Source of the DNA: Diacronema lutheri
Taxonomy: Eukaryota; Haptophyta; Pavlovophyceae; Pavlovales; Pavlovaceae
Direction of reading: 5' to 3'
DNA: 64,000 bases
NCBI GenBank assembly: GCA_019448385.1
Contig: JAGTXO010000019.1
Location: 248,001 to 312,000, forward strand
Every line of letters starts with the position of its first letter. The first letter of the stretch is position 1. Both the position numbers and the translations under genes were made by a program. Under the pieces are notes generated by a model. That model searched no databases, was not told the DNA's origin, and was given only the letters and a program-made list of their open reading frames with translations. Shown here one piece after another: positions 1 to 64,000 of this stretch.

Positions 1-1075
1 TCGCCCATACTGCGCCGGGCAGGCCGACGCCCTGCGGGAATGTGAGGGCTGCAGAGCGCGCGCCATACATGGACGCGAGGACGTAACGGTCCTCCGCGCC
101 GGCGGCGTGCACGCCGCGTGAGAGCACGCAGAACTGAAACGAGAGCAGCGCGTTCGTCACCGACGGCGCCCAGAAGATGGCAAAGTCGCCGCCGCCGCGG
201 TCAAGGACCGACTGCGCCGCGTACCGAAGCGCCGCCGCCGCGCAGAGCTTGGCGGCGGGTGCGGGCGCGGGTGCGGGCGGCGCGGCGGCGGCGGCCGGCT
301 CACGCGTGGCGGCGGACATGGCGGCCGCCGCCGCCGCGAGCACGCCGAGCGGCGGCGCCGGCGGCGGCGCGACGGTGGCGGCGCGCGCCGCCGCGCGCGC
401 CGCGGCCGCCGCCAGCACCTCGCCACACGACGGCGGGCGCGCGAGCGGCGAGCGCGGCGGCGAGTCGGCGTCGGCGCACCGGCCGACCGGCCAGTTGGGC
501 ACGCGCCGTTGCGCCGCGCGCGCCGCTTGCGCGCGCGCGCTCGCGCCGGGCGAGCGCGCCTCAAGCTCGGCGGCAAATGAGCACGGCTCCGCGGCAGGCG
601 CGTACAGCGCGCCGTGCGACGGGCGCGCGGGCCGATCGGCAAGCGGCGCGCCGGTGTGCTCAGCCGTGGCAGTTGCAGGCGCGCCGCGCGCCGCGGGCGC
701 GCCCGTGCGCCGCTCGCCCGACGACGCCGGCGCGTCGCTCGCCTCGGTGATAGACGGGATCGATTCGGAGGAGCCGGACGAGTCGTAGACGGTGAGCGGG
801 CCGGCGCGCTTGGTCGCGAGCATGCCGTCCGATTGCGCCGCAGCATGCAACGAAGTGGCGAGCATCGAGCACGACGCGTCGCTCACGTACCGGCCGCGCA
901 CGCGCGCGCCCGAGGCGAGCTCGGCCGTGGCGGACGCGGGGATCGACTCCGCGGCGTCGAGCGCGGCAGGGTCAGCGGCGGCGGCGGCGGCGGAGCAGAG
1001 CGCGGAGGCGGGGGCGCTGTGCGGCCGGTCGTGCGTCAGCTCGTCGGGCGCCGCCCGTCGCCGCGCGTTGAGCAT
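1..1075 (-). CDS. GAF-like domain protein, C-terminal part missing (runs off window)
   Basis: An open minus-strand frame of about 358 codons starts at the ATG at 1075 and has no stop before base 1, so the gene is 3'-truncated by the window. The first ~250 residues are low-complexity Ala/Ser/Pro. From about position 260 down to 1 the sequence becomes folded-protein-like, with the segments LRYAAQSVLDRGGGDFAIFW and LTFPQGVGLPGAVWA. The F-P-x-G-V-G-L-P-G pattern after an AIFW element is typical of the GAF-like N-terminal domains of plant MYC-type bHLH regulators and related GAF proteins; no other domain can be seen because the rest is missing. The start is uncertain: another frame just upstream (about 1085-1130) encodes NPFYARVENPAYAH, which may be an earlier exon. 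Function is not assigned beyond GAF-like. Confidence 0.55.
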   Translation of the reverse strand, partial: MLNARRRAAPDELTHDRPHSAPASALCSAAAAAADPAALDAAESIPASATAELASGARVRGRYVSDASCSMLATSLHAAAQSDGMLATKRAGPLTVYDSSGSSESIPSITEASDAPASSGERRTGAPAARGAPATATAEHTGAPLADRPARPSHGALYAPAAEPCSFAAELEARSPGASARAQAARAAQRRVPNWPVGRCADADSPPRSPLARPPSCGEVLAAAAARAAARAATVAPPPAPPLGVLAAAAAAMSAATREPAAAAAPPAPAPAPAAKLCAAAALRYAAQSVLDRGGGDFAIFWAPSVTNALLSFQFCVLSRGVHAAGAEDRYVLASMYGARSAALTFPQGVGLPGAVWA

Positions 1076-1280
1076 CGGTGCGCGTACGCGGGGTTCTCCA
1101 CCCGCGCGTAGAAGGGGTTTGAGAAAACTTCGGGGTCCCGGGAGGGTCTGACCCTGAGTTGCGGTCCGGACGCCGAGGAAACGTCAACCAATCAGGCATT
1201 GGCTAAACCACGGTGCACTCACATGATGAGTGCGAAGGCCGAGCACAGGGTGAGAACTGAGTCGCGAGTAGGGTTGGTCG

Positions 1281-1680
1281 TGATGACGGCGGCTGGTCTA
1301 AGAGGCTTCGTCAAGTGCTGCCGGCTCCGCGCGGTTTGAGCGCGCGCGCGCGCCGCGCGCCCCCGCGGCCATGGCCACATGCTCGGCGCGCGTAACGACC
1401 CGCGAGCGGCGCTGCTCGTGATGACGGCGGCGCGTCGCATCGTGCCGCCGGTTCCGCGCGCTTTGCGCGCGCGCGCGGCCGTGGCCGCGTCCACGGCGCG
1501 TAGCGAGTCGCGACTCGAGATTACGGCAACTCGGGCTGATCATGATGACGGCGAAAGGTGCACAGGGCTTCGTCAACTGCTACTGATTCCGCGCGCTTGG
1601 CGCGCGCGCGCGGCGGCCATGACCTTGTGCACGGCGCGCGCGGCGGCCATGAACACGTGCACGGCGCCGCACGCGCCAGA
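1281..1680. repeat. Degenerate tandem repeat, about 120-140 bp unit
   Basis: Three diverged units begin at 1281, 1421 and 1544, each opening with GATGACGGCG. They continue with a cttcgtcaa or cgtcgca block, a ccgcgcg block, a (CG)n run and a ggccatg/ggccgtg block. No gene is recognised between 1076 and 2045 and no coding frame is convincing in this stretch. Confidence 0.5.
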
Positions 1681-2045
1681 CCACGGGCAGTCCGGCCGAT
1701 GCGCGGCCGTGCACGCGGCGCGCCGGAGTCGACGGGGATGAACGAAGCGACTCGTCGGAGCGCGGGAGCGGGGCGCAGACGGGTGTTCCTTGCCTCGCGG
1801 AAGCGGAGGGAGCATTTGTCGGAGGGAGCGTCCACCGGAGGACGGAGGTAGCGCTCAGCGGAGTCGTTGCACTGCGTGGTGGCCTGGTGGGCGGTGGCTC
1901 GTCACAATCACAGTGAGGTCCGCATCATTGTTTGTCTCGTCCACAAGAGGAAGGAACGTGGCAGCCATCGCTGCCCCGCGCCGCGTGACGAGCAAGAAGG
2001 GAGCGTCCACCGGCGGCGCGGCGGCGTAGCCCTTGACCGGGCGGG

Positions 2046-2565
2046 ATGCACCTGATGTACTACCACGACGGCGACGGGAAGCGGGTGTACACGCTCAAGG
2101 TGCGCGCGGCGTTCCGCTGACCCCGCGCGCCCGACGCGGCGCGGCCGCCTCGAGCTCGCGGCCTCCGGCGCTCGCCGAGCGCTCATCGCCGTCGGCGCAC
2201 GCGCGTGCGCTCGTGTGCGCGTGCGCAGAAGGTGGACCCAAACGGCCAGCCCACCGTCTCCGCGCATCCGGGTGCGTGCGCGGCTCTGCCGCGCCTGCGT
2301 TGAGCGCGGTGCGCCCAGCGCGCCGGCGCGTGGGGGCGTATCCGGATGCGCGGCTCGGCGCGCGCGCGAACGCTCCGGTGTGCGCGCGCGACGCCTCCTC
2401 CTCACGCGCTCCGCCTCTCTTTCGCACCTCTCGTGCCGTGCCCCGTCTTCGCGCTGCGCCGGCGCAGCCCGCTTCTCGCCCGACGACAAGTTTTCGTCGC
2501 AGCGCGTCGCGTGCAAGAAGCGCTTCCACCTGCTGCCGACGCAGGGTCCCAAGGCGGCCTTCTGA
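2046..2565 (+). CDS. NOP10: H/ACA ribonucleoprotein subunit NOP10
   Basis: Three exons, 2046-2099, 2229-2271 and 2468-2565, join in phase to give a 64-residue protein, the usual NOP10 length. It begins [18 protein letters not shown], continues [20 protein letters not shown] and ends [16 protein letters not shown], matching the eukaryotic/archaeal NOP10 pattern ([23 protein letters not shown]). NOP10 is the small core subunit of H/ACA RNPs that guide rRNA pseudouridylation and also occur in telomerase RNP; it contacts the Cbf5/dyskerin catalytic subunit in the nucleolus. Introns are 129 and 196 nt with GTGCGC/GTGCGT donors and CAG acceptors. The start is the only ATG that yields the conserved N-terminus. 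Identification is very secure. Confidence 0.96.
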
Positions 2566-3084
2566 CGGCGCGCGCTGAGCGCCGATGCTCGGCTGCACCG
2601 GCTGGCGCGCTCGCGGGGCCACGCTCATCGTACGACGCGTCATGCGTCAGCAGGGCGGTCGTGGGGTCGATCGTAGTTTCAGCAGGGCGGTCGTGGGGTC
2701 GATCAAACGCAGCCCCTGTGCCCTGCGTTAGGTTCACCGCACAAGTTGTGTCTCAATCCGGGCGGACACCGCGCAAATGCCAAGCCACAAACCTGCGCCC
2801 TCCTCCGCCCAAGTGAAGGCGGGCGGACGGTACGTGAACGGGCGGCTCGCGCCTGCGCTCACGCTGCCGATTGCGCACACAGCCGAGCTGCGCGCCGGCA
2901 AGCCAACGGTCGTGTGCGTCGCGCGCCGACGTGCGGACGAGCCGGGCGCGCTCTCGTCCGATTCGGCGGGCGCGCCTGAGGCGGTGCGGCGCGCGGCGGC
3001 GGTGCTCGGCCTCGTCGAGAGGCTCACGCTGTGGCACTTTTGCTAGCGGGTTTGCCCACATGTACAGGGCGCCTAGGCGCGTGG
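2566..3084. other. Stretch without a confident gene
   Basis: Both strands have open frames here (for example + 2777-3046 and - 2734-3027) but none shows a recognisable domain and codon bias does not decide between them. The stretch holds the 26-bp direct repeats and one copy (2796-2816) of a 21-bp sequence that recurs exactly at 15813-15833. Confidence 0.5.
2647..2704. repeat. Two 26-bp direct repeats
   Basis: A 26-bp sequence starting TCAGCAGGGCGGTCGTGG occurs at 2647 and again at 2679 (32-bp period). It lies 80-140 bp downstream of the NOP10 stop codon. Confidence 0.8.
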
Positions 3085-3221
3085 CTACGCGTTTGGTCCC
3101 AGCGCGCCGGTTGCGCCTACGCCGCCGCAGCCGCAGCTGCAGGCGCACTTGACCGCCGCGGCGCTGCCGTTTGGCGACTCGCTTGCCGCTGCGGGTGACC
3201 CGCAGAGCCCGCCCTGGGCCA

Positions 3222-3222
<1 letters not shown>
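3085..3222 (-). CDS. Small Cys-rich reading frame (possible terminal exon)
   Basis: A 45-codon minus-strand frame runs from the ATG at 3222 to the stop at 3085. It ends in a Cys-Gly cluster, KCACSCGCGGVGATGALGPNA. Closely spaced Cys-x-Cys pairs of this kind are seen in metallothionein-like peptides, but the peptide is too short and too composition-biased for an assignment. The ATG abuts a 29-base C homopolymer (3224-3252, G on this strand), so it may equally be the last exon of a longer gene. No promoter or partner gene is visible. Low confidence that it is expressed as written. Confidence 0.25.

Positions 3223-3223
<1 letters not shown>

Positions 3224-3252
<29 letters not shown>
3224..3252. 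repeat. Homopolymer C29
   Basis: Uninterrupted run of 29 C on the plus strand, directly upstream of the small Cys-rich minus-strand frame. Confidence 0.95.
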
Positions 3253-3254
<2 letters not shown>

Positions 3255-3662
3255 GCCCCTGCACTTCCCACGCTGCCGGGGGCGTGGCCCGGGATGAGAG
3301 GGGCGAGGTCGGAGGACGAGCCTGGGCAGGAGCAGGGGCAGGCGCCGCGCAGGCTGTCCTACCTGTAGAGCTTTTGCACGACTCAGTGTGCACGGAGAGA
3401 GCTTCCACGCCAATCGCCAACTGACAACGCACGAACTCACGGAAAACTGAGGAGTCCGGCCTTTTTCCATCCTGTGTAAATGTCCGGGTCGTCCGCGCAC
3501 CTGCCCCGGGCTCACTCTTGGCGAAGGGCGCTCGTCCCGGGAGGGCGGCGGTCGTCGAGTCGACCGGTTGGAGCGTGCCACTGTCCCGCTTGCCGGTAGC
3601 ACGTCTGCCCGCTGATACTCACGAGGCACGCGACTGCGCGCGCGAGCGCCGAGCGCGCGGAC

Positions 3663-6404
3663 ATGGTCACGCGACTGGACGCCGACGTGCTCGCGCGCAT
3701 CGGCGTGCTGGTTGGGCCGGAGGACGCGCTGTGCGTGCGCGCGTCGTGCCGCGCCTTTGCGCACGCGCTTCCCTCACCGACGCGCACGCCGCGCTCGACG
3801 ATGCTGCGCTCGCGCACGCTTGCCGCGTGGGTGTGGGCGCTGCCCGGCTTCCGCTCGGTCGCGTTCCCCGCGCGGGAGCAGACCAAGCTGTGCGCGCTGG
3901 CGGCGAGGGCTGGCTGCGTCGGCACGATGGCGTTGCTGCGCGAGCGTGGCTGCAAATGGGACAGCTGCACGTGCTCCGCTGCAGCTGAGGGTGGCCACCT
4001 CGAGGTGCTGCAGTGGGCACGCGAGCACGGCTGCGAGTGGGACAGCGACACGTGCTCCGCTGCAGCTGGGGTCGGCCACCTCGAGATGCTGCAGTGGGCA
4101 CGCGAGCACGGCTGCAAGTGGGACAGAGGCACGTGCCTCGCTGCAGCTCGGGGTGGCCACCTCGAGGTGCTGCAGTGGGCACGCGAGCACGGCTGCGAGT
4201 GGGACAGAGGCACGTGCCTTGCTGCAGCTGAGGGTGGCCACCTCGAGGTGCTGCAGTGGGCACACGAGCACGGCTGCGAGTGGGACCACCGCACGTGCTC
4301 CGCTGCAGCTCGGGTTGGCCATCTCGAGGTGCTGCAGTGGGCACGCGAGCACGGCTGCGAGTGGGACAGAGGCACGTGCCTTGCTGCAGCTGAGGGTGGC
4401 CACCTCGAGGTGCTGCAGTGGGCACACGAGCACGGCTGCGAGTGGGACCACCGCACGTGCTCCGCTGCAGCTCGGGTTGGCCATCTCGAGGTGCTGCAGT
4501 GGGCACGCGAGCACGGATGTGAGTGGAACAGCCGCACGTGCTCCGCTGCAGCTGAGGGTGGCCACCTCGAGGTGCTGCAGTGGGCACGCGAGCACGGCTG
4601 CGAGTGGAACAGCCGCACATGCTCCGCTGCAGCTCGGGGTGGCCACCTCGAGGTGCTGCAGTGGGCACACGAGCACGGCTGCGAGTGGTACAGCGACACG
4701 TGCTCCTTTGCAGCTGAGTGTGGCCACCTCGAGGTGCTGCAGTGGGCACGCGAGCGTGGCTGCGAGTGGGACAGCCGCACGTGCCTTGCTGCAGCTTGGG
4801 GTGGCCACCTCGAGGTGCTGCAGTGGGCACACGAGCACGGCTGCGAGTGGGACAGCAGCACGTGCTCCGCTGCAGCTGAGCGTGGCCACCTCGAGGTGCT
4901 GCAGTGGGCACACGAGCACGGCTGCGATTGGGACTACCGCACGTGCTCCGCTGCAGCTCGGGGTGGCCACCTCGAGGTGCTGCAGTGGGAACACGAGCAC
5001 GGCTGCGAGTGGGACAGCGACACGTGCTCCGCTGCAGCTCGGGGTGGCCACCTCGAGGTGCTGCAGTGGGCGCGCAAGCACGGCTGCGAGTGGGACAGCG
5101 ACACGTGCTCCGCTGCAGCTGGGGTCGGCCACCTCGAGATGCTGCAGTGGGCACGCGAGCACGGCTGCAAGTGGGACAGAGGCACGTGCCTCGCTGCAGC
5201 TCGGGGTGGCCACCTCGAGGTGCTGCAGTGGGCACGCGAGCACGGCTGCGAGTGGGACAGAGGCACGTGCCTTGCTGCAGCTGAGGGTGGCCACCTCGAG
5301 GTGCTGCAGTGGGCACACGAGCACGGCTGCGAGTGGGACCACCGCACGTGCTCCGCTGCAGCTCGGGTTGGCCATCTCGAGGTGCTGCAGTGGGCACGCG
5401 AGCACGGCTGCGAGTGGGACAGAGGCACGTGCCTTGCTGCAGCTGAGGGTGGCCACCTCGAGGTGCTGCAGTGGGCACACGAGCACGGCTGCGAGTGGGA
5501 CCACCGCACGTGCTCCGCTGCAGCTCGGGTTGGCCATCTCGAGGTGCTGCAGTGGGCACGCGAGCACGGATGCGAGTGGAACAGCCGCACGTGCTCCGCT
5601 GCAGCTGAGGGTGGCCACCTCGAGGTGCTGCAGTGGGCACGCGAGCACGGCTGCGAGTGGAACAGCCGCACATGCTCCGCTGCAGCTCGGGGTGGCCACC
5701 TCGAGGTGCTGCAGTGGGCACACGAGCACGGCTGCGAGTGGTACAGCGACACGTGCTCCTTTGCAGCTGAGTGTGGCCACCTCGAGGTGCTGCAGTGGGC
5801 ACGCGAGCGTGGCTGCGAGTGGGACAGCCGCACGTGCCTTGCTGCAGCTTGGGGTGGCCACCTCGAGGTGCTGCAGTGGGCACACGAGCACGGCTGCGAG
5901 TGGGACAGCAGCACGTGCTCCGCTGCAGCTGAGCGTGGCCACCTCGAGGTGCTGCAGTGGGCACACGAGCACGGCTGCGATTGGGACTACCGCACGTGCT
6001 CCGCTGCAGCTCGGGGTGGCCACCTCGAGGTGCTGCAGTGGGAACACGAGCACGGCTGCGAGTGGGACAGCGACACGTGCTCCGCTGCAGCTCGGGGTGG
6101 CCACCTCGAGGTGCTGCAGTGGGCGCGCAAGCACGGCTGCGAGTGGGACAGCGACACGTGCTTCGCTGCAGCTTGGGGTGGCCACCTCGAGGTGCTGCAG
6201 TGGGCACACGAGCACGGCTGCGAGTGGGACAGCAGCACGTGCTCCGCTGCAGCTGAGCGTGGCCACATCGAGGTGCTGAAGTGGGCACGCAAGCACGGCT
6301 GCAAGTGGAGACCGAAGCTCTGCTTGCGCGACGCGCGTTTGTCAGGCAACTCGCACGTGGCCGATTGGGTGCGAGAGCAGCTGGCGCTGCAGCGGCAGCC
6401 GTAA
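3663..6404 (+). CDS. Ankyrin-like repeat protein with 27-residue units
   Basis: Single uninterrupted frame of 913 codons. Residues 1-~95 form a non-repeat N-terminus (MVTRLDADVLARIGVLVGPE, then CVRASCRAFAHAL) that resembles the F-box-like leaders of algal and giant-virus ankyrin proteins. The rest is about 29 tandem units of 27 residues with the core GHLEVLQWAREHGCEWD followed by a TCSAAA helix. This short ankyrin-like unit, rich in W, C and H, is common in large families of stramenopiles, haptophytes and their viruses, where it serves protein binding; no partner can be inferred. The final unit is diverged (HIEVLKWARKHGCKWRPKLC) and the C-terminus is non-repetitive, so the protein looks complete. 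A 13-unit block is duplicated in tandem with almost no divergence. If the F-box-like leader is real it could be a ubiquitin-ligase adaptor, which is inference. Confidence 0.9.
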   Translation: MVTRLDADVLARIGVLVGPEDALCVRASCRAFAHALPSPTRTPRSTMLRSRTLAAWVWALPGFRSVAFPAREQTKLCALAARAGCVGTMALLRERGCKWDSCTCSAAAEGGHLEVLQWAREHGCEWDSDTCSAAAGVGHLEMLQWAREHGCKWDRGTCLAAARGGHLEVLQWAREHGCEWDRGTCLAAAEGGHLEVLQWAHEHGCEWDHRTCSAAARVGHLEVLQWAREHGCEWDRGTCLAAAEGGHLEVLQWAHEHGCEWDHRTCSAAARVGHLEVLQWAREHGCEWNSRTCSAAAEGGHLEVLQWAREHGCEWNSRTCSAAARGGHLEVLQWAHEHGCEWYSDTCSFAAECGHLEVLQWARERGCEWDSRTCLAAAWGGHLEVLQWAHEHGCEWDSSTCSAAAERGHLEVLQWAHEHGCDWDYRTCSAAARGGHLEVLQWEHEHGCEWDSDTCSAAARGGHLEVLQWARKHGCEWDSDTCSAAAGVGHLEMLQWAREHGCKWDRGTCLAAARGGHLEVLQWAREHGCEWDRGTCLAAAEGGHLEVLQWAHEHGCEWDHRTCSAAARVGHLEVLQWAREHGCEWDRGTCLAAAEGGHLEVLQWAHEHGCEWDHRTCSAAARVGHLEVLQWAREHGCEWNSRTCSAAAEGGHLEVLQWAREHGCEWNSRTCSAAARGGHLEVLQWAHEHGCEWYSDTCSFAAECGHLEVLQWARERGCEWDSRTCLAAAWGGHLEVLQWAHEHGCEWDSSTCSAAAERGHLEVLQWAHEHGCDWDYRTCSAAARGGHLEVLQWEHEHGCEWDSDTCSAAARGGHLEVLQWARKHGCEWDSDTCFAAAWGGHLEVLQWAHEHGCEWDSSTCSAAAERGHIEVLKWARKHGCKWRPKLCLRDARLSGNSHVADWVREQLALQRQP
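4031..6136 (+). repeat. Recent tandem duplication of 1,053 bp (13 ankyrin-like units)
   Basis: The block near 4031-5083 recurs near 5084-6136. The offset, measured at the unique GGGGTCGGCCACCTCGAGATG segment (4067 and 5120), is 1,053 bp, exactly 13 units of 81 bp. The only clear difference noticed is a synonymous T/C in the Cys codon of a GCEWN unit (near 4515 and 5568). Confidence 0.9.
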
Positions 6405-6416
6405 TCTAACGCCAGA

Positions 6417-6482
6417 GCATCAGGGGGGGGGGGGGGGGGGGGGGGGGGGAAGGGGGAGTTTCCCCACCTCCCCTCCTGATGC
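6417..6482. repeat. Inverted repeat enclosing a G27 run
   Basis: GCATCAGG at 6417-6424 pairs with CCTGATGC at 6475-6482. The G run at 6423-6449 faces C-rich sequence CCCCACCTCCCCTCC, which would extend the stem. It starts 13 bp after the ankyrin stop codon, so it may act as a 3' end structure or mark an insertion boundary. Confidence 0.6.
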
Positions 6483-6574
6483 GACACTCGACTGTGGCCT
6501 GATGCGAGTCGCTCCGACGCCGTCGCTCTATATACGGCGCGGTTCGGGGTGGTCCGGCCAGTAGGGGGCTGAGA

Positions 6575-6656
6575 GTACGACCCGGGTCGTACAATCAAGT
6601 GTTAAAAGCCAGCCAATGAGCGCTCGAGGCGTCGGAGCGAGGCTTAGGACGAGCCT
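6575..6656. other. 18-bp perfect palindrome, CCAAT motif and small hairpin
   Basis: GTACGACCCGGGTCGTAC at 6575-6592 is a perfect palindrome. A CCAAT motif lies at 6612-6616. A hairpin follows at 6640-6656 with AGGCT/AGCCT arms and a TAGGACG loop. A TATATA sits upstream at 6527. The arms CGACCC/GGGTCG and the loop TAGGACG both recur in one hairpin at 17029-17049. The region 6405-6973 has no recognised gene; these signals may be a promoter for the plus-strand nuclease locus, which is inference. Confidence 0.5.
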
Positions 6657-6973
6657 AGGACCGAGACTCCCCTCCTGACCGGCGGATTTTGAGTAGAATT
6701 CGGGGTCGAGCGGGCGCGGCGGACGGAGGGCCCGAGCCGGGCCGACGGAGGGTCCGACCCCGGAAAGCGGGCGACCGGAAGGGCTCAAGTGATTGACGCC
6801 CAGTACAATTGAATGGCGGATTCCGGGGGGGATCGCAACTGGCATCGCGCAAGCTGAGGCGCTCTGACTGACCGGACCGCGCCGAGTGCGCGTGCACCCC
6901 GTGGAGGGCGCGGCCAGTCGGACAGTCTTCGCGACTGAGCTCGCCGCGGCATACCGTGCGCTGCGCCGGCGCG

Positions 6974-7390
6974 CTACTTGCCGTTGGCCGAGCTGCGGGT
7001 GTTGCGCACGGCCGTGTTGCGCAGCCAGCGCCTCGATGCGCCGGTGGCCGGAACCTTGGCGCGCTTTGACTAAGCGACCTCGGCCTGCACAGACTCGAAC
7101 GCGCGCGTGAACTCGTGGCGTTACAGGTGGCGAGCACGTGAGTTCGCGTAGTAGGTCTTGTACTCGGTGGTCTGGCTGTCGACCGACGAAAGCTTGGGCG
7201 AGTTCGGCGGCACGTTGGCTCACTTGGGCTCGCTGCGCGGCTCTGCCGGCGCCGGCGCGGGCTCGGGCGCGGGCGCGACGCTTCGGACTCGCTGCCCAGC
7301 TTTGCCTTCGTGGGCGCGGTCGCGGGCACGGGCGCGCCCTCGACCCTGTCGCGGTTGAAGGCATCGATCTCGACGCACACGCCGTGGTCC
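6974..7390 (-). pseudogene. Decayed coding relic on the minus strand
   Basis: Reading the minus strand from about 7390 down gives protein-like segments interrupted by stops and one frame change: DYKDHGVCVEIDAFNRDRVE, then after a shift PNSPKLSSVDSQTTEYKTYY and ANSRARHL-stop, RHEFTRAFESVQAEVA-stop, and a last piece WLRNTAVRNTRSSANGK ending at a TAG at 6974. The composition and order suggest the C-terminal part of a former gene truncated where the plus-strand nuclease frame begins. It could instead be several short exons, but no convincing GT/AG pairs join the pieces. The family is not recognised. Confidence 0.4.
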
Positions 7391-7399
7391 TTGTAGTCG

Positions 7400-10300
7400 G
7401 TGGCCCCGCCCGACCGCGCGACGGGCGAGCCGGCGGTGCACGCGGCGACGTCCGAGCTCGCCGTCGAGCTGCTGCGCGACGCGCGCGCGCTGGCCGGCAC
7501 GGACGGGCGGCTCGTCGTGCTGTGCCTCGAGGCGTCCAACCCGCTCTGGTTCTGCCCCAAGGTGCGCGAGCTCGAGCTGCCGCGGACGCGGTCGGACGGC
7601 GTGCGCGCGTCCGGCTGCACCTGCCCTGCGACGTGCAGCGATGCGCGCGGCGCGGCGGGTGGCGCTGCCCGCGGCGCATCGACGCGGCCGGCGGCGCGCG
7701 CGATCAACAAGGCGGTGCTCGACCACTTCGTCGCGCTTTTCGGCCGCGAGGGCTTCGCGACCTTCGAGTTTGCGGGCGGCGGCGAGGCGAGCTGGCTGTG
7801 CGACAGCGCGGCCGGCACGACGACCGTCGCGGCGTGCGCGTCGCTGCCGCCGCGCATGGGCGATGGGCAGCTGGCCATCCGGCGGCACACGCTCGGCACG
7901 GGCGCCGACGCGCCGGCGCACGCCGTCGTCTCGCTCCGCGTCGCGCACGTGAGCCACGCCATCCGCCGCGCGGCGGACGACGGCGGCGCGCGCGCCGAGC
8001 GGATGGCGCGCGCCGCGCGCGCGTTCTGCGATGTGGCGGCCGCGCTGCGCGTCGACGCGATCCTGGCGGAGGTGCCCAAGGACCGCCCGACGGGCACGCC
8101 ATCCCTTGGCGGGCTGCTCGAGTTTTGGGACAAACGCCACGGGAGCTCGACGGCGCCAGCCACGCTCGCGCTCGGAGACGTGCGCGAGGTGGCCAAGCGG
8201 ACGGCCGACGCAGCGGCCGGCCGAGCGGACGAGGTCCCTGCGGCTGGCCGTCCACAGGTCGCGGCGCGCGCGTGCGCTGGCGCGATTGGCGGCGGCGCGG
8301 GCGCGGCGGGCGCCTCGGACGCTGCGCCCCGTGCACTGGCGGGCGCGTCGGGTGCGCGCACGGACGGCGGCCCTGCCGACGCACGCCAGCTGGAGAGCCG
8401 CTACGGCAAGGCGAGCAAGCACGGCTTAATCCAACATTCCACTACGGGCTGCGTCCTCGACGCTCGCGAGGCCCCGGACCGCGCGTGCGTGCCTGCGCCC
8501 GACGGCACAGCGCTGCGCCGCGTGCTCGACGCCGTCGGCGCGGGCGCGCCCGCGCAGCGCAGCCCGCGCTGGCACGACGAGCGATGGGAGGAGGTCACGG
8601 GCGGCAAGGTTGGCGACGTCGTGAACGACAACGCCGGCGTCGCGCACGAGACGCTCACCGACGAGTACGTGCACCGGCGGCGGCGCGAGGTGCGGACCAA
8701 GGCGACGAGGGCGGGCATCCTCGGCGAGGCCGTCGCGCTGCGCAAGCTGGCGGCCGCGTACGGCATCACCGTCGTGTGCAACCTGCCGATGGTGCGTGCG
8801 GACCCGCACGACATGAGCGCGCCGTTCGCCTTCTCGCCGGACGGGCTCGCCATCCTCCCCGGCGACAACGAGCAGGTCCTCGTCGAGGTGAAGACGCTCA
8901 CCAAGGCGGACGCCAAGGCGCACGAGGACGGGCCGCCGCAGCCGCGCCGCGATCAGCTGCAGCTCGGCATGCACGTCCTCGGCGTAAAACAAAGCGCTCC
9001 ACGTGCAGTACCTCAGGCACGAGGACCGGATCGTCGTGCACGTCGTGACGCGCGGCGCCGGCTGGCTTGCATTCGCGCAGCCGAGGGTGCAGGCCTTCTG
9101 GGCGCGCGTCGTCGAGCGGCGCGCGCGGCTCGAGCGCGCGCGCGCCGACCACCCGGCTGCGAGTCGGCGGCACCGGCGGCAGCAGACGCCGGCCGGGCCG
9201 CCGCTCGTGCTCGCGCTGGACGGGCGCATCCCCGCCGCGCGCGCCGCCGCGCTGCACGCCGTCGCGCACGGCACCGCGAGCGCGGCGGCGGTGGCGGCGA
9301 CGGCGGCGACGGGCGACGCGACGGCGTTGCAAGGCGCGATCGCGGCGATGCGCGCGCCCGTCGGCAATGCGGCGATCACCAGCGCAGCGCGTGCGGAGCG
9401 CGCGGCCGTCGAGCGCGCGATCGCGTACCTCGGGCAGCTGGCAGGCGACGCCGCCGCCCGCGGCACGGCCGAGGCGGCCGAGGAGGAGAGGACGGTCGAC
9501 GCCGACATCTGCGCGTTGCTGCACCAGCTCGGCGCGAGCGTGGCGCACGTGCACGTCGAGGACGCGGATTGCGTCACGCGTGAGCACTGCGGCGAGGCGG
9601 TGCTCGCTGCAGTGGGCGACCCGTTGAGCGCCCCCGCCACCTCGAGCGTCATCGTCGCGCACATCGTGCGGCTCGCCGGCTTTGGCGTCGAGCTCCCGCA
9701 GTCGATTCGCGTCGCCCCCAGCACGGCCAAATGGCACGAGGGCTGGCTCGACGTGCAGTGCGTGCTGCTGCGCACGCGCCGGCGCGGGCGGCGCGACGAC
9801 GACTTTGTGGCCGTCGTCAGGCGCGGTGGGCGCTGGTTTGCGTGCGAGCCCGGCCGCGCGCGGCGGCTGCAGTGGCGGTCGGTCCTGCGCCGCGCGCGCG
9901 GCGGCGTCGACGGGACCGGCGAGGAGGCGTTCGCGGTCGTCTACGTGCGGCGCGGCGACGCGGCCGGCGACGCGGCTGGCGACGCGCAGGCCGAAATGGC
10001 GCGCGGCGGGCGCGCGCGCAAGCGCACGCGCGGCGGCACGCGCAAGCGCAAGCGCGGCGCCTGCGCCGGGCTCGAGGCGGCCGCGCCCGCCGGCGCGCCG
10101 GCTGCCGCGCCCGCCGGCGCGCCGGCGGGCGCTGCTCACCGCCCGCTCGCCAGGCGTGCCACGGTCGCCGCGCGCACCACGCGCTCTGTGACCGACGCGC
10201 AGCACTCGGCGCCTGCCGCCACGGTTGCACCTGTCTTCGACTGGCGCGCCGGCCGCCCGCCCCCCGCCGCTCGAGCCCGCCATCCGCGGCCGCGTGGGCG

Positions 10301-10480
10301 CGCGCCACCGGGCAAGGCCTGGGACAGCGCCTCGGGTGCGTGGGCGGACAAGCCGACTGGTGCTGCCGTCGCCGCCGCGCCGCCGCCGCTGCCGCCTGCC
10401 GCCGCGCCGCCGCCCGCCGCCGCGCCGCCGCCCGCCGCCGCGCCGCCGCCCGCCGCCGCGCCGCCGCCCGCCGCCACCGG
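7400..10480 (+). CDS. YqaJ-type PD-(D/E)XK nuclease protein, probably fused to the downstream chromodomain-Fanzor part
   Basis: The frame opens after a TAG at 7394 with no ATG until 7857, so the true start is probably in an unseen 5' exon. Around 8720-9110 the sequence carries the YqaJ nuclease core: GILGEAVALRKLAAAYGITV, then FSPDGLAIL (Asp codon 8840-8842), VLVEVKT (Glu 8885-8887, Lys 8891-8893) and QLQLGMHVLG, followed by a strand and an F-W segment. YqaJ/lambda-exonuclease enzymes are DNA exonucleases or recombinases of viruses and mobile elements. The frame shifts by one base in an A-rich stretch (8988-8996, CAAAG): removing one A restores VKQALHVQYLRHEDRI, and a 25-nt GT-AG gap would also do so. 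The second half has an FVAVVRRGGRWFACEPG segment of unknown role, a strongly basic tract near 10000-10060 that could be a nuclear localisation signal, and a Pro/Ala linker. It then enters (AAAPPP)n, where phase changes into the next part. Confidence 0.7.
10399..10480 (+). repeat. 18-bp tandem repeat encoding AAAPPP
   Basis: About four to five copies of an 18-bp unit (GCCGCCGCGCCGCCGCCC). Good coding continues in one frame before it and in another after it, so the reading phase changes within or just after this array. Confidence 0.75.
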
Positions 10481-13400
10481 CGGCGCTCGGCCGCCGGCAG
10501 CACGTCGGCGCGGGCGGCAGCGCGGCGGGCCGGCGGCTCGCGGCCATCGCACGTCGGCAGCGCGGCGTGCGCGCGCCGCCGCCCGCCGCGCGCTTCCTCG
10601 CCACGCTGCCGCCACCGCCACGCGACGGCCTCGCGCGCACGAGCAAGCAGGCGCGCGCGAGGCGCAACGCGGACGGCCGGCCGGCGCACGCGCGCGCGGC
10701 CAACGCGCGCGCCTTCTACCGCGGCGTGGAGCTCGGCGTGCACGCGACGCGCGCCATCGTCGACGCGCGCCACGCCGACCTCCCGCAGGCCGTGTTCGTG
10801 GCGGAGGCGCGGGCGATCGTCGCGCGCTCCGCCGGCGGCGGCGCGCTGCTCGCGCCGGACGACGTGCGCGACCTGTGCGACGCGCAGACGGACGCCGATC
10901 GCGCTGCGATCTGGGCGTCGGTGGGCGCGCACGAGGCGACGCGCATCTTCGCGCTCGTCACGCGCAACGCGAGCTTGGCGGGCGCGGCGCTGCTCGTGCT
11001 GCACACGCCGGCGGACGCGCCGGCGCGCGCGCTCGGGCTCGTGGCGACGCGCTCGCGCGCGCCGTCGACGGGCGCGCCGTGCGACGCCCACAGGGCGCTG
11101 GTGAAGCGGTTGGACGTGCTGACGGGCGCGATCGCTGCGGCGCGAGGCGCGCTGCCGCTCGAGCTCGAGCTCGCGCTCGCGCCCGAGCCGCAGAGCGCGT
11201 GCAACGCGCGTGCGGCCGCGCTGCTCTGCCTGCAGGCCGTCGCGGACGCGAGCGACCGTCCCGCCGCTGAGGACGCGCTGGCCGCGCTCGACGACGCGCG
11301 CGGCATCGACCGGCACTGCCACGCCGTCCGGCAGCAGATCGAGGCGAAGCTCGCGTGGCGGCGCGCCGACGGCGCCGTGGGCGTTGACGGCGCCGACGGC
11401 GCGCCCGCGCTCGCGCCTGCGGCCGCACCGCCGGCGTGTGCGCCGGCGCACGCTGCCGGCGAGGCGGCAGTCGACCAGGCGATCGTCACGCGGGTGCGCG
11501 ACGCGCTGCGCGCGTGGGCGACGACTGGCACCGCGCCCAGCGCGGCGGTGCTCGACGACGCCTGCGCCGCGTACACGGCGCGCGCACGCGCGCGCAAGGA
11601 CGCGCGCACGGCGCTGGGCCCGACGCGCGCGGCCGAGCTGCTCGCCGCGGCCGCGCGCGGCGGAGCCGATGGGGCGGATGCCGCGCGCGCGCTGCTCGGC
11701 GGCACGCCGCGCCTGCTCGTCGTGCTCCTCTGCGTGCCCGTCGCCGCGCCGTCCGGCGAGCCGCCGCGCCCGGTCGGGCTGCTCGTCGCCGACCGGCCGA
11801 CGGACGACTCGCGCCCGGCCGCGCTCGTGCGCTACGACTTTGCGCCGCTCGACGCGGACGTGGCCGTCGCGGTCGGCGCGCATGCCGTCGCGCTGGCCAA
11901 TGCGATCTGGCCGCTGCTCGCGGCCGAGGGGGAGCCGCGGCCATCGCCCGTCGTGCGCTCGCAGCCGCGCGGCGGCGACGATGGCGCGCGTGCGCTCGCA
12001 ACGTTCGCATGCCTCGACGCGCTGATGACCGCCAGCGTCGGCGCGCATGGCCTCGCGGGCGGCGCGGGCATGCTGCCCGCGCTGGTCGCGCGAGGCGCCA
12101 CGGCCGCTCAGCGCGAGCGGCAGCTGCGCGCGGCCGCCGAGAGGCTGGGCGGCACGGTCGCTGGGTGGCCGGACACGGGCGCGAGCGCGGCGGGCGCGAG
12201 CGTCGACGAGGAGGCGCGCACGTACGAGGTCGAGGCGGTCGTCGACGAGCGCCGCAAGGCGGGCAAGAGGGTGACGTTCGAGTTCCGGATCAGGTGGCTG
12301 GGCTACGACGAGAGCGCCGACACGTGGGAGCCTGAGGCCAACGTGAGCAGCGACCTCGTCGCCCAGTTCCGCAAGACGCGCGACGAGCAGAAGCGGCGCG
12401 CGGGCGGATCGGGCAGCGGCAGCGGCAGTGCGGGCGCGGCGTCCGCATTGGCGTCGGCGCCGCTTCGCGCGCACGGCGTCTCGGGCGCCGCGGGCAAGCG
12501 CGCCGCGGCGGGTGCCGCCGCGAGCGCGCGCGACGCCGCGGGCGCGCGCGCGCCGAGCGTTCCCCGCGCGCGCGGCGTCGAGAGCGCGCGCGTGGACGAG
12601 CCCGATGCGCCGAGCGCGCGCGCCGCCGGCAGCGCGACGGCGCGCACGCGCGGCAGCGTGCTCACGGGCTTCGTGGTCAAGCGCTCGACGCTCAACGCGG
12701 GGCCGCAGGCGGTGACGGCGCAGCCCGGTGCGCGGAAGGAGCTGCGGCGCATCGCGGCGGCCGTGCACAGGCTCACGACACAGGCGTACCGCGTCATCAA
12801 CAAGGTGGTGCGCGACGAGGCTGCGGTGGCGAGCGCGCAGGCCGTCGGCGCGGCGTCGGGCGGCCCATCGACCAGCGTGCACACGTCGACCACGATGGAC
12901 AAGGGAACCGTCCTTGCGATCTTCTCGGCCATCGGTTGGCACAAGGACGAGAGCACGTACGGTGCAGCGCCCCGAGGCAAGCCCGCCGAGCAAGCCGCCG
13001 CGCAGACCAAGGCGGCGACGGCGCGCGCCGTCGGCGAGATGGCCGAGGGCATCCAGCCCGTCTGCGCGGTGGGCCTCGCGAGCATCCTCAAGGAGGAGGC
13101 GACGCAGGTGTCCATCGCGTGCCTGATGCACCCATCGCGCGTCGTGAACGGGCTGCTCCGCGACGTCGTCCGCGCGGCAGTCGAGCGCGACGAGGCGCTC
13201 GTCGCGCTGCCCGAGATGCAGCGAAACGCGCGCGTGCGCGAGCTGTGCGAGCGGCTGCTGCGCGGCGACGTGGAGGGCGCGCGCGTCGGCTGCCCCGCCG
13301 CGCTCGACCGCCACCTGCCCGACATGGTCCTCCACAAGATCGACTACGAGTGCGCGCCCACGGATAGGTGGAACTACGACCGGCACACGACGCACTACTT

Positions 13401-15019
13401 CCTCGTGCAGATCCGCAACCTGCAGCACGTGGCCAAGGGGCAGGCGCTGCTCTGCCGGCTCGCGCACATCCACACGCAGCTGACCGGCCGGCCGCCGCGG
13501 TACAATGTGGCGCCGCTGCGCACGCACAATGTGCGCGCGAGGCGCGGCTGCCGCTGCCGCCGCCGAGCGCCCAAGCGCGCGCGCCGCCGCCGTGCGCGCC
13601 GCCCCGCGGCCAGGTTGGTCACGCGCCCGCGCGCTCGCGCGCCGCGCGCTGCGCGCAGGTGCCGCGCAACGTGCGCCTCACCGCGAACGCCATCTGGGAG
13701 ACGCTCCCGGACGACGAGCGCAAGGAGCTGCGCGCGCGGCTCAAGGCGCTGGACCTGCGCGACCACGATGGCGAGCCGATTCGATGGACCAAGCGAGGCG
13801 GCTCGTTTGTCCCGCCAATGTCGGACGTGCGCGTCAGGTACGCGGTCTTTGCGACGCGCTTCGACATCTCCAACCGCGTCTTCGACTACGCCGGGCGCGA
13901 GCGGCCGCCGGCCGACCTGCCGTGGCACGCGCGGCGCTCGTGGGTTGGCCTCGCGCCGCTGCCGCGCGTGCCGCTCCCGGGCCGGCAGCCCGTCAAGTCG
14001 GTGGTGACGGATGGCGTCGCCGTGCACGCCGTCGGGACCGTCCTCGTGCCGAAGGCGCAGGCGCCGGCCGGCGGCTCGAGCGTCCTGCACCGCTGGCGCC
14101 GGCCGGACGGGCGCATCGCCGTCGCGCTCGGCTCTGAGCTGCAGCGGGCGATTGATGAGGAGGAGGCGGTCGTCGTCGCGGCCGACCCGAACATGGGCAA
14201 CATCACCACCTACTCTGCGCACGTCGGGCGGGCGGCCGTCTGGCGGCAGTTCACGCAGCGCGCGCGCGCGCGCGCCGCGGGCTTGCGCGCGAGACGGCCA
14301 AGACCAACGCGGCGCGGCGGCGCGTGCGCAAGAACGGGCGCAGCGAGGAGTTCAGCGTGGAGGCGGACGAGGCGCGGCTTGGCGAGGCGCACAGCGCCAA
14401 GGTGCTCGGCGAGGGCGAGTTCCTCGCCTTCCACCGCGAGAGCGCGCGGGTGCGCGAGCGCGCCGCCGAGCACGTGTACGACGCGCCGGCGCGCCGCAAG
14501 GAGCGCTGGCGGCGTGACAGCGGCGGGCGGTCCAACGCGGCGCGCGTCGCCGAGGCGCTCATCGCGGCGCACTGCGTCGACGGCGTGACGCGCGACCGGC
14601 TGCTCGTGTGCGTGGGCAAGTGGCTGCACGACCACAAGGGCGCGCAGCCCAAGGGCGCGCCGCCCGCCTTCCAGGTGGGGCTGCTGCGCGAGCTGCGGCG
14701 GCGCGGCGTCGCGGCCGTCTTCGTGCCCGAGCCGTACACGTCGATGCACTGCTCGATGCCGCGGCTCGCCAAGGGCGGCAGGCTGCAGCGCTGCGGCGCG
14801 GAGCTCGCGCAGGACCCGCGCCTGCCCGTGGCAAAGGGCGGCACGCGCACGGTGCACGCGCTCGTCATCTGCCCGGCGTGCAACGGCGGCAAGAAGCCCG
14901 TGCACCGCGACTACAACGCCGCGCGCAACATCTTCTACGACGTGCACGACATTGCGGCGCACGCGGCCGGGCGCGACACCACGTCGACGCCTGAGCGCTT
15001 TGCCCTCGTGCTCGCCTAG
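10481..15019 (+). CDS. Chromodomain-Fanzor (TnpB-like, RuvC RNA-guided nuclease) protein
   Basis: Frame continuing from the YqaJ part; no ATG marks a separate start. An alpha-rich region of unknown function (10500-12200) leads to a chromodomain at about 12223-12372 (YEVEAVV, then FEFRIRWLGYDESADTWEPE). Next come a helical Fanzor-like N-terminal region (LRRIAAAVHRLTTQAYRVIN) and an intron at 13531-13658 with a GTGCGC donor. RuvC-I is VVVAADPNMGN (Asp 14184-14186). Then the Fanzor block runs LLVCVGKW, KGAQPKG and VFVPEPYTS (Glu 14729-14731), a Zn ribbon (HC, RCG, ICPAC), and RuvC-III HRDYNAARNIF (Asp 14909-14911). E-x-x-T-S as the RuvC-II-like Glu is a Fanzor trait; TnpB/Fanzor enzymes cut DNA guided by an omega RNA from the element. 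A (CG)n tract at about 14256-14280 shifts the frame by two bases. Apart from that shift, which may be error, all catalytic residues are present. Confidence 0.75.
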
Positions 15020-15385
15020 TGGGCGCGCGGCGAGGTGTGGGAGCGTGAGGAGCGCATGGTGCACGGCGAGGGCGACGACTGCGACGACGAGGGCGACGGC
15101 GACGACGAGGGCGACGACGAGGGCGACGGCGACGACGACGACGACGGCAGCGGCGACGGCGGCGGCGGCGAGGGCGACGGTGACGGCGACGGCGACGGAG
15201 GCGGCGGCGGCGACGACGACGATGACGGCGGGGGAGGCGGCGGCGGCGACGGCGGTGGCGACGACGGCGGCGGGCGCGGCGGCGGTGGCGGCGGCGGCTC
15301 TCGCGCCCGCACCCCCGCCCGCGGAGCTGCCAGCGCCAGTGCCGGCGGCGGCAGCGCGCGCGGGCCGAAGCGCGGCCGGCGTTGA
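15020..15385 (+). other. In-frame acidic Asp/Gly tail behind a single TAG, ending in a basic motif
   Basis: In the same frame as the Fanzor C-terminus, the codons after the TAG at 15017-15019 read WARGEVWEREERMVHGEGDD, continue as a long Asp/Gly/Glu tract, then SRARTPARG, and stop after GPKRGRR at 15385. Its persistence in frame for 122 codons suggests it was the original disordered C-terminus with a nuclear-localisation-like end, cut off by a nonsense codon. It may instead be a GC-repeat artefact, because acidic Asp/Gly runs arise easily from (GACGGC)n. Confidence 0.45.
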
Positions 15386-15809
15386 CGCACGGCCGAGCCG
15401 CGCAGCGGTCGACGCTTTGCGGGCTCCGCCCAGGTCGCGCGCGGCTGGCGACGCGTAACGCATTCGGCACGCCCGTGCATGCCGCCGCCCGTGGCCGAGC
15501 GCGCCGCACCAGCCGGCCCGCTCCAACCGCCGAGCGGATCACGGACGCTTGCTACGGCTCGTCGGCGCGCGTCACCTGCGCCGGCGGCCACGGCGCCGTC
15601 TGCTCCGCCCTCGTCGCGAGCAGACCGACCGCTGCTCGCCGCCCGCACGCCGCCGCAGCAACGCTGCGCGTCGTGCTCCCCCGCTCGCCAAGCGAAGAGC
15701 TCCCTCACAAGGACGTCCTTCCGAACGGCCCGCGCTGCACTCGGGGCGCTCAACCGTGCCCCTGATCGGATTTGGCTTGACCATCTATACCTTCGATCCC
15801 AGCCCCACC
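15386..15809. other. Stretch without a recognised gene
   Basis: Right flank of the nuclease locus. No convincing coding frame, no terminal inverted repeat matching 6405-7400, and no tRNA-like fold was seen. Confidence 0.4.
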
Positions 15810-16924
15810 TCACGCCCTCCTCCGCCCAAGTGAGCGCCCCGCTGTGAGCTTCTGGTCGAGCGGCATCACGATGGCGGTCGTGCGCGTCTGCGTCTTGCGC
15901 GAGTCGATCGTCTCACACTCACACTCGGACTCCTGACATCCATAGTGGAGGGGGGGAGGGGGGATGGGTGAGTGGGAAATTGGGTGAGTGACGGGTGAAT
16001 GCGCAGGTGCAAGACGCGCGGGTGGAGCGCGGGCGGGTGAGGCACGGTTGGGTGGCGGGCGGGTGGAGGACGCGCGGGCGGGTGAGGCACGGTTGGGTGG
16101 CGGGCGGGTGGAGGACGCGCGGGCGGGTGAGGCACGGTTGGGTGGCGGGCGGGTGGAAGACGCGCGGGCGGGTGAGGCACGGTTGGGTGGCGGGCGGGTG
16201 GAGGACGCGCGGGCGGGTGATGCACGGTTGGGTGGCGGGCGGGTGGAAGACGCGCGGGCGGGTGAGGCACGGTTGGGTGGCGGGCGGGTGGAGGACGCGC
16301 GGGCGGGTGACGGGCGGGTGGGGCGGTAGCCGAGACGAGGCGCATGCTCTGCCACCCGAGGCGCTGGCAGCCTGCACGCAGGCCTGCACGCGGCCGACCG
16401 CGTGCACGCCTCGCCCCAGGCAGGCCCTCGCGAGCCGCCGCCGCCGCCGCCATGCCCATACGCACGCACACGCGCGCCTCACCTTGACCGCGTGTGGGAT
16501 TCGGACCTCGTGCACCTCGGCGAGCATGCGCAAGGAGCCGTGCGCGACGCGCGCGCCCACGGATGAGCGGACTGTCTTCCACGCGCCCAGCTCCGAGCGG
16601 CTGGCGGGGCGAAGGGGGGGGGGGGGGGGGGGGGGGGGGAGGAGGAGGAGCGGAAAGGGAGGAGCGGAAAGGGGGCCGGATTTGGGGTTTTAAAGTCTGA
16701 GCGGATGGGTCATGGTGGGTCAGCGTGCGACGCGCGACGTGGGGGCGCGCGCACCGCGCAAAGTCGGCCCACTTCGCCTCGGCGGCCGTCCCCGCCTCCG
16801 AGTCCGTATCACCGCCACCGACGCCGCCGCCTCCGCCCCAACCTCCGCCTCCGCCTGCGCCTGCGCCTGCGCGCGCGCCGCCGTGCCGCGCGGAGCTCAG
16901 CGACTTGATGTCGTTGTCCGCCAT
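15810..16924 (-). CDS. Hypothetical protein, three exons
   Basis: Exons 16755-16924, 16483-16600 and 15810-15932 join in phase (56 codons+2, 1+39 codons, 41 codons) to a 136-residue protein. It begins MADNDIKSLSS, passes through a Gly-rich linker, then KWADFARRSELGAWKTVRSS, HGSLRMLAEVHEVRIPHAVK and ESECECETIDSRKTQTRTTA, ending LDQKLTAGRSLGRRRA. Donors are GTGCGC and GTGAGG. The second intron (16601-16754) carries a C-run on the coding strand; the first listed toward the 3' end (15933-16482) carries a 45-bp minisatellite. An in-frame ATG at about 16982 could extend the N-terminus. Upstream on the same strand are a CCAAT motif (near 17080) and a hairpin at 17029-17049. No family was recognised. 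The last codons contain the 21-bp sequence also found at 2796. Confidence 0.6.
16041..16320. repeat. 45-bp minisatellite, about six copies
   Basis: Units starting GGCACGGTTGGGTGGCGGGC at 16041, 16086, 16131, 16176, 16221 (variant) and 16266. It lies inside the larger intron of the minus-strand hypothetical gene. 45 bp is a multiple of three, so both strands show spurious long open frames here. Confidence 0.9.
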
Positions 16925-17028
16925 CCCCGCCGACCTGCCGTCGCCGCCGCCGGCCGCAGTCGCGAGCGCGCGCGGCATCCCGCGCAGCAGCGTTTTCGGG
17001 TGCGAGGTCGCGTCGTGGTAGGGCGGCT

Positions 17029-17049
17029 CGACCCTTAGGACGAGGGTCG
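17029..17049. promoter_or_regulatory. Hairpin with TAGGACG loop upstream of a minus-strand gene
   Basis: Arms CGACCCT and AGGGTCG enclose TAGGACG. A second inverted repeat follows (CGCCGCGCTCCTGCC near 17052, GGCAGGAGCG-like partner GCAGGAGCGCGGCG near 17090) around an ATTGG (CCAAT on the minus strand) at about 17079. The gene's ATG is about 105 bp downstream at 16924, so this could be a promoter element. Confidence 0.45.
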
Positions 17050-17134
17050 TAACGCCGCGCTCCTGCCGCGCGCGCATTGGTTGAGGGCGCGCAGGAGCGC
17101 GGCGCGTGAATGGATGGCGGACGGGCGGGCGGGC

Positions 17135-17330
17135 GTGACGTGGCGGGCGGGCGGGCGGGTGTGACGTGGCGGGCGGGCGGGCGGGTGTGACGTGGCGGGC
17201 GGGCGGGCGGGTGTGACGTGGCGGGCGGGCGGGCGGGTGTGACGTGGCGGGCGGGCGCGCGGGTGTGACGTGGCGGGCGGGCGGGCGGGTGTGACGTGGC
17301 GGGCGGGCGGGCGGGTGTGACGTGGCGGTG
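17135..17330. repeat. 26-bp minisatellite, about eight copies
   Basis: Units of GTGACGTGGCGGGCGGGCGG plus GGCGGGT at 26-bp spacing from 17135. G-rich on the plus strand with repeated GGGCGGGCGGGCGGG runs able to form G-quadruplexes. Confidence 0.9.
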
Positions 17331-17488
17331 GGCGCGCGTGGACGGGCGCAAGGGCGCACGGCCAGCCGATGGGGCCAGCCGACGGAGCCAGCCGATGGGG
17401 CCAGCCGGTGCGGGCGCGCGCGGAGGCGGGCGGGCGGGGCGGACGGGCGGGTGCACACGCTGGTGCAGTGCGTCGAGCAGCCGTTTCG

Positions 17489-17573
17489 CTCGCACCCTTT
17501 CGGCCGTTACGCTCGCACCCTTTCGGCCGTTACGCTCGCACCCTTTCGGCCGTTACGCTCGCACCCTTTCGGC
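17489..17573. repeat. 23-bp tandem repeat, nearly four copies
   Basis: CGCTCGCACCCTTTCGGCCG plus TTA repeats at 17489, 17512, 17535 and 17558. It overlaps the 3' end of the long minus-strand Ala-rich gene, where it may code for the last residues or lie just past the true stop. Confidence 0.85.
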
Positions 17574-20500
17574 GCACACGCTCCGCGCCCCCCGCTGCGT
17601 GCGCGCGCGACGCGCGGCCGGCGGCGCGGCCGGCGGCGCGGCGGGCGGCGCGGCGGACAGGCGGCGGGCCGCGCGCGCTTCGCTGAGCGCACGCTGTCGA
17701 CGATGGGCGCGCGCACCGAGTCTGACGTGACGATCGGCTCGAGCGAGCAGCCAGGCAACAGCCGGCACAGGCAGACGACGAGTCCGGCCGCCTCGTTTAA
17801 AAACAGCTCGTACGCGATGGCGGCGGACGGCGGCGGCTGCGGCAGCGCCGGGCGCGGCGCGGGCAGGGACAGCGCGGGCGACGCGAGCGCGACCAACGCC
17901 ATGCTGCCGCCATCGACAGCGCCGCTCATCGCATGCGAGCGCGCGCTCTCGGCCGGCGTGGTGCCGGCGAGTGCGCCGTCCCCGCCGTCCTTCCCGTCCT
18001 CCCCGTCAACCCCGTCTTCCCCGCCGACCGCGCCGGCCGCGCCGGTCGGGACGCGCACGCCCACGGCGGCGAGCTGCAGCGCGAGCGTCGCGTTGGCGGC
18101 GCGCGCGGCGCGCAGCTCGGCCTTGGCCTTGGCCCAGCGCGAGCGGCCTGTCGCGGCTGCGTGGAGGAACTCGGAGATGAAGAGGACGGGCTGGCGCGGC
18201 CGCACGCAGCACGCGGCGAGTAGGGCCTGAGGCACGCGGAGATTTTGGGGGTAAGGTGGGTAAGGTGGGTGAGGTGGGTGAGGCTATGGCACGCGGAGAT
18301 TTTGGGGGTAAGGTGGGTGAGGTGGGTAAGGTGGGTGAGGCGCATGTGTGTGCATGGGTCCCGTGTGCATGGGATCCCCGACGCGACGAAGGCACCTTCG
18401 CCCATAGCCACCCCAGGTCCTCCTGTCCAGAGGGACCCCCCCCCCCCCAACTCCGGGCGCACCGCACGCACCTCCTGCACAACGGGCGAGACAGCCGCCT
18501 CCATGAACGCGCGGAACTCGTCGGGCAACGCCGCGCGCTCCGCGAGGATCGCCGCCGCCTTGTCCGCCGACAGCGCACGCGGCAGCAGGTCGTAAATTGT
18601 CAAACTCTGCCCGAGGGTCTCCGCTTCGTCCGGCGCGCGCGCGTCGGGCACGACAATGTGCGCGGCGGTCACGCGCGGTCCGGCCACGCGGTCCGGCTGC
18701 GCGCCCACGGGCCGCGCCTCCGACTCCGCCTCGTCCTCCGACGAGCTCGAGCGCGAGGCGCGCGCCGTGTCGTCACGCGAGCGCGCGCGCGCCTCGCGCC
18801 GGAGGCCACCTACGGCGCGGCCGAGTCCGCCGCCCGCGCGCACGGAGGCGCGCACGGCGTTGATCGCCGTCGCGGCGCGCACGCGCGCCGCCGCCGCCGT
18901 GGCCGTCCCGTCGCCGCCGGGCAGCGCGCGCACGTCGACGGCAGCGGCGGCGGCGATGGCGGCGGCGGCCGCGTCGACGCCGAGGCCACCAAGAAACGCT
19001 CCGTCGCGATGGTGCTCGACCGCCTCGATCGCGCAGAGCTCGCCTTGAGCGGACGCGGCGGCGGCGGCCGCCTGCTTGCGCCGCGCGATCGACGGCGCGA
19101 GCGACGCAATCTGTGGCGGAGGGGCGAGCGGGGCACAGCGGGCGGACGGGCAGGCGGGCGGACGGGCACAGCGGACGGACGGGCGGGCGGGCGGACGGGC
19201 GGACGGGCGGGCGGGCACAGCGGGCACAGCGGGCGGACGGGCGGGCGAGCGGGGCACAGCGGGCGGACGGGCACAGCGGGTGGGTGGGCGCAGCGGGCGG
19301 ACGGACGGGCGGGCACAGCGGGCGGACGGGCGGGCGGGCGGGCACAGCGGGCGGACGGGCGGGCGGGCGGGCACAGCGGGCGAGCGGGGCGCAGCGGGTG
19401 GGTGGGCGCAGCGGGCGGGCGGGCGCAGCGGGCGGGCGGGCGCAGCGGGCGGGCGGGCGGGCGAGCGGGGCACAGCGGGCGGGCGAGCGGGGCACAGCGG
19501 GTAGGTGGGCGGGCGGGCGGGTGGGCGGGCGGGCGGGCGTACGGGCGAGCGTACGGCCGGCACGCGCGCTCGGGGCGGGCAGGCAAACAGGCAAGCGGGC
19601 GGGCGGGCGAGCACGCTACGCGCGCATTTGCGCGCGACGCCACGCCAAGTGCGCCGCGCGCCGCCCCCACCGCCACTCGCGCCCGCCCGCCCGCCCGCCC
19701 TCCCGCCCGCCCGCCCGCACGCTTGCCTGCCCGCTTGCTTGCCTGCCTGCCCACCCGCCGGCCCGCCCGCCGGCCCGCCCGCCGGCCCGCCCGCCCGCCC
19801 GCCCGCCCGCCCGCCCGCCGTCTTGCCCACTTGCCCACGCGCGAGCACACGCGCGAGCGCACGCGCGCGCCCACTTTTAAACTCTGGTGGAGCTGCTCGA
19901 GCGGGAGCGCGAGCGATTCAAATCGCACGGCCGACAGGACGGCGGCGCCGACGGAGCGCACGGCGGCGGTCGTCGCGCCGGCGGCGCCCGCCGTGGCCTC
20001 GTCGGCGGTGGCGCCGCGGCACGCCGCGACGGCCAGCGCGATCTGCCCCCGCTGCTGCTCCCAGCGCTGGCGCACGCGGCTCGTCAGCGCGTCGGCGCCG
20101 GCGTCGTGCGCGCCCGCGCTCGCGCCCGTACCGGCCGGCGCCGCGCCGGTTGTCGCGGCATGGGCGAGCCGGTCCATCAAATCGAGCGAGCCAGCGGCGG
20201 CAAAGCTAACGCGTGTGCGTGGTGGGAGCACGCGCGCCGCGCCGAGGCGCGCGGCGCGCGGCGCACGTGCCGCGCGCGCGGTGAACGCGCGGCGAGGCGT
20301 GCACACAGCGGTGCACTCGGCGGCGCGCTCGGCGCGCTCGGCGCGCGAGGGCGGGAGGGCGGGAGGGCGGGAGGGCGGGTGGGCGGGAGGGCGGGAGGGC
20401 GGGAGGGCGGGAGGGCGGGAGGGCGGGAGGGCGGGAGGGCGGGAGGGCGGGAGGGCGCAGGGCAAGGGGCGCCGCGCGACGCACGCCGCCGCCTTGGCCT

Positions 20501-23209
20501 CGCCATGCTGCCCCTTGACGAGCGCCCACGCGTCGGCGCGCCGGCGCGCCTCGTCCGCGCGCGCCGTCGTCTCCGCCTCCGCCGCGCGCAGCGCGCCGCG
20601 CGCGACACGGCGTCAAAGATCCCGGCCGCACCGCCGCGGTCGCTCGGCTTGGCAGCGGGCGCAAAGTCGCCAGCCCCGCCGCGCGCGCCGCCGTCGGCCG
20701 CGTCCGCCGCAGCGTCCACCACCGCGCCCGCCGCCGCCGCCTCCGCCTCCGCCTCCGCCGCCTCCGCCGCCGCCATCGCCGCGTCGACAGCGGCGACGCC
20801 GGCGAACGGCGCGCAGAGGCCGACGAGCGCCGGCCCGTGCTCCGAGGCGAAGGCGACGCACGCGTCGGCGGCGATGGCGGCGACGACGGCGCTCTTGTGC
20901 AAGTACGCGCCGCCGCCGCTCGCGCCGCCCAAGAGGCCGCCGCCACCACCATCGGGCGCATCGCCCGCCGCTGCCGCCGACGTGCGCGCCGCGTCCGCGC
21001 CCGCATTGATCTGCGCGCGCACCGCGCCGAGCGCGCCATCAGCATCGGATGCGACGGCCTCGCTCTCGCGCACCCTGGCGGCAAGATGCGCGCGTGCCCA
21101 CTCGCCCGCAATCAGCATGGCTGCCAGCTCCTCTTCCGCTGTGAAATATTCCAGTTCGCCCGCGCCCGCCGCCGCCGCCGCCCGCTCGGCCGCCGCCTGC
21201 TCGGCGGCGGGCACGGCGGACGGCACGTCGCCGGCCGCGCCGGTGGGCGCGGCGGCGCAGGCGGGCGCGACCGGCGTCGGCGACGAGGGCGGTGGCGGCG
21301 TGCGCGGCGGAGGCGGCGTGGGCGGCCGCTGCGGCGTGTGCGGCGCGTCGCCACCGCCACCCGCGCCGTCCGCCGTGGCGTCCGCCGCCAAGGGCGACGG
21401 GCCGGGCGGCGATGGCGGCGGCTCGGTCATCGCGGCGCTGGGCGGAGGCGGCGCGCCGGCGCTCGGCGCGCCCGGCGCGGCCGAGCCGGCCGCGCCGTCG
21501 CCGTCCACGCCGCCGCTAAGGCCGCCGCCGCCGTCGCCGTCGCCGCCTCCACCACCGCCGTCGCCGCCTCCGCCGCCACCGCCGTCCACTCGCCGCGCGT
21601 TCGACGCGAGGCCGCTCGCGACGCTCGTGCCGCCGCCGCCCGACAAAACTGCGCTCGCCGGGCCGCCGCCCGACGAAACTGCTGTCGCCGGGCCGCCGTT
21701 CGCGCTCGCCGGGCCGTCGCCCACGTCGATTTCGTCAGCGGCGAGCAGAGCCTCGGGCACGCCTGCGGCCACCGCCGGTGCACGCGCGCGTGCATCGCGG
21801 CCCGCGCGGCGACGCGCGACGGGCGGCGGCGGCGGCGCGCGTGAGCGCGCGGCGGTGCAACGGTAGCGCGCGGCGGTGTGGCGGCAGCGCGCGGCCGCGC
21901 TGGACGGCGGCGCGCGCGCCACGGCGGCGCGCGCAGAGGCGGCGGCGCGCGCGCCACGCGCACCAGCCAGGGCAAGGTCGCGCTGCACGGCGCCGAGCGC
22001 GTTCAGCGCGCCCGCCGCGCGCGCGAGCTCCTCCTTGGCGCGAGCGTACCTGCCGCGAGGGCGGCGGCGCGGGCGAAGGCGGCGGTGCACGCGAGGGCGG
22101 CGGCGCGGGCGGCGACCTATGAACCCTGCGTGCGCCAAGCCGCCGCGCTCGCCGCCGCGCTCGCCGCGCGCAGCCCCCCTCCGACCGCGCGCGCGCGCGC
22201 GCACGCACTTGGCTTTGTCGACGCAGTTGGCCGCGAGGGCGGCGCGCGAGACCTGCAGCTGGCGATCGGCGTCGGCTGTGAGGAGCGCGCGTAACGCGGC
22301 GGCGGACGCCTGGCGCGCCTCGGCGGCGGCGGGCGCGGCGTCGGCGAGGTGCGTCAGGCCGATGGACGCGTCGGCGCGCGCGCCGAGCGCGAGCAGCAGC
22401 GCGTGGCCCTGCCCGCGCGCCGCGTCCCACCGAGCGGTCGCGTCAACCGTTGCGGCCGCCTCCGCCTCGTGCCGCGTGAGCTGGCGGCGCGCGGCGGTGG
22501 CCTTCCGCGTCCAGCGCTGGCGCTCGGTGGCGGCGAGCGCGGGCGTGAGCGCCGCAGCCGGCCGCAGCCGCACCGACGCGAGCAGCGCGCCGCGCGCGCG
22601 CTCGAGCGCGTCGAGCGCGCTCGCAGCCTCGGCCTCGCGCGACTCGGCCGAACGCACGAGCGCGCTCGCGTCGTCGAGCGCGGCGGCGAGGTCGGCGCGC
22701 TGCTCGGCGGTGGCGCCGGTGAGGCCGGCGTAGCCGTTCGCGTAGCCCGCGTACGTGACCGCCGCGCCGCGCACCGCGCCGAGCATCACGCCCGTGCCGC
22801 GCGGCGCCGCCTCGCCCGCGTCGGCGTCGGCCGCCGCGTCGAGCGCGGCGAGCGCCGCGGACAGCTGACGGTGGGACGAGGCGAAGGCCTGGCCCTGCGC
22901 CTCGGCGAGGATCGCAATGTCCGCGCCCGCCTCGGCCGACAGCTCCTCCGCCTCCGCCTGCGCGTTGTTGTACGCGTCGATCGCGCGCTGGTGCAGCTCC
23001 TCGGTCACCTTGCCGAGCGCGCGCAGCTCGGCCGAGCCGAGCAGGTCGAGCGCGCCCTCGGCCTGGGCGAGGTCGGCGCGCGCGTCGCGGACGGCCTCAA
23101 GTGCCGCCTGACCCGCCGCAATCGCCGACGCCTCGTCGCGCAGCGTCGATGCGAGCGCGCGCAGCCGACGCGACGCCGCCGTCAAATCGACCGGCGGCGG
23201 AGCGACCAT
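17507..23209 (-). CDS. Large Ala-rich helical protein of unknown function, six exons
   Basis: Exons 22209-23209, 21964-22049, 20485-21762, 19875-20205, 18472-19110 and 17507-18226 join in phase, apart from one 2-bp discrepancy, to about 1,350 residues. The start is MVAPPPVDLTAASRRLRALA. The protein is helical and Ala/Glu/Arg-rich: ELHQRAIDAYNNAQAEAEEL in exon 1, a Gly/Pro-rich disordered stretch, AYLHKSAVVAAIAADACVAF in exon 3, SLDLMDRLAHAATTGAAPAG in exon 4, EAVEHHRDGAFLGGLGVDAA in exon 5 and RQPVLFISEFLHAAATGRSR in exon 6. Near 20596-20612 a CG-rich tract shifts frame by two bases; deleting one CG restores LRAAEAETTARADEARRRAD. Donors are mostly GTGCG. The last ~60 codons are basic low complexity, so the true stop may lie upstream. 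No known domain was recognised; a scaffold or coiled-coil role is only a guess. It shares a 116-bp divergent upstream region with eL31. Confidence 0.65.
18231..18348. repeat. 57-bp direct repeat with GGTAAGGTGGGTGAGG tracts
   Basis: GGCACGCGGAGATTTTGGGG occurs at 18231 and 18288, each followed by a run of GTGGGTAAG/GTGGGTGAG units. It lies in the last intron of the Ala-rich gene, near the acceptor on the coding (minus) strand. Confidence 0.8.
19130..19830. repeat. GC minisatellites (GCACAGCGGGCGGACGGGCG family, then CCGCCCGCC family)
   Basis: From 19130 to about 19560 the plus strand is a mosaic of GGCACAGCGGGCGGACGGGC units. From about 19670 to 19830 it switches to C-rich CCGCCCGCCGGCC units, giving an inverted arrangement of G-rich then C-rich arrays. 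All lies within one intron (19111-19874) of the Ala-rich gene. Confidence 0.85.
20349..20458. repeat. 8-bp minisatellite (GCGGGAGG)n, about 14 copies
   Basis: Nearly perfect array of GCGGGAGG with one T variant, in the intron 20206-20484 of the Ala-rich gene. Strong G-quadruplex potential on the plus strand. Confidence 0.9.
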
Positions 23210-23325
23210 CGTTTTGTCCGTCCTGCGCCCGAGAGTGATAACGGCCACGGGGCGCCATGCTGGCATTTCGTTCCCGGACAGCGCTCCGGGTGCGTGAGCC
23301 ACGTTGCCTTGGGACGAGAGCGGCG
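23210..23325. promoter_or_regulatory. Divergent upstream region of the Ala-rich gene and eL31
   Basis: Only 116 bp separate the two start codons, so this must hold both promoters and 5' leaders. No TATA box is seen. Confidence 0.5.
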
Positions 23326-24678
23326 ATGGCGAAGGGCAAGGGCGAGAAGATCCAACGGACCCAGGACGTGGTCGCGCGCGAGTACACGATCCATTTGCAC
23401 AAGGCGCTGCACGGCGTCGGCTTCAAGAAGCGCGCGCCGCGCGCCGTGAAGATCGTCAAGGCCTTCGCGACCAAGATGATGGGCACCAAGGTGCGCGCGC
23501 CGCGCCGCGCGCCGCCGGCCGTGGCCGCACGGCACGCTCCGTACGCGGTGCGTTCGCGGGCTGGCCGAAGGGCGCGCGCAGCGAGTGGGTGGCGCGGGTG
23601 CCAGGTGCACGGCCGGGTGAGCGGGCGGAGCAGCCGCGCGGTCGGCGCACGCGAGTGCGCTGCGCGCTCGGTCGGCGGCTGCGCGCGCACGCCGGCGGCG
23701 CCCCTCGCCGAGGCCGCGACGCGGCACGCCTGCCGGAGCGCGGCACGCGCTGCAGCGCGAGCGTGCGCCGCTGTCGACAGCCACCGCGCCGTCGCGGCCG
23801 GCCGCCTCCGACCACCTCCACAACGCGCGGCTGCGATCGCCGCATCGCCCGCTCTGCGTCGAGTCTGCGCGTCGAGGCTGCGGTGGCTTTCGACAGGCGC
23901 ACGCGCGGGTGCGCGTGCGGCGGCCGCATGTCAACGACGGCTGCGCGTGCGCGTGTCTTTGAGCGCAGTGCTCTGCTCAACTCTGTGGCTTGCTCCGCTG
24001 CGCGGCGAGCGCCTCGCCGCCCGTGCGCGAGCCGCGGCGCGCGAGCCACCGGCCGCCCTTTTCCCGAATTGCGCTGCACGATGCCTGCGGCCACCCGCCG
24101 GCCAGGCTTGCCTCTCCCGCCGCTCTGAGCGACACATACCCGCCTCCGCCGGCATCAGAGAGGCCAGTGGGGGGTTGGAGAGAGGGATGCCCGCCGGCGG
24201 CGTGCCCGCCGGCACGCCGCCGGCATCATCGACCGGCACGCGCGCAATTCGCGCTGCGCCCGTACGTACGGCGCCGCGGCGACGAGCTGGTCGGGCAGCA
24301 GCAGCTGCGGCTACGTATCGAACGACGGCGTGCCGACGTTTGCGCACGTCCGCACGCGAGCTCGCTGCGGCCCGGGAGGTGGCTGGGCGACGGTTACGGC
24401 CACAGATGCGCCCGGAGGCGCGAACGCCGACCGCAGCGCACGCGCGCGCTCCCCGCGCCGCCGCTCGTCACCGCGGCGCGCAGGACGTGCGCGTGGACAC
24501 CAAGCTGAACAAGGCGCTATGGGCGCACGGCGTGAAGGCGGTCGACAGGCGCGTGCGCGTGCGCCTCAGCCGGAAGCGTAACGACGACGAGGACGCCAAG
24601 GAGAAGCTGTACACGCTCGTCACGCACGTGCCCGTCGAGTCGTTCAAGGGCCTCGGCGTCACCGCCGTCGACGAGTGA
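23326..24678 (+). CDS. RPL31: 60S ribosomal protein eL31
   Basis: Two exons, 23326-23490 and 24484-24678, join in phase to 119 residues, the normal eL31 length. The protein starts [20 protein letters not shown] and continues [20 protein letters not shown], then [20 protein letters not shown]. Exon 2 gives [20 protein letters not shown] and [20 protein letters not shown], ending [16 protein letters not shown]. These are the conserved eL31 features (VxREYTIxxHK, FKKRAPRA, GTxDVRVDTxLNK, RxSRKRNxDE). It is a large-subunit protein near the peptide exit tunnel. The 993-nt intron begins GTGCGCGC and ends GCGCAG; it is long for this window and holds a perfect 14-bp hairpin. Identification is very secure. 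Confidence 0.97.
24193..24224. other. Perfect 14-bp stem hairpin in the eL31 intron
   Basis: GCCGGCGGCGTGCC at 24193-24206 pairs perfectly with GGCACGCCGCCGGC at 24211-24224 around a four-base loop. It lies in the middle of the eL31 intron. Confidence 0.75.
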
Positions 24679-24947
24679 GCGTGACGGCGCTCTGTGCGGC
24701 TGTGCGGGCGGGCGCGACGAGGCCATGTTGAGCCGTTGAGCACCCTCGCAGTCGTGCAATGGCGAGCGCGCGTCGGGCGCTGGCGCCGTGGGCCAGCGGT
24801 CGCGCGCGGGCGATCAGGACATATAAGCTGGCGTCTTGCGCGGGGCACCTCTAGTCAGAAAGGCGCAGACACAGTCAGGCGACACGTGCTGCCCTGCCTG
24901 CAGCGCCGGTGCGGTGAGGCTGGCGAGGCGCCTCCGCCGCGTCGGTT

Positions 24948-26345
24948 CTAGGCACCGCCGCCGCCCAGGCGACGGGGCAGCGCGCGCCGCAGCGCGCGCT
25001 CGGTGACGGCGCCGAGCACGATGCCCGCCGCCATGTCGAAGCGGAAGCAGACGACGCTTGCGACGAGCAGGGCGGTCGCCTCGGGAAGCCGACGGAAGGC
25101 GGCAATGTCGCGCAGCGCGCTGACAGTTGGCGCCCACTGCACAGTCGCGGCGCCGACGGTGGCCATCACGCCGGCGAGGCAGGGCAGCGGCACGGCGCCG
25201 ACGAGCCGCGCGGCGAAGACGACAAACGCCGCGAGTGAGAGGGAGTAGGCCGCCGCCGAGAGGCGCGCGCGCCCGCCTGACTGGGCGTTGAGCACTGTCT
25301 GCGGGATGAGCCCGCAGCCACCAAAGCCGCCGAGCGCGGCGGAGAGCGCGTTGCCGCCCGCCATCGCCGCGATCGACACGTCGGGCGACGTGCGCGCCGC
25401 CGCGCCCGCCGGCGACGCGTCGTCGACGACCTTCGCGGCGAGCAGCGTCTCCAACGCGGCGATGAAGGCGATCGACGCGGCGGGGACGAGGTAGCGCAGG
25501 AGCGCGGCGAGCGAGAGGTCGGGCGGCGCGCCGGCGAGGCGCGGCAGCACGCCGAGCCCGCCCGCGAACGTGCCCGGCCCGCACGTCGACGCGAGCGTGT
25601 CGACGCGCAAGCCGAGGGCCTTCGCGGCGGCCGACGTGGCGACGATCGCCGCGAGCGATGCGGGCACGGCCTTCGAGAAGGCGGGGATGAGCTTGACGAG
25701 GGCGGCGGTGGTGAGCGCGAGGCCCACCGCCACCACACCGTCGGGCGGGTGCGCGAACGCCTTGAGCTGCGACTTGAGCAGCAGAAGGCCGAGGCCATTC
25801 AAAAAGCCGGTCATCACAGCGGGCGTCACGAGCGAGATGTGCCGGCCGAGGCGGCAGGCGGCGAAGAGGAGCTCGATGAGCGCGGAGAGCGCGATCACGG
25901 GCAACACCACGCCCGTGCCCTCCCGCGCCACCAGCGTGGCGAGCGGCACGGCGACGACCGACGCGGCGCCCGAGATCACGCCTGGCTGCGAGCCGAGCGC
26001 CGGCGCCGCCGCGCCGAGCACGACGGACGACCACACGCCGACGAGCGGCGAGACGCCGGCGATGTTGGCGTATGCGACCGACGACGGGATTGACGCGAGC
26101 GCCACCGTCATCCCCGCGAGCACCTCATTCTTGGCCGACGGCGGCGGCGGCGATGCGCGCGCGCTCGGGTCGAGCGCGTCGCTGCTCCCGCCGCACAGCG
26201 TGATGAGCCGGCGTGGCGCGCGCGCGGCGGTAGCGAGGCGCGGTGCGCGCCCCGCAGTCGGCGGTATAGGCTGCGTGCTCGGCGCGCCCGCCGCCGCCGC
26301 CGACGCGAGGGCGAGGCCGAGCAGCCACGCGTGCCGCGTGGTCAT
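24948..26345 (-). CDS. SulP/SLC26-family anion transporter without STAS domain
   Basis: Single exon of 466 codons from the ATG at 26345. The N-terminus MTTRHAWLLGLALASAAAA plus a Pro/Arg-rich stretch looks like a signal or organelle-targeting peptide. The core starts at about residue 70 with LAGMTVALASIPSSVAYANI, the SulP signature where the family enters the membrane (usually IPQSMAYA). Further SulP-like elements are GVISGAASVVAVPLATLVAR, TPAVMTGFLNGLGLLLLKSQ, FIAALETLLAAKVVDD and NALSAALGGFGGCGLIPQTV, consistent with 10-12 membrane segments. SulP proteins carry sulfate, bicarbonate or molybdate. There is no cytoplasmic STAS domain: the protein ends soon after the last helix, at LRRALPRRLGGGGA, which is short for the family but typical of the MOT1-like or bacterial short forms. 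The substrate cannot be named. The gene start overlaps the possible start of the plus-strand sialyltransferase-like gene. Confidence 0.85.
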   Translation of the reverse strand: MTTRHAWLLGLALASAAAAGAPSTQPIPPTAGRAPRLATAARAPRRLITLCGGSSDALDPSARASPPPPSAKNEVLAGMTVALASIPSSVAYANIAGVSPLVGVWSSVVLGAAAPALGSQPGVISGAASVVAVPLATLVAREGTGVVLPVIALSALIELLFAACRLGRHISLVTPAVMTGFLNGLGLLLLKSQLKAFAHPPDGVVAVGLALTTAALVKLIPAFSKAVPASLAAIVATSAAAKALGLRVDTLASTCGPGTFAGGLGVLPRLAGAPPDLSLAALLRYLVPAASIAFIAALETLLAAKVVDDASPAGAAARTSPDVSIAAMAGGNALSAALGGFGGCGLIPQTVLNAQSGGRARLSAAAYSLSLAAFVVFAARLVGAVPLPCLAGVMATVGAATVQWAPTVSALRDIAAFRRLPEATALLVASVVCFRFDMAAGIVLGAVTERALRRALPRRLGGGGA

Positions 26346-27603
26346 TACGGCCGCCGAGAAGTTCGAAGTTGCCGACGCTTTTCTGCCTCGCAAGAAACCG
26401 TCCGTGCTCTCGCAGGGCGCGAAGACGACGGCGGCGCGAGGCGCGCTCGCGGCGGTCGTGCTGGCCGGCGCGCTGCTCGCGCGGCGCGGCGCGCACGCCG
26501 AGACGGACGGGCGCGCCGCGCTCGAGCGTTGCGCCGTCGCGCCGCCGAGCAGCGGGTGCGATGGCGAGCGCGCGCTCCGCTGCTACGGGCCACACGAGGC
26601 CGCGCGCGTTGTGGCTGCGCTGCGCGCGCTGCCGCCGCGCGAGGTGGCGGTGCGCGGCCCGTGGAACGCGTCGACTGCCTCGCCGATTGCCAGCGCGCTC
26701 GCCGCCGGCGCCGCCCTCCGCGCGTCGTGCGCGCTCGTCGGCAGCTCGCCAAGCCTGCTGCGCGCGCGGCTCGGCGCCGAGATCGACTCGCACGACTTCG
26801 TGCTCCGCGCCAACTTCGCGCCGGCGACGGCGCGGTACGCGCCGCACGTGGGCGCGCGCACGGACGCGCGCCTCATGTCGCACGCCTGGGTCGAGCTTGG
26901 CGCGCGCGCGCGCGGGACGATGATCGTGCACGGCCCCGAGGCGGCAGCTGATGACCGTACGGCCAACGGCGCTTACAACGTGCTCGCGCTCGGCGGCGCG
27001 CTGGCGAGCGGGCTGGGCGCGCGCGGGCTCAAGTTTGGCGTGAGCGCGGGCATGCGCGGCGTGCTCCTCTGCCTCCGGCTGTGCGGTGCCGTCCACCTCT
27101 TCGGTTACGACCTCGACGGCGGTTCGCCCGGCCATTACTACGATGACGAAACCGAAGGCATCGTGCCTGCGCACCTCGCGCTCGCCGCGGCCGAGCCCGA
27201 GCGGCTGCGCGTCGCGCCCGCCACGCTCGGCTTTGGCGACGGGCGCAGGCCACTGCGCGTCGAGCTTGCCGGCAGCGCGGGCGGCGCGCCGCGGCTCGCG
27301 CGGAAGGGCGGCGTCGTGCGCGGCGCTCTCAACGGGTACGTGCGCAACACGTACAACCGCGAGCCCCATTCGATGCGTTACCGGCACAATTTTGAATGGG
27401 AGCGGCTGGTGCTGCGCGCGCTCGCGCGCGCGGGCTGTCTGCGCGCGCGACCGTGGTCCGACGCGCCGCCGGACGCGGTGCGCGCGGCCGTCGAGGACAA
27501 GGACGCGCGCAACGTGGTCGCCTTCCGCCGCGCGACGGCGGAGGGGCGGCGCTGGCCGGGCAAGGGCGGGCAGGCCGCGAAGCCGGCTCGAGCGCGCGCG
27601 TGA
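26203..27603 (+). CDS. Sialyltransferase-like protein (GT29 fold)
   Basis: The frame runs to a TGA at 27601. The only in-frame ATG before the conserved core is at 26203, which would overlap the SulP gene by 143 bp; a start in an unseen exon is possible. A hydrophobic stretch GALAAVVLAGALLA (about 26441) could be a type II Golgi anchor. The core shows the sialylmotif-L pattern: CALVGSSPSLLRARLGAEID followed by SHDFVLRANFAP and VGARTDARLMSH. Sialylmotif S follows as GVSAGMRGVLLCLRLCGAVH with LFGYDLDGG, and a motif-VS-like HYYDDETEG. GT29 enzymes transfer sialic acid or related keto-sugars from CMP donors to glycans in the Golgi; many algae have such proteins, with acceptor and donor unknown. 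The motif residues appear intact. Confidence 0.82.
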   Translation: MSRRGARAAVARRGARPAVGGIGCVLGAPAAAADARARPSSHACRVVITAAEKFEVADAFLPRKKPSVLSQGAKTTAARGALAAVVLAGALLARRGAHAETDGRAALERCAVAPPSSGCDGERALRCYGPHEAARVVAALRALPPREVAVRGPWNASTASPIASALAAGAALRASCALVGSSPSLLRARLGAEIDSHDFVLRANFAPATARYAPHVGARTDARLMSHAWVELGARARGTMIVHGPEAAADDRTANGAYNVLALGGALASGLGARGLKFGVSAGMRGVLLCLRLCGAVHLFGYDLDGGSPGHYYDDETEGIVPAHLALAAAEPERLRVAPATLGFGDGRRPLRVELAGSAGGAPRLARKGGVVRGALNGYVRNTYNREPHSMRYRHNFEWERLVLRALARAGCLRARPWSDAPPDAVRAAVEDKDARNVVAFRRATAEGRRWPGKGGQAAKPARARA

Positions 27604-27906
27604 CGGTGCGGCTGTACTGGCCGGCGGCCTGGGGGAAAAGGGGAAGGGGGAGGGCCGGAGGGGGGGCCCTGTCGTCCCCGCTGTCGGCGTGCGCGTACGC
27701 CGCTCCGCCTGTGGGGCGTGGTTCGGGGTTGCGCGCCGGCGCGCCGGGCAGCCGTGATGACGTGCAACCTCCCCTGCACGTGCTTGCACGGACGGGCCCG
27801 TGCGGTCGGTGCGGAGCACCCCCGCACGAGTCACGACGTCGTGTTGTCAGTTGTCACGTCTTGTCACTTGTCTCGTTTCCAAGTTTTAAAGTGAGGGATC
27901 AACAAA
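27604..27906 (+). promoter_or_regulatory. Upstream region of the CoA-ligase gene with TTTTAAA
   Basis: TTTTAAA at 27884-27890 lies 17 bp before the ATG at 27907. Three TTGTCA-like words sit just upstream (27845-27870). A similar CTTTTTAAAAG lies 14 bp before the Deg protease ATG, so this may be a core-promoter or initiator motif in this genome. Confidence 0.45.
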
Positions 27907-30144
27907 ATGGACGTCGTCGCGTCCGCGCCGAGCGTCGACGGGTTCCTCGCCCGCGCGGCGCAGGCGCACGGCGCATCGCTCGCGATCGTCGACGGGGCGC
28001 TGCGCCTGACATGGCACGAGCTTGGTGTACGCGTCGCGCGCCTCGCCGCCGCGCTCGCGCGCGCCGTGCCGCGCGGCGGCGCGCTCGCGCTCTGCTGTTC
28101 GAACAGCGCGGCCGCGCTCGAATACCTGCTCGCCGCGTCGGCGCTCGGCGCGATGTTCGTGCCACTGAACGCGCGCTGGACGGACGCGGAGCTCTTGGAC
28201 GCGCTCATTGATTGCGGCGCGACCGTGCTCGTCGTCGACGCGCCCGCGCGACTGGACGCGATCTCGCGCGCCGCGGCACCCGCCGCGGCCCCGGGCGTCG
28301 CGCCCGGCGGCGCGGCGACGGGGCAAAGGGCGCTCGAACGCATTACGCGGCGCGTGGCGCTCGAGCTCGCTATCATTGCCCCGCCCGCGCACGCCGACCC
28401 CGCCGCTCACGCGCCCGTCGCCGAGCGCGGCGCGAGCGCGCCGCAATGTGCATGCGCGGCGCGCACGCTCCGACACGCCGACCTCGTCAGCGCGCCCGCT
28501 GACGCCGTCACGGGCGCGCGCGAGCCGGGGTGCGGCGAGGAGATTGCGTGGCTTGTGTGCGCGCCTGCGCCTCTGCCGCAACGTCTTCCTTCGCGCGCGG
28601 GCAAGCGCACGACACCCTTCCATCCCTCCCCCCAAACCCCCCCCCCCCCCCCCCCCCCAACGGCTACGCGCCCGGTCACCGTCCGTGCCTCCGCCCTCAT
28701 TCGCCACCACCCTTTGCCCCCGCACTGCATTAGGTACACGTCCGGGACGACGGGCGGCGCGAAGGGCGTGCAGCTCTCGCACGCATCGTGTGTCGCGCAC
28801 GCGGTTCAAAAAGTGGCGCTGCTCCGGCTGCGCGAACCCACCGGACCCGCGCAGCGTAGCCACGCGCACGCGCGCGCCGCGCCCAGCGCCGATGGGCGCG
28901 CGCGTGCCGGACCGGCGGCTGACCCGGCCGGTCCGGGCACCATCTACCTGTCCGCCGCGCCGCTGCACCACGTCGCCGGGCTCTCGGCGACGCTCGCCGT
29001 CTGCGCGGCGGCGGGCTGCCTTGTGATCCCGCGCTCGACGCGCGCGGCCGACCTGCGCGCCGCGCTGCTCAACGGCGCATCGGCCGACGGCAGCGCGCAC
29101 AGCGCTCGCGCTCGCGCGCCGCGTGCCGAACTGCCCGTCAATCTGCTCGTCGTCGTGCCGGCGCACCTGCACGCGCTGCTGCACTCCGGCGAGCCGCCCG
29201 CCGGACCAGAAACGGGCGTGCGCCCGGCCGTTCAAACTGTGCTGATTGGAGGCGGCACGCCTTCGGCCGCGCTCGTGCGCGGCGCGGCGGCCGCGTTCCC
29301 GCGCGCACGGCTGCTGCTCACATACGCTGCGACGGAGGCGGGTTCGACGATTTCGGTCGCCGAGCTGGCGCCGCCGCCACCGCCGCCTTTGCCTTCGGAC
29401 GGAGTGTCGCGCGGCGGATCGGACGCCGGCTTGGCGCGCGACGGTCGTGCGGATGCGCTCGTCGGTGGCGTGCGCGTCGGTGTGCCCGTGCACATTGCGC
29501 GCGTCGCGCTCGCGCCACCCAACTGGGCCAGCGGCGATGCCGGACCAGCGCCGCGAGCCGCCGCGCCCGCGCCCGCGCCGCGGCTGGACGCGCCGCCGCC
29601 GCACCACCGGCGTAGCGAGTTGGGTGAGATTGTAGTCCGCGGTGTGGGCGTGATGCGCGGCTATTGGCGGCGGCCCGAGGCGTCGGCGGCGGCGCTGCGC
29701 GACGGGTGGCTTCGAACTGGCGACCTTGGCGGCTTTGACGCCGACGGCTGCCTCGTCCTTGTCGGCCGGATCAACGACGTGGTCAAGACGGGCGGCGAGA
29801 ACGTGCACGCCGCCGAGGTGGAGCGCGCGCTCTGTGCGCACGCGGCCGTGCTCGAGGCGGCGGTCGTGGGCGTGCCCGACGTGCGGCTTGGCGAGCGACT
29901 CGTCGCGGTACTCGTCCGGGCCGTCGCGCACGACGGCGACGCGCCGTCCGCCGCCGACTCGGCCGCGCTCGCGCGCGATGTGCTGCTCAGCTGCCGCGCG
30001 CGCCTCGCGGGCTTCAAGGTGCCTCGCACCGCACTGTGGTGGCCGGCGGCGCGGCTGCCGCGCACCGCGTCGGGAAAGGTGGTCAAGTGGCGTCTGCGCG
30101 CGGAGGTTGCCCACGAGCTCGGCGCGCCGCGCCCGAAGCTCTGA
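27907..30144 (+). CDS. AMP-forming acyl-/aryl-CoA ligase
   Basis: Exons 27907-28556 and 28734-30144 join to 686 residues. The 177-nt intron has a GTGCGC donor and a poly(C) tract before TAG, and its length is a multiple of three, so the frame also reads through it. Splicing restores EEIAWLVYTSGTTGGAKGVQ, the AMP-binding P-loop. Other adenylate-forming motifs: LLTYAATEAGS (A5), GEIVVRGVGVMRGYW, TGDLGGFDADGCLVLVGRIN (A7/A8), KTGGENVHAAEVE, and the C-terminal PRTASGKVVKWRLR with the catalytic Lys. The enzyme activates a carboxylate with ATP and links it to CoA. The arrangement resembles Men E/AAE14-type o-succinylbenzoate-CoA ligases and small acyl-CoA synthetases, but the acid cannot be named from sequence. 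No targeting peptide or C-terminal SKL is obvious (it ends APRPKL). Confidence 0.88.
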   Translation: MDVVASAPSVDGFLARAAQAHGASLAIVDGALRLTWHELGVRVARLAAALARAVPRGGALALCCSNSAAALEYLLAASALGAMFVPLNARWTDAELLDALIDCGATVLVVDAPARLDAISRAAAPAAAPGVAPGGAATGQRALERITRRVALELAIIAPPAHADPAAHAPVAERGASAPQCACAARTLRHADLVSAPADAVTGAREPGCGEEIAWLVCAPAPLPQRLPSRAGKRTTPFHPSPQTPPPPPPPTATRPVTVRASALIRHHPLPPHCIRYTSGTTGGAKGVQLSHASCVAHAVQKVALLRLREPTGPAQRSHAHARAAPSADGRARAGPAADPAGPGTIYLSAAPLHHVAGLSATLAVCAAAGCLVIPRSTRAADLRAALLNGASADGSAHSARARAPRAELPVNLLVVVPAHLHALLHSGEPPAGPETGVRPAVQTVLIGGGTPSAALVRGAAAAFPRARLLLTYAATEAGSTISVAELAPPPPPPLPSDGVSRGGSDAGLARDGRADALVGGVRVGVPVHIARVALAPPNWASGDAGPAPRAAAPAPAPRLDAPPPHHRRSELGEIVVRGVGVMRGYWRRPEASAAALRDGWLRTGDLGGFDADGCLVLVGRINDVVKTGGENVHAAEVERALCAHAAVLEAAVVGVPDVRLGERLVAVLVRAVAHDGDAPSAADSAALARDVLLSCRARLAGFKVPRTALWWPAARLPRTASGKVVKWRLRAEVAHELGAPRPKL

Positions 30145-30281
30145 GCTCCTATATACAAGGCTTTTGAACAGCTGCGAGGCACCGTGGTCCCCGTCGGCGC
30201 GGCGCGCGCCGGCGCGGCCGTGCCGGCCGGCAGCTTCGAAACGCCGGCTGCCTTGACGACGCCTGCCTTTGCCATCCAGGC

Positions 30282-31000
30282 TGCGCCCTCGCGCTCTGCT
30301 GGCCGCGCTCCGCGCGCCCCGCCGCCCCTGCCCATCGACTGCGCCGGCACCGCGAACAACGTACTTTTCGCCCCGGTCGGTGGGTTTGGGGGTGGCGGGG
30401 CGCGCGCGCACGGCCGCACGAGCGACGGCGGCGTGGCCTTCTCTACGACGAAACTTTCGCTTGCGACGGCTGCGCCCTCGCGCTCTGCTGGCCGCGCTCC
30501 GCGCGCCCCGCCGCCCCTGCCCATCGACTGCGCCGGCACCGCGAACAACGTACTTTTCGCCCCGGTCGGTGGGTTTGGGGGTGGCGGGGCGCGCGCGCAC
30601 GGCCGCACGAGCGACGGCGGCGTGGCCTTCTCTACGACGAAACCTTCGCTTGCGACGGCTGCGCCCTCGCGCTCTGATGGCCGCGTTCCGCGCGCCCCGC
30701 CGCCCCTGCCCATCGACTGCGCCGGCACCGCGAACAACGTACTTTTCGCCCCGGTCGGTGGGTTTGGAGGTGGCGGGGCGCGCGCGCACGGCCGCACGAG
30801 CGACGGCGGCGTGGCCTTCTCTACGACGAAACCTTCGCTTGCGACGGCTGCGCCCTCGCGCTCTGCTGGCCGCGCTCCGCGCGCCCCGCCGCCCCTGCCC
30901 ATCGACTGCGCCGGCACCGCGAACAACGTACTTTTCGCCCCGGCCGGTGGGTTTGGGGGTGGCGGGGCGCGCGTGCGCGGCCACGCGGCCAGCATCGCGG
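30282..31000. repeat. 189-bp tandem repeat, 3.7 copies
   Basis: Units starting TGCGCCCTCGCGCTCT at 30282, 30471, 30660 and 30849. The unit is 189 bp (63 codons), so all frames stay open across it and both strands show long open frames. On the minus strand one frame reads GAKSTLFAVPAQSMGRGGG per unit and continues into a Pro/Ser-rich stretch; on the plus strand one reads PLPIDCAGTANNVLFAPVGG. Neither is recognisable. Copies are nearly identical. The whole 30145-31409 interval has no confident gene; TATATA motifs occur at 30151 and 31358. Confidence 0.85.
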
Positions 31001-31409
31001 CGCTTGCCACGCTGGCGGCGGGTGGCGGTGCGCTTCGCCGCGGCGACAGGGGGCTGCGACGCGGCGGGGAGGGCGGCGGCTCGCTGGCGGCGGGCGTCGC
31101 GCTCTGCAGCGGCGGCGGGCGGCTTGGCGACGTGGCAGGCGGCGGCTCGGGGGTGGCGGTCGTCGCCGACGATCTTCGGGCCTCGGCGTGCGCGTGCGCG
31201 TCGGCCGGTGGTGTGATTGACGGCAGCCACCGGTGCGGCGGCGCGCGGGCGGCGGCGCGCGGTGGCTAGGCGCGTGTGGGCCTTTGGGCCTGCTCCGCCT
31301 GGCGCCTCGCTGCGCACTTCCTGACCCCATCTGTTGACCCGTCGGAAAGCGTCGTTAGTATATACCGACCCTCGCGGCCTTCCGCCATCGCTCGGCCATA
31401 GGTTGAAAA

Positions 31410-32714
31410 ATGGGGCCGAGTACTATGGCTGTGCTCCTGCTCGGCCTGACGTCCGCGCCGCCGGGGGCGTGGGAGGCCTGGGGCCGGAGCGAGCGGGCGG
31501 GCGTGGCGCGCTGCGGCAAGTTTCACGGTTGCCCTAGCCTCGCCGCGCGCAACGCGTCCATCCGCCTCGGCCAGGCGTGCGTGTGGGCGGGCGCGTTCCC
31601 GGCCGAACTGCCGAGCGCGCACGCGGCCGCGTGCGCGGGCGAGCGCTTCCTCTCGGCGTCGATGGTGGACGAGTCCGCGCCGTACTGCGGGTTCACGTCG
31701 CAGTTGGCGCTCAGCTGGCTCGCGCGGCTCAACGCACTCACGTCCCATTGCAGTACGGTCGTGTACACGGTGATCACCGGCGGGTACGACCAGTTCAAAC
31801 AGGTGCCCGGCGGGCCGCAGCCGGATCTGTGCCTCGTCGGGCTCGTGGACAACGTGACCGCGGAGAAGCAGACGCATGCTGCGCGCGAGATCGGCTGGCA
31901 GCTCTACCGCCTCCCGACGCCGACGCCCTGGCCCAACTCGCCCGCGCGCACGTCGCACTCGCTTCGCGCGATGGCGATGCGGATGTTCCCGCGCGCGGCG
32001 CACACGATCTACTGTGACGGCAAGGTGGTGCTGCTCAAGCCTCCCGCGCAGATCGTGCACGAGCTGCGCGCCACGACGAGCGCGCCGTACATCGTGATCG
32101 AGCACCCCTGGTCCCTCTCCTTCATGAACGAGTTCAAATTCGCGGCGACGCGCATCCGTTACCAGCGGCGCGGCGACACGCAGCGCGACGTGGACGACGT
32201 CGAGGCGCAGCGGCGGGTGTACTGCGAGGAGGGCGCGTGCAACAACCAGGCGGGGATGCTCGACGCGACCATGATCATCCAACAGCGCGAGCCGCGCGCC
32301 GTCTGGCCCGCCGGCCGCACGGAGCCGGCGCCGCACGTCTCCATCCGGTGGCTCGAGTGCGCGTGGTTCAACGAGATGGCCATCTTCAGCCACCGCGTGC
32401 AACTCTCCTTCTTCTTCGCGGTGGACGCGCTCGGGCTGCGCCGGCAAGTTCATGTCGTCCCGCGCCGGCAGTGGGAGAACAAACTCTTTCAAATCGCCCG
32501 GCATAAATACGGAGCGCTCGTCGACAACGCGAGCGCTCCGGTCGCGATGGGCAAAACGGCGCACAGCCGCCGCGCGCGCCGCAAAGCGGCGTTTCGCACC
32601 GCGCTCGCCGCCGCGCGCGCCGCCGCCGCGCGCGGCGACGCACCGGGCGGCGTGGGCGCCCTCGCCGCGCTGAAGGCGGGCGTGGGCGTACGGCGCGCGC
32701 ACGAAGCACGATGA
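31410..32714 (+). CDS. DUF616 / TOD1-MUCI70-like putative glycosyltransferase
   Basis: Single exon, 434 codons. Starts at MGPSTMAVLLLGLTSAP (31410); the ATG at 31425 is an alternative, and the short hydrophobic start could be a secretory signal. The core matches the DUF616 family: STVVYTVITGGYDQFKQVPG, DLCLVGLVDN, RAMAMRMFPRAAHTIYCDGK, a middle GMLDATMIIQQREP, and RWLECAWFNEMAIFSHRVQL followed by SFFFAVDALGL. In plants this family includes TOD1 and MUCI70, Golgi proteins tied to glycan synthesis. The family's Asp-x-Asp-like site is represented here by CDGK. A TATATA lies 50 bp upstream. The C-terminal 70 residues are basic and Ala-rich. Reaction and substrate are unknown. Confidence 0.85.
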   Translation: MGPSTMAVLLLGLTSAPPGAWEAWGRSERAGVARCGKFHGCPSLAARNASIRLGQACVWAGAFPAELPSAHAAACAGERFLSASMVDESAPYCGFTSQLALSWLARLNALTSHCSTVVYTVITGGYDQFKQVPGGPQPDLCLVGLVDNVTAEKQTHAAREIGWQLYRLPTPTPWPNSPARTSHSLRAMAMRMFPRAAHTIYCDGKVVLLKPPAQIVHELRATTSAPYIVIEHPWSLSFMNEFKFAATRIRYQRRGDTQRDVDDVEAQRRVYCEEGACNNQAGMLDATMIIQQREPRAVWPAGRTEPAPHVSIRWLECAWFNEMAIFSHRVQLSFFFAVDALGLRRQVHVVPRRQWENKLFQIARHKYGALVDNASAPVAMGKTAHSRRARRKAAFRTALAAARAAAARGDAPGGVGALAALKAGVGVRRAHEAR

Positions 32715-32844
32715 GCTCCGGCAGAGAGCCGGTCACGCGGAGCGCGCCATGATGGCGCGGGGCTGATGCGACTCGGATGAGACACTGTGGAGTGCTCACA
32801 GTGAAAAACTTCGCGTGAGGGGGAAGGAAGAGTTCAAACGGAGC

Positions 32845-35800
32845 ATGATGAAGCCCTCGCAGCTCACGCCGCCCAAGCAGGCCCTCGAGGAAGCGGCGGT
32901 GCTCTCGCCCGAAGTGCGCTCGTTCCTCCGACGCAACCCGGGGTTCTCCGATTCCCTGCAGCGCCTCATCGACGAGCCCGCCGCCGGCGTCGCGTCGCTG
33001 CCGCAATATATTGGCACGCTGAGCACGGCGCTCCGCGCGTCCAATGACAACCTGCAGGAATCGCATTTGATCGTGCTGCGGCTCGGCGGCGAGCTGGACG
33101 AAGAGCGCGAGCGCGCCGAGCGCGCCGAGGCGACCGCCGCCGCGCTGCGCGACGAGCTTGCGCGGCGCGACGAAGCGCTGGGCAAGCAGCGCGCCGAGGC
33201 GTCGGCGCTTCGGTCCACGGTCGCTCTCGCCGACCGCTCCCTCTCGGAGCAAAACGTGGTGCGCGAGCGGCTGGATGCGGCGGGGAAGCGCGAGGCCGAC
33301 GCGCGCCGCCGCGCCGCCGAGGCCGACTGGGAGCGACGCGCGGCGATCGCCGCCGCAACGGACGCGGCCGCGCGCCTCGACGCCGCGCGGCTCACGCACG
33401 AGCGCGACCTCGAGCGGCTGCGCGACGAGCTGGAGGGCGAGCGGCTGCGCGGGGAAGAGGAAGTGGCCGACGCCGCGCGCGCCGAGGCGCGCGCCGCGCT
33501 CGAGCGCGAGCGCGTCAAAGCCGCGGCGGCCGCCGAGGGCGCCGCAGCGCGCGCGGCGTCGGAGCTTCGCAACGCGATTGCCGACGGCGAGCGCCGCTCG
33601 CGCGAGGCCGAGGCGCGCGCCACGGACGCGGAGGCGCGGCTGCAGCGGCAGTGGACCGAGCTGAGCACCGCCGCGTGGCGCGCCGAGAGCGAGCACGAGG
33701 CCGTCGAGCGCCGTCTCACCTCCGAGCTGTGCGCGGCCGCCGCCACCACCGCCGAGGCGCGCGCCGCGCTGCGCGCCGCGCGCGACGGCGCCGCGCTCGC
33801 CGCCGAGGGCGAGGCGCGAGCGACGGCCCTATGCCACGAGCTGCGCGCGGCGCACGCGGCCGAGCTCGTTGCGGCGCGCGAGCGCGCCGACACGATTGTC
33901 GCACGCGCCGACGAGCGCGCACGCTCGCGCGAGGAGAAGGCTGCCGACGCCGCGGCCGCCGCGGTCGCGGCGGCAGACGCGCGCGCCGCGGACGCGCGCG
34001 CCGAGGCGAATGCGCTGCGCGCCAACCTGGCCGACGCGCTCGACAACGCGTCGAGCCGCGACGCGCTCTCTCGCGCCGAGCGCGACGCGAGGCGCGCCGC
34101 CGACGGCGCGCTCGAGGCAGCGCGCGCCGACGCGGAGGCGGCCACCGAGGACGCGAACGCCGAGCGGGTCGGGCGCCGCGCGGACGGGGCGCGCGCGCGC
34201 GTGCGCGACGCGCTGTGGGCGGCGGAGCTGCACGGCGTGGAGAGCGCGCTTGCGCTCGTGGACGACGACGCGCGCGCCGCGCGCGCGCAGCTCGCGGCTG
34301 CGCGCGCGCTCAACGCCGGGGTTGGCGCGGCGTTCGCCGCTTGCGAAAGCAGCGCGCGCGGCGCGGCGGCCGAAGCGGCCGCGCGGCTGGGCGCGCTCGT
34401 CGACGCGCTGTGCGTGGCGGACGTGCAGATTGGCGCAGCGCGCGAGGCTGCGGCCACTGCCGCCGCCGACGCTCGGGTTGCACGCACCGCCGCGGACGCC
34501 GCCGCGGACGCCGACGCGGCGCGCGCCGCGGCGCTCGCGGGCGCGCTGCGCGACGCCGACGCGATGGCGGCCGCCGCACTCGCGCGAACGGCCGCCATGG
34601 CGGACGAGGCGGGCGAGGCGGCGCGGCATCACGACACAGCCGTGCACGCGATGCGCGCCGACGCGCTCGCGGCGGCCGCACGCGCGGACGACGCACACGC
34701 GGCCGCAGCGGCCGCAGCGGAACGCGTCGACGCGCTCGAGCGCGCGCTGCGCGACGCCGACGAGGCGCGCGCCGCGGCCGCTGCGGCGGCGGCGGACGAG
34801 CGCGCCGCGGCCGCGCAAGCAGCTGCGGATATGAAAGCCGCCGCTGCGGCGTCTGCCGCCGACGCCGCCGACGCCGCCGCCGCCGACGCCGCTGCCGTCG
34901 CCGCCGCAACCGCTGCGAGCGCCGCCGCGCTGGGCGAGGCCGCGGCCGTGCGCGCGCTCAGCCTCGCGCTGGCGGACGCCGAGCTCAGCGGCGCGTCGCT
35001 GAGCGCGAGCGCCGTGCTGCGCGAGGCGGCGACGGCGCGCGCATTCAGCAGCGCGCTAGTCGACGCAGAGCTCGACGCCGCGCAGCTCGGCGCGAGCGCC
35101 ACGCACCTCGGCGCCGAGCTCGCCGGCACGCGCGAGCAATCGGCCAGGTCTCTCACTGACCTCGCGAGGCAGGCGCGCGACGAGGTGGCGCACGCCGCGG
35201 CGGTCGGCGCGCGCGCGGCCGCGGCCGCGGCCGCGCACGGCCGCGCGACCGCCGCGTCGCTCGCGCGCGCGCTCTCCGAGTCCGAGGGCGAGATGGCGGC
35301 CGCGGCCGCGTGGGCCGATGCGATGGTGGCGAGTGAACGCGCGCGCGCCGAGGACGGCGCGCGCGCGCTCGAGGAGGCGCACGCGCAGGCCGAGGCGGCG
35401 GCGCTCTCGCAGGTGGAGGCCGCCGAGCAGCGCGCGTCCGCTGAGATCGAGCGGCGCGTCCGCGCCGAGGCGCAGTACGCGGCGGCCGCGGCGGCGCGCA
35501 GGCGCGCGACCAACGCTCTGCGCGAAGCCGCGGGCAACATACGGCTCTTCTGCCGCGTCAAGCCGCCGGGCGCGCACGCGGCGGCGGCCGTCAGCGTCGG
35601 CGCGGACGGCGAGGTGATCGTCGCGCCGCGCCAGCTTGCGGCGGCGGTTGGCGCGCTGCACGGGCACGACGACGCACAGCCGAGCGCAGCAGGCGCCGCC
35701 GAGAGCGCCGCGACGCGCGCGGGCGCGGCCGAGCGCCGGTTCGAGCTTGACCGCTCGTTTGGGCCGGAGGCAAGTCAGGAAGCGCTCTTTGCCGAAGTGC

Positions 35801-37516
35801 GCCCTCTCGTCCAATCGGCGCTCGACGGGTAACGCCAGCGCGCGTGCGCCCCCCTCTCGCTCCGAGCGTGGCGGTCTGCAGATGCGCCGGCGCGTGCGGG
35901 CGGCCTCGCGCCGCGGGTGCGCCGCTCGCGCCCTGACCGTGCGGCCGCCGACCGTGCGCGCGCGCGCGCGCGCCAGGTACGACGTGTGCGTCTTCGCGCA
36001 CGGCGCGAGCGGCTCGGGCAAGACGCACACGATGGTCGGGCCGCTGAGAGCGCGCGGCATCGCGTATCGCGCCCTGCACGAATTGATGGAGCTTGCCGTT
36101 CGTGCAGACGCGGAGCTCGACGTGGTGGTGGACGCGACGATGGTCGAGATCTACAATGGCGCGGTGCGCGACCTCGCCGCGGACGCCGAGGGCGAAGCGT
36201 CGGCCGTCGCGCCTGGCAAGGCGCCGCTGAGCGTGCGCGCCGCGCCGCGCCTCATCGCCAGCGCGTCGAGCGCACATGCGTCAGCACGCCCTCGCGTGCC
36301 CCCCTCCTTGACCCGCATGCCTACCACCACGCGCAGGTGCGCGTGCGCGACGTGGACGACATTATCAACCTGATGACGATCGGCTCGTGCTTTCGGACAG
36401 TTGGCCGCACGAGGTGAGCGTGTGGGCGCCGCGGTGTGCCGTTTAACTGCGCGCGGGGGTGATGCGGGCTTGCGCGTGGCGGCAGGTGGGGTGTGCGTGC
36501 ACGCCCGGCGAGGAGTTGTCGTGCTGCCGCGCCGCCGCGCTGCGGGCTGGGCACATGTGCCGCGCGCCCGGCCCCGCAGTGCCGCGCATGCATTGGGCCG
36601 CACTCACGACGGGTGGCGAACGCATCTTCAGTGCGCACGCCTCTCACACCTTTCGCCTTTTGCGCCCGACGCCGCGCGTGCCGCATGCGACCCCACGTGC
36701 GCACGCGGACGCTCGGCGGCTGCGCCACGCTTGGCCACCCGCCCGCCACGTGCACGCGCCGCATGCACAGCCTCAACGAACGATCGTCGCGCGCGCACAC
36801 GGTGCTCAGCGTCGCGATCAAGGCGACCAACCGATTCAGCGGCGAGCTGACGTACGGCTCGCTCCGCCTCGTCGACCTCGCCGGCTCCGAGCTCGTGGCG
36901 CATCGGCACGGCGCGCAGCGTGCAGGAAGGTTGGCGAGCGCAGCCGCGGCGGCCTCGGGGAGTCCCGATGGCCTGCACGGTAGTGTGGCCGAGGCGGATT
37001 TGCGGAGGCTCGAGGGCGAGCACATCCACCACTCGCTCTCTGCGCTCTCCGCGGTGCTGCGAGCCCTCCTCCACGTGCGTGCAGGCCGCTGCTGCGCGTG
37101 GGCAGCCGCCGCGCGCGCGGCACGTCACGCGCACTTGATCAGCGGACTGCCTCACGCGCCGCGCTTTGCGCGCTGCGCCCGATGCCCTCTCCCTGCGAGC
37201 TGCGCGCCAAACCCCTGCCGTGTGAAAACTCGCTGACCGGCGCGCCTGTCGCGTGCCCTGGCGGCGCGCGCGCGCTTGGCAGTCGTCGCCCGAGGCGGAC
37301 GAGCCCGCGCTGTACGCGCAGTCGACGCTCACTCGCGTGCTCGGCCCGTCGCTCAACCGCAACTCGAAGCTGCTGATGATCGCGAACGTGTCCGCCGACG
37401 AGCGCGACCTCGCGCACACGCTCGAGACGCTCGACTTTGCGACCGCGGTTAAGGAGATTAAGACGGACGCCAAGCGGCGCAAGGCGGCACGGCCGCTTCC
37501 ACCCGGCGTGGGCTGA
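32845..37516 (+). CDS. C-terminal-motor kinesin (kinesin-14 type)
   Basis: Five exons, 32845-35828, 35977-36232, 36337-36413, 36771-37074 and 37283-37516, join in phase to 1,284 residues. About 900 residues of Ala/Glu/Arg-rich coiled coil precede the neck ALREAAGNIRLFCRVKP, which is diagnostic of minus-end-directed kinesin-14 motors. Motor motifs follow: P-loop VFAHGASGSGKTHTM, switch I SLNERSSRAH (across the third intron), switch II LRLVDLAGSE, and LTRVLGPSLNRNSKLLMIANVS. The P-loop has GASGSGKT where kinesins usually have GQTGSGKT. The motor is compact and the region between the P-loop and switch I is short. It would bind microtubules through the C-terminal motor and carry cargo or crosslink through the long coil, for example in spindle organisation (family knowledge). 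Donors are GTAACG, GTGCGC, GTGAGC and GTGCGT. Confidence 0.93.
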
Positions 37517-37617
37517 CGTGTCCTCGTGGACAAGGGTGCGCCTCGGCCGCTCATCGGCAACTCAGACAGAGGCACTGGCAGGCAAAAATGGCAAGACCAA
37601 CACAGACTCAGAGGATT

Positions 37618-38929
37618 TTACGCAAGCAGCCGCTTGTACCGCTCGAGCGAGACAAAGTTGATCACGTTCCACGGCGCAAGGCGCATCCACGTGGCGAAGA
37701 GGCTCGCGTACAGCGCGAGCACGCCCGACGTCGCGGCCACGTCCGCGAGGCAGCGCAGCATGTTCGCGCCGCAATCACCATTCATCATGCGCGTCTTGGC
37801 CATGTCGACGGGCGTTGATGCGAGCGCAGCGCACAGGCCGGAGACGACCGCGGCGAGAACGTGCACGGCGGTGGACTCGCGCCAGCGCAGCGTGCGCGTG
37901 AGCAGCGCCTTCGTCCACTCGTACCTGCGAGGCGGCGGAGATCGGGCGGTCCGGGCGGTCCGGGCGGGCGCGGGCGGGTGGCGATGGCGGCTCAGCCGAC
38001 GAAACTGGATCCGGCGGCTCGAGCGCGAGCGCGCGTGCGCGCGCGCACGCGAGTGGCGGCGGCGCGCGGGCGAGGCGAGGGCGCACGCGTGGCTCGCGCG
38101 CCCCGGACGCGCGCCGCCCATCGGAGCGTCGCGCGCGCGCGCGTGTGCGCGCGCGCGCCACGCACGCGGCGAGTTCGGCCGCGTTGACGACAAAAGAGCG
38201 CTGCACGTTTGGAACGATGGAGGGATGCAGCCACAGGCCAATGATGCCGCCCTCGGCGTGAAGGGTGGAGAGCGCGCCGAAGACGCCACCGCTCGCGCCC
38301 GCCTGCAGCCGCACCTTTGCGATCTCCGTGGGCGTCGCGATGACCGTGCCGATTGCGCCGGCAAGGCCGCCCGCAAGCGCCAGGATCCAAAACGGCATCG
38401 CTTCGTTGGAGGGCACGCGCGCGGCCTTGGCAATGGCGGCCTTGATGGGGTCAAAAGTGCCCATCTTGATGGACTGGTATGATGCCTGCCTGAGCAGCGC
38501 TGGTGTGAGTCCGCCAAAGAGCCCGCCAATGCCCTCCGTGCGCGCGACGAAGAGGAGCATGCCGACGAGCGACGTCGGTGCGCCCGGCGGCGCGAGCTGC
38601 AGGCGGACCTGGCGGCGCGGACGCGGGGCTCGGGCACGCGGGCGCGCGTGAGTCACAGCGCGCGCGCGCGACCCGGCGGCCGAACGCCCGAACCGGCCAC
38701 GCACTGCGCGCGGTCCGCCGCGTCGCGGCGTGCATCGCACTTTGACGGTGTCGAGCCACATCGTGCCCGCCTCGGCGGTGCACGAGCCGAGCGCGCCGGC
38801 GAGCATGCGGCGGCCGAGCGGCGGCGGCGGCGGCGCGACAGCGTAGCCCTTGACCGCCTTCTTGCCGGGCGCAACCTCGTCCGCGTGCGAGCCCTTGCGC
38901 GCCACGGGCTTGCGCTGGACATTCGACAT
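37618..38929 (-). CDS. Mitochondrial carrier family protein (SLC25)
   Basis: Exons 38741-38929, 38166-38608 and 37618-37924 join in phase to 312 residues, a standard carrier length. Three repeats are visible with the carrier signature in each: WLDTVKVRLQ (split by intron 1), PTEIAKVRLQ and PVDMAKTRMM; repeat 1 lacks the usual Pro before x-D-x-x-K. Membrane segments include MPFWILALAGGLAGAIGTVI and AAVVSGLCAALASTPVD, and the C-terminus reads RLAPWNVINFVSLERYKRLL. The overall order and the GGLTPALLRQASYQSIKMG segment resemble the dicarboxylate/oxoglutarate/uncoupling-protein branch, which moves anions across the inner mitochondrial membrane; the exact substrate is not certain. Donors are GTGCGA and GTGCGT. 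It is divergent from the Deg protease gene, with 153 bp between start codons. Confidence 0.9.
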
Positions 38930-39082
38930 GATCGACGAGCGCGAGCGCGTGACCGTCACTCGGTCGTGCGCGGCCGGTCCTCGTCGGCGAGGAGGAGCGG
39001 CAAGATCACGAGGCAGAATGCGATTGACACTATCGTCCGCGCCCGTCTTGCCCCACCCGCCTTTTTAAAAGAGGTGACAAGA
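38930..39082. promoter_or_regulatory. Divergent upstream region of carrier and Deg protease
   Basis: 153 bp between the two ATGs. CTTTTTAAAAG at 39061-39071 precedes the Deg start by about 12 bp and matches the motif before the CoA-ligase gene. Confidence 0.5.
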
Positions 39083-41130
39083 ATGGCGCCGATACGGCCA
39101 CGCTTCGTGGGTTTGGCCTCGTCGCGTGGGTTTGGCCTCGTCGCGGCATGCCGCGCGGCCCGGCCCGTCCCACCGGCGCGCGGGGCGCTTACGCTAGCGC
39201 GGCGTGCCGCGGCATCGCTCTCCGCCGCCGAGCTCAAGCGGCTGCTCGCTGAGCGCGGGATCGATGCGCGCGACTGCCACGACCCGGACGAGCTGGTCGA
39301 GCGGCTTCAGCGAGCGCTCGCGCCCGGCGCGGGCGCGCCGCTCTCGGCGTCAGTCGCCGCGATACGCGCCGCGCCGCTCATCACCGACTCGGAGCGCACG
39401 ATGGTCGAGCTCTTCCGGCGGTGTGCGCCGAGCGTTGCGTTCATTCAAACCCTCGGCCCGGCGGGCGCTCGCGGCGGCGCGCAGGGCGGGACGGGCTCGG
39501 GCTTCTGCTGGGACCAGGACGGGCATGTGGTGACAAACTACCACGTCGTGCGTGGCATGGAGCGCGCGCGCGTTTCCTTCCGCGCCGGCACCCTCGTCTT
39601 TGACGCCGTGCTCGTCGGCGCCGAGGTGGATAAAGATATCGCAGTCCTCAAGCTCGCTGGCGACGCCGACCAGCTCGCCGCGCTCGCGCCGCTCTCGGTC
39701 GGCTGCTCGGCCGCGCTGGTCGTCGGCCAATCCGTCTGCGCGATCGGCAACCCCTTCGGCCTCGACGGCACGCTCACGACGGGCGTGGTCTCCGCCCTCG
39801 GCCGCGACCTCATGGGCGTCGGCGGCCGACCTATTCGGCAGTGCATTCAAACGGACGCGGCTATTAATCCGGGCAACTCGGGCGGCCCGCTGCTCAACTC
39901 GGCGGGCGAGGTGATCGGCGTCAACACCGCCATCTTCTCCCCCTCAGGCGCGAGCGCCGGCATCGGCTTTGCCATCCCCATTGACACGACGCGCCGGATC
40001 GTGACGCAAATCGTCGCTCACGGCCGGACCCTCCGCCCAACGCTCGGCATAACCGTTGCGGACGACGCGTGGCTGCGCAACCTCGCCGTCGGGATCGGCA
40101 AGACCCTCACCGGCGTGCTCGTGATGGACGCACCCGAGGGCACGCCCGCCCACGCCGCCGGCATCAACGGGTGCGCGCGCTGCGTGGCGCAGCCATGCTG
40201 AGAAGCCATCCCGCTGAGTTTTCGGCCGTGGCGTGCCCTCGGGCGCCATCGCGGCGGCCGTGCGAGCGGCACGCACGTCGCGCATAACGCCACGAGCCCA
40301 CGTGCGCCCACTCACCCACCTCCATCCCCATCCCCACCAATCCCAACCCCCCATCCCCATCCCCACCCATCCCAACCTCCCATCCCCATCCCCACCCATC
40401 CCAACCCCCCATCCCCATCCCCACCAATCCCAACCCCCCATCCCCATCCCCACCCATCCCAACCCCCCGTCCCCATCCCCACCCATCCCAACCCCCCGTC
40501 CCCATCCCCCCCCATCCCAACCCCCCATCCCCATCCCCACCCATCCCGACCCCCCGTCCCCACCCTCACCCATCCCAAAACCTCCATCCCCATCCCCACC
40601 AATCCCAACCCCCCATCCCCATCCCTACCCATCCCAACCCCCCAAAACCCCGCGCGCGCCTTGGCGTACACACAGCACGACACGCAACTATGGCCGCATC
40701 GAGCTCGGCGACCTGATCGTATCGGCGAACGGGCACGCTGTCCGGACGAGCGAAGACCTGCTTTCAATTGTGGAGGAGGTGCCGCTCAACTCGCGCGTCG
40801 AGCTTGTCGTGCTGCGGAGGTCTGCGCATGCGCGCGCGCGCGCGCTCCCCGGGCGGGGGGGGGGGGGGGGGGGGTCTGCGAAGAGTGGGTAGGGCGGGCA
40901 GCGACGTGCGCGCGGATTGGCGCGCGCGACGCCATGCTCGCTCGGCAAGGCACGCCACTCAGTCTGCGTTGTCACCCAGGAGCGCGTTCCGAGTCGACTT
41001 CCGACACACGTCTTGTCCCGACTTCTTCCCCTCATCCGCGTGCCCGCGCAGGTGCGACGAGCGGCGGCGCGAGAAAGTCGGCGTGCTCGCCGTCGACCGC
41101 ACGCACCTGCAGGTCGGCGTCAAACCGTGA
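39083..41130 (+). CDS. Deg/HtrA serine protease with PDZ domain (plant Deg1/Deg8-like)
   Basis: Exons 39083-40170, 40676-40819 and 41052-41130 join in phase to 436 residues. An Arg/Ala-rich N-terminus (MAPIRPRFVGLASS) looks like an organelle transit peptide. The catalytic triad is complete: His in VVTNYHVV, Asp in VDKDIAVLKL, Ser in NPGNSGGPLLNS. GTGSGF and GLDGTLTTGVVSALGRDL are also family-typical. The PDZ domain is split by the first intron; splicing gives ING-TTRNYGRIELGDLIV, as in chloroplast Deg1 (YGR, LGD). These proteases degrade damaged or misfolded proteins, in chloroplasts chiefly in the thylakoid lumen; plastid location here is inference. The 505-nt first intron contains a CCCCATCCCCACCCATCC minisatellite and the second a G24 run. 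Confidence 0.93.
40320..40645. repeat. CCCATCCC minisatellite in the Deg intron
   Basis: About ten copies of a roughly 29-31-bp C-rich unit (CCCCATCCCCACCCATCCCA) with A/C and T/G variants. It occupies most of the first intron and forms a very long polypyrimidine-like tract ending about 30 bp before the acceptor. Confidence 0.85.
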
Positions 41131-41188
41131 GGCAGTGACGACCGCCCTCCGCGGCTCCGCCACTCTACCGTCACGCGTCACATTGGCG

Positions 41189-41582
41189 CCTCCTCCCTGC
41201 AAGTGCCTGCACTTAGGCGACTCAGTCGACTTGACAGTTGCCTCCGCCCTGCAAGTGCCTTACACTGCGGCGAGTCTCAGTCGACCCGACTGTCGCCTCC
41301 GCCCTGCAAGTGCCTTACACTGCGGCGAGTCTCAGTCGACCCGACTGTCGCCTCCGCCCTGCAAGTGCCTTACACTGCGGCGAGTCTCAGTCGACCCGAC
41401 TGTCGCCTCCGCCCTGCAAGTGCCTTACACTGCGGCGAGTCTCAGTCGACCCGACTGTCGCCTCCGCCCTGCAAGTGCCTTACACTGCGGCGAGTCTCAG
41501 TCGACCCGACTGTCGCCTCCGCCCTGCAAGTGCCTTACACTGCGGCGAGTCTCAGTCGACCCGACTGTCGCCTCCGCCCTGA
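41189..41582. repeat. 55-bp tandem repeat array upstream of the SPX-EXS gene
   Basis: Units starting CCTCCGCCCTGCAAGTGCCT at 41241, 41296, 41351, 41406, 41461, 41516 and a partial at 41571, with a diverged first unit at 41189. Each contains TTACACTGCGGCGAG and a GTCGAC. The array ends about 95 bp before the SPX-EXS start codon and begins 58 bp after the Deg stop. Confidence 0.92.
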
Positions 41583-41677
41583 AAGCTGTGTGAAAGTGCC
41601 CGGCCAAAGAATTTCGTCGATTTCGATTTGGCCGGCGTGGAGACCCGTGGGAGCGAGGGAGGCCGACCAAGGGCGCG

Positions 41678-43358
41678 ATGGTCAAGTTCAACCAGAAGCT
41701 GGCGGCCAACATCGTGCCGGAATGGTCGGGCTACTACATGGACTACACTGCGCTCAAGAAGCGCATCAAAGAGGCTGCGCGCTCGCTCGACCGGCGCGCG
41801 ACGACCGGCGTGCTCTCCGACATCCGCACGTCGCTGCTGCAGCGCGCGCCGAGCGCGAGCGATGTAGCGGCGGTGCTTGCCGACTTCTCCGCCGCCGCGC
41901 TCGCCGAGGCGCGCAAAGTGGAGGACTTTTACCGCCTGCGCGTGCGCCACGCGCAGGAGGAGTGGTTGGCGCATGCGGAACGGCTCTCGCAGCTCGCGCC
42001 CGCCGAGCCGTTCGGCCGGAGCGAGTCGGATTCGGACGCGCCGTTTGGCGCGAGCATGCGCGGCGCTCGCGTCAAGGCGATCGGCCAGGACGACGAGACG
42101 CGCGAAAGCCTCCAGTCCGCCGTGCGCGAGCTGTACCGGTGCGCGCTCGCGCGCTGACACGCGTCAGCCGCGCGGCCCTGCGCGGGCGGGCGCCGCCTGC
42201 CGTCGCCCCCCCGCCGTCCACCGTCCGCCCGTGCGCCGCGCGACGCTGCGCCCTCGCGCCCACACCTCGCGCTCGCGCGCGGCATGAGCGTGGCGTGGCG
42301 CGCGCGCGCGCACGCGCGCCGCGTGCACGCGGCGCGCAGCTCTCTTACACAGTTGCGCAATTTCTGTATTGTCAACTATACGGGCTTTTACAAGATCACG
42401 AAAAAGTGCGCAAAGGCGTTCGGCGCGGCCGAGCTGCCGGTCCGCGCGGAGGTCGGCCGCGTCGTCGACTCGTTGATGACGCACGTGCACGGCTGCACCT
42501 TCGCGGGGAAGGAGCGGGGGTCCGGTTTCGTCGATCTCGAGAGCCTGACCGAGCAGATCGAGCTCGCACACGCCGTGCGCGCTGCGGTTCCCCCCCCTCC
42601 CCTCCCCTCCCTCCCCCCTCCCCCCCCCTCCCCCCTCCCCCCGCCCCCGCACCTGCGCGCGCCCGCGCCCACGCCGAGCGCGCCGCGCCGTGCGTGCGTC
42701 CGTGCCGCGAGGGGCGGGGGGGGAAGGGGGGGATGGGAGTGGGGCGCGAGGGGCGGGGGGAGGGGGGCGCGGTGCGAGCGCGCGGCGGGGGCGGGGCGGG
42801 CCTTGCGTTGCAGTCGTGAGCGTGCGCGCGCACGCTGCGGCTGTGCCCATGGCGGAATTTTACACTCAACCCCCCCCCCCCCCCCCTCCCGCCCCCCCCC
42901 CACCCCCCACCCCCCCCACCCCACAACGTCCCGCCCAGGCCGCGTTCACCAACGGCCGCGTTGACGAAACCCGCCACCGCCTCCTCACGCGCAAGTGGCA
43001 GCCGACCGACTGGCGAACCTTCCGGCGCGGTTTAAATTTGGGCGTGATGCTGCAGCTCATGCTTTGGGTCACGTGGTGCGCGCATCGCAGACAGTACACG
43101 CACGCTTCCCCAAACGCTCGCACGGCGCGGCGCGCCCGACGCGCGCGCGCGCGCGTTCAACGCCGGCGCGCGCGTCCGCCGTCGACTGAGCCGCGAGCGC
43201 CGTCGCGTGCGCCGCCGCGTGCCGCGTGCGGCTACGTGTGTGCCCTTGTGCGGGCAGGGCGATCTTCATGGAGTCCAACATCTTGCGCTCGCCCATCTGG
43301 GAGACCGTTCACACGAGCAGCACGTGGATGGTCGTGCAGCTGCCCGTGTACCGGTGAG

Positions 43359-43400
<42 letters not shown>

Positions 43401-46229
43401 CCTCTGCCCCCCCTCTGCCCCCCCTCCCCTCCCCCCTTTCCCTCCCAAAATCCGGCCCTCCCCTCCCCTCCCTTCCCTTTCCTTTCCCGCTGCGCCGCAC
43501 CGTGCGCGTGTCACCGCAGCCCAGCCGGCATCTCTGGCGTTCTGCCACCCAATCTCACCCACACCGCTGCCACCACCGCCCGACCCCTTGCGCCTCGCCG
43601 CCGCGCGCCACCAACCCTCCTCACCCGCCCGCCCCCCCCCCCTCTATCCTCCCATCCCACCCACAGCGGCATCGGCTGCCTGACGCTGGCCGCGTGGTGC
43701 TGGGGCGGCTGCCTCTACTGCTGGGGCGTTGGTCGAGTGAACTATGGCTTCCTCTTCGAGTTTGACGAGAGCTCGAAGCATCGGAGCCATTCTGAGGTGC
43801 GGCTCCCTCGCCTGTGGCTGCACCTTTGCACCCCGCCCCCGCCCTCCGCCCCCTCCCCCCGCCTCCGTCGCCGCCCCAAGCCCCCCCCCCCCCCCCCCCC
43901 CCTGTCCTCGTGCGCGCCGCGCCGACGGCCGCACGCCTTACGACATCGCCCCCATTCCCCCCCAACCTCTACCCCCCCCCCCCCCCCCCCCCCCATCCAC
44001 CCCCCCACCCCCCCCCCCCCCCCCCCCGCTCGCCTCGCCGCTCGTCAGGTCTTCGACTGGGCCGTGAGCTGGACGCAGTGGTTTCTGCTCAACTTCCTCT
44101 TCTTTTTTAAATCGCTGCATGGCGTCTCGCCCATCTCAGTCTCGGCGTCCGTTTTCCCGCTCCTTCTCTTCGCCTCGTCTTTCGGCCTTGCCGCCTGCTC
44201 GTCGCCGCGCGCGCTCGGCGTGGGCCTCCGCACACTCCGCCGCGTCGTGCTCGCGCCCTTCACCGCCGTCACCTTCTGGGACTCCTTCGCGGCGGACGCA
44301 CTCACGTCGCTCGTCGGGCCGATGACCGACCTCGCCTACTCGGCGTGCTACTTTGGCTCGGGCGAGTGGCTCAAGCCGCGAACAGAGCAGGGCGTATGCG
44401 AGGCCTCGCCCCTCTTCAACTCGGTCGTGCGCCCACTCGTCGCCGCGCTCCCCCTCTGGTGGCGACTGTGCCAAAACCTTCACCAGTACCACGCAACCCA
44501 CACTCGGCTCCCGTGGTTGCTCAACGCGCTCAAGTGCGCGCGCGGATGCGCCCGCTGCGGCGGCAACTGCGACCCTCCCCGCCGACCCTTTTTTTCTGCC
44601 GACCCTTTCTTTCCGCCGCGCACAACTGCTCGTCTGACTGGCGCCCACGCCCTCGCGAAGGCGCAAACCCAACGCCGCGCCCATCACATTGAAACGCGAC
44701 ATGCCCCCGCACGCCCCACCTCCAACGCGGCGCGCCTCACCGCCACCCGGACCGAACCCATGGCCCGCGTGCGCACGTTTACCCCACTCGCAGATACGCA
44801 ACGTCCCTCACTGTCGTCATCTTTGGACTCTTCCACCCACAGATTGGGCGGAGGGGCGCGCGCACGCCCTACCGCCTCGCCTACATGGCCGCGTTCGTCG
44901 GTGCGCGCGCATGCAGCGGGTGCATGCACAGTGCCAGTAGGCGGTGCGGCATCCCACGGAGCGATGCGGGATGTGCGCAGGCAGAGCGTTATGCCAGCGG
45001 GTGCATGCACAGTGCCAGTGGGCGGTGCGGCATCCCACGGAGCGATGCGGGATGTGCGCAGGCAGAGCGCCGTGCCTGCGGGTGCATGCACGGTGCCAGT
45101 GGGCGGTGCGGCTCTTAACGCGTGTGTGCGTGCATGCAACGCGAGCGCGCGTCACGCTGTGCGGGCGTGCAGCATATGCTAGCGTGTGCGCACGACGCAA
45201 ACGTGCACGCACGCATTGGCGTGATTGGGCGGGAAAGGCGCGCCCTCGCGCGCACGCGGAGGCCGAGCGGTAAGCGGCAGGCGCTCGAGCCCTTTGAAGT
45301 GCAGGCGCCTGCCTCGCACGCACCTCCGCCGCCCGGCACGCTGCGCCTCCGCTCGCGCCTTCTCAGCCGCTCTGCCCCGGCCGCGACTGCACTGCATGCG
45401 TGCATGCAGGCTCGACGCTCTTCTCCTTCGTCTGGGACGTTGTGATGGATTGGAGACTGATCGAGCTCGCGCCAGAGCGCAGCGCGGCGAGTGCAAGCCG
45501 CGAGCGCGGCCTGCGTGGCGCGCTGCGCGCGCTGCGCCGCCGATTCGGCCTGCCGCGCGTACGACTGCGCGTGCGCCGCCTCTACTCGTCCGCCACGCCG
45601 TACATGCTCGCGGTGTGCGCTGACTTTTTCCTCCGCTTCATGTGGACGACGACGCTGATGCCTTCCGAGCGGATGCTCAAGCAAATGCCCTCCTTCTTCC
45701 CGCTCATCTCGCCCTTCACCGCGGCCGCGGAGGTGCGCGCAGCCGTGCAGCACAGCCGCGCCGGAGCGTCGCGCCATGCAGCGCTCCGCAGATCGCAACT
45801 GCACCTTCACCTCCGCCCCGCATCGCCGCTCCGCCCGCGCGCTTGCGCCGCGCGCAGGTCTGCCGGCGAGGGATGTGGTCCGTGCTGCGCGTCGAGTCGG
45901 AGCACCTTTCGACCGAGGGCTTCCGCCGCGTGCAGGCCGTCCCGCTCGACTTTGACGACACATACGCGAGTCGCAAGGAATCGAAGGAGGCATACGTCGA
46001 GCAGCAGAAGCGCTCCAAGTCGGCGGTCATCTCGGAGATCGTCGTCTTCGCCGTCGTCGTGATGGCGCTCGCCACGACAGCCATCCTCACGCGCAGCCGC
46101 GCGATGCGGCAGGAGCCGACGGACGGCGCGGGCGACGCGGACGCCGACGAGGCGTTGCGGATCTTTGCGGACGTTGCGCTCGACAACGATGGCGGCTCTT
46201 CGGCCGGCTGGCACACGCTCTTGCGATGA
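41678..46229 (+). CDS. SPX-EXS phosphate transporter (XPR1/PHO1/SYG1 family)
   Basis: Nine exons (41678-42138, 42340-42574, 42939-43075, 43258-43353, 43667-43796, 44049-44533, 44794-44900, 45410-45732, 45858-46229) join in phase to 781 residues. The SPX domain starts MVKFNQKLAANIVPEW, has MDYTALKKRIK and ends with the basic LRNFCIVNYTGFYKITKKCA segment that in this family senses inositol pyrophosphates. Membrane segments include NLGVMLQLMLWVTW, GCLTLAAWCWGGCLYCWGVG and SVFPLLLFASSFGLAACSSP. The EXS domain includes WRLCQNLHQYHATH, LKYATSLTVVIFGLF, LFSFVWDVVMDW and RRGMWSVLRVESEHLS. The C-terminus has one extra predicted helix (EIVVFAVVVMALATTAI). The family exports phosphate across plasma or Golgi/vacuole-type membranes. 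Seven of eight donors are GTGCG. Most introns carry poly(C). Confidence 0.95.
44921..45118. repeat. 81-bp tandem repeat in an SPX-EXS intron
   Basis: TGCATGCACAGTGCCAGT recurs at 44921, 45002 and 45083 (last copy TGCATGCACGGTGCC). Each unit contains GCGGCATCCCACGGAGCGAT. Confidence 0.85.
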
Positions 46230-46289
46230 CACGAGTGGCACGCGCGGACTGAGCTCGCACACTAGGTCTCCGGGCGCAATTCACTAGTC

Positions 46290-47712
46290 TTAAGCGCGCT
46301 CGTCCACCTCCTCGAAGCGCGGCGGCGGCTGGGCCTGCCGAGCCGGCTGCGCACCGCCGCCACCAAACCAGCCGTCGAAAAAGCCGCCACCGCCACCGCC
46401 ACCGCCGCTTCCGCTGCCGGCGGCGGCGCGCTGCGGCGCGCGCCCTCGGCCGCGCTGCGCCTGCTGCGCCTCAGCCTCCGCCATCGACTCGACGATCGTG
46501 GCAGCGACGAGCACGGTGGCCATGCCGAGCACGGCTGCCGCCGCCGCGGCCTCCTCCCGCTCCTCGCGCGCGTGCCGCTCGGCGACTGTCTCGCGCCCGC
46601 GCCGGACGACGACGGCGGCGTTCGACGCGGCGGGCGGTGCACTCCGTCGCGCGCCGCCGCCGCCGCCGCCTCCCGCGCCAAAGAGCCCGCCACCGCCGCC
46701 GCCCGTAGTGCCAGCGCCACCACCGCCACCAACAACGCGGTGCACGTGCCCACCGCCGTTACCGCCGGCGGTGGCCGCGTACGGCTGTGAGATGGGCTGC
46801 GATGTTGGCCGGAGGCGCGGCGCGTTCGCCGCCGCAGCTTCTTGCGCGGCGGCTGCCTTGTTCGCGGCGCCGAGCTGCGCGATCGTGCCCTCGAGATCAA
46901 AGCCGAGCGCGGCGCCGACGGTCTGCGGGTAAGAGGCAAGCAGGCGCAGGATTTAAAAAAGGTGGAAAATGGGAGGAAGGGGGGGGGGGGGGCGGCTTTG
47001 TGAGCGCCGATGCGCCCCAAGGCGGCGGCGCGCGCGCGCGCGCTGGCGCGGAAAAGAGAGGGGCGGCGAAGCGGCGCGGTGGCGGGCGCGCAGCAGCACG
47101 CACCGCCGCCTTGTTCACCCACTCGGGCAAGCCTTTGCCGAGCAGCCTCTGGCAGAGCGCGTCGCTAAAGTGGTTCGGGTTGCGCGCGCGTAGGTCGTAC
47201 CCGTCGTGCGTGAACGTCGCACCGAGCTCGTCGATGATGGCGCGAATCTGGTTGGGCGTGACGGTGGCGGTGCCCATCGGCAGCTCCCCCTTCATCCCGC
47301 GCACCGAGTCGACGCCGTGCACGTCCGCCGGCGGCTTTGAGCTCGCGTGCACGCGGCGCGGCTTGTACGCTCGGATCCCGCCCTTGCGCGGCGCGGCCGC
47401 GGGCGCACCCGGGTCGACCGGCGCGCGCGCGGACGTGCTGCTCGCCGGTGGCGGTGCGAGCGGCGCGGCGGGCGCCGCGCCGCGCGCCGGCGGCGGCGGC
47501 GCCGCTCCCGTCTGCGTGCGGGAGCGCGGCGGACGCTCGCCGCCGTCGTAGATGAACTCCTGGTTCCCAACCCTGACGGAGGTCATGTAGATGCCGGCGA
47601 CGCCGTAGGCGGAGGCCATTAGGCCGAACAGGGGCTCCTCGTCTCCGTCGACGATCGTGTACACGTGCACCGTCACCGGCATGCGGCCCGTGACGCTCGA
47701 GCATGCGCCCAT
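46290..47712 (-). CDS. PPPDE/DeSI-fold protein lacking both catalytic residues, predicted N-myristoylated
   Basis: Exons 47104-47712 and 46290-46922 join in phase to 413 residues. The PPPDE (DUF862/DeSI) fold is split by a Pro/Ala linker: MPVTVHVYTIVDGDEEP, GVAGIYMTSVRVGNQEFIYD and, after the linker, YDLRARNPNHFSDALCQRLL followed by GKGLPEWVNKAA. In active DeSI/PPPDE peptidases the first motif has a catalytic His (G-I-[YW]-H-T) and the second a catalytic Cys (N-C-N-x-F-S). Here these are Met and Pro, so the protein should be catalytically dead. The N-terminus MGACSSVTGR fits an N-myristoylation site with an adjacent palmitoylatable Cys. The C-terminal exon encodes TVGAALGFDLEGTIAQLGAA, a Gly-rich tract, a charged helix (RETVAERHAREEREEAAAAA) and a Gly/Phe end. 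It may bind ubiquitin/SUMO-like substrates without cleaving, which is inference. Confidence 0.8.
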
Positions 47713-47822
47713 GGTGTTGTCTAGGGCGGTCTAGAAGCCGGGAACGGGCGGCCAACTTTTCGGGCGCTTGCCGCGCGCGTAACTACGGAATGCGTCACCC
47801 GTCACCGCCACCCGCGCCGCCG

Positions 47823-48827
47823 TCACCTGCGCGTCGACGCGGCGTGGGCGTGGGCGTGGGCGTCGGCACCGGCGTCGTCGCCGGCGTACAGCCACTCGTC
47901 GCCGAGCTCGCGCAAGAGCACGCCGCTCGCAAACGCGCCGATGCCGAGCGACGCGAGCGCGCCGACGAACGGCAGCGCGAGCAACGCGCGCAGCACGCAG
48001 CCAAAGCCGAGCAGCTCCGGCCAGGCGCGCCGCGCGAGCGCGAGCTGCGCGCGCGCGGCGCACGCGCGGTTGGACTGCAAGTGGACGCGCGCGGCCTGCA
48101 CGCCGTCAGAGAGCGCGCCAAGTCCGAGCGCCAGCGCGCGAGCGCCGCGCGCGAGCGCCGTGCCTGTCGCCAGCGCGTCGAGTTGGCTCGTCGTTGGCGC
48201 GGGCGCGGGCGCGGCGGTGGCCGATAGGCGCGGCGCACAGCTCACGACCAGGCGCAGCGCAACGAGCGTCACGGCCGCGAGCAGCGCGTGACCAACTGTG
48301 ACGCACGCGCCGTGCGCGCGCCCGAGCGACCGCCGCTCGGCGCGGAGCCGTGCGCTGCACGCGGCGCCTCGCGCGGCGCCGGCGGCGGCAGCTTCGGCCG
48401 CCTCCGCGCCGAGCAGCGCAAATTCAGCGCCCGACGCGGGCACGAGCAGCGCGGCGAGGACGAAGGCGAGCGAAGGCCCGAGCGCGACGAACGAGGCGAT
48501 CGGCCGCAGCCGCGCGAGCAGCGCCGCGCCGTCCGACGCGGGCGCGGCGTGCAGCGTGGCCCAGAGCGCGCACGCGAGCGCGGCGCACAGCGCCGCGCCA
48601 AGCGCGCCGACAAGGACGAGCGGCATCGCGAGCAGCGCAAGAGGCAGCGCGACGAAAAGCGCGGCCGAGCTGAGCGCGTAGAGGAGCGCGAGGATGAGGG
48701 CGTAGCCGAGGCCAAAGCGGCGGTATGCGCCCAGCACGCGCGGATCGAAGAGCGCGAGCCGGATGGCAAACGCGCCGATCCACGCGCCGCGCACCACACG
48801 CAGCAGCGCACGCGGCTCGCCCCGCAT
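47823..48827 (-). CDS. Multi-pass membrane protein, weakly EI24/Rrt8-like
   Basis: Single frame of 335 codons from the ATG at 48827 (MRGEPRALLRVVRGAWIGAF); an in-frame upstream ATG at 48956 would run into the neighbouring gene's first exon, so the shorter start is preferred. Hydrophobic segments: FGLGYALILALLYALSSAAL, FVALPLALLAMPLVLVGALG, IASFVALGPSLAFVLAALLV, TVGHALLAAVTLVALRLVV and FGCVLRALLALPFVGALASL. The N-terminal RGAW and the LPFVGALAS turn recall EI24/Rrt8-type proteins, but no diagnostic motif is complete. Head to head with the next plus-strand gene, 91 bp between ATGs. Confidence 0.6.
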   Translation of the reverse strand: MRGEPRALLRVVRGAWIGAFAIRLALFDPRVLGAYRRFGLGYALILALLYALSSAALFVALPLALLAMPLVLVGALGAALCAALACALWATLHAAPASDGAALLARLRPIASFVALGPSLAFVLAALLVPASGAEFALLGAEAAEAAAAGAARGAACSARLRAERRSLGRAHGACVTVGHALLAAVTLVALRLVVSCAPRLSATAAPAPAPTTSQLDALATGTALARGARALALGLGALSDGVQAARVHLQSNRACAARAQLALARRAWPELLGFGCVLRALLALPFVGALASLGIGAFASGVLLRELGDEWLYAGDDAGADAHAHAHAASTRR

Positions 48828-48918
48828 CTCATGCGAACAGCCTGCCCGCCATTTCTGGACCAAAAGCTTGGGAAGAGCGTCTGCCAAACCCTTCTTTGCT
48901 GGCTGCTCGCTGCGCGCG

Positions 48919-50118
48919 ATGCACAACGATTTGGACCCGATGCGGTCACTCCGCACCGACTATTCCAAGTCGGCGCTGAAGGCCAACTTCTCGCGCGTCG
49001 AGCTGAAGCAGATGAAAAAGGAGGAGAAGCGGCTTATGCGCGAGGCCGTCTTCCAGCAGGTGCGCGCGCGCGTGCGCGCGCGCCGCGGCCATGCGCGGCG
49101 TCGAGCGCCTCGCGGCGCGCGCGCGCGGCGCCGCTGCGACGCGTGGACGCGCGCGCGGGACGTCGCCGTGCGCACGCGGCCCGCTCGCAACCAGCATTTG
49201 AAACCGCGCGCGCCTGCGATGGCGCGCGCGCGTGTCTGCAGGCCGAGCAGCTGCTCGGCGCGAGCATCGGCGGCAAGGTGTCGATGCGCGAGGCGCAGTC
49301 TGCGATCCGCGAGCACAACGTGCTCCGCGGGCGCAAGCTCGTGCGGATTTCGAGCGCGATCACGGGCGCGACGGCTTCGCTCGCCCTCTGGTGGCTCCTC
49401 ATCGCCGCGAGCACGCCGCTGCGCACCGACCATCGCTCACTCGCCATCGTCCTGTCCCTCCCGCTCTGGGCCACCGTGCTTTACATCGTCGGCCTCGCGA
49501 TGCGGTACAAGCAGGCGACGGGGCGCGAGGCGCACGCGCATTACTATCGGCCGTACCCGCTCTTGCAGCTCCCGCCGCTCAGGGCGTTCGTTGCAATGCT
49601 CACCCTACACCTCGGGTGCGCGCCGCACGGCCGCGCGGCAACCGGTGCGCCACGGCCGCTCAGCGCACCGCGCACCGCGCCCTCGCCACCACGCCGCCGC
49701 GCCGCCGCGCCGCCGCGCCGCCGCGCCGCCGCGCCGCCGCGCCGCGCACGCTCGGCCGGCGGCTCGTCGCAGCTATCGCGTCGCGGTGCTGCTCGACGGC
49801 GGCGCCCTCTCCGCGCGCCTCCACCCGCCCGCGCCGCTCGACGCGGCCGCGGCCGCTGCGTCCGCGCCGTCCGCCCTCGACGTGTGCCTCGCGGCGTTGA
49901 TCCCGTCCGCCCTGTCGCTGTGCGTCGTGCTGCCGGTGCTTGTCGCGCTGCCGATGCATGCGGCGAACGAGAAGCTCGGTGGCTTCTCTGAAGTGAAGCA
50001 GTTTCAGTTCTATTTGGGCATCGCCGCTATTTACGCGGTATGCATCGGGACCCTCTCCACCGTCCGGTGGCTCGCGCGAGCGACGGACTCGCGCTCGCTC
50101 GAGCCGCAAGGGCGCTGA
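48919..50118 (+). CDS. Hypothetical four-helix membrane protein, three exons
   Basis: Exons 48919-49059, 49242-49615 and 49773-50118 join in phase to 286 residues. The soluble, charged N-terminus reads MHNDLDPMRSLRTDYSKSAL and NFSRVELKQMKKEEKRLMRE. Four hydrophobic segments follow: SSAITGATASLALWWLLIAA, SLAIVLSLPLWATVLYIVGL, LIPSALSLCVVLPVLVALPM and YLGIAAIYAVCIGTLSTVRW. Both donors are GTGCGC. No family was recognised; there are no catalytic or transport motifs. Confidence 0.7.
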   Translation: MHNDLDPMRSLRTDYSKSALKANFSRVELKQMKKEEKRLMREAVFQQVRARVRARRGHARRRAPRGARARRRCDAWTRARDVAVRTRPARNQHLKPRAPAMARARVCRPSSCSARASAARCRCARRSLRSASTTCSAGASSCGFRARSRARRLRSPSGGSSSPRARRCAPTIAHSPSSCPSRSGPPCFTSSASRCGTSRRRGARRTRITIGRTRSCSSRRSGRSLQCSPYTSGARRTAARQPVRHGRSAHRAPRPRHHAAAPPRRRAAAPPRRRAAHARPAARRSYRVAVLLDGGALSARLHPPAPLDAAAAAASAPSALDVCLAALIPSALSLCVVLPVLVALPMHAANEKLGGFSEVKQFQFYLGIAAIYAVCIGTLSTVRWLARATDSRSLEPQGR

Positions 50119-50727
50119 ACGCCGCTTCGGGGGATGCGCCGCGCCGTTGCCACGCGAGTCGCGACCCGCCGTGGCCGTGGGCGCCACCGTGCACTCGCAC
50201 GCCACGCACGCCCACCGGGCACTCACCGACCTGACGACAGACGACACGGACCAGACACTGAGGCATTTGCACCCAGGATCACTGATGGCTGCCACAGTGC
50301 CACTCTTGTGCCTCGTGGGCTGACCGCATCCCTCTGTTCCGCGCCGCTGGGCCCTCCCATGGTCTTCTCCTCGCGTGAACTGCTCCAACGCGTGACATGA
50401 TACTCAAAACTCAACCACCGCGTGCACACTGAGATGTTTGCAAGCCCGTCCCGTGAGCCGGCCCAGTGAAACCGAGCTGAGACTGGGAGTGGCGCACCGG
50501 CGTCGCAGCATGGCGGCACGGGGCACGCCCGCTCGCTGCGGCACGGCTGCTTGCAACGATGCGCTCGCAGCGCGCGCCTCCCCCCTTTCTCCCGCCCCCT
50601 GCCCAACGCCCTAAGGGCGCGACACTCAAGTCCGGCTGCATGCGCCGGAGTCGACAGTCCGGCTGCATGCGCGTGCCGGCGGCCGGCGGCTCGCCCCGCG
50701 CCGGGCAGTCGGCGGCGCGCGTGCCGC
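50119..50727. other. Intergenic region between convergent genes
   Basis: 609 bp between the 3' ends of the four-helix membrane protein gene and cytochrome c1. Only a short direct repeat (AGTCCGGCTGCATGCG near 50629 and 50656) was noticed; no gene. Confidence 0.5.
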
Positions 50728-51208
50728 CTAGTTCTCAAACTCGAGCCTGCGGTTCTTGATCGGCGCCCACTTGAAACGCTTGTAGTAGGTCGTAAGGCCG
50801 AGGGCAATAGTCATGCCGACAATCCACTTAAAACCCATAAGCTTGCGATCGTCGTGCTCCGGCTCCGCCGCCCACCTGCGCAGCGCGACGAGGCGCGCGG
50901 CGGTCGGCTCGGGCCGGCCGGTCAGAACGCACGCGCGGCCAAGTCGCCCCCACCACTTGGCCTCGACGTGCACCAGGCTGCGCGCGCCGCGCGCGGTGCG
51001 CGCGCGGGTGCGTGGCATGCAGCGCGCGCGGACGCACTGGAGAAAGCAGGTCACGTCCTTGGCCATCTGAGTCCGCGTGGAGGGCGTGCCGTCAAAGTAA
51101 TCGACGGCCCCGTCCTCGCCAAGGGGCGGCGGCATGCCGATCCAGCCGCCGGCAAAGTACGGGTTGTACCTGGGGAAAAGCGTGTGCGTGGGTGGGTGGG
51201 TCAATTGG

Positions 51209-51243
<35 letters not shown>

Positions 51244-53140
51244 GGGAGGGGGGGGGGGGGTGATGAGAGGGTGGGTGGTTGGGTGGTTGCGTCGGGGAGG
51301 GGAGGGGGGGGGGGTCGGGGAGGGGGTGGGGGTCGGGGAGGGGGGGGGAGGGGGGGACCGCCGCGCACGGCTGCCGCGCGCAGCGAAGGAGAGCTCGCAG
51401 CGGAGCGCGGCGCCGGCTGCCTGTGGGGCATACATGCCATGCCCTCACGACAGCACAGCGCTTGGCTGGTTGGGGCAGCGGGGCGCCCCGCCGCGCGCAC
51501 CACTGCGTCTCGCGCGGGGGCACGCCAGCGGGCGGCTCCTTGTAGCCGGTGAGGAGGGCGAAGATGTAGTCGGGCCCGTTGTGCCTGCACTCGCGCAGGC
51601 CGCCGCGCCAGGGCGGGGAGGCGCTCGCACGTCCTCGCGTCGGCGAGCGCCCGCCCCCCACAAGGCGGTGCGCGCGCGCGTGCGCTCCCCGCGTGCCGCT
51701 GTCGTGCGCGCGCGCGCGCTCATATGCGGGAGGACACGGGGGGGGGGGGGGGGGGGGGTCGATCCGCGCGGCGCCGCCCAGCCGTCCTCAGGACGACTAC
51801 CCGCCCAGCACGCGCAAAAAAAAATATGCGGGCTGGAAGGAGGCGCGCCTCGCGCGCGCACGCGCGGCGAAGGGTGCGAGGCTGGCGCGGCGAAGGGTGC
51901 GAGGCTGGCGCGGCGAAGGGTGCGTGGCTGGCGCGGCGAAGGGTGCGTGGCTGGCGCGGCGAAGGGTGCGTGGCTGGCGCGGCGAAGGGTGCGAGGCTGG
52001 CGCGGCGAAGGGTGCGTGGCTGGCGCGGCGAAGGGTGCGAGGCTGGCGCGGCGAAGGGTGCGAGGCTGGCGCGGCGAAGGGTGCGAGGCTGGCCCGGCGC
52101 CCATGGGCGCGTACCTGGCCTTGACGATCAGGCTGAGGTCCGGGGGGTACGCGCCGCCATTTGAATAGCGGGCTGCCTCCTCGTTGGGGTAGGGTGAGGG
52201 GAGGTAGTCGGCGAGCTTGCCGGGGCGCTCGAACATCTCGCCGGCGTCGTTGGGGCCGTCTGTCACGTCGACCTCCTCGGCCATCGCCTTCACCTCGTCC
52301 TCCGTGTAGCACACGTCGACGAGATTGCGAAAGGCAATGCTACGCGCATCGAGCCAAGCACGGCCGGCCGGGCGGGGGGATGGGGGGGGGGGGGGGGGGG
52401 ATGAGGAGGACACGGGGTTGGTGGTGGCACGAGGGACCCGGCGCGGCGAGGCAGCTCGCGCCGACGGCGTGCGGCGATGCTCGGGCACCTGGCGGATGGC
52501 CTGTTGCCATCGGCCGCAGCGCCCGGCAGCGCCCGGCTGGCCAAGCGCAGGCAGGCGCAGGCAGGCGCAGGCAGGCGCAGGCAGGCTCACGGACAGCCGC
52601 GCCAGCTATGCCTGCGCGCAGCTGCCTGCCGCTGGCCATGCGGTGGCGCGGCACGAGACGCCCGACGATCCGTCCTCCCGCATCACCCACGCGTGGCGCG
52701 CAGATCCGATCGCGAGCGGTGAACTGCGCGCAGCGCGCCCGCGCGGCTCCGCAGCTTCGCGGCCGCACCGGTTGAGCGAGTGGCACGTCGCGCAGATCTG
52801 CGTGTAGACCTGGTGGCCACGGCGGATCGAGGCGGCGTCGTACGCGTTGAAGAAGCCGTTGAAGGTCCACGGGTACGCCGGCGGGTGCAGCACGTTGTCG
52901 CTCGCAAGCGCGACGCCGCTCGCGGCGAACGCGCCGGCCGCGACGGACGCGCCGACCGCCTGCGCGGAGGCCGCCGCAGCACGGTGACAGGCGTCGCGCG
53001 GGGGCAACCAGCGGCGCGTGAACGAAGAGTACGCGCGTTGGCTCGCTCCAATCGTGCGCACCCGCCGGGCGCTCGCCGCGCGTGCGCCGCACCTGCACTC
53101 CGCGCGAGGCGAGGATGCGGGCGAGGCGAGGGGCAGACAT
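50728..53140 (-). CDS. CYC1: Cytochrome c1, complex III heme subunit
   Basis: Six exons (53093-53140, 52769-52959, 52115-52339, 51501-51584, 51038-51169, 50728-50875) join in phase to 275 residues. A short presequence [16 protein letters not shown] is followed by [20 protein letters not shown], the bipartite mitochondrial leader. The mature part has [20 protein letters not shown] with the CxxCH heme site, [76 protein letters not shown] and [16 protein letters not shown] with the axial Met. The C-terminal anchor is [20 protein letters not shown]. It passes electrons from the Rieske protein to cytochrome c in the inner membrane. The first intron is inferred from phase and leader logic, the others from family conservation. 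Three introns contain poly(C) tracts on the coding strand and the third also a 23-bp minisatellite. Confidence 0.95.
51864..52096. repeat. 23-bp minisatellite in a cytochrome c1 intron, about ten copies
   Basis: GCGGCGAAGGGTGCGAGGCT plus GGC repeated, with GAGGCT/GTGGCT variants alternating. It sits next to the 5' splice site of the third intron on the coding strand. Confidence 0.9.
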
Positions 53141-53262
53141 TCGTGCAGCAACTCGGCTCCGGATATTTCACTCGGACTCCGGATTTTTCGCGAGTCTGCG
53201 AGCGTGTCCAGTGTGAGTCACACCCAGTGTGGCACCGTCGGCTCACTGGGTCACTGCTCACA

Positions 53263-54345
53263 TCAATCGTCGCGCCAGTGCACGTGCACCTCGTCGGTGC
53301 GAAAGCGCTGCGTGCAGTACAGCTCGGCCCACTCGGGCGCGCGCCCGCTCCGCGCGTAGTCGACCATCCCCGTCCACGCGATCATCGCGCCGTTGTCGAC
53401 GCAGTACCGCTCGTCCATCGCGCCGAGCACCGCGCCGCGGTCAGCGCACATGTCGCGCATCATCTGCTGCAGCCGCTCGTTGCACCCGACCCCGCCCACG
53501 AGCAGCACCGAGTCGCCACCGCAGTGCGCGAGCGCGCGCTCCGTCACCTCGACGAGCATCGCGAAGACCGTCTCCTGCAGCGCGTAGCACAACTCGGCGG
53601 CAGTCGCGCCACCCGACGCGAGCAGCGCGGGCGCGATTGCCTGGATGTGCGAGAGGATGCCCGAGAAGGACACGTCCATGCCGAAGACGCCGTACGGCAA
53701 CTCGACCAACCGGCCGTGCTCGCCGCCGCCACCGCCGCCTCCGGCAGCAGCCGCGCGCGGCGCGCTCTTTGCGAGCTGCTCGATGTTGTAGCCAGGCGAC
53801 GGGTCGTTTGAGAGGTTGAGCAGCCGGGCGAAGCGGTCGAGCATGTTGCCGACGGCGATGTCGATCGTCTCGCCAAAGATGTGGTACCGCTGGTTCAAAT
53901 AGGCGATCACCTGCGTGTTCCCGCCCGAAACGTAGAGCACGACTGGCCGCGCCTTGCCCGTCGCGAGGCGGCCCATCTCGATGTGCGCGACGCAGTGGTT
54001 GACGGGGATGAGCGGCTTGCGCCAGAGGGCGGCGAGGGTGCGCGCGGCGACGGCGGCGGCGCGGAGCGGCGCACCCATCCCTGGCCCCTTGGTGTAGCAG
54101 ATCAGCCCGATCTGCGCCATCGTCACGCCGGCCTCGCGCAGCGCGGCGGCCGCGAGCTCGACGACGTGCTGCTGGTGGTGCGTGGCGGTCTCGCGCGGAA
54201 GAAAGCCCTGCCCTGCAGGCGTGATGAACGTGCGGCGTGGGTTCGAAAGGATCGCGCCGTCCAGCCGCACAACGCCCACGCCGATCTTGTTTGCCGAGCC
54301 CTCGAAGCCGAGGGCGAGCAAGCCAAGGTCGGCGCGGGCGGCCAT
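53263..54345 (-). CDS. OSGEP: OSGEP/Kae1, tRNA N6-adenosine threonylcarbamoyltransferase
   Basis: Single exon, 360 residues, typical for the cytoplasmic Kae1/OSGEP member of the KEOPS complex. Motifs: [17 protein letters not shown] near the N-terminus (the Kae1 GxExSANK pattern), [35 protein letters not shown] with the metal-binding His-x3-His, [39 protein letters not shown] and [15 protein letters not shown]. There is a Gly-rich insertion (AAAAGGGGGGG) in the middle. The enzyme transfers the threonylcarbamoyl group from TC-AMP to A37 of ANN-decoding tRNAs. Start chosen at [16 protein letters not shown]. It is head to head with the next plus-strand gene with only 21 bp between start codons. 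Confidence 0.96.
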
Positions 54346-54366
54346 CCTGACGGAGGGCCGAAGGGA

Positions 54367-55937
54367 ATGGCCGATGGCGAGGATGCGGACAGGTGGTCCA
54401 TGGGCACGGCGCCGTCGCACTTCGCCGACGAGGAGGCGCCGGCTGAACTGGCGTGGCGCCCGCCGTCCCCGCCAAAGCTGCGCTTTCCGCCCGGACGGAC
54501 GAGCGGCATCGGCGCCGCCGCGTCCGCCGGCGGCATCATCAAACCCGTGCACCGGCCGAGCGGCGCGGCCGCGTGCGTCTCGCTGCGCGACTATTTGGCG
54601 AGTTGCTACAGGTGGTGCGAGTACGAGACGCACGCCATGCTCTTCCATTGGGTGCGCCCGCCGCGCCCGCCGCGCCCGCGCGCGGAGCACCGCGCCACGT
54701 GCGAGCCGCGCGTCGCGCGCCGCTCGCGCTTCAAGCTGACCTCCCTTCCCCCGCTTCCGGGGCGGGCGTGGGGCGCGCAAAAGTCGTGCCCACGCTTCTT
54801 CAACGAGCTGCAATACGACGCGCAGCTCCGCCACCCGCTCATCCGGTACAACCCGGGCTACTGGGCCATCTTCTCGATGACCCTCCCATTCCTCCTCGTG
54901 CGCGCTCCTCCACCCCGCCCTCCACCCCCAACCGCCCACATTGACGAACCCCCCCCCCCCCTCCCCCCCTTCCCCACAGATTGGGATGGTCTTCCACGAC
55001 ATGATTGGCCAGGGCCCGTCGCACTTTGAGCACCCGCCAACCCACGCCACGCCCTTCCGGCACATGCCCACCGCAGCCACGCGCGAGCGCGGGCCGAGCG
55101 GGAGAACCGCCGCCGCCGCCACCGCCTCCCCCGCCTCCCCCGCCGCCTCCCCCGCCGCCTCCCCCGCCGCCTCCCCCGCCGCCTCCCCCGCCGCCTCCGC
55201 CGCCGCCTCCCCCGCCGCCTACGCCGCCTCCGCCACCGCCGCGCTCGCGGAGAAGCACATCCGTGTCCACTGGCTGTATATGACCGACGCTTTTTACTTT
55301 GCAGAGCTCGTACTGGGCGTAGCGCTCCTTGCGCGAGCCCTCGAGCGCGATGGTGGCGCGTGGACCCACGAACACACGAACGTGCGCGCCTCTCGCCGCG
55401 GGGGGGGGGGAGGGGGGGAGGGGGTTGGGGGGTAAGGGGGGAAGGCACGCCGCGATGCCCGCATCTCGCCGCGATGCTCCCCGCATTCGCCCGCCACTGC
55501 CACCTTTGCCGCTGCCGCCTTCGCTCACCCCTCCCCCCCCTCCCCCCCCCACCCCTCCCCCCAAAAGCCTGCCTACCCACTTTACCCCCTTATTTCCTGA
55601 AAACCCACGTGCCCTGCTGCCCACTTACCCACTTACCCACTTACCCCCGTGCCCTGCATGTTGCCGTTGCGACCCCCTCAGCTGCTGAGCAGCGACGTGG
55701 TCCTGCCATGCTGCATGGTTGGCGGCAACGTCTTCTTCCTCTCGGCGATCAAGAGGCGCACGCACTGGACGACGCGTTACTTCATCCTTGTCAACGGTGC
55801 ACTCCTTACCCCCCGCCCCGCCCCCCCGCCCTCCCCTCCCTCCCCTCCCCCCCTCCCCCGCCCCCACGGCTACCCCCGCGGCCTCTTGTCTGCCGCCTCC
55901 TGCTCCTTTGAAGGCCGCCGCCGTCAGCCGGGGGGAA

Positions 55938-55974
<37 letters not shown>

Positions 55975-56333
55975 TCAAAGCGCGCAACTCTCGCCGCGCC
56001 TTACCGCCTTAAGGCCCCTGCCCCCTCCCCCCTACCCCTCCCCCTACCCCTCTCCCTTTTGTGCCCAGGTTGTTACGCGCTCTCAAAGATCTTCTGCTTC
56101 TGCTACTTCATCCTCGTCCTGCTCCGCCTGCCCGACCCGCTCCGCTTTGCCCCTCTGCTCGTCGCTTACTGCGGCGAAACCGCCATGTTCATCCTTGCGG
56201 TCTACATATACTCGGCGCTCTGGTCCAGCTATCAGGCGGGCGCCGCTGGCCGCCGCTGCCGCTGCCGCGCAGGGCGGGCGGGCGCTCGGCCGGTTGGGAC
56301 CCCCCCGGTCGTCGCCAATCGGCTTGCTCCCCT

Positions 56334-56376
<43 letters not shown>

Positions 56377-57010
56377 CGGGCCCACACTGCATCGTCACAC
56401 AGTCACTGGCCACACAGTCACTGACCAATGAGGCCCCCGTTTTCTCCCGCGCGCGCAGGACTTTGAATTCGAAGCGGCGCTCGCAGCGGTCGAGCGCGCG
56501 GTCGCCCGCGCCGACCACGACGCCACCGCCTCTGCGGCTACGATCTCGCTGGTTTCGTCATTCGCAGCCTCGTGGCGCTCGCGCCCATCGGACAGTGTGG
56601 CGGCGGCCTCTGCGCCGCACGCGGCCGTGCGCGCGCCCACGCGGCGCGAATCGCGCCGCGCGCTGCTGCAGCGCTCGTCGTCAGCGGTCGTGCTGCCCGG
56701 GTTTGGGGTGCTGCGCAGCGCGATCGAGGGCGTGGTTGACCGCATCGAGCAAAGCCAGGCGACCGCGTGGCGCGTGCCGCTCCACCTGCCGTGTGTGGGC
56801 CGAGACGAGTTCCCGATCTTCACACTGGTGCTGATGGTGCTCTCATGTGCCGTCATCTGGGGGATGATGCTGACGACCATCTACCTGCACATCGGACCAC
56901 TGAGCGAGCTCGAGGCGATGGGCGACGTGAGTGCGGGCGCGGGCGGGCGCGGCGGGCTCGCCGCGGCGAGCGGCGCGCGCGTGGCTCGTGGCGCTGGGCA
57001 GCAAAGATGA
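54367..57010 (+). CDS. Multi-pass membrane protein of unknown function
   Basis: Exons supported by phase: 54367-54897, 54980-55381 (possibly holding an extra intron around the ASPAASPA repeat), 55682-55796, 56069 to about 56240, and 56459-56926 with the end at 57010. A start at 54400 is also possible. The cytosolic N-terminus reads [20 protein letters not shown]. Hydrophobic segments follow: [88 protein letters not shown] and [20 protein letters not shown]. One junction (after SALWSSYQ, before [15 protein letters not shown]) has no clear GT donor. The last donor, GTGAGT, is the only fully canonical one seen in the window. No family was recognised; a receptor or channel role would be speculation. 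Confidence 0.6.
55118..55232 (+). repeat. CCCGCCGCCTC minisatellite
   Basis: Repeats of about 12 bp (CCCGCCGCCTCC) that in the current frame encode [12 protein letters not shown]. It may be part of an intron with length divisible by three, or a low-complexity insert in the membrane protein. Confidence 0.75.
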
Positions 57011-57107
57011 CGGCGGGCGTGACGCGATGTTGGATCCCCTTCTTCCAAACGCACGTGCCGTGCCATGCATGCACTTGGGCGAGCGCACAGGTCTCAGTGC
57101 ACAGGCC

Positions 57108-60100
57108 TCAGTATGGCAGCGCGCCGAGCCCGCCACCACTCGCGCGCGCGCGCTTGCGCGAGCCGCCGCGCGCGGCTGCGGGCTCGGCCACCGGCTGCTC
57201 CTCTGAGTGCGCCGTCGGCGGCGGCGACGACGCGCTCGCCTCCTTGGCGGTGGCGGCGACCTTGAGCAGCGCGATCGCTTGCCGTGGGTGCTTGTCCTCG
57301 AACGTGGCCCACAGCGGCTGGCTCGTCACCTCGCGCACGTTGCGCTGCACGAGCGTGCGCGCAGCGTTGACGAGCGTCGGGAAGCCGCCCTCCGCGTGCA
57401 GTCGCATCAGCACGTCAAGGCAGTTGGCTGGGCGGAGGTTGCGAAGCAGCGACATTTCGCATCGGCGCGCAACGCTCGCGAGCACGTCGCCGGCGTGCGC
57501 GCGCGCGTCGGAGTCGTCGCCGTCGCCACCCGCGCACGCGCCGGTGCCGCCCGCGCACGCGCCGGTGCCGCCAGCGCCGCCGCCGCCGGCGCCGCTGCCG
57601 GCGTCCGCCGCGCCCTGCGCGCCGAGGTGCGCGCAGAGCTGCAGCAGCTCGAGCACGACGCCAAAGTGCGTAGGCAGCGCGGTCCCGCCAACGGCGTGCA
57701 GCTGGCGCAGCAGCGCGGCGTGCGCGTCGGCGGAGAAGTCGGCGTCGGCCGTGATCGTGATGCGGCGCGCAGCGGCGGCGCTCGCCGCCGCGCCCGCGCC
57801 CGCGCCCGACTGCGCGTGGCTCGCCAGCTCAAACTCGTCGCGAAAGTATTGTGATGACTGGGCGAGAAGGAGGCGTGACGCGCCAATAAGCGAACCATCC
57901 GCGCAGCGGAAGACAATGTCATGCAGCGCCGACGGTGGGCCGACAGCATCCGCCAGCCGCTGGAAGACGCGCGCGCTCTGCGCACAGGCCGCCTCCGCCG
58001 CCGCCGCGCGCGCGTTCGCCGCCGCGACCCACTCGGCTACGGAGCGCAGCGCCGCGACGGCAGCGGGCGCGAGCTCCGCCGCGCCCGCGCCCGCGCCCGC
58101 CGCCGCCGCGCCGGTCGTGCCGTCGCTGCCGCTGCCGGCGGCGTGCGGCGGCGCGAGCAAGAGACAGCTGAGCGCGTGGCTCGCGGCCGCGGCACAGCTT
58201 GTGTCGCGCGCGCGGAGGAGGGAGACGAGCGCAGGCACCGCGCCCGCCGCGAGCAGCTCGGCGTGCAGCGCGGGCGTGGGCGCGAGGCGACTGGCGCCGA
58301 CGGCGGCGATCGCCGCGAGCGCGAGCACGCCGTCGGCGTCGGCGTCGCCGTCGGCGTTGGCGTTGGCGTCGGCGTCGGCGTCGGCGCCGGTGTCGGTCGC
58401 GCGCGCCTCGGCGAGCGCGGCGGCGAGCGCGCGCGCGCACCGCGCACTCCCGCTCGCGAGGCGGCCGAGGAGGTGACGACTGCGCACGCCTTGCTTCCGT
58501 TGAGCACGATGGCTTCCGTGTGACCACGCCCCGCCATCGCCGCCATTGCCGCCATCGCCGCCGCGCCGCCGCGCACCGTTCGCCACGCCGTCGCTCGCGC
58601 GCGCGCGCTTGCGCGGCGCGCGGTCGCCGCCGCTGTCGCCGCCATTAAATGCCACACCGCTCACGCCTTCGCCCGCCGTGCCCGGCGGTGGCGGCGTCGT
58701 TCGCGGCGACGGCGTCGATGCGACGGCCGTGGCAAGCTTCGTGAGGAGCGTCCCAATGGCGTCAGCCGCGCCCGCCTCGGCGAGCGGGGCGTGCGCGGCC
58801 GGCTCGGCGGCGAGCACGGCGAGGGCGAAGGCCGCGGCCTCGGCGGCGGGCAGCCACGTCGTCGTCGCGCGCGGCCGCGGCGGGCGGCAGGCGGCGGCGG
58901 GCGCAGCATCCGCCTCGTCGAGCGCGGCGTCAAGAAGCGCGACGAGTTCGGTGCAGAAGCTTGGCAGCAGCGCGACGTGCTGCGGCCGCGGTGCGGTGCT
59001 CGTCGCTGAGGCCACGTAGCCAAACGCACGCGCCGCCAGTGTGCGCAAGGCCGCCGCCGCGCGCGCGCGGTGCCGCGCCACGCCGCACGCGCCGGGCGGC
59101 GCGGCGGCTTGGCGCTCGGCGACGTCTGCGCGCGTCCCGTGCGCGCCTCGCGCCGCCTCGCCGCCATCGCGCCCCTCCCCGTCGGACCCGCTGTCGGACG
59201 CGCTGTCGGACGCACTGTCGGACGCACTGTCGGACGCGTCCTCCTCCTCCCAGCCGGCCCACGCCTCCCACCCGCCGCGCGCCGCATCGCATGCAGCGCC
59301 CGCCTGCGGCCGGCCGCCATTCGTCCCGGCGCCAGCCACCCCGCGCTCACCCCTCGCCCTTGTCGTGCGCGCACATCCGCCGCCGCCGCCGTTGGAAGGG
59401 CGCGCCGCGCCGCCGGCCGCGTCCAACTCCATGCCGTCCGCGCCGCGCGCGCGCGCGTCGGCGCCGCGTGGCGGAGGGCCAGGCGCGGGCCCGTTGGCGC
59501 CGTCAGCGCCCGGCCGCCGCAGCAGCGCGAGCAGCGCGGGCAGCGCGCCATCAAGGGCGCCCAGCTCGGCGTGCACGCCGCCGCTGCTGCCGTCGATGGG
59601 CGCGACGATCTCGCAGAGCGCACGCAGCGCGACGGCACGCGTGTCCGTTGAGCAGCGGTGCGCGCGCAAGATCCCCACCAGCATGGCGAGCGCGCCGCCG
59701 CCAACCGCCACGCACGCCGCCCGCCCGCCGCGCGCGCGCACGAAGGTGCCGAGCGCGCGCAGCGCGCGCCGGCGGGTGGCGGACGCCAACGCCGGCGCGG
59801 CGGGCGGCGCGACGAGGGTGAGCGCGAGCGCGACCGTCTCGGCCTCGTCCGCCGCGTTGCACTCGTCGAGCGCGCGCGCGTGCACGAGCGCGTCGAGCGC
59901 CGCGCCGAGCGCGTCAAGCGCGGGGCCGGTCGCGCGCGCGGACGCCGCGTAGACGCGCATCGCGCCGAGCATGCCCGGCGCGCGCACGGCGTCGCGCAGT
60001 TCCGCGTGGTGGCGAAGCAGCTCCGCGCACTCGTCCGCGCGCGCGTCGGCGCCCGCCGCTCGCGCGGACCGCGCGCCGTCCGCCGTCGCGCCGCCGAGCG

Positions 60101-63100
60101 CGCGGCACAGGTCGCGCAGCGCGTCCGCCGCGTCCGCCGCCCAGCCCGACGCCTCGACGCTCGCGCCGAGCAGCGCGCAGAGGGCGGGCAGCGCGCGCGC
60201 GCGCACGAGCGGAAGCGCGCATGCTGGCGCGCGCGCGAGCCGTGCGAGCGTGACCGCCGCCGCGTCGACGGCGGTCGACGCGCACGGCGATTCGGCGAGC
60301 TCGCCCGGCTCGCGCTCGCCGCCGTCGCCCCCGTCGCGCGTCGCGCCAGCGGCGCTCGCCGCCACCGCCGAGGCGCGCGCGGCGGCCTCGAGGATCGCGA
60401 CGAGGCCGCGCACGGCGCCGCCGTCGTCGGCGATGAGCGCGCACAACGCCGGCTCGTCCGCGCACGCCGCGAGCAAGAGCGCCGCCCACGTGCTTGCGCC
60501 ATCCGCGCCGCCGGCGCCGTCCGAGAGCAGCGGGCCGACGAGGCCGATCGCGCCGGCCGCGGCCACGTCGGCGGCGAACTCCGCACCGCCGCGCGCGAGC
60601 GTCGAGAGCGCGTGCACCGCGTGCACCGCGTGCACGCGCACCGCCCGCGGCTCGTCGGACGCGAGCAGGCGCACGAGCACGCGCGCGACGCCCGCCGCGC
60701 GCGCGCGCGCGCGCAGCGCGCGCGCGCCTGCGCCCGCGCCCGCGGCCTCGGTGGCCCACGCGCTGGTGAAGAGCTCGGCGAGCGCGAGCGCGGCGGACGC
60801 AGCTCCGAGGCCGTCGCCCGCGTCGTTGCCGTTGCCGTTGCCGTCGGCGTCGGCGTCGGCGTCGAAGTCGGCGTCGGCGTCGCGCGCGCGCGCGTGCCCG
60901 CCGTCCGCCGAGGCGCGCGAGAGCATCGCACAAAGCGCTTCGACCGCGCCCGCCGCCACGAGACGCGCGCAGAGTGCTCCGTCCGCGCCGAGGCAGATGT
61001 TTGCAAGCAGCGCGGCGGAGAATGCAAGCGCGACAGGCTCGGTCGCGCCGTCGCGCAGCAGCTCGACCAGCGCGTCGAGCGCGCCCCGTGCGCCCTCGTC
61101 GCAGCCGCCGGCGGCCGCGCCACCGGCGATGGCGTCGACGACATCGCGCGCGCGTTCGTTCGACAAGTCTGCGAGCGCGCACGCCGCGCACTCGCGCGCG
61201 CGCGCGACGGTGCGGCCGCTGTCGGTCGGATCGGCGGGCTCGGCGTGCGCCGGCGCGGCCTTGGTGAGCAGCTCGACGAGGGGCCGGATCGCGCCCATTT
61301 CGATGAGCGTCGCGCGCGCGCAAGGCTGCGTGAACGAAAGGTACATGAGCGCTCGCGCGGCGGAAAGGCGAGTCTCAGCGGCTGGCGCGGCAAGGAGTGT
61401 GACGAGGCGCGGGGCCGCGGCCTTGTCCGCGCTGATCGCCTCGGTGACGCGCACCGACACCACCGTCGACGCACAGAGGAGGCTCAACGCGCCCGCCGCG
61501 GCCGCGCGCACGTGCTCGCCCTCCACGCCGTCTGCGGCCGCGCCGCGCCCGCCGCCGGCGCCGCCACGCCCGCGCCCGCCGCGCCCGGCGCCCGCCGCGC
61601 CCGCGCGCGGCGACGGGCAGTGCAGCAACGCGAGCAACGTGCCGAGCGCACCCGACGCAACCACCTGCTCTGCGCTCGAGCCGCTTCGTTCGGCGAGCGC
61701 GCCGAGCGCGCTCGCCGCCGCGCGCCGCGCGTGCGCGCCGCCCGCGGAGGCGTCCGTGCCGAGGAGGGCGGCGATGGCGGGCACGACGCGTGCGTCGACA
61801 AAGGGCGCGTCGACAGTGCGGTGCTCAGCGACGCTCGTCGCGAGCTCGTCGGCGGCGGCCGCGCGCTCGGGGAGCGCAGCAGCCGAGTCGCAGAGCGTGG
61901 CCACGATGGAGGCGGCTGTGCGGCGCGGCGCGGGCGGGCGATTGGCGCCGGCCGCGCCCGCGCCGGTCGCCTTGGCCATGGAGGACGACTGTGCCGTGGG
62001 CGCGGGCGGCCTCGCGGCGGGGCTGCGCGGCGGTGGCGGTGGCTGCGGCTGCGGCTGCGGCTGCGGCTGCGGCTGCGGCTGCGGCTGCGGCTGCGGAGCT
62101 CGCGGCTGCGGCGGTGGCGGCGGCGGTGGCGGCTGCTGCGGCTGCGGCTGCGGCGGCTGGGCGCGGTGCGCGGCGGCTTTGCGCATGGGAAACGCAACGA
62201 CGGGCACTTTCTGCCAACGCAGGCCGGCGGGGGTCTGGCCAGACGAAAGCCCGTTGCCCAGCGGCGTGCCGACCACGAGCGGACCTTCGACGCGCGTGGC
62301 GTACACGGTCGCGCCTGACGCCGATCTGCCGGGCGCGCAGCCCATCGGCACGCCAACGATGGGGGCGCCTCCAACGCCGTTCGGCTCGTGGCCGCACGCC
62401 GCTGCCACCTGCAGCGGTGGGTGGGGAGGCGGCGGCTGCGGCGACGCATGCACACGACGGGAGCGGCGGCATGAAAGGGGCGCGCGCGCGACGTGAGGAC
62501 GTGAGGATTGACGACACTGGCCGCGCGCGACGCGCGCGGCGCGCGCGCGCTCACAAGATCCCGGTCGGCCGCGCCGAAGGGGCGCAACGCCACGAGCGCG
62601 TCGACGCACGCGGCGGCGCGCGCGGCGAGCTCGGGCGTGCCGAGGCCGTCGCGTGCGATCATGCGGTACGCGTCGAGGCCGCGCGCGCGCCGCATGCTAC
62701 GCAGCAGTGGGCTCGCGGCGGGCCTGTCGCCCAGAAGAGCGCAGAGCGCGCGCGCGGCCGCGCCGCGCGCGGCGAGCGGCATCGCGCGCGCGCAGACGGT
62801 GTCGCTGAGCGCGTGCGCGGCGGACGCGCAGCCCGCGACGGCGGTGCGCATCCCGTCGCGCGCGTCCGTCGCGAAGAGCTCGAGCGCCGCCGCCGCGTCG
62901 ACGGCGCCGACCATCCACGGCGCGGCGCCGTCGCCCGCGCCGCCGTCCGTGCCGCGCGCGTCGTTCGCGGACGCCGCCGCAAGGAGCAGCGCGCCGAGCG
63001 CCGGCAGCGCGCCCGCGTCGACGAGCGCGCGGCGCGCGCCGTCCGTCGCGGCCAGGTTGTGCGCCGTGCGCGCCGCGCCCGCGCGCCCCTGCGTGGATGC

Positions 63101-64000
63101 GGCGGTGAGCTGTTTGCAGATGGGCGCGAGGCAGCCCGCCGCGACGAGCGCGCCGCGCAGCTCGGCGTGCGCGGACACGTGCGCGAGCGCGAGCGCCGCG
63201 TCGGCGCGGCCGTTCTCCGACGACGAGGCGGCGAGCAGCTCGCGCAGCGCGCCGAGCGGGCCGGGCGCCGCGAGCAGCCGGCGGTGCGCGGGCTCCGTCG
63301 CGACGATAGTGCACAGCGCGCCGGCCGCGTTCGCGCGGCCGATCGCTGAGCCGTGCTGCAGCAGGGCGAGGAGCGGCTCGAGTGCGCCGGCGGCTGCGAC
63401 GGCGGCGCATCTGCGCGGGTCGGCGGAGAGGATCTGCGAGAGGGCACCAGTCGCGTTCGCGCGCCCGCCCTCGGTCGCCGCCGAGAGCATGGCGACGAGG
63501 GGCGGGATCCCGCCTTGCTCATCGAGCGCCTGGCACACGGCCGGGTCGGCGGTCAAGTGGCACAGCGCGCACGCCGCGTTGGCCTTCGCCTCGACGGAGC
63601 CGTTACGTAACAGCTCGCAAAGCGGACCGAGCGTGCCGGCCTGCACGATGGCGTCGTGCAGCGCGCCCACCTCGGCGAGGAAGGCGAGCGCATACGCCGC
63701 ATGCTCGCGCGCGGCTCGCGAGCGTGTGCGCAGCACAGTCACGATGGCGTCGATGGCTCCCGCCGCGGCCAGCGCCTCGCGCAGCTGCGGCGCGGCGGCG
63801 ACGGCGGCGAGCGCGGCGGTCGCGCGCGCGCTCAGCTGCGCCGATCCGAACTGCGCGAGGCGCAGCAGCGCGTTCAGCATGTCGTTCGCCGCGAGGAGCT
63901 GCGGCTGCACGTACTCGCCAGCGCCCAGCGCGTGCAGCGCGCACGCCGCCGCCGCGCGCGCGCGCGCGCTGCTTGGCGGGCCGTCGTTACCGCCGCCGCC
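57108..64000 (-). CDS. Armadillo-repeat protein with C-terminal BTB domain (N-terminus beyond window)
   Basis: Two exons are seen, 62555-64000 (open to the right edge) and 57108-62408, with a 146-nt intron (GTGAGC donor). At least 2,248 residues. The visible N-terminal part is a run of armadillo repeats, for example ALAAAGAIDAIVTVLRTRSR, EAKANAACALCHLTADPA and GRANATGALSQILS. The second exon starts VAAACGHEPNGVGGAPIVGV, has a Pro-Gln tract, then more armadillo-like repeats (IRPLVELLTK, GALDALVELLRDG) and acidic (SDSA)n. A BTB domain follows near 57930-57660: ALHDIVFRCADGSLIGASRL then LLAQSSQYFRDEF. A BACK-like helical region (RRCEMSLLRNLRPANCLDVL) and a basic end SRKRARASGGG complete it. ARM-BTB proteins such as plant ARIA and ABAP1 are adaptors, often for CUL3 ubiquitin ligases or transcription; the length here is unusual. 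Convergent with the membrane protein gene, 97 bp apart. Confidence 0.88.

Follow-up and report, generated by a model that had tools for sequence, protein, structure and literature searches.

The CRe-1, CRe-2 and CRe-3 elements of Chlamydomonas are Helitron2 elements that carry a Fanzor1 (Bao and Jurka, 2013; PMC3627910). According to the excerpt of that paper used here, they have a fixed 3' end, a 3' hairpin, internal deletions and 5'-truncated copies, and copies with exact ends are without target duplications, which in other copies are often 7-19 bp long. The same excerpt gives the Fanzor motif as D-X(125,275)-[TS][TS]-X-X-C4 finger-X(5,50)-RD, and an excerpt of PMC10711439 names an alternative RuvC glutamate and a DPG motif as marks of Fanzors, whose biological function is described there as little known.

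In the window, which is the whole stretch of 64,000 nucleotides from Diacronema lutheri that was analysed, we found a related arrangement. Our overall explanation, to which we assign a probability of about 60%, is a 31-kb Helitron2-like element whose last gene product carries a chromodomain and, after it, a nuclease of the Fanzor1 type. In the window, this ~31-kb mobile element is represented by a shortened, frame-broken derivative. A preliminary description had placed both domains in a single joined span at 12200-15019. Both are indeed located there, but the limits had to be widened to an element copy that reaches from 6528 to 15790, and three frames and a predicted intron are involved. The features are as follows:

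6528..15790, + strand: element copy, 9.26 kb compared with ~31.0 kb, both ends present, internally deleted
6528..6596, + strand: 5' end; terminal hairpin (predicted), plus a second perfect palindrome (TACGACCCGGGTCGTA) at 6576
7405..7409, + strand: internal-deletion junction, where the two blastn blocks overlap by 5 bases
8549..8992, + strand: RecE/YqaJ-like exonuclease remnant, residues 385-532 of the 7397 frame
12223..12375, + strand: chromodomain, residues 678-728 in the frame that opens at 10192 (Pfam and HP1/CDYL alignment)
12376..12666, + strand: low-complexity A/R/G linker of ~97 residues, open in the chromodomain frame
12667..13530, + strand: Fanzor N-terminal half (WED/REC-side), exon 1, borders drawn by eye
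13531..13658, + strand: predicted 128-bp GT-AG intron, phase 0, between the Fanzor halves
13659..15019, + strand: Fanzor C-terminal half with RuvC and zinc ribbon, frame-broken in the window copy
14184..14186, + strand: RuvC-I aspartate (ADPNMGN), read from sequence and alignment
14729..14731, + strand: alternative RuvC glutamate (VPEPYTS, E-x-x-T-S), read from sequence and alignment
14909..14911, + strand: RuvC-III aspartate (RDYNAARN), read from sequence and alignment
15743..15762, + strand: subterminal 3' hairpin with a 7-bp stem (GGGGCGC/GTGCCCC), 28 nt short of the fixed 3' terminus
15768..15790, + strand: fixed 3' terminus GGATTTGGCTTGACCATCTATAC, found as an exact 23-mer in 14 of 20 loci

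For the structure of the element, a coordinate map was assembled from one C87 and one C3 copy and compared by blastn. Window positions 6529-7409 correspond to map 1-919 (in two blocks) and 7405-15790 to map 22599-31034 at 96.5%; the internal deletion removed the helicase region from the window copy. The exonuclease remnant was recognized by PHROG (phrog_434, E 2.8e-7), with Pfam YqaJ at just E 0.22. The 5' end was constant across 12 copies, and its terminal hairpin is predicted from one fold of another copy's 5' end, made without a control. At the 3' end, the same stem with a differing loop was present in the window, L011 and L022. Three of the six loci without the exact 23-mer are cut by a contig start; in L025 the last bases are changed, and L026 and L027 lose similarity to the element before the terminus. 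After exclusion of C27:48026 (37,844 bases), whose 3' end belongs to a nearer copy, 23 of 24 end pairs were retained. A 74-kb C8 copy had also offered 'empty' places as an empty site, which were rejected since the right flank of this copy is the edge of another repeat.

With their fixed 3' end, hairpin and lack of a constant target duplication, the ends look Helitron2-like. A target duplication (13 bp) was seen in one of nine copies scanned, one target site had lost 7-8 bases at insertion, and no terminal inverted repeats were seen by eye, only a short GC-rich complement. L017 is a truncated copy, and others carry internal deletions. The fixed 3' end, 3' hairpin, internal deletions, 5'-truncated copies and target duplications that are not constant (13 bp in one copy) are features shared with what the excerpt on CRe-1/2/3 describes. 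Unlike those elements, the algal one measures ~31 kb, carries a chromodomain and lost target bases once, and it encodes a PIF1 helicase domain (Pfam, ten forward frames), whereas a Rep nuclease was not found in the same Pfam scan. PF14214, searched genome-wide, was listed only at C63 and not in the element, tblastn with this Rep-bearing C63 locus revealed no Rep in the element, and scanning the element for HUH patterns yielded a single match, in antisense. A retrotransposon, suggested by a fixed 3' end and 5' truncation, was set aside: the 5' end is constant as well in the 12 copies compared, no poly(A) precedes the junctions that were seen, and the scan of forward frames listed no reverse transcriptase.

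The chromodomain proposed earlier was confirmed by Pfam (PF00385 at 12223-12375, E 1.4e-11, 44.5 bits, cutoff 25.1) and is a canonical one. CDYL (3.2e-9) and Drosophila HP1 (4.3e-9) were the best rows in PDB, and the alignment to both revealed that all three aromatic-cage residues are retained as Y-W-Y, which we take to play the role of the three-residue cage. A single-sequence structure model (pLDDT 73) was helical and did not show the chromo fold. The domain resembles those of HP1, CDYL, MPP8 and Clr4 in sequence and aromatic cage and differs from them in belonging to a transposon-coded nuclease. It probably binds a methylated histone H3 tail.

By its sequence, the C-terminal half is that of a Fanzor/TnpB nuclease and carries the alternative glutamate typical of Fanzors. 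The first aspartate, the E-x-x-T-S glutamate, the zinc ribbon and the last aspartate could all be located as previously claimed, the OrfB/TNB zinc ribbon (PF07282) within 14159-15016 with E 5.5e-7 and 30.1 bits (cutoff 26.3). For further comparison we used P0001, a near-identical database protein (ENA source). When P0001 was aligned with three further Fanzor sequences of the same genome, the D-E-D equivalents did not vary; the alternative glutamate is present and the canonical one, by eye, absent. The spacing of the PMC3627910 motif was found in P0001 as well (D171, T356-S357, C360 ... C400, C403, R412-D413; counted by hand). When four Fanzors of this genome were combined into a profile, it matched SpuFz1 at 2e-14 and the Parasitella Fanzor1 (PpFz) at 6e-8, so that the Fanzor assignment rises above noise by this profile; the window Fanzor alone as query gave Cas12f at E 0.35 as the sole match and no Fanzor structure. 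One pair, with the second Fanzor family of the genome, aligned collinearly at E 1e-8, and NCBIfam gave weak TnpB matches only (E 0.011 and 0.023). The structure model of the protein (pLDDT 38.8) was too poor for superposition; with it, Foldseek returned nothing at E <=0.001 (best 0.049), the rows for Cas12f and SpuFz lying at E 0.05-0.4 with low TM-scores. In common with SpuFz1 (PDB 8gkh) and the Parasitella protein (9cf0) are the RuvC D-E-D with alternative glutamate, the zinc ribbon, a TDG motif before RuvC-I and carriage in a transposable element, whereas the joined N-terminal chromodomain, the strong divergence and the 31-kb host element set the algal protein apart.

Cutting may be guided by an omega RNA transcribed from the 3' end. 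Across the four copies and lengths tried, this end folded little better than shuffled sequences (z -0.5 to -1.5), and an Rfam scan of 6400-16500 gave no match at E 0.1.

At least 136 matches to the RuvC part, among 604 candidates scored, were counted in the genome, which is more than chance; the further copies that had been suspected are therefore present. Five of the copies (L015, L016, L018, L024 and L028) match C3 with an identity of 99.4% or more in every part, so the spread is recent. Outside this genome, relatives are scarce: the joined protein, searched against 5.8 billion proteins (word-limited, best 8000 candidates), retrieved P0001 only, P0001 was also the sole match for a query with its region 240-470 (best 8000 candidates), the second Fanzor family gave none in the same protein set (best 8000 candidates), and the viral contigs searched contained no relative.

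It is unlikely that the Fanzor is a decayed passenger, a dead nuclease in an element that spreads by its other genes. When six copies of other subfamilies were compared with C3, pN and pS were nearly the same in the N half of the Fanzor, the C half showed a modest pN deficit (pN/pS by division 0.4-0.85, without a significance test), and the chromodomain carried non-synonymous changes only, 1 to 6; from this pattern, little or no purifying selection is visible between subfamilies. The broken frame and early stop of the window copy and a RuvC-I motif reading DPN instead of DPG point in the same direction. Against this, the D-E-D triad and the zinc-ribbon cysteines are intact in both P0001 and the C3 copy, SpuFz1, an active Fanzor, likewise has DPN in the profile alignment, and the spread is recent.

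Whether the two domains are one protein depends on the reading frames. Three are involved, frames 10192 (chromodomain and Fanzor N half), 13368 (first aspartate) and 14159 (glutamate and last aspartate). The first frame change is most simply explained by the predicted intron, whose borders (GTGCGC...GCAG) are identical in the window and C3 copies. The second is absent from the C3 copy, where RuvC is open in a 1015-aa frame, and 1015-aa frames are listed for many other copies too; relative to C3, the window copy is without one base between the first aspartate and the glutamate, and its frame also ends early, with a stop at 15019. Both domains were seen directly in many copies, with the same order, strand and spacing, as was the shared frame in the copies read. 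Of the 136 RuvC places, 89 have a listed chromodomain upstream on the same strand at a distance of 1939-2038 bases, exactly 2030 in 60 of them, and the shorter copies at C28 (12.7 kb) and C27 (21.6 kb) retain both domains. The chromodomain-bearing frame measures 4480-4620 aa in 68 of the 150 chromodomain matches listed. Open frames are cheap at 75% GC, however, and the element also has one of 1787 aa in antisense. We consider it likely that chromodomain and Fanzor are fused as one protein.

It appears rather improbable that they are separate proteins, the chromodomain ending an upstream (poly)protein and the Fanzor having its own promoter or being released by a protease. A boundary could be concealed in the low-complexity linker, the C3 chromodomain sits within the final ninth of a frame of 4510 aa, another part of the element encodes a ubiquitin-hydrolase domain, and P0001, the only related database protein, starts within exon 2, although its source is a 2435-base contig and this is probably an alternative start. 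However, the linker is without frame-changing indels relative to C3 in six of the seven copies covering it (the window and six others), L025 with 2 bases being the exception, and the spacing is nearly constant. Fanzor homology moreover carries on in the chromodomain frame: a profile of this genome's other Fanzors, run against six frames of 12400-13658, scored in this frame alone (E 0.0012, collinear, positions 126-214), the other five being at E 6, the ceiling of that search; in a wider six-frame search the N-terminal match was weak, with a whole-sequence E of 0.67 and a domain E of 2.3. The preliminary description knew of no such fusion, and we likewise found no report of a chromodomain paired with a Fanzor.

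In LTR retrotransposons with a chromodomain, this histone-reading module is placed on the integrase. The algal protein is alike in being a mobile-element protein with such a module, which here lies beside an RNA-guided nuclease; to our knowledge, Fanzor is not an integrase. Chromodomain-bearing LTR retrotransposons are named in an excerpt of PMC6338049. The retained cage residues and two of 20 insertion flanks within repeats would fit a chromodomain that steers new insertions, as in chromoviruses, and chromatin-directed insertion had been proposed. We consider this quite improbable, since 18 of the 20 3' flanks proved single-copy and the control, 20 pieces all taken from this one window, gave a similar 19 (best 40 of 162 candidates scored; the multi-copy piece lies in the ankyrin array), so that no insertion bias to repeats and no pile-up there is seen; insertion footprints vary as well. 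These footprints (a 13-bp duplication, a 7-8-base loss, mostly none seen) could be taken for staggered-cut repair and not for the constant footprint of a transposase. A Fanzor brought by the chromodomain to methylated nucleosomes, whose breaks there would be the element's own entry sites, is nevertheless highly doubtful. An assembly artefact or contamination is hardly credible: many copies touch contig ends and the left flanks of the C87 and C28 copies have 299 bases in common at 98.7%, so that at least this insertion is present twice, but many others lie within large contigs with distinct flanks, and ordinary genes (ribosomal protein L31e and sulfate permease) are found in the same window.

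Returning to the chromodomain-Fanzor fusion, with one short predicted intron between the Fanzor halves, we tentatively consider, by analogy, a site-recutting nuclease that the chromodomain tethers to the element's own silenced copies; this is possible, yet not the likelier case. By cutting donor sites that have closed again, or empty sites on the other allele, the nuclease would cause the element to be copied back or retained, a service that TnpB performs for its own transposon. The chromodomain would keep the nuclease on silenced, nucleosome-packed chromatin, the site of these copies. Cas12-like enzymes perform poorly on closed chromatin, and engineers attach chromatin-binding modules to them. 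If the two domains are one protein, evolution has already made a chromatin-reading RNA-guided nuclease, in a culturable alga, and has spread such a tool to many tens of copies. The fusion would then make it possible to test whether histone reading benefits Fanzors and how Fanzors serve eukaryotic transposons.

The chromodomain claimed in the preliminary description was confirmed by Pfam. It lies in an internally deleted copy of a mobile element of about 31 kb, upstream of a predicted intron and a zinc-ribbon domain.

Features of the window copy
12223-12375, forward strand: chromodomain, in the frame opening at 10192 (Pfam E 1.4e-11)
13531-13658, forward strand: predicted 128-base GT-AG intron, at which the frame changes; present with the same borders in the element copy on contig C3
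within the frame 14159-15016, forward strand: Fanzor/TnpB zinc-ribbon domain (Pfam E 5.5e-7)

Three aromatic residues form the cage of a chromodomain, and in our alignment all three are retained in the window chromodomain, which is of the HP1/CDYL/Clr4 kind. The assignment of the downstream part to the Fanzor/TnpB nucleases also held. An alignment of P0001, a database protein near-identical to the C-terminal half of this Fanzor, with three divergent Fanzors of the same Diacronema lutheri genome showed that D-P, E-x-x-T, the cysteines and R-D are invariant. The profile built from these four sequences matched SpuFz1 (2e-14) and Parasitella Fanzor1 (6e-8), the profile as a whole gaining strength from the other Fanzor families in it. 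Searched by itself, the window family's Fanzor did not retrieve SpuFz1 and its sole match was Cas12f (E 0.35), which makes it a far outlier. A second family of Fanzors in this genome could be aligned over RuvC to the C-terminal half of the C3 copy, at 26% identity (E 1e-8 in a single-pair comparison). At the RuvC-II position the window family reads VGKW, so that the canonical glutamate is absent, and an alternative glutamate is present, in agreement with the Fanzor arrangement described in PMC10711439.

From the chromodomain to the N-terminal half of the Fanzor, the window contains no stop and no frame change. When a profile of the genome's other Fanzors was run against all six frames of 12400-13658, the chromodomain frame alone matched, at the collinear place expected (E 0.0012); in a larger six-frame search the same match was weaker (E 0.67 for the whole sequence). 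Judged from the sequence, chromodomain and Fanzor are likely a single protein. The genome holds at least three further Fanzor lineages (L055/L057, L059-L061 and L058). Pfam at E up to 1 found the zinc ribbon alone in the L055 frame (1421 residues seen, start excluded), which means that not all Fanzors of this genome carry a chromodomain; the stretches fetched for L057-L061 are too short to show its presence or absence. Locus L056 is a member of the window family whose chromodomain is gone through an internal deletion.

The proposed search for further copies was performed on the whole genome (43,492,796 bases, 103 contigs) and found many. We counted at least 136 RuvC matches (scored among 604 candidates), at least 150 chromodomain matches (of 260 candidates, the top four, on C30, C5 and C69, resembling other genes by score and frame length) and at least 150 zinc-ribbon matches (of 306 candidates, other Fanzor families included), all being lower bounds in which some places possibly represent one insertion two times. 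The copies on C87 and C28, for example, have 299 bases of left flank in common at 98.7% identity (L033:1179-1476 and L036), which reflects either a duplication or a single insertion represented two times. For 89 of the 136 RuvC places, a chromodomain among the matches listed precedes the RuvC part by 1939-2038 bases in the same orientation. The other 47 are without a partner among the matches listed; since the window copy is one of them, the list omits real chromodomains, and some places, such as L026 and L027, truly lack the region.

For the element ends, the best 40 of 269 candidate 5' ends and the best 40 of 245 candidate 3' ends were scored, yielding 24 pairs, of which one was false. Among the 23 kept, 11 span 31,019-31,082 bases, five 21,563-21,593 and three 26,266-26,515, and the remaining four measure 12.7, 29.4, 31.6 and 32.2 kb. 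Many contigs (C1, C6, C8, C12, C26, C29, C79, C83, C90 and C92) start at the 3' end of the element or less than about 1 kb from its RuvC part, where the assembly is probably broken by this 31-kb repeat. The copy L014 (C9:421500-431400) carries a 4.2-kb internal inversion flanked by about 31 shared bases.

The 23-base 3' terminus is exact in 14 of 20 loci; three others are truncated where a contig begins, the last bases of L025 are altered, and in L026 and L027 the similarity ends earlier. Among 12 copies whose 5' junction was retrieved, 10 show a C before TATATA, and no terminal inverted repeats were seen by eye. A 13-bp duplication, GCGAGGACTATAT, was present in one of nine scanned copies; by eye, no target duplication was seen in the window copy or the copy at 293 kb on C3. 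One copy is inserted in a repeat that was also read at two sites lacking the element; relative to these, the filled site is missing 7 bases, or 8 if the 5' C is counted as part of the element. In its variable footprint, 3' hairpin and deletions, the element matches CRe-1/2/3, the Chlamydomonas Helitron2 elements with Fanzor1 described in PMC3627910. Nevertheless, the element is not classed as Helitron2, because no Rep was found in it (Pfam on forward frames, PF14214 over the genome, Rep/HUH comparison). A Helitron-like Rep domain, the only one among the genome matches listed, lies apart from the element at C63:35738-36019 (PF14214 E 8.3e-23).

The stretches of the C87 and C3 copies that were read code for a ubiquitin-hydrolase-like domain and for a PIF1 helicase, which on C87 is split between two frames; a RecE/YqaJ-like exonuclease match comes from the window copy. 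A frame of 4510 aa terminates in the chromodomain and the Fanzor N-terminal half, with the RuvC frame next, and this huge frame might be a polyprotein. By eye, the N-terminal ~330 residues of the PIF1 helicase (L033:4912-5900) recall viral single-stranded-DNA-binding proteins, with no library match. Several stretches show a cysteine-protease-like H...D...C order, also by eye (L031:18-1511, the frame from C3:4871, L029:469-7998), the first of them alone giving a UCH match (E 4.3e-8). Near the 5' end, a palindrome of about 870 bases (L033:3472-4358) holds direct and inverted repeats of 86-104 bases.

In the window, blastn placed the element ends at 6529 (6528 counting the conserved C) and 15790, and the internal deletion at 7405-7409, where the blocks overlap by 5 bases. 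Compared to the C3 copy, one base is missing inside RuvC and further indels lie upstream; together with a premature stop at 15019, these changes mean that the window copy is no working gene. A tandem array of 45-base units (16027-16310, 6.3 copies, 97% matches) lies a short way beyond the 3' end of the element, and on its other side a long ankyrin-repeat frame (3600-6401, 14 stretches, PF13637 E 9.6e-74) stops about 125 bases short of the element; repeats akin to this frame occur on many contigs.

Copies were compared with the C3 copy for pN and pS, including five that are near-identical to it and three fragments (L026, L027, L062). In the six others, which are L009, L010, L022, L023, L025 and the window copy, the C-terminal half gave pS 0.018-0.048 and pN 0.015-0.027, with pN nominally below pS in all six, the N-terminal half pS 0.015-0.028 and pN 0.015-0.031, and the chromodomain no synonymous and one to six other changes. 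These sequence comparisons would at most weakly support constraint on the Fanzor/chromodomain protein, and we counted them as evidence against function. The idea of chromatin-directed insertion was not supported by the comparison of flanks: of twenty 100-base 3' flanks, 18 had essentially self-matches only (one with an extra partial match, 75% identical) and two matched many places (best 40 of 135 candidates), compared to 19 single-copy pieces among 20 controls from the window (best 40 of 162 candidates), so no preference of insertions for repeats was seen.

The preliminary description knew of no such fusion, and we found no report of one in the literature searched, from which subscription papers were mostly outside scope, so that absence in print is unproven. 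PMC6338049 mentions both Fanzor and LTR-element chromodomains, each on its own. In term searches, chromo- words were absent from PMC10711439 and PMC11423790 and occurred in PMC3627910 only in a reference title; transpos- never occurs in the main text of the genome paper (PMC8379373). The chromodomain-Fanzor arrangement in the 31-kb element is real and high-copy, and the open copies, rather than the window copy, are the object of interest.
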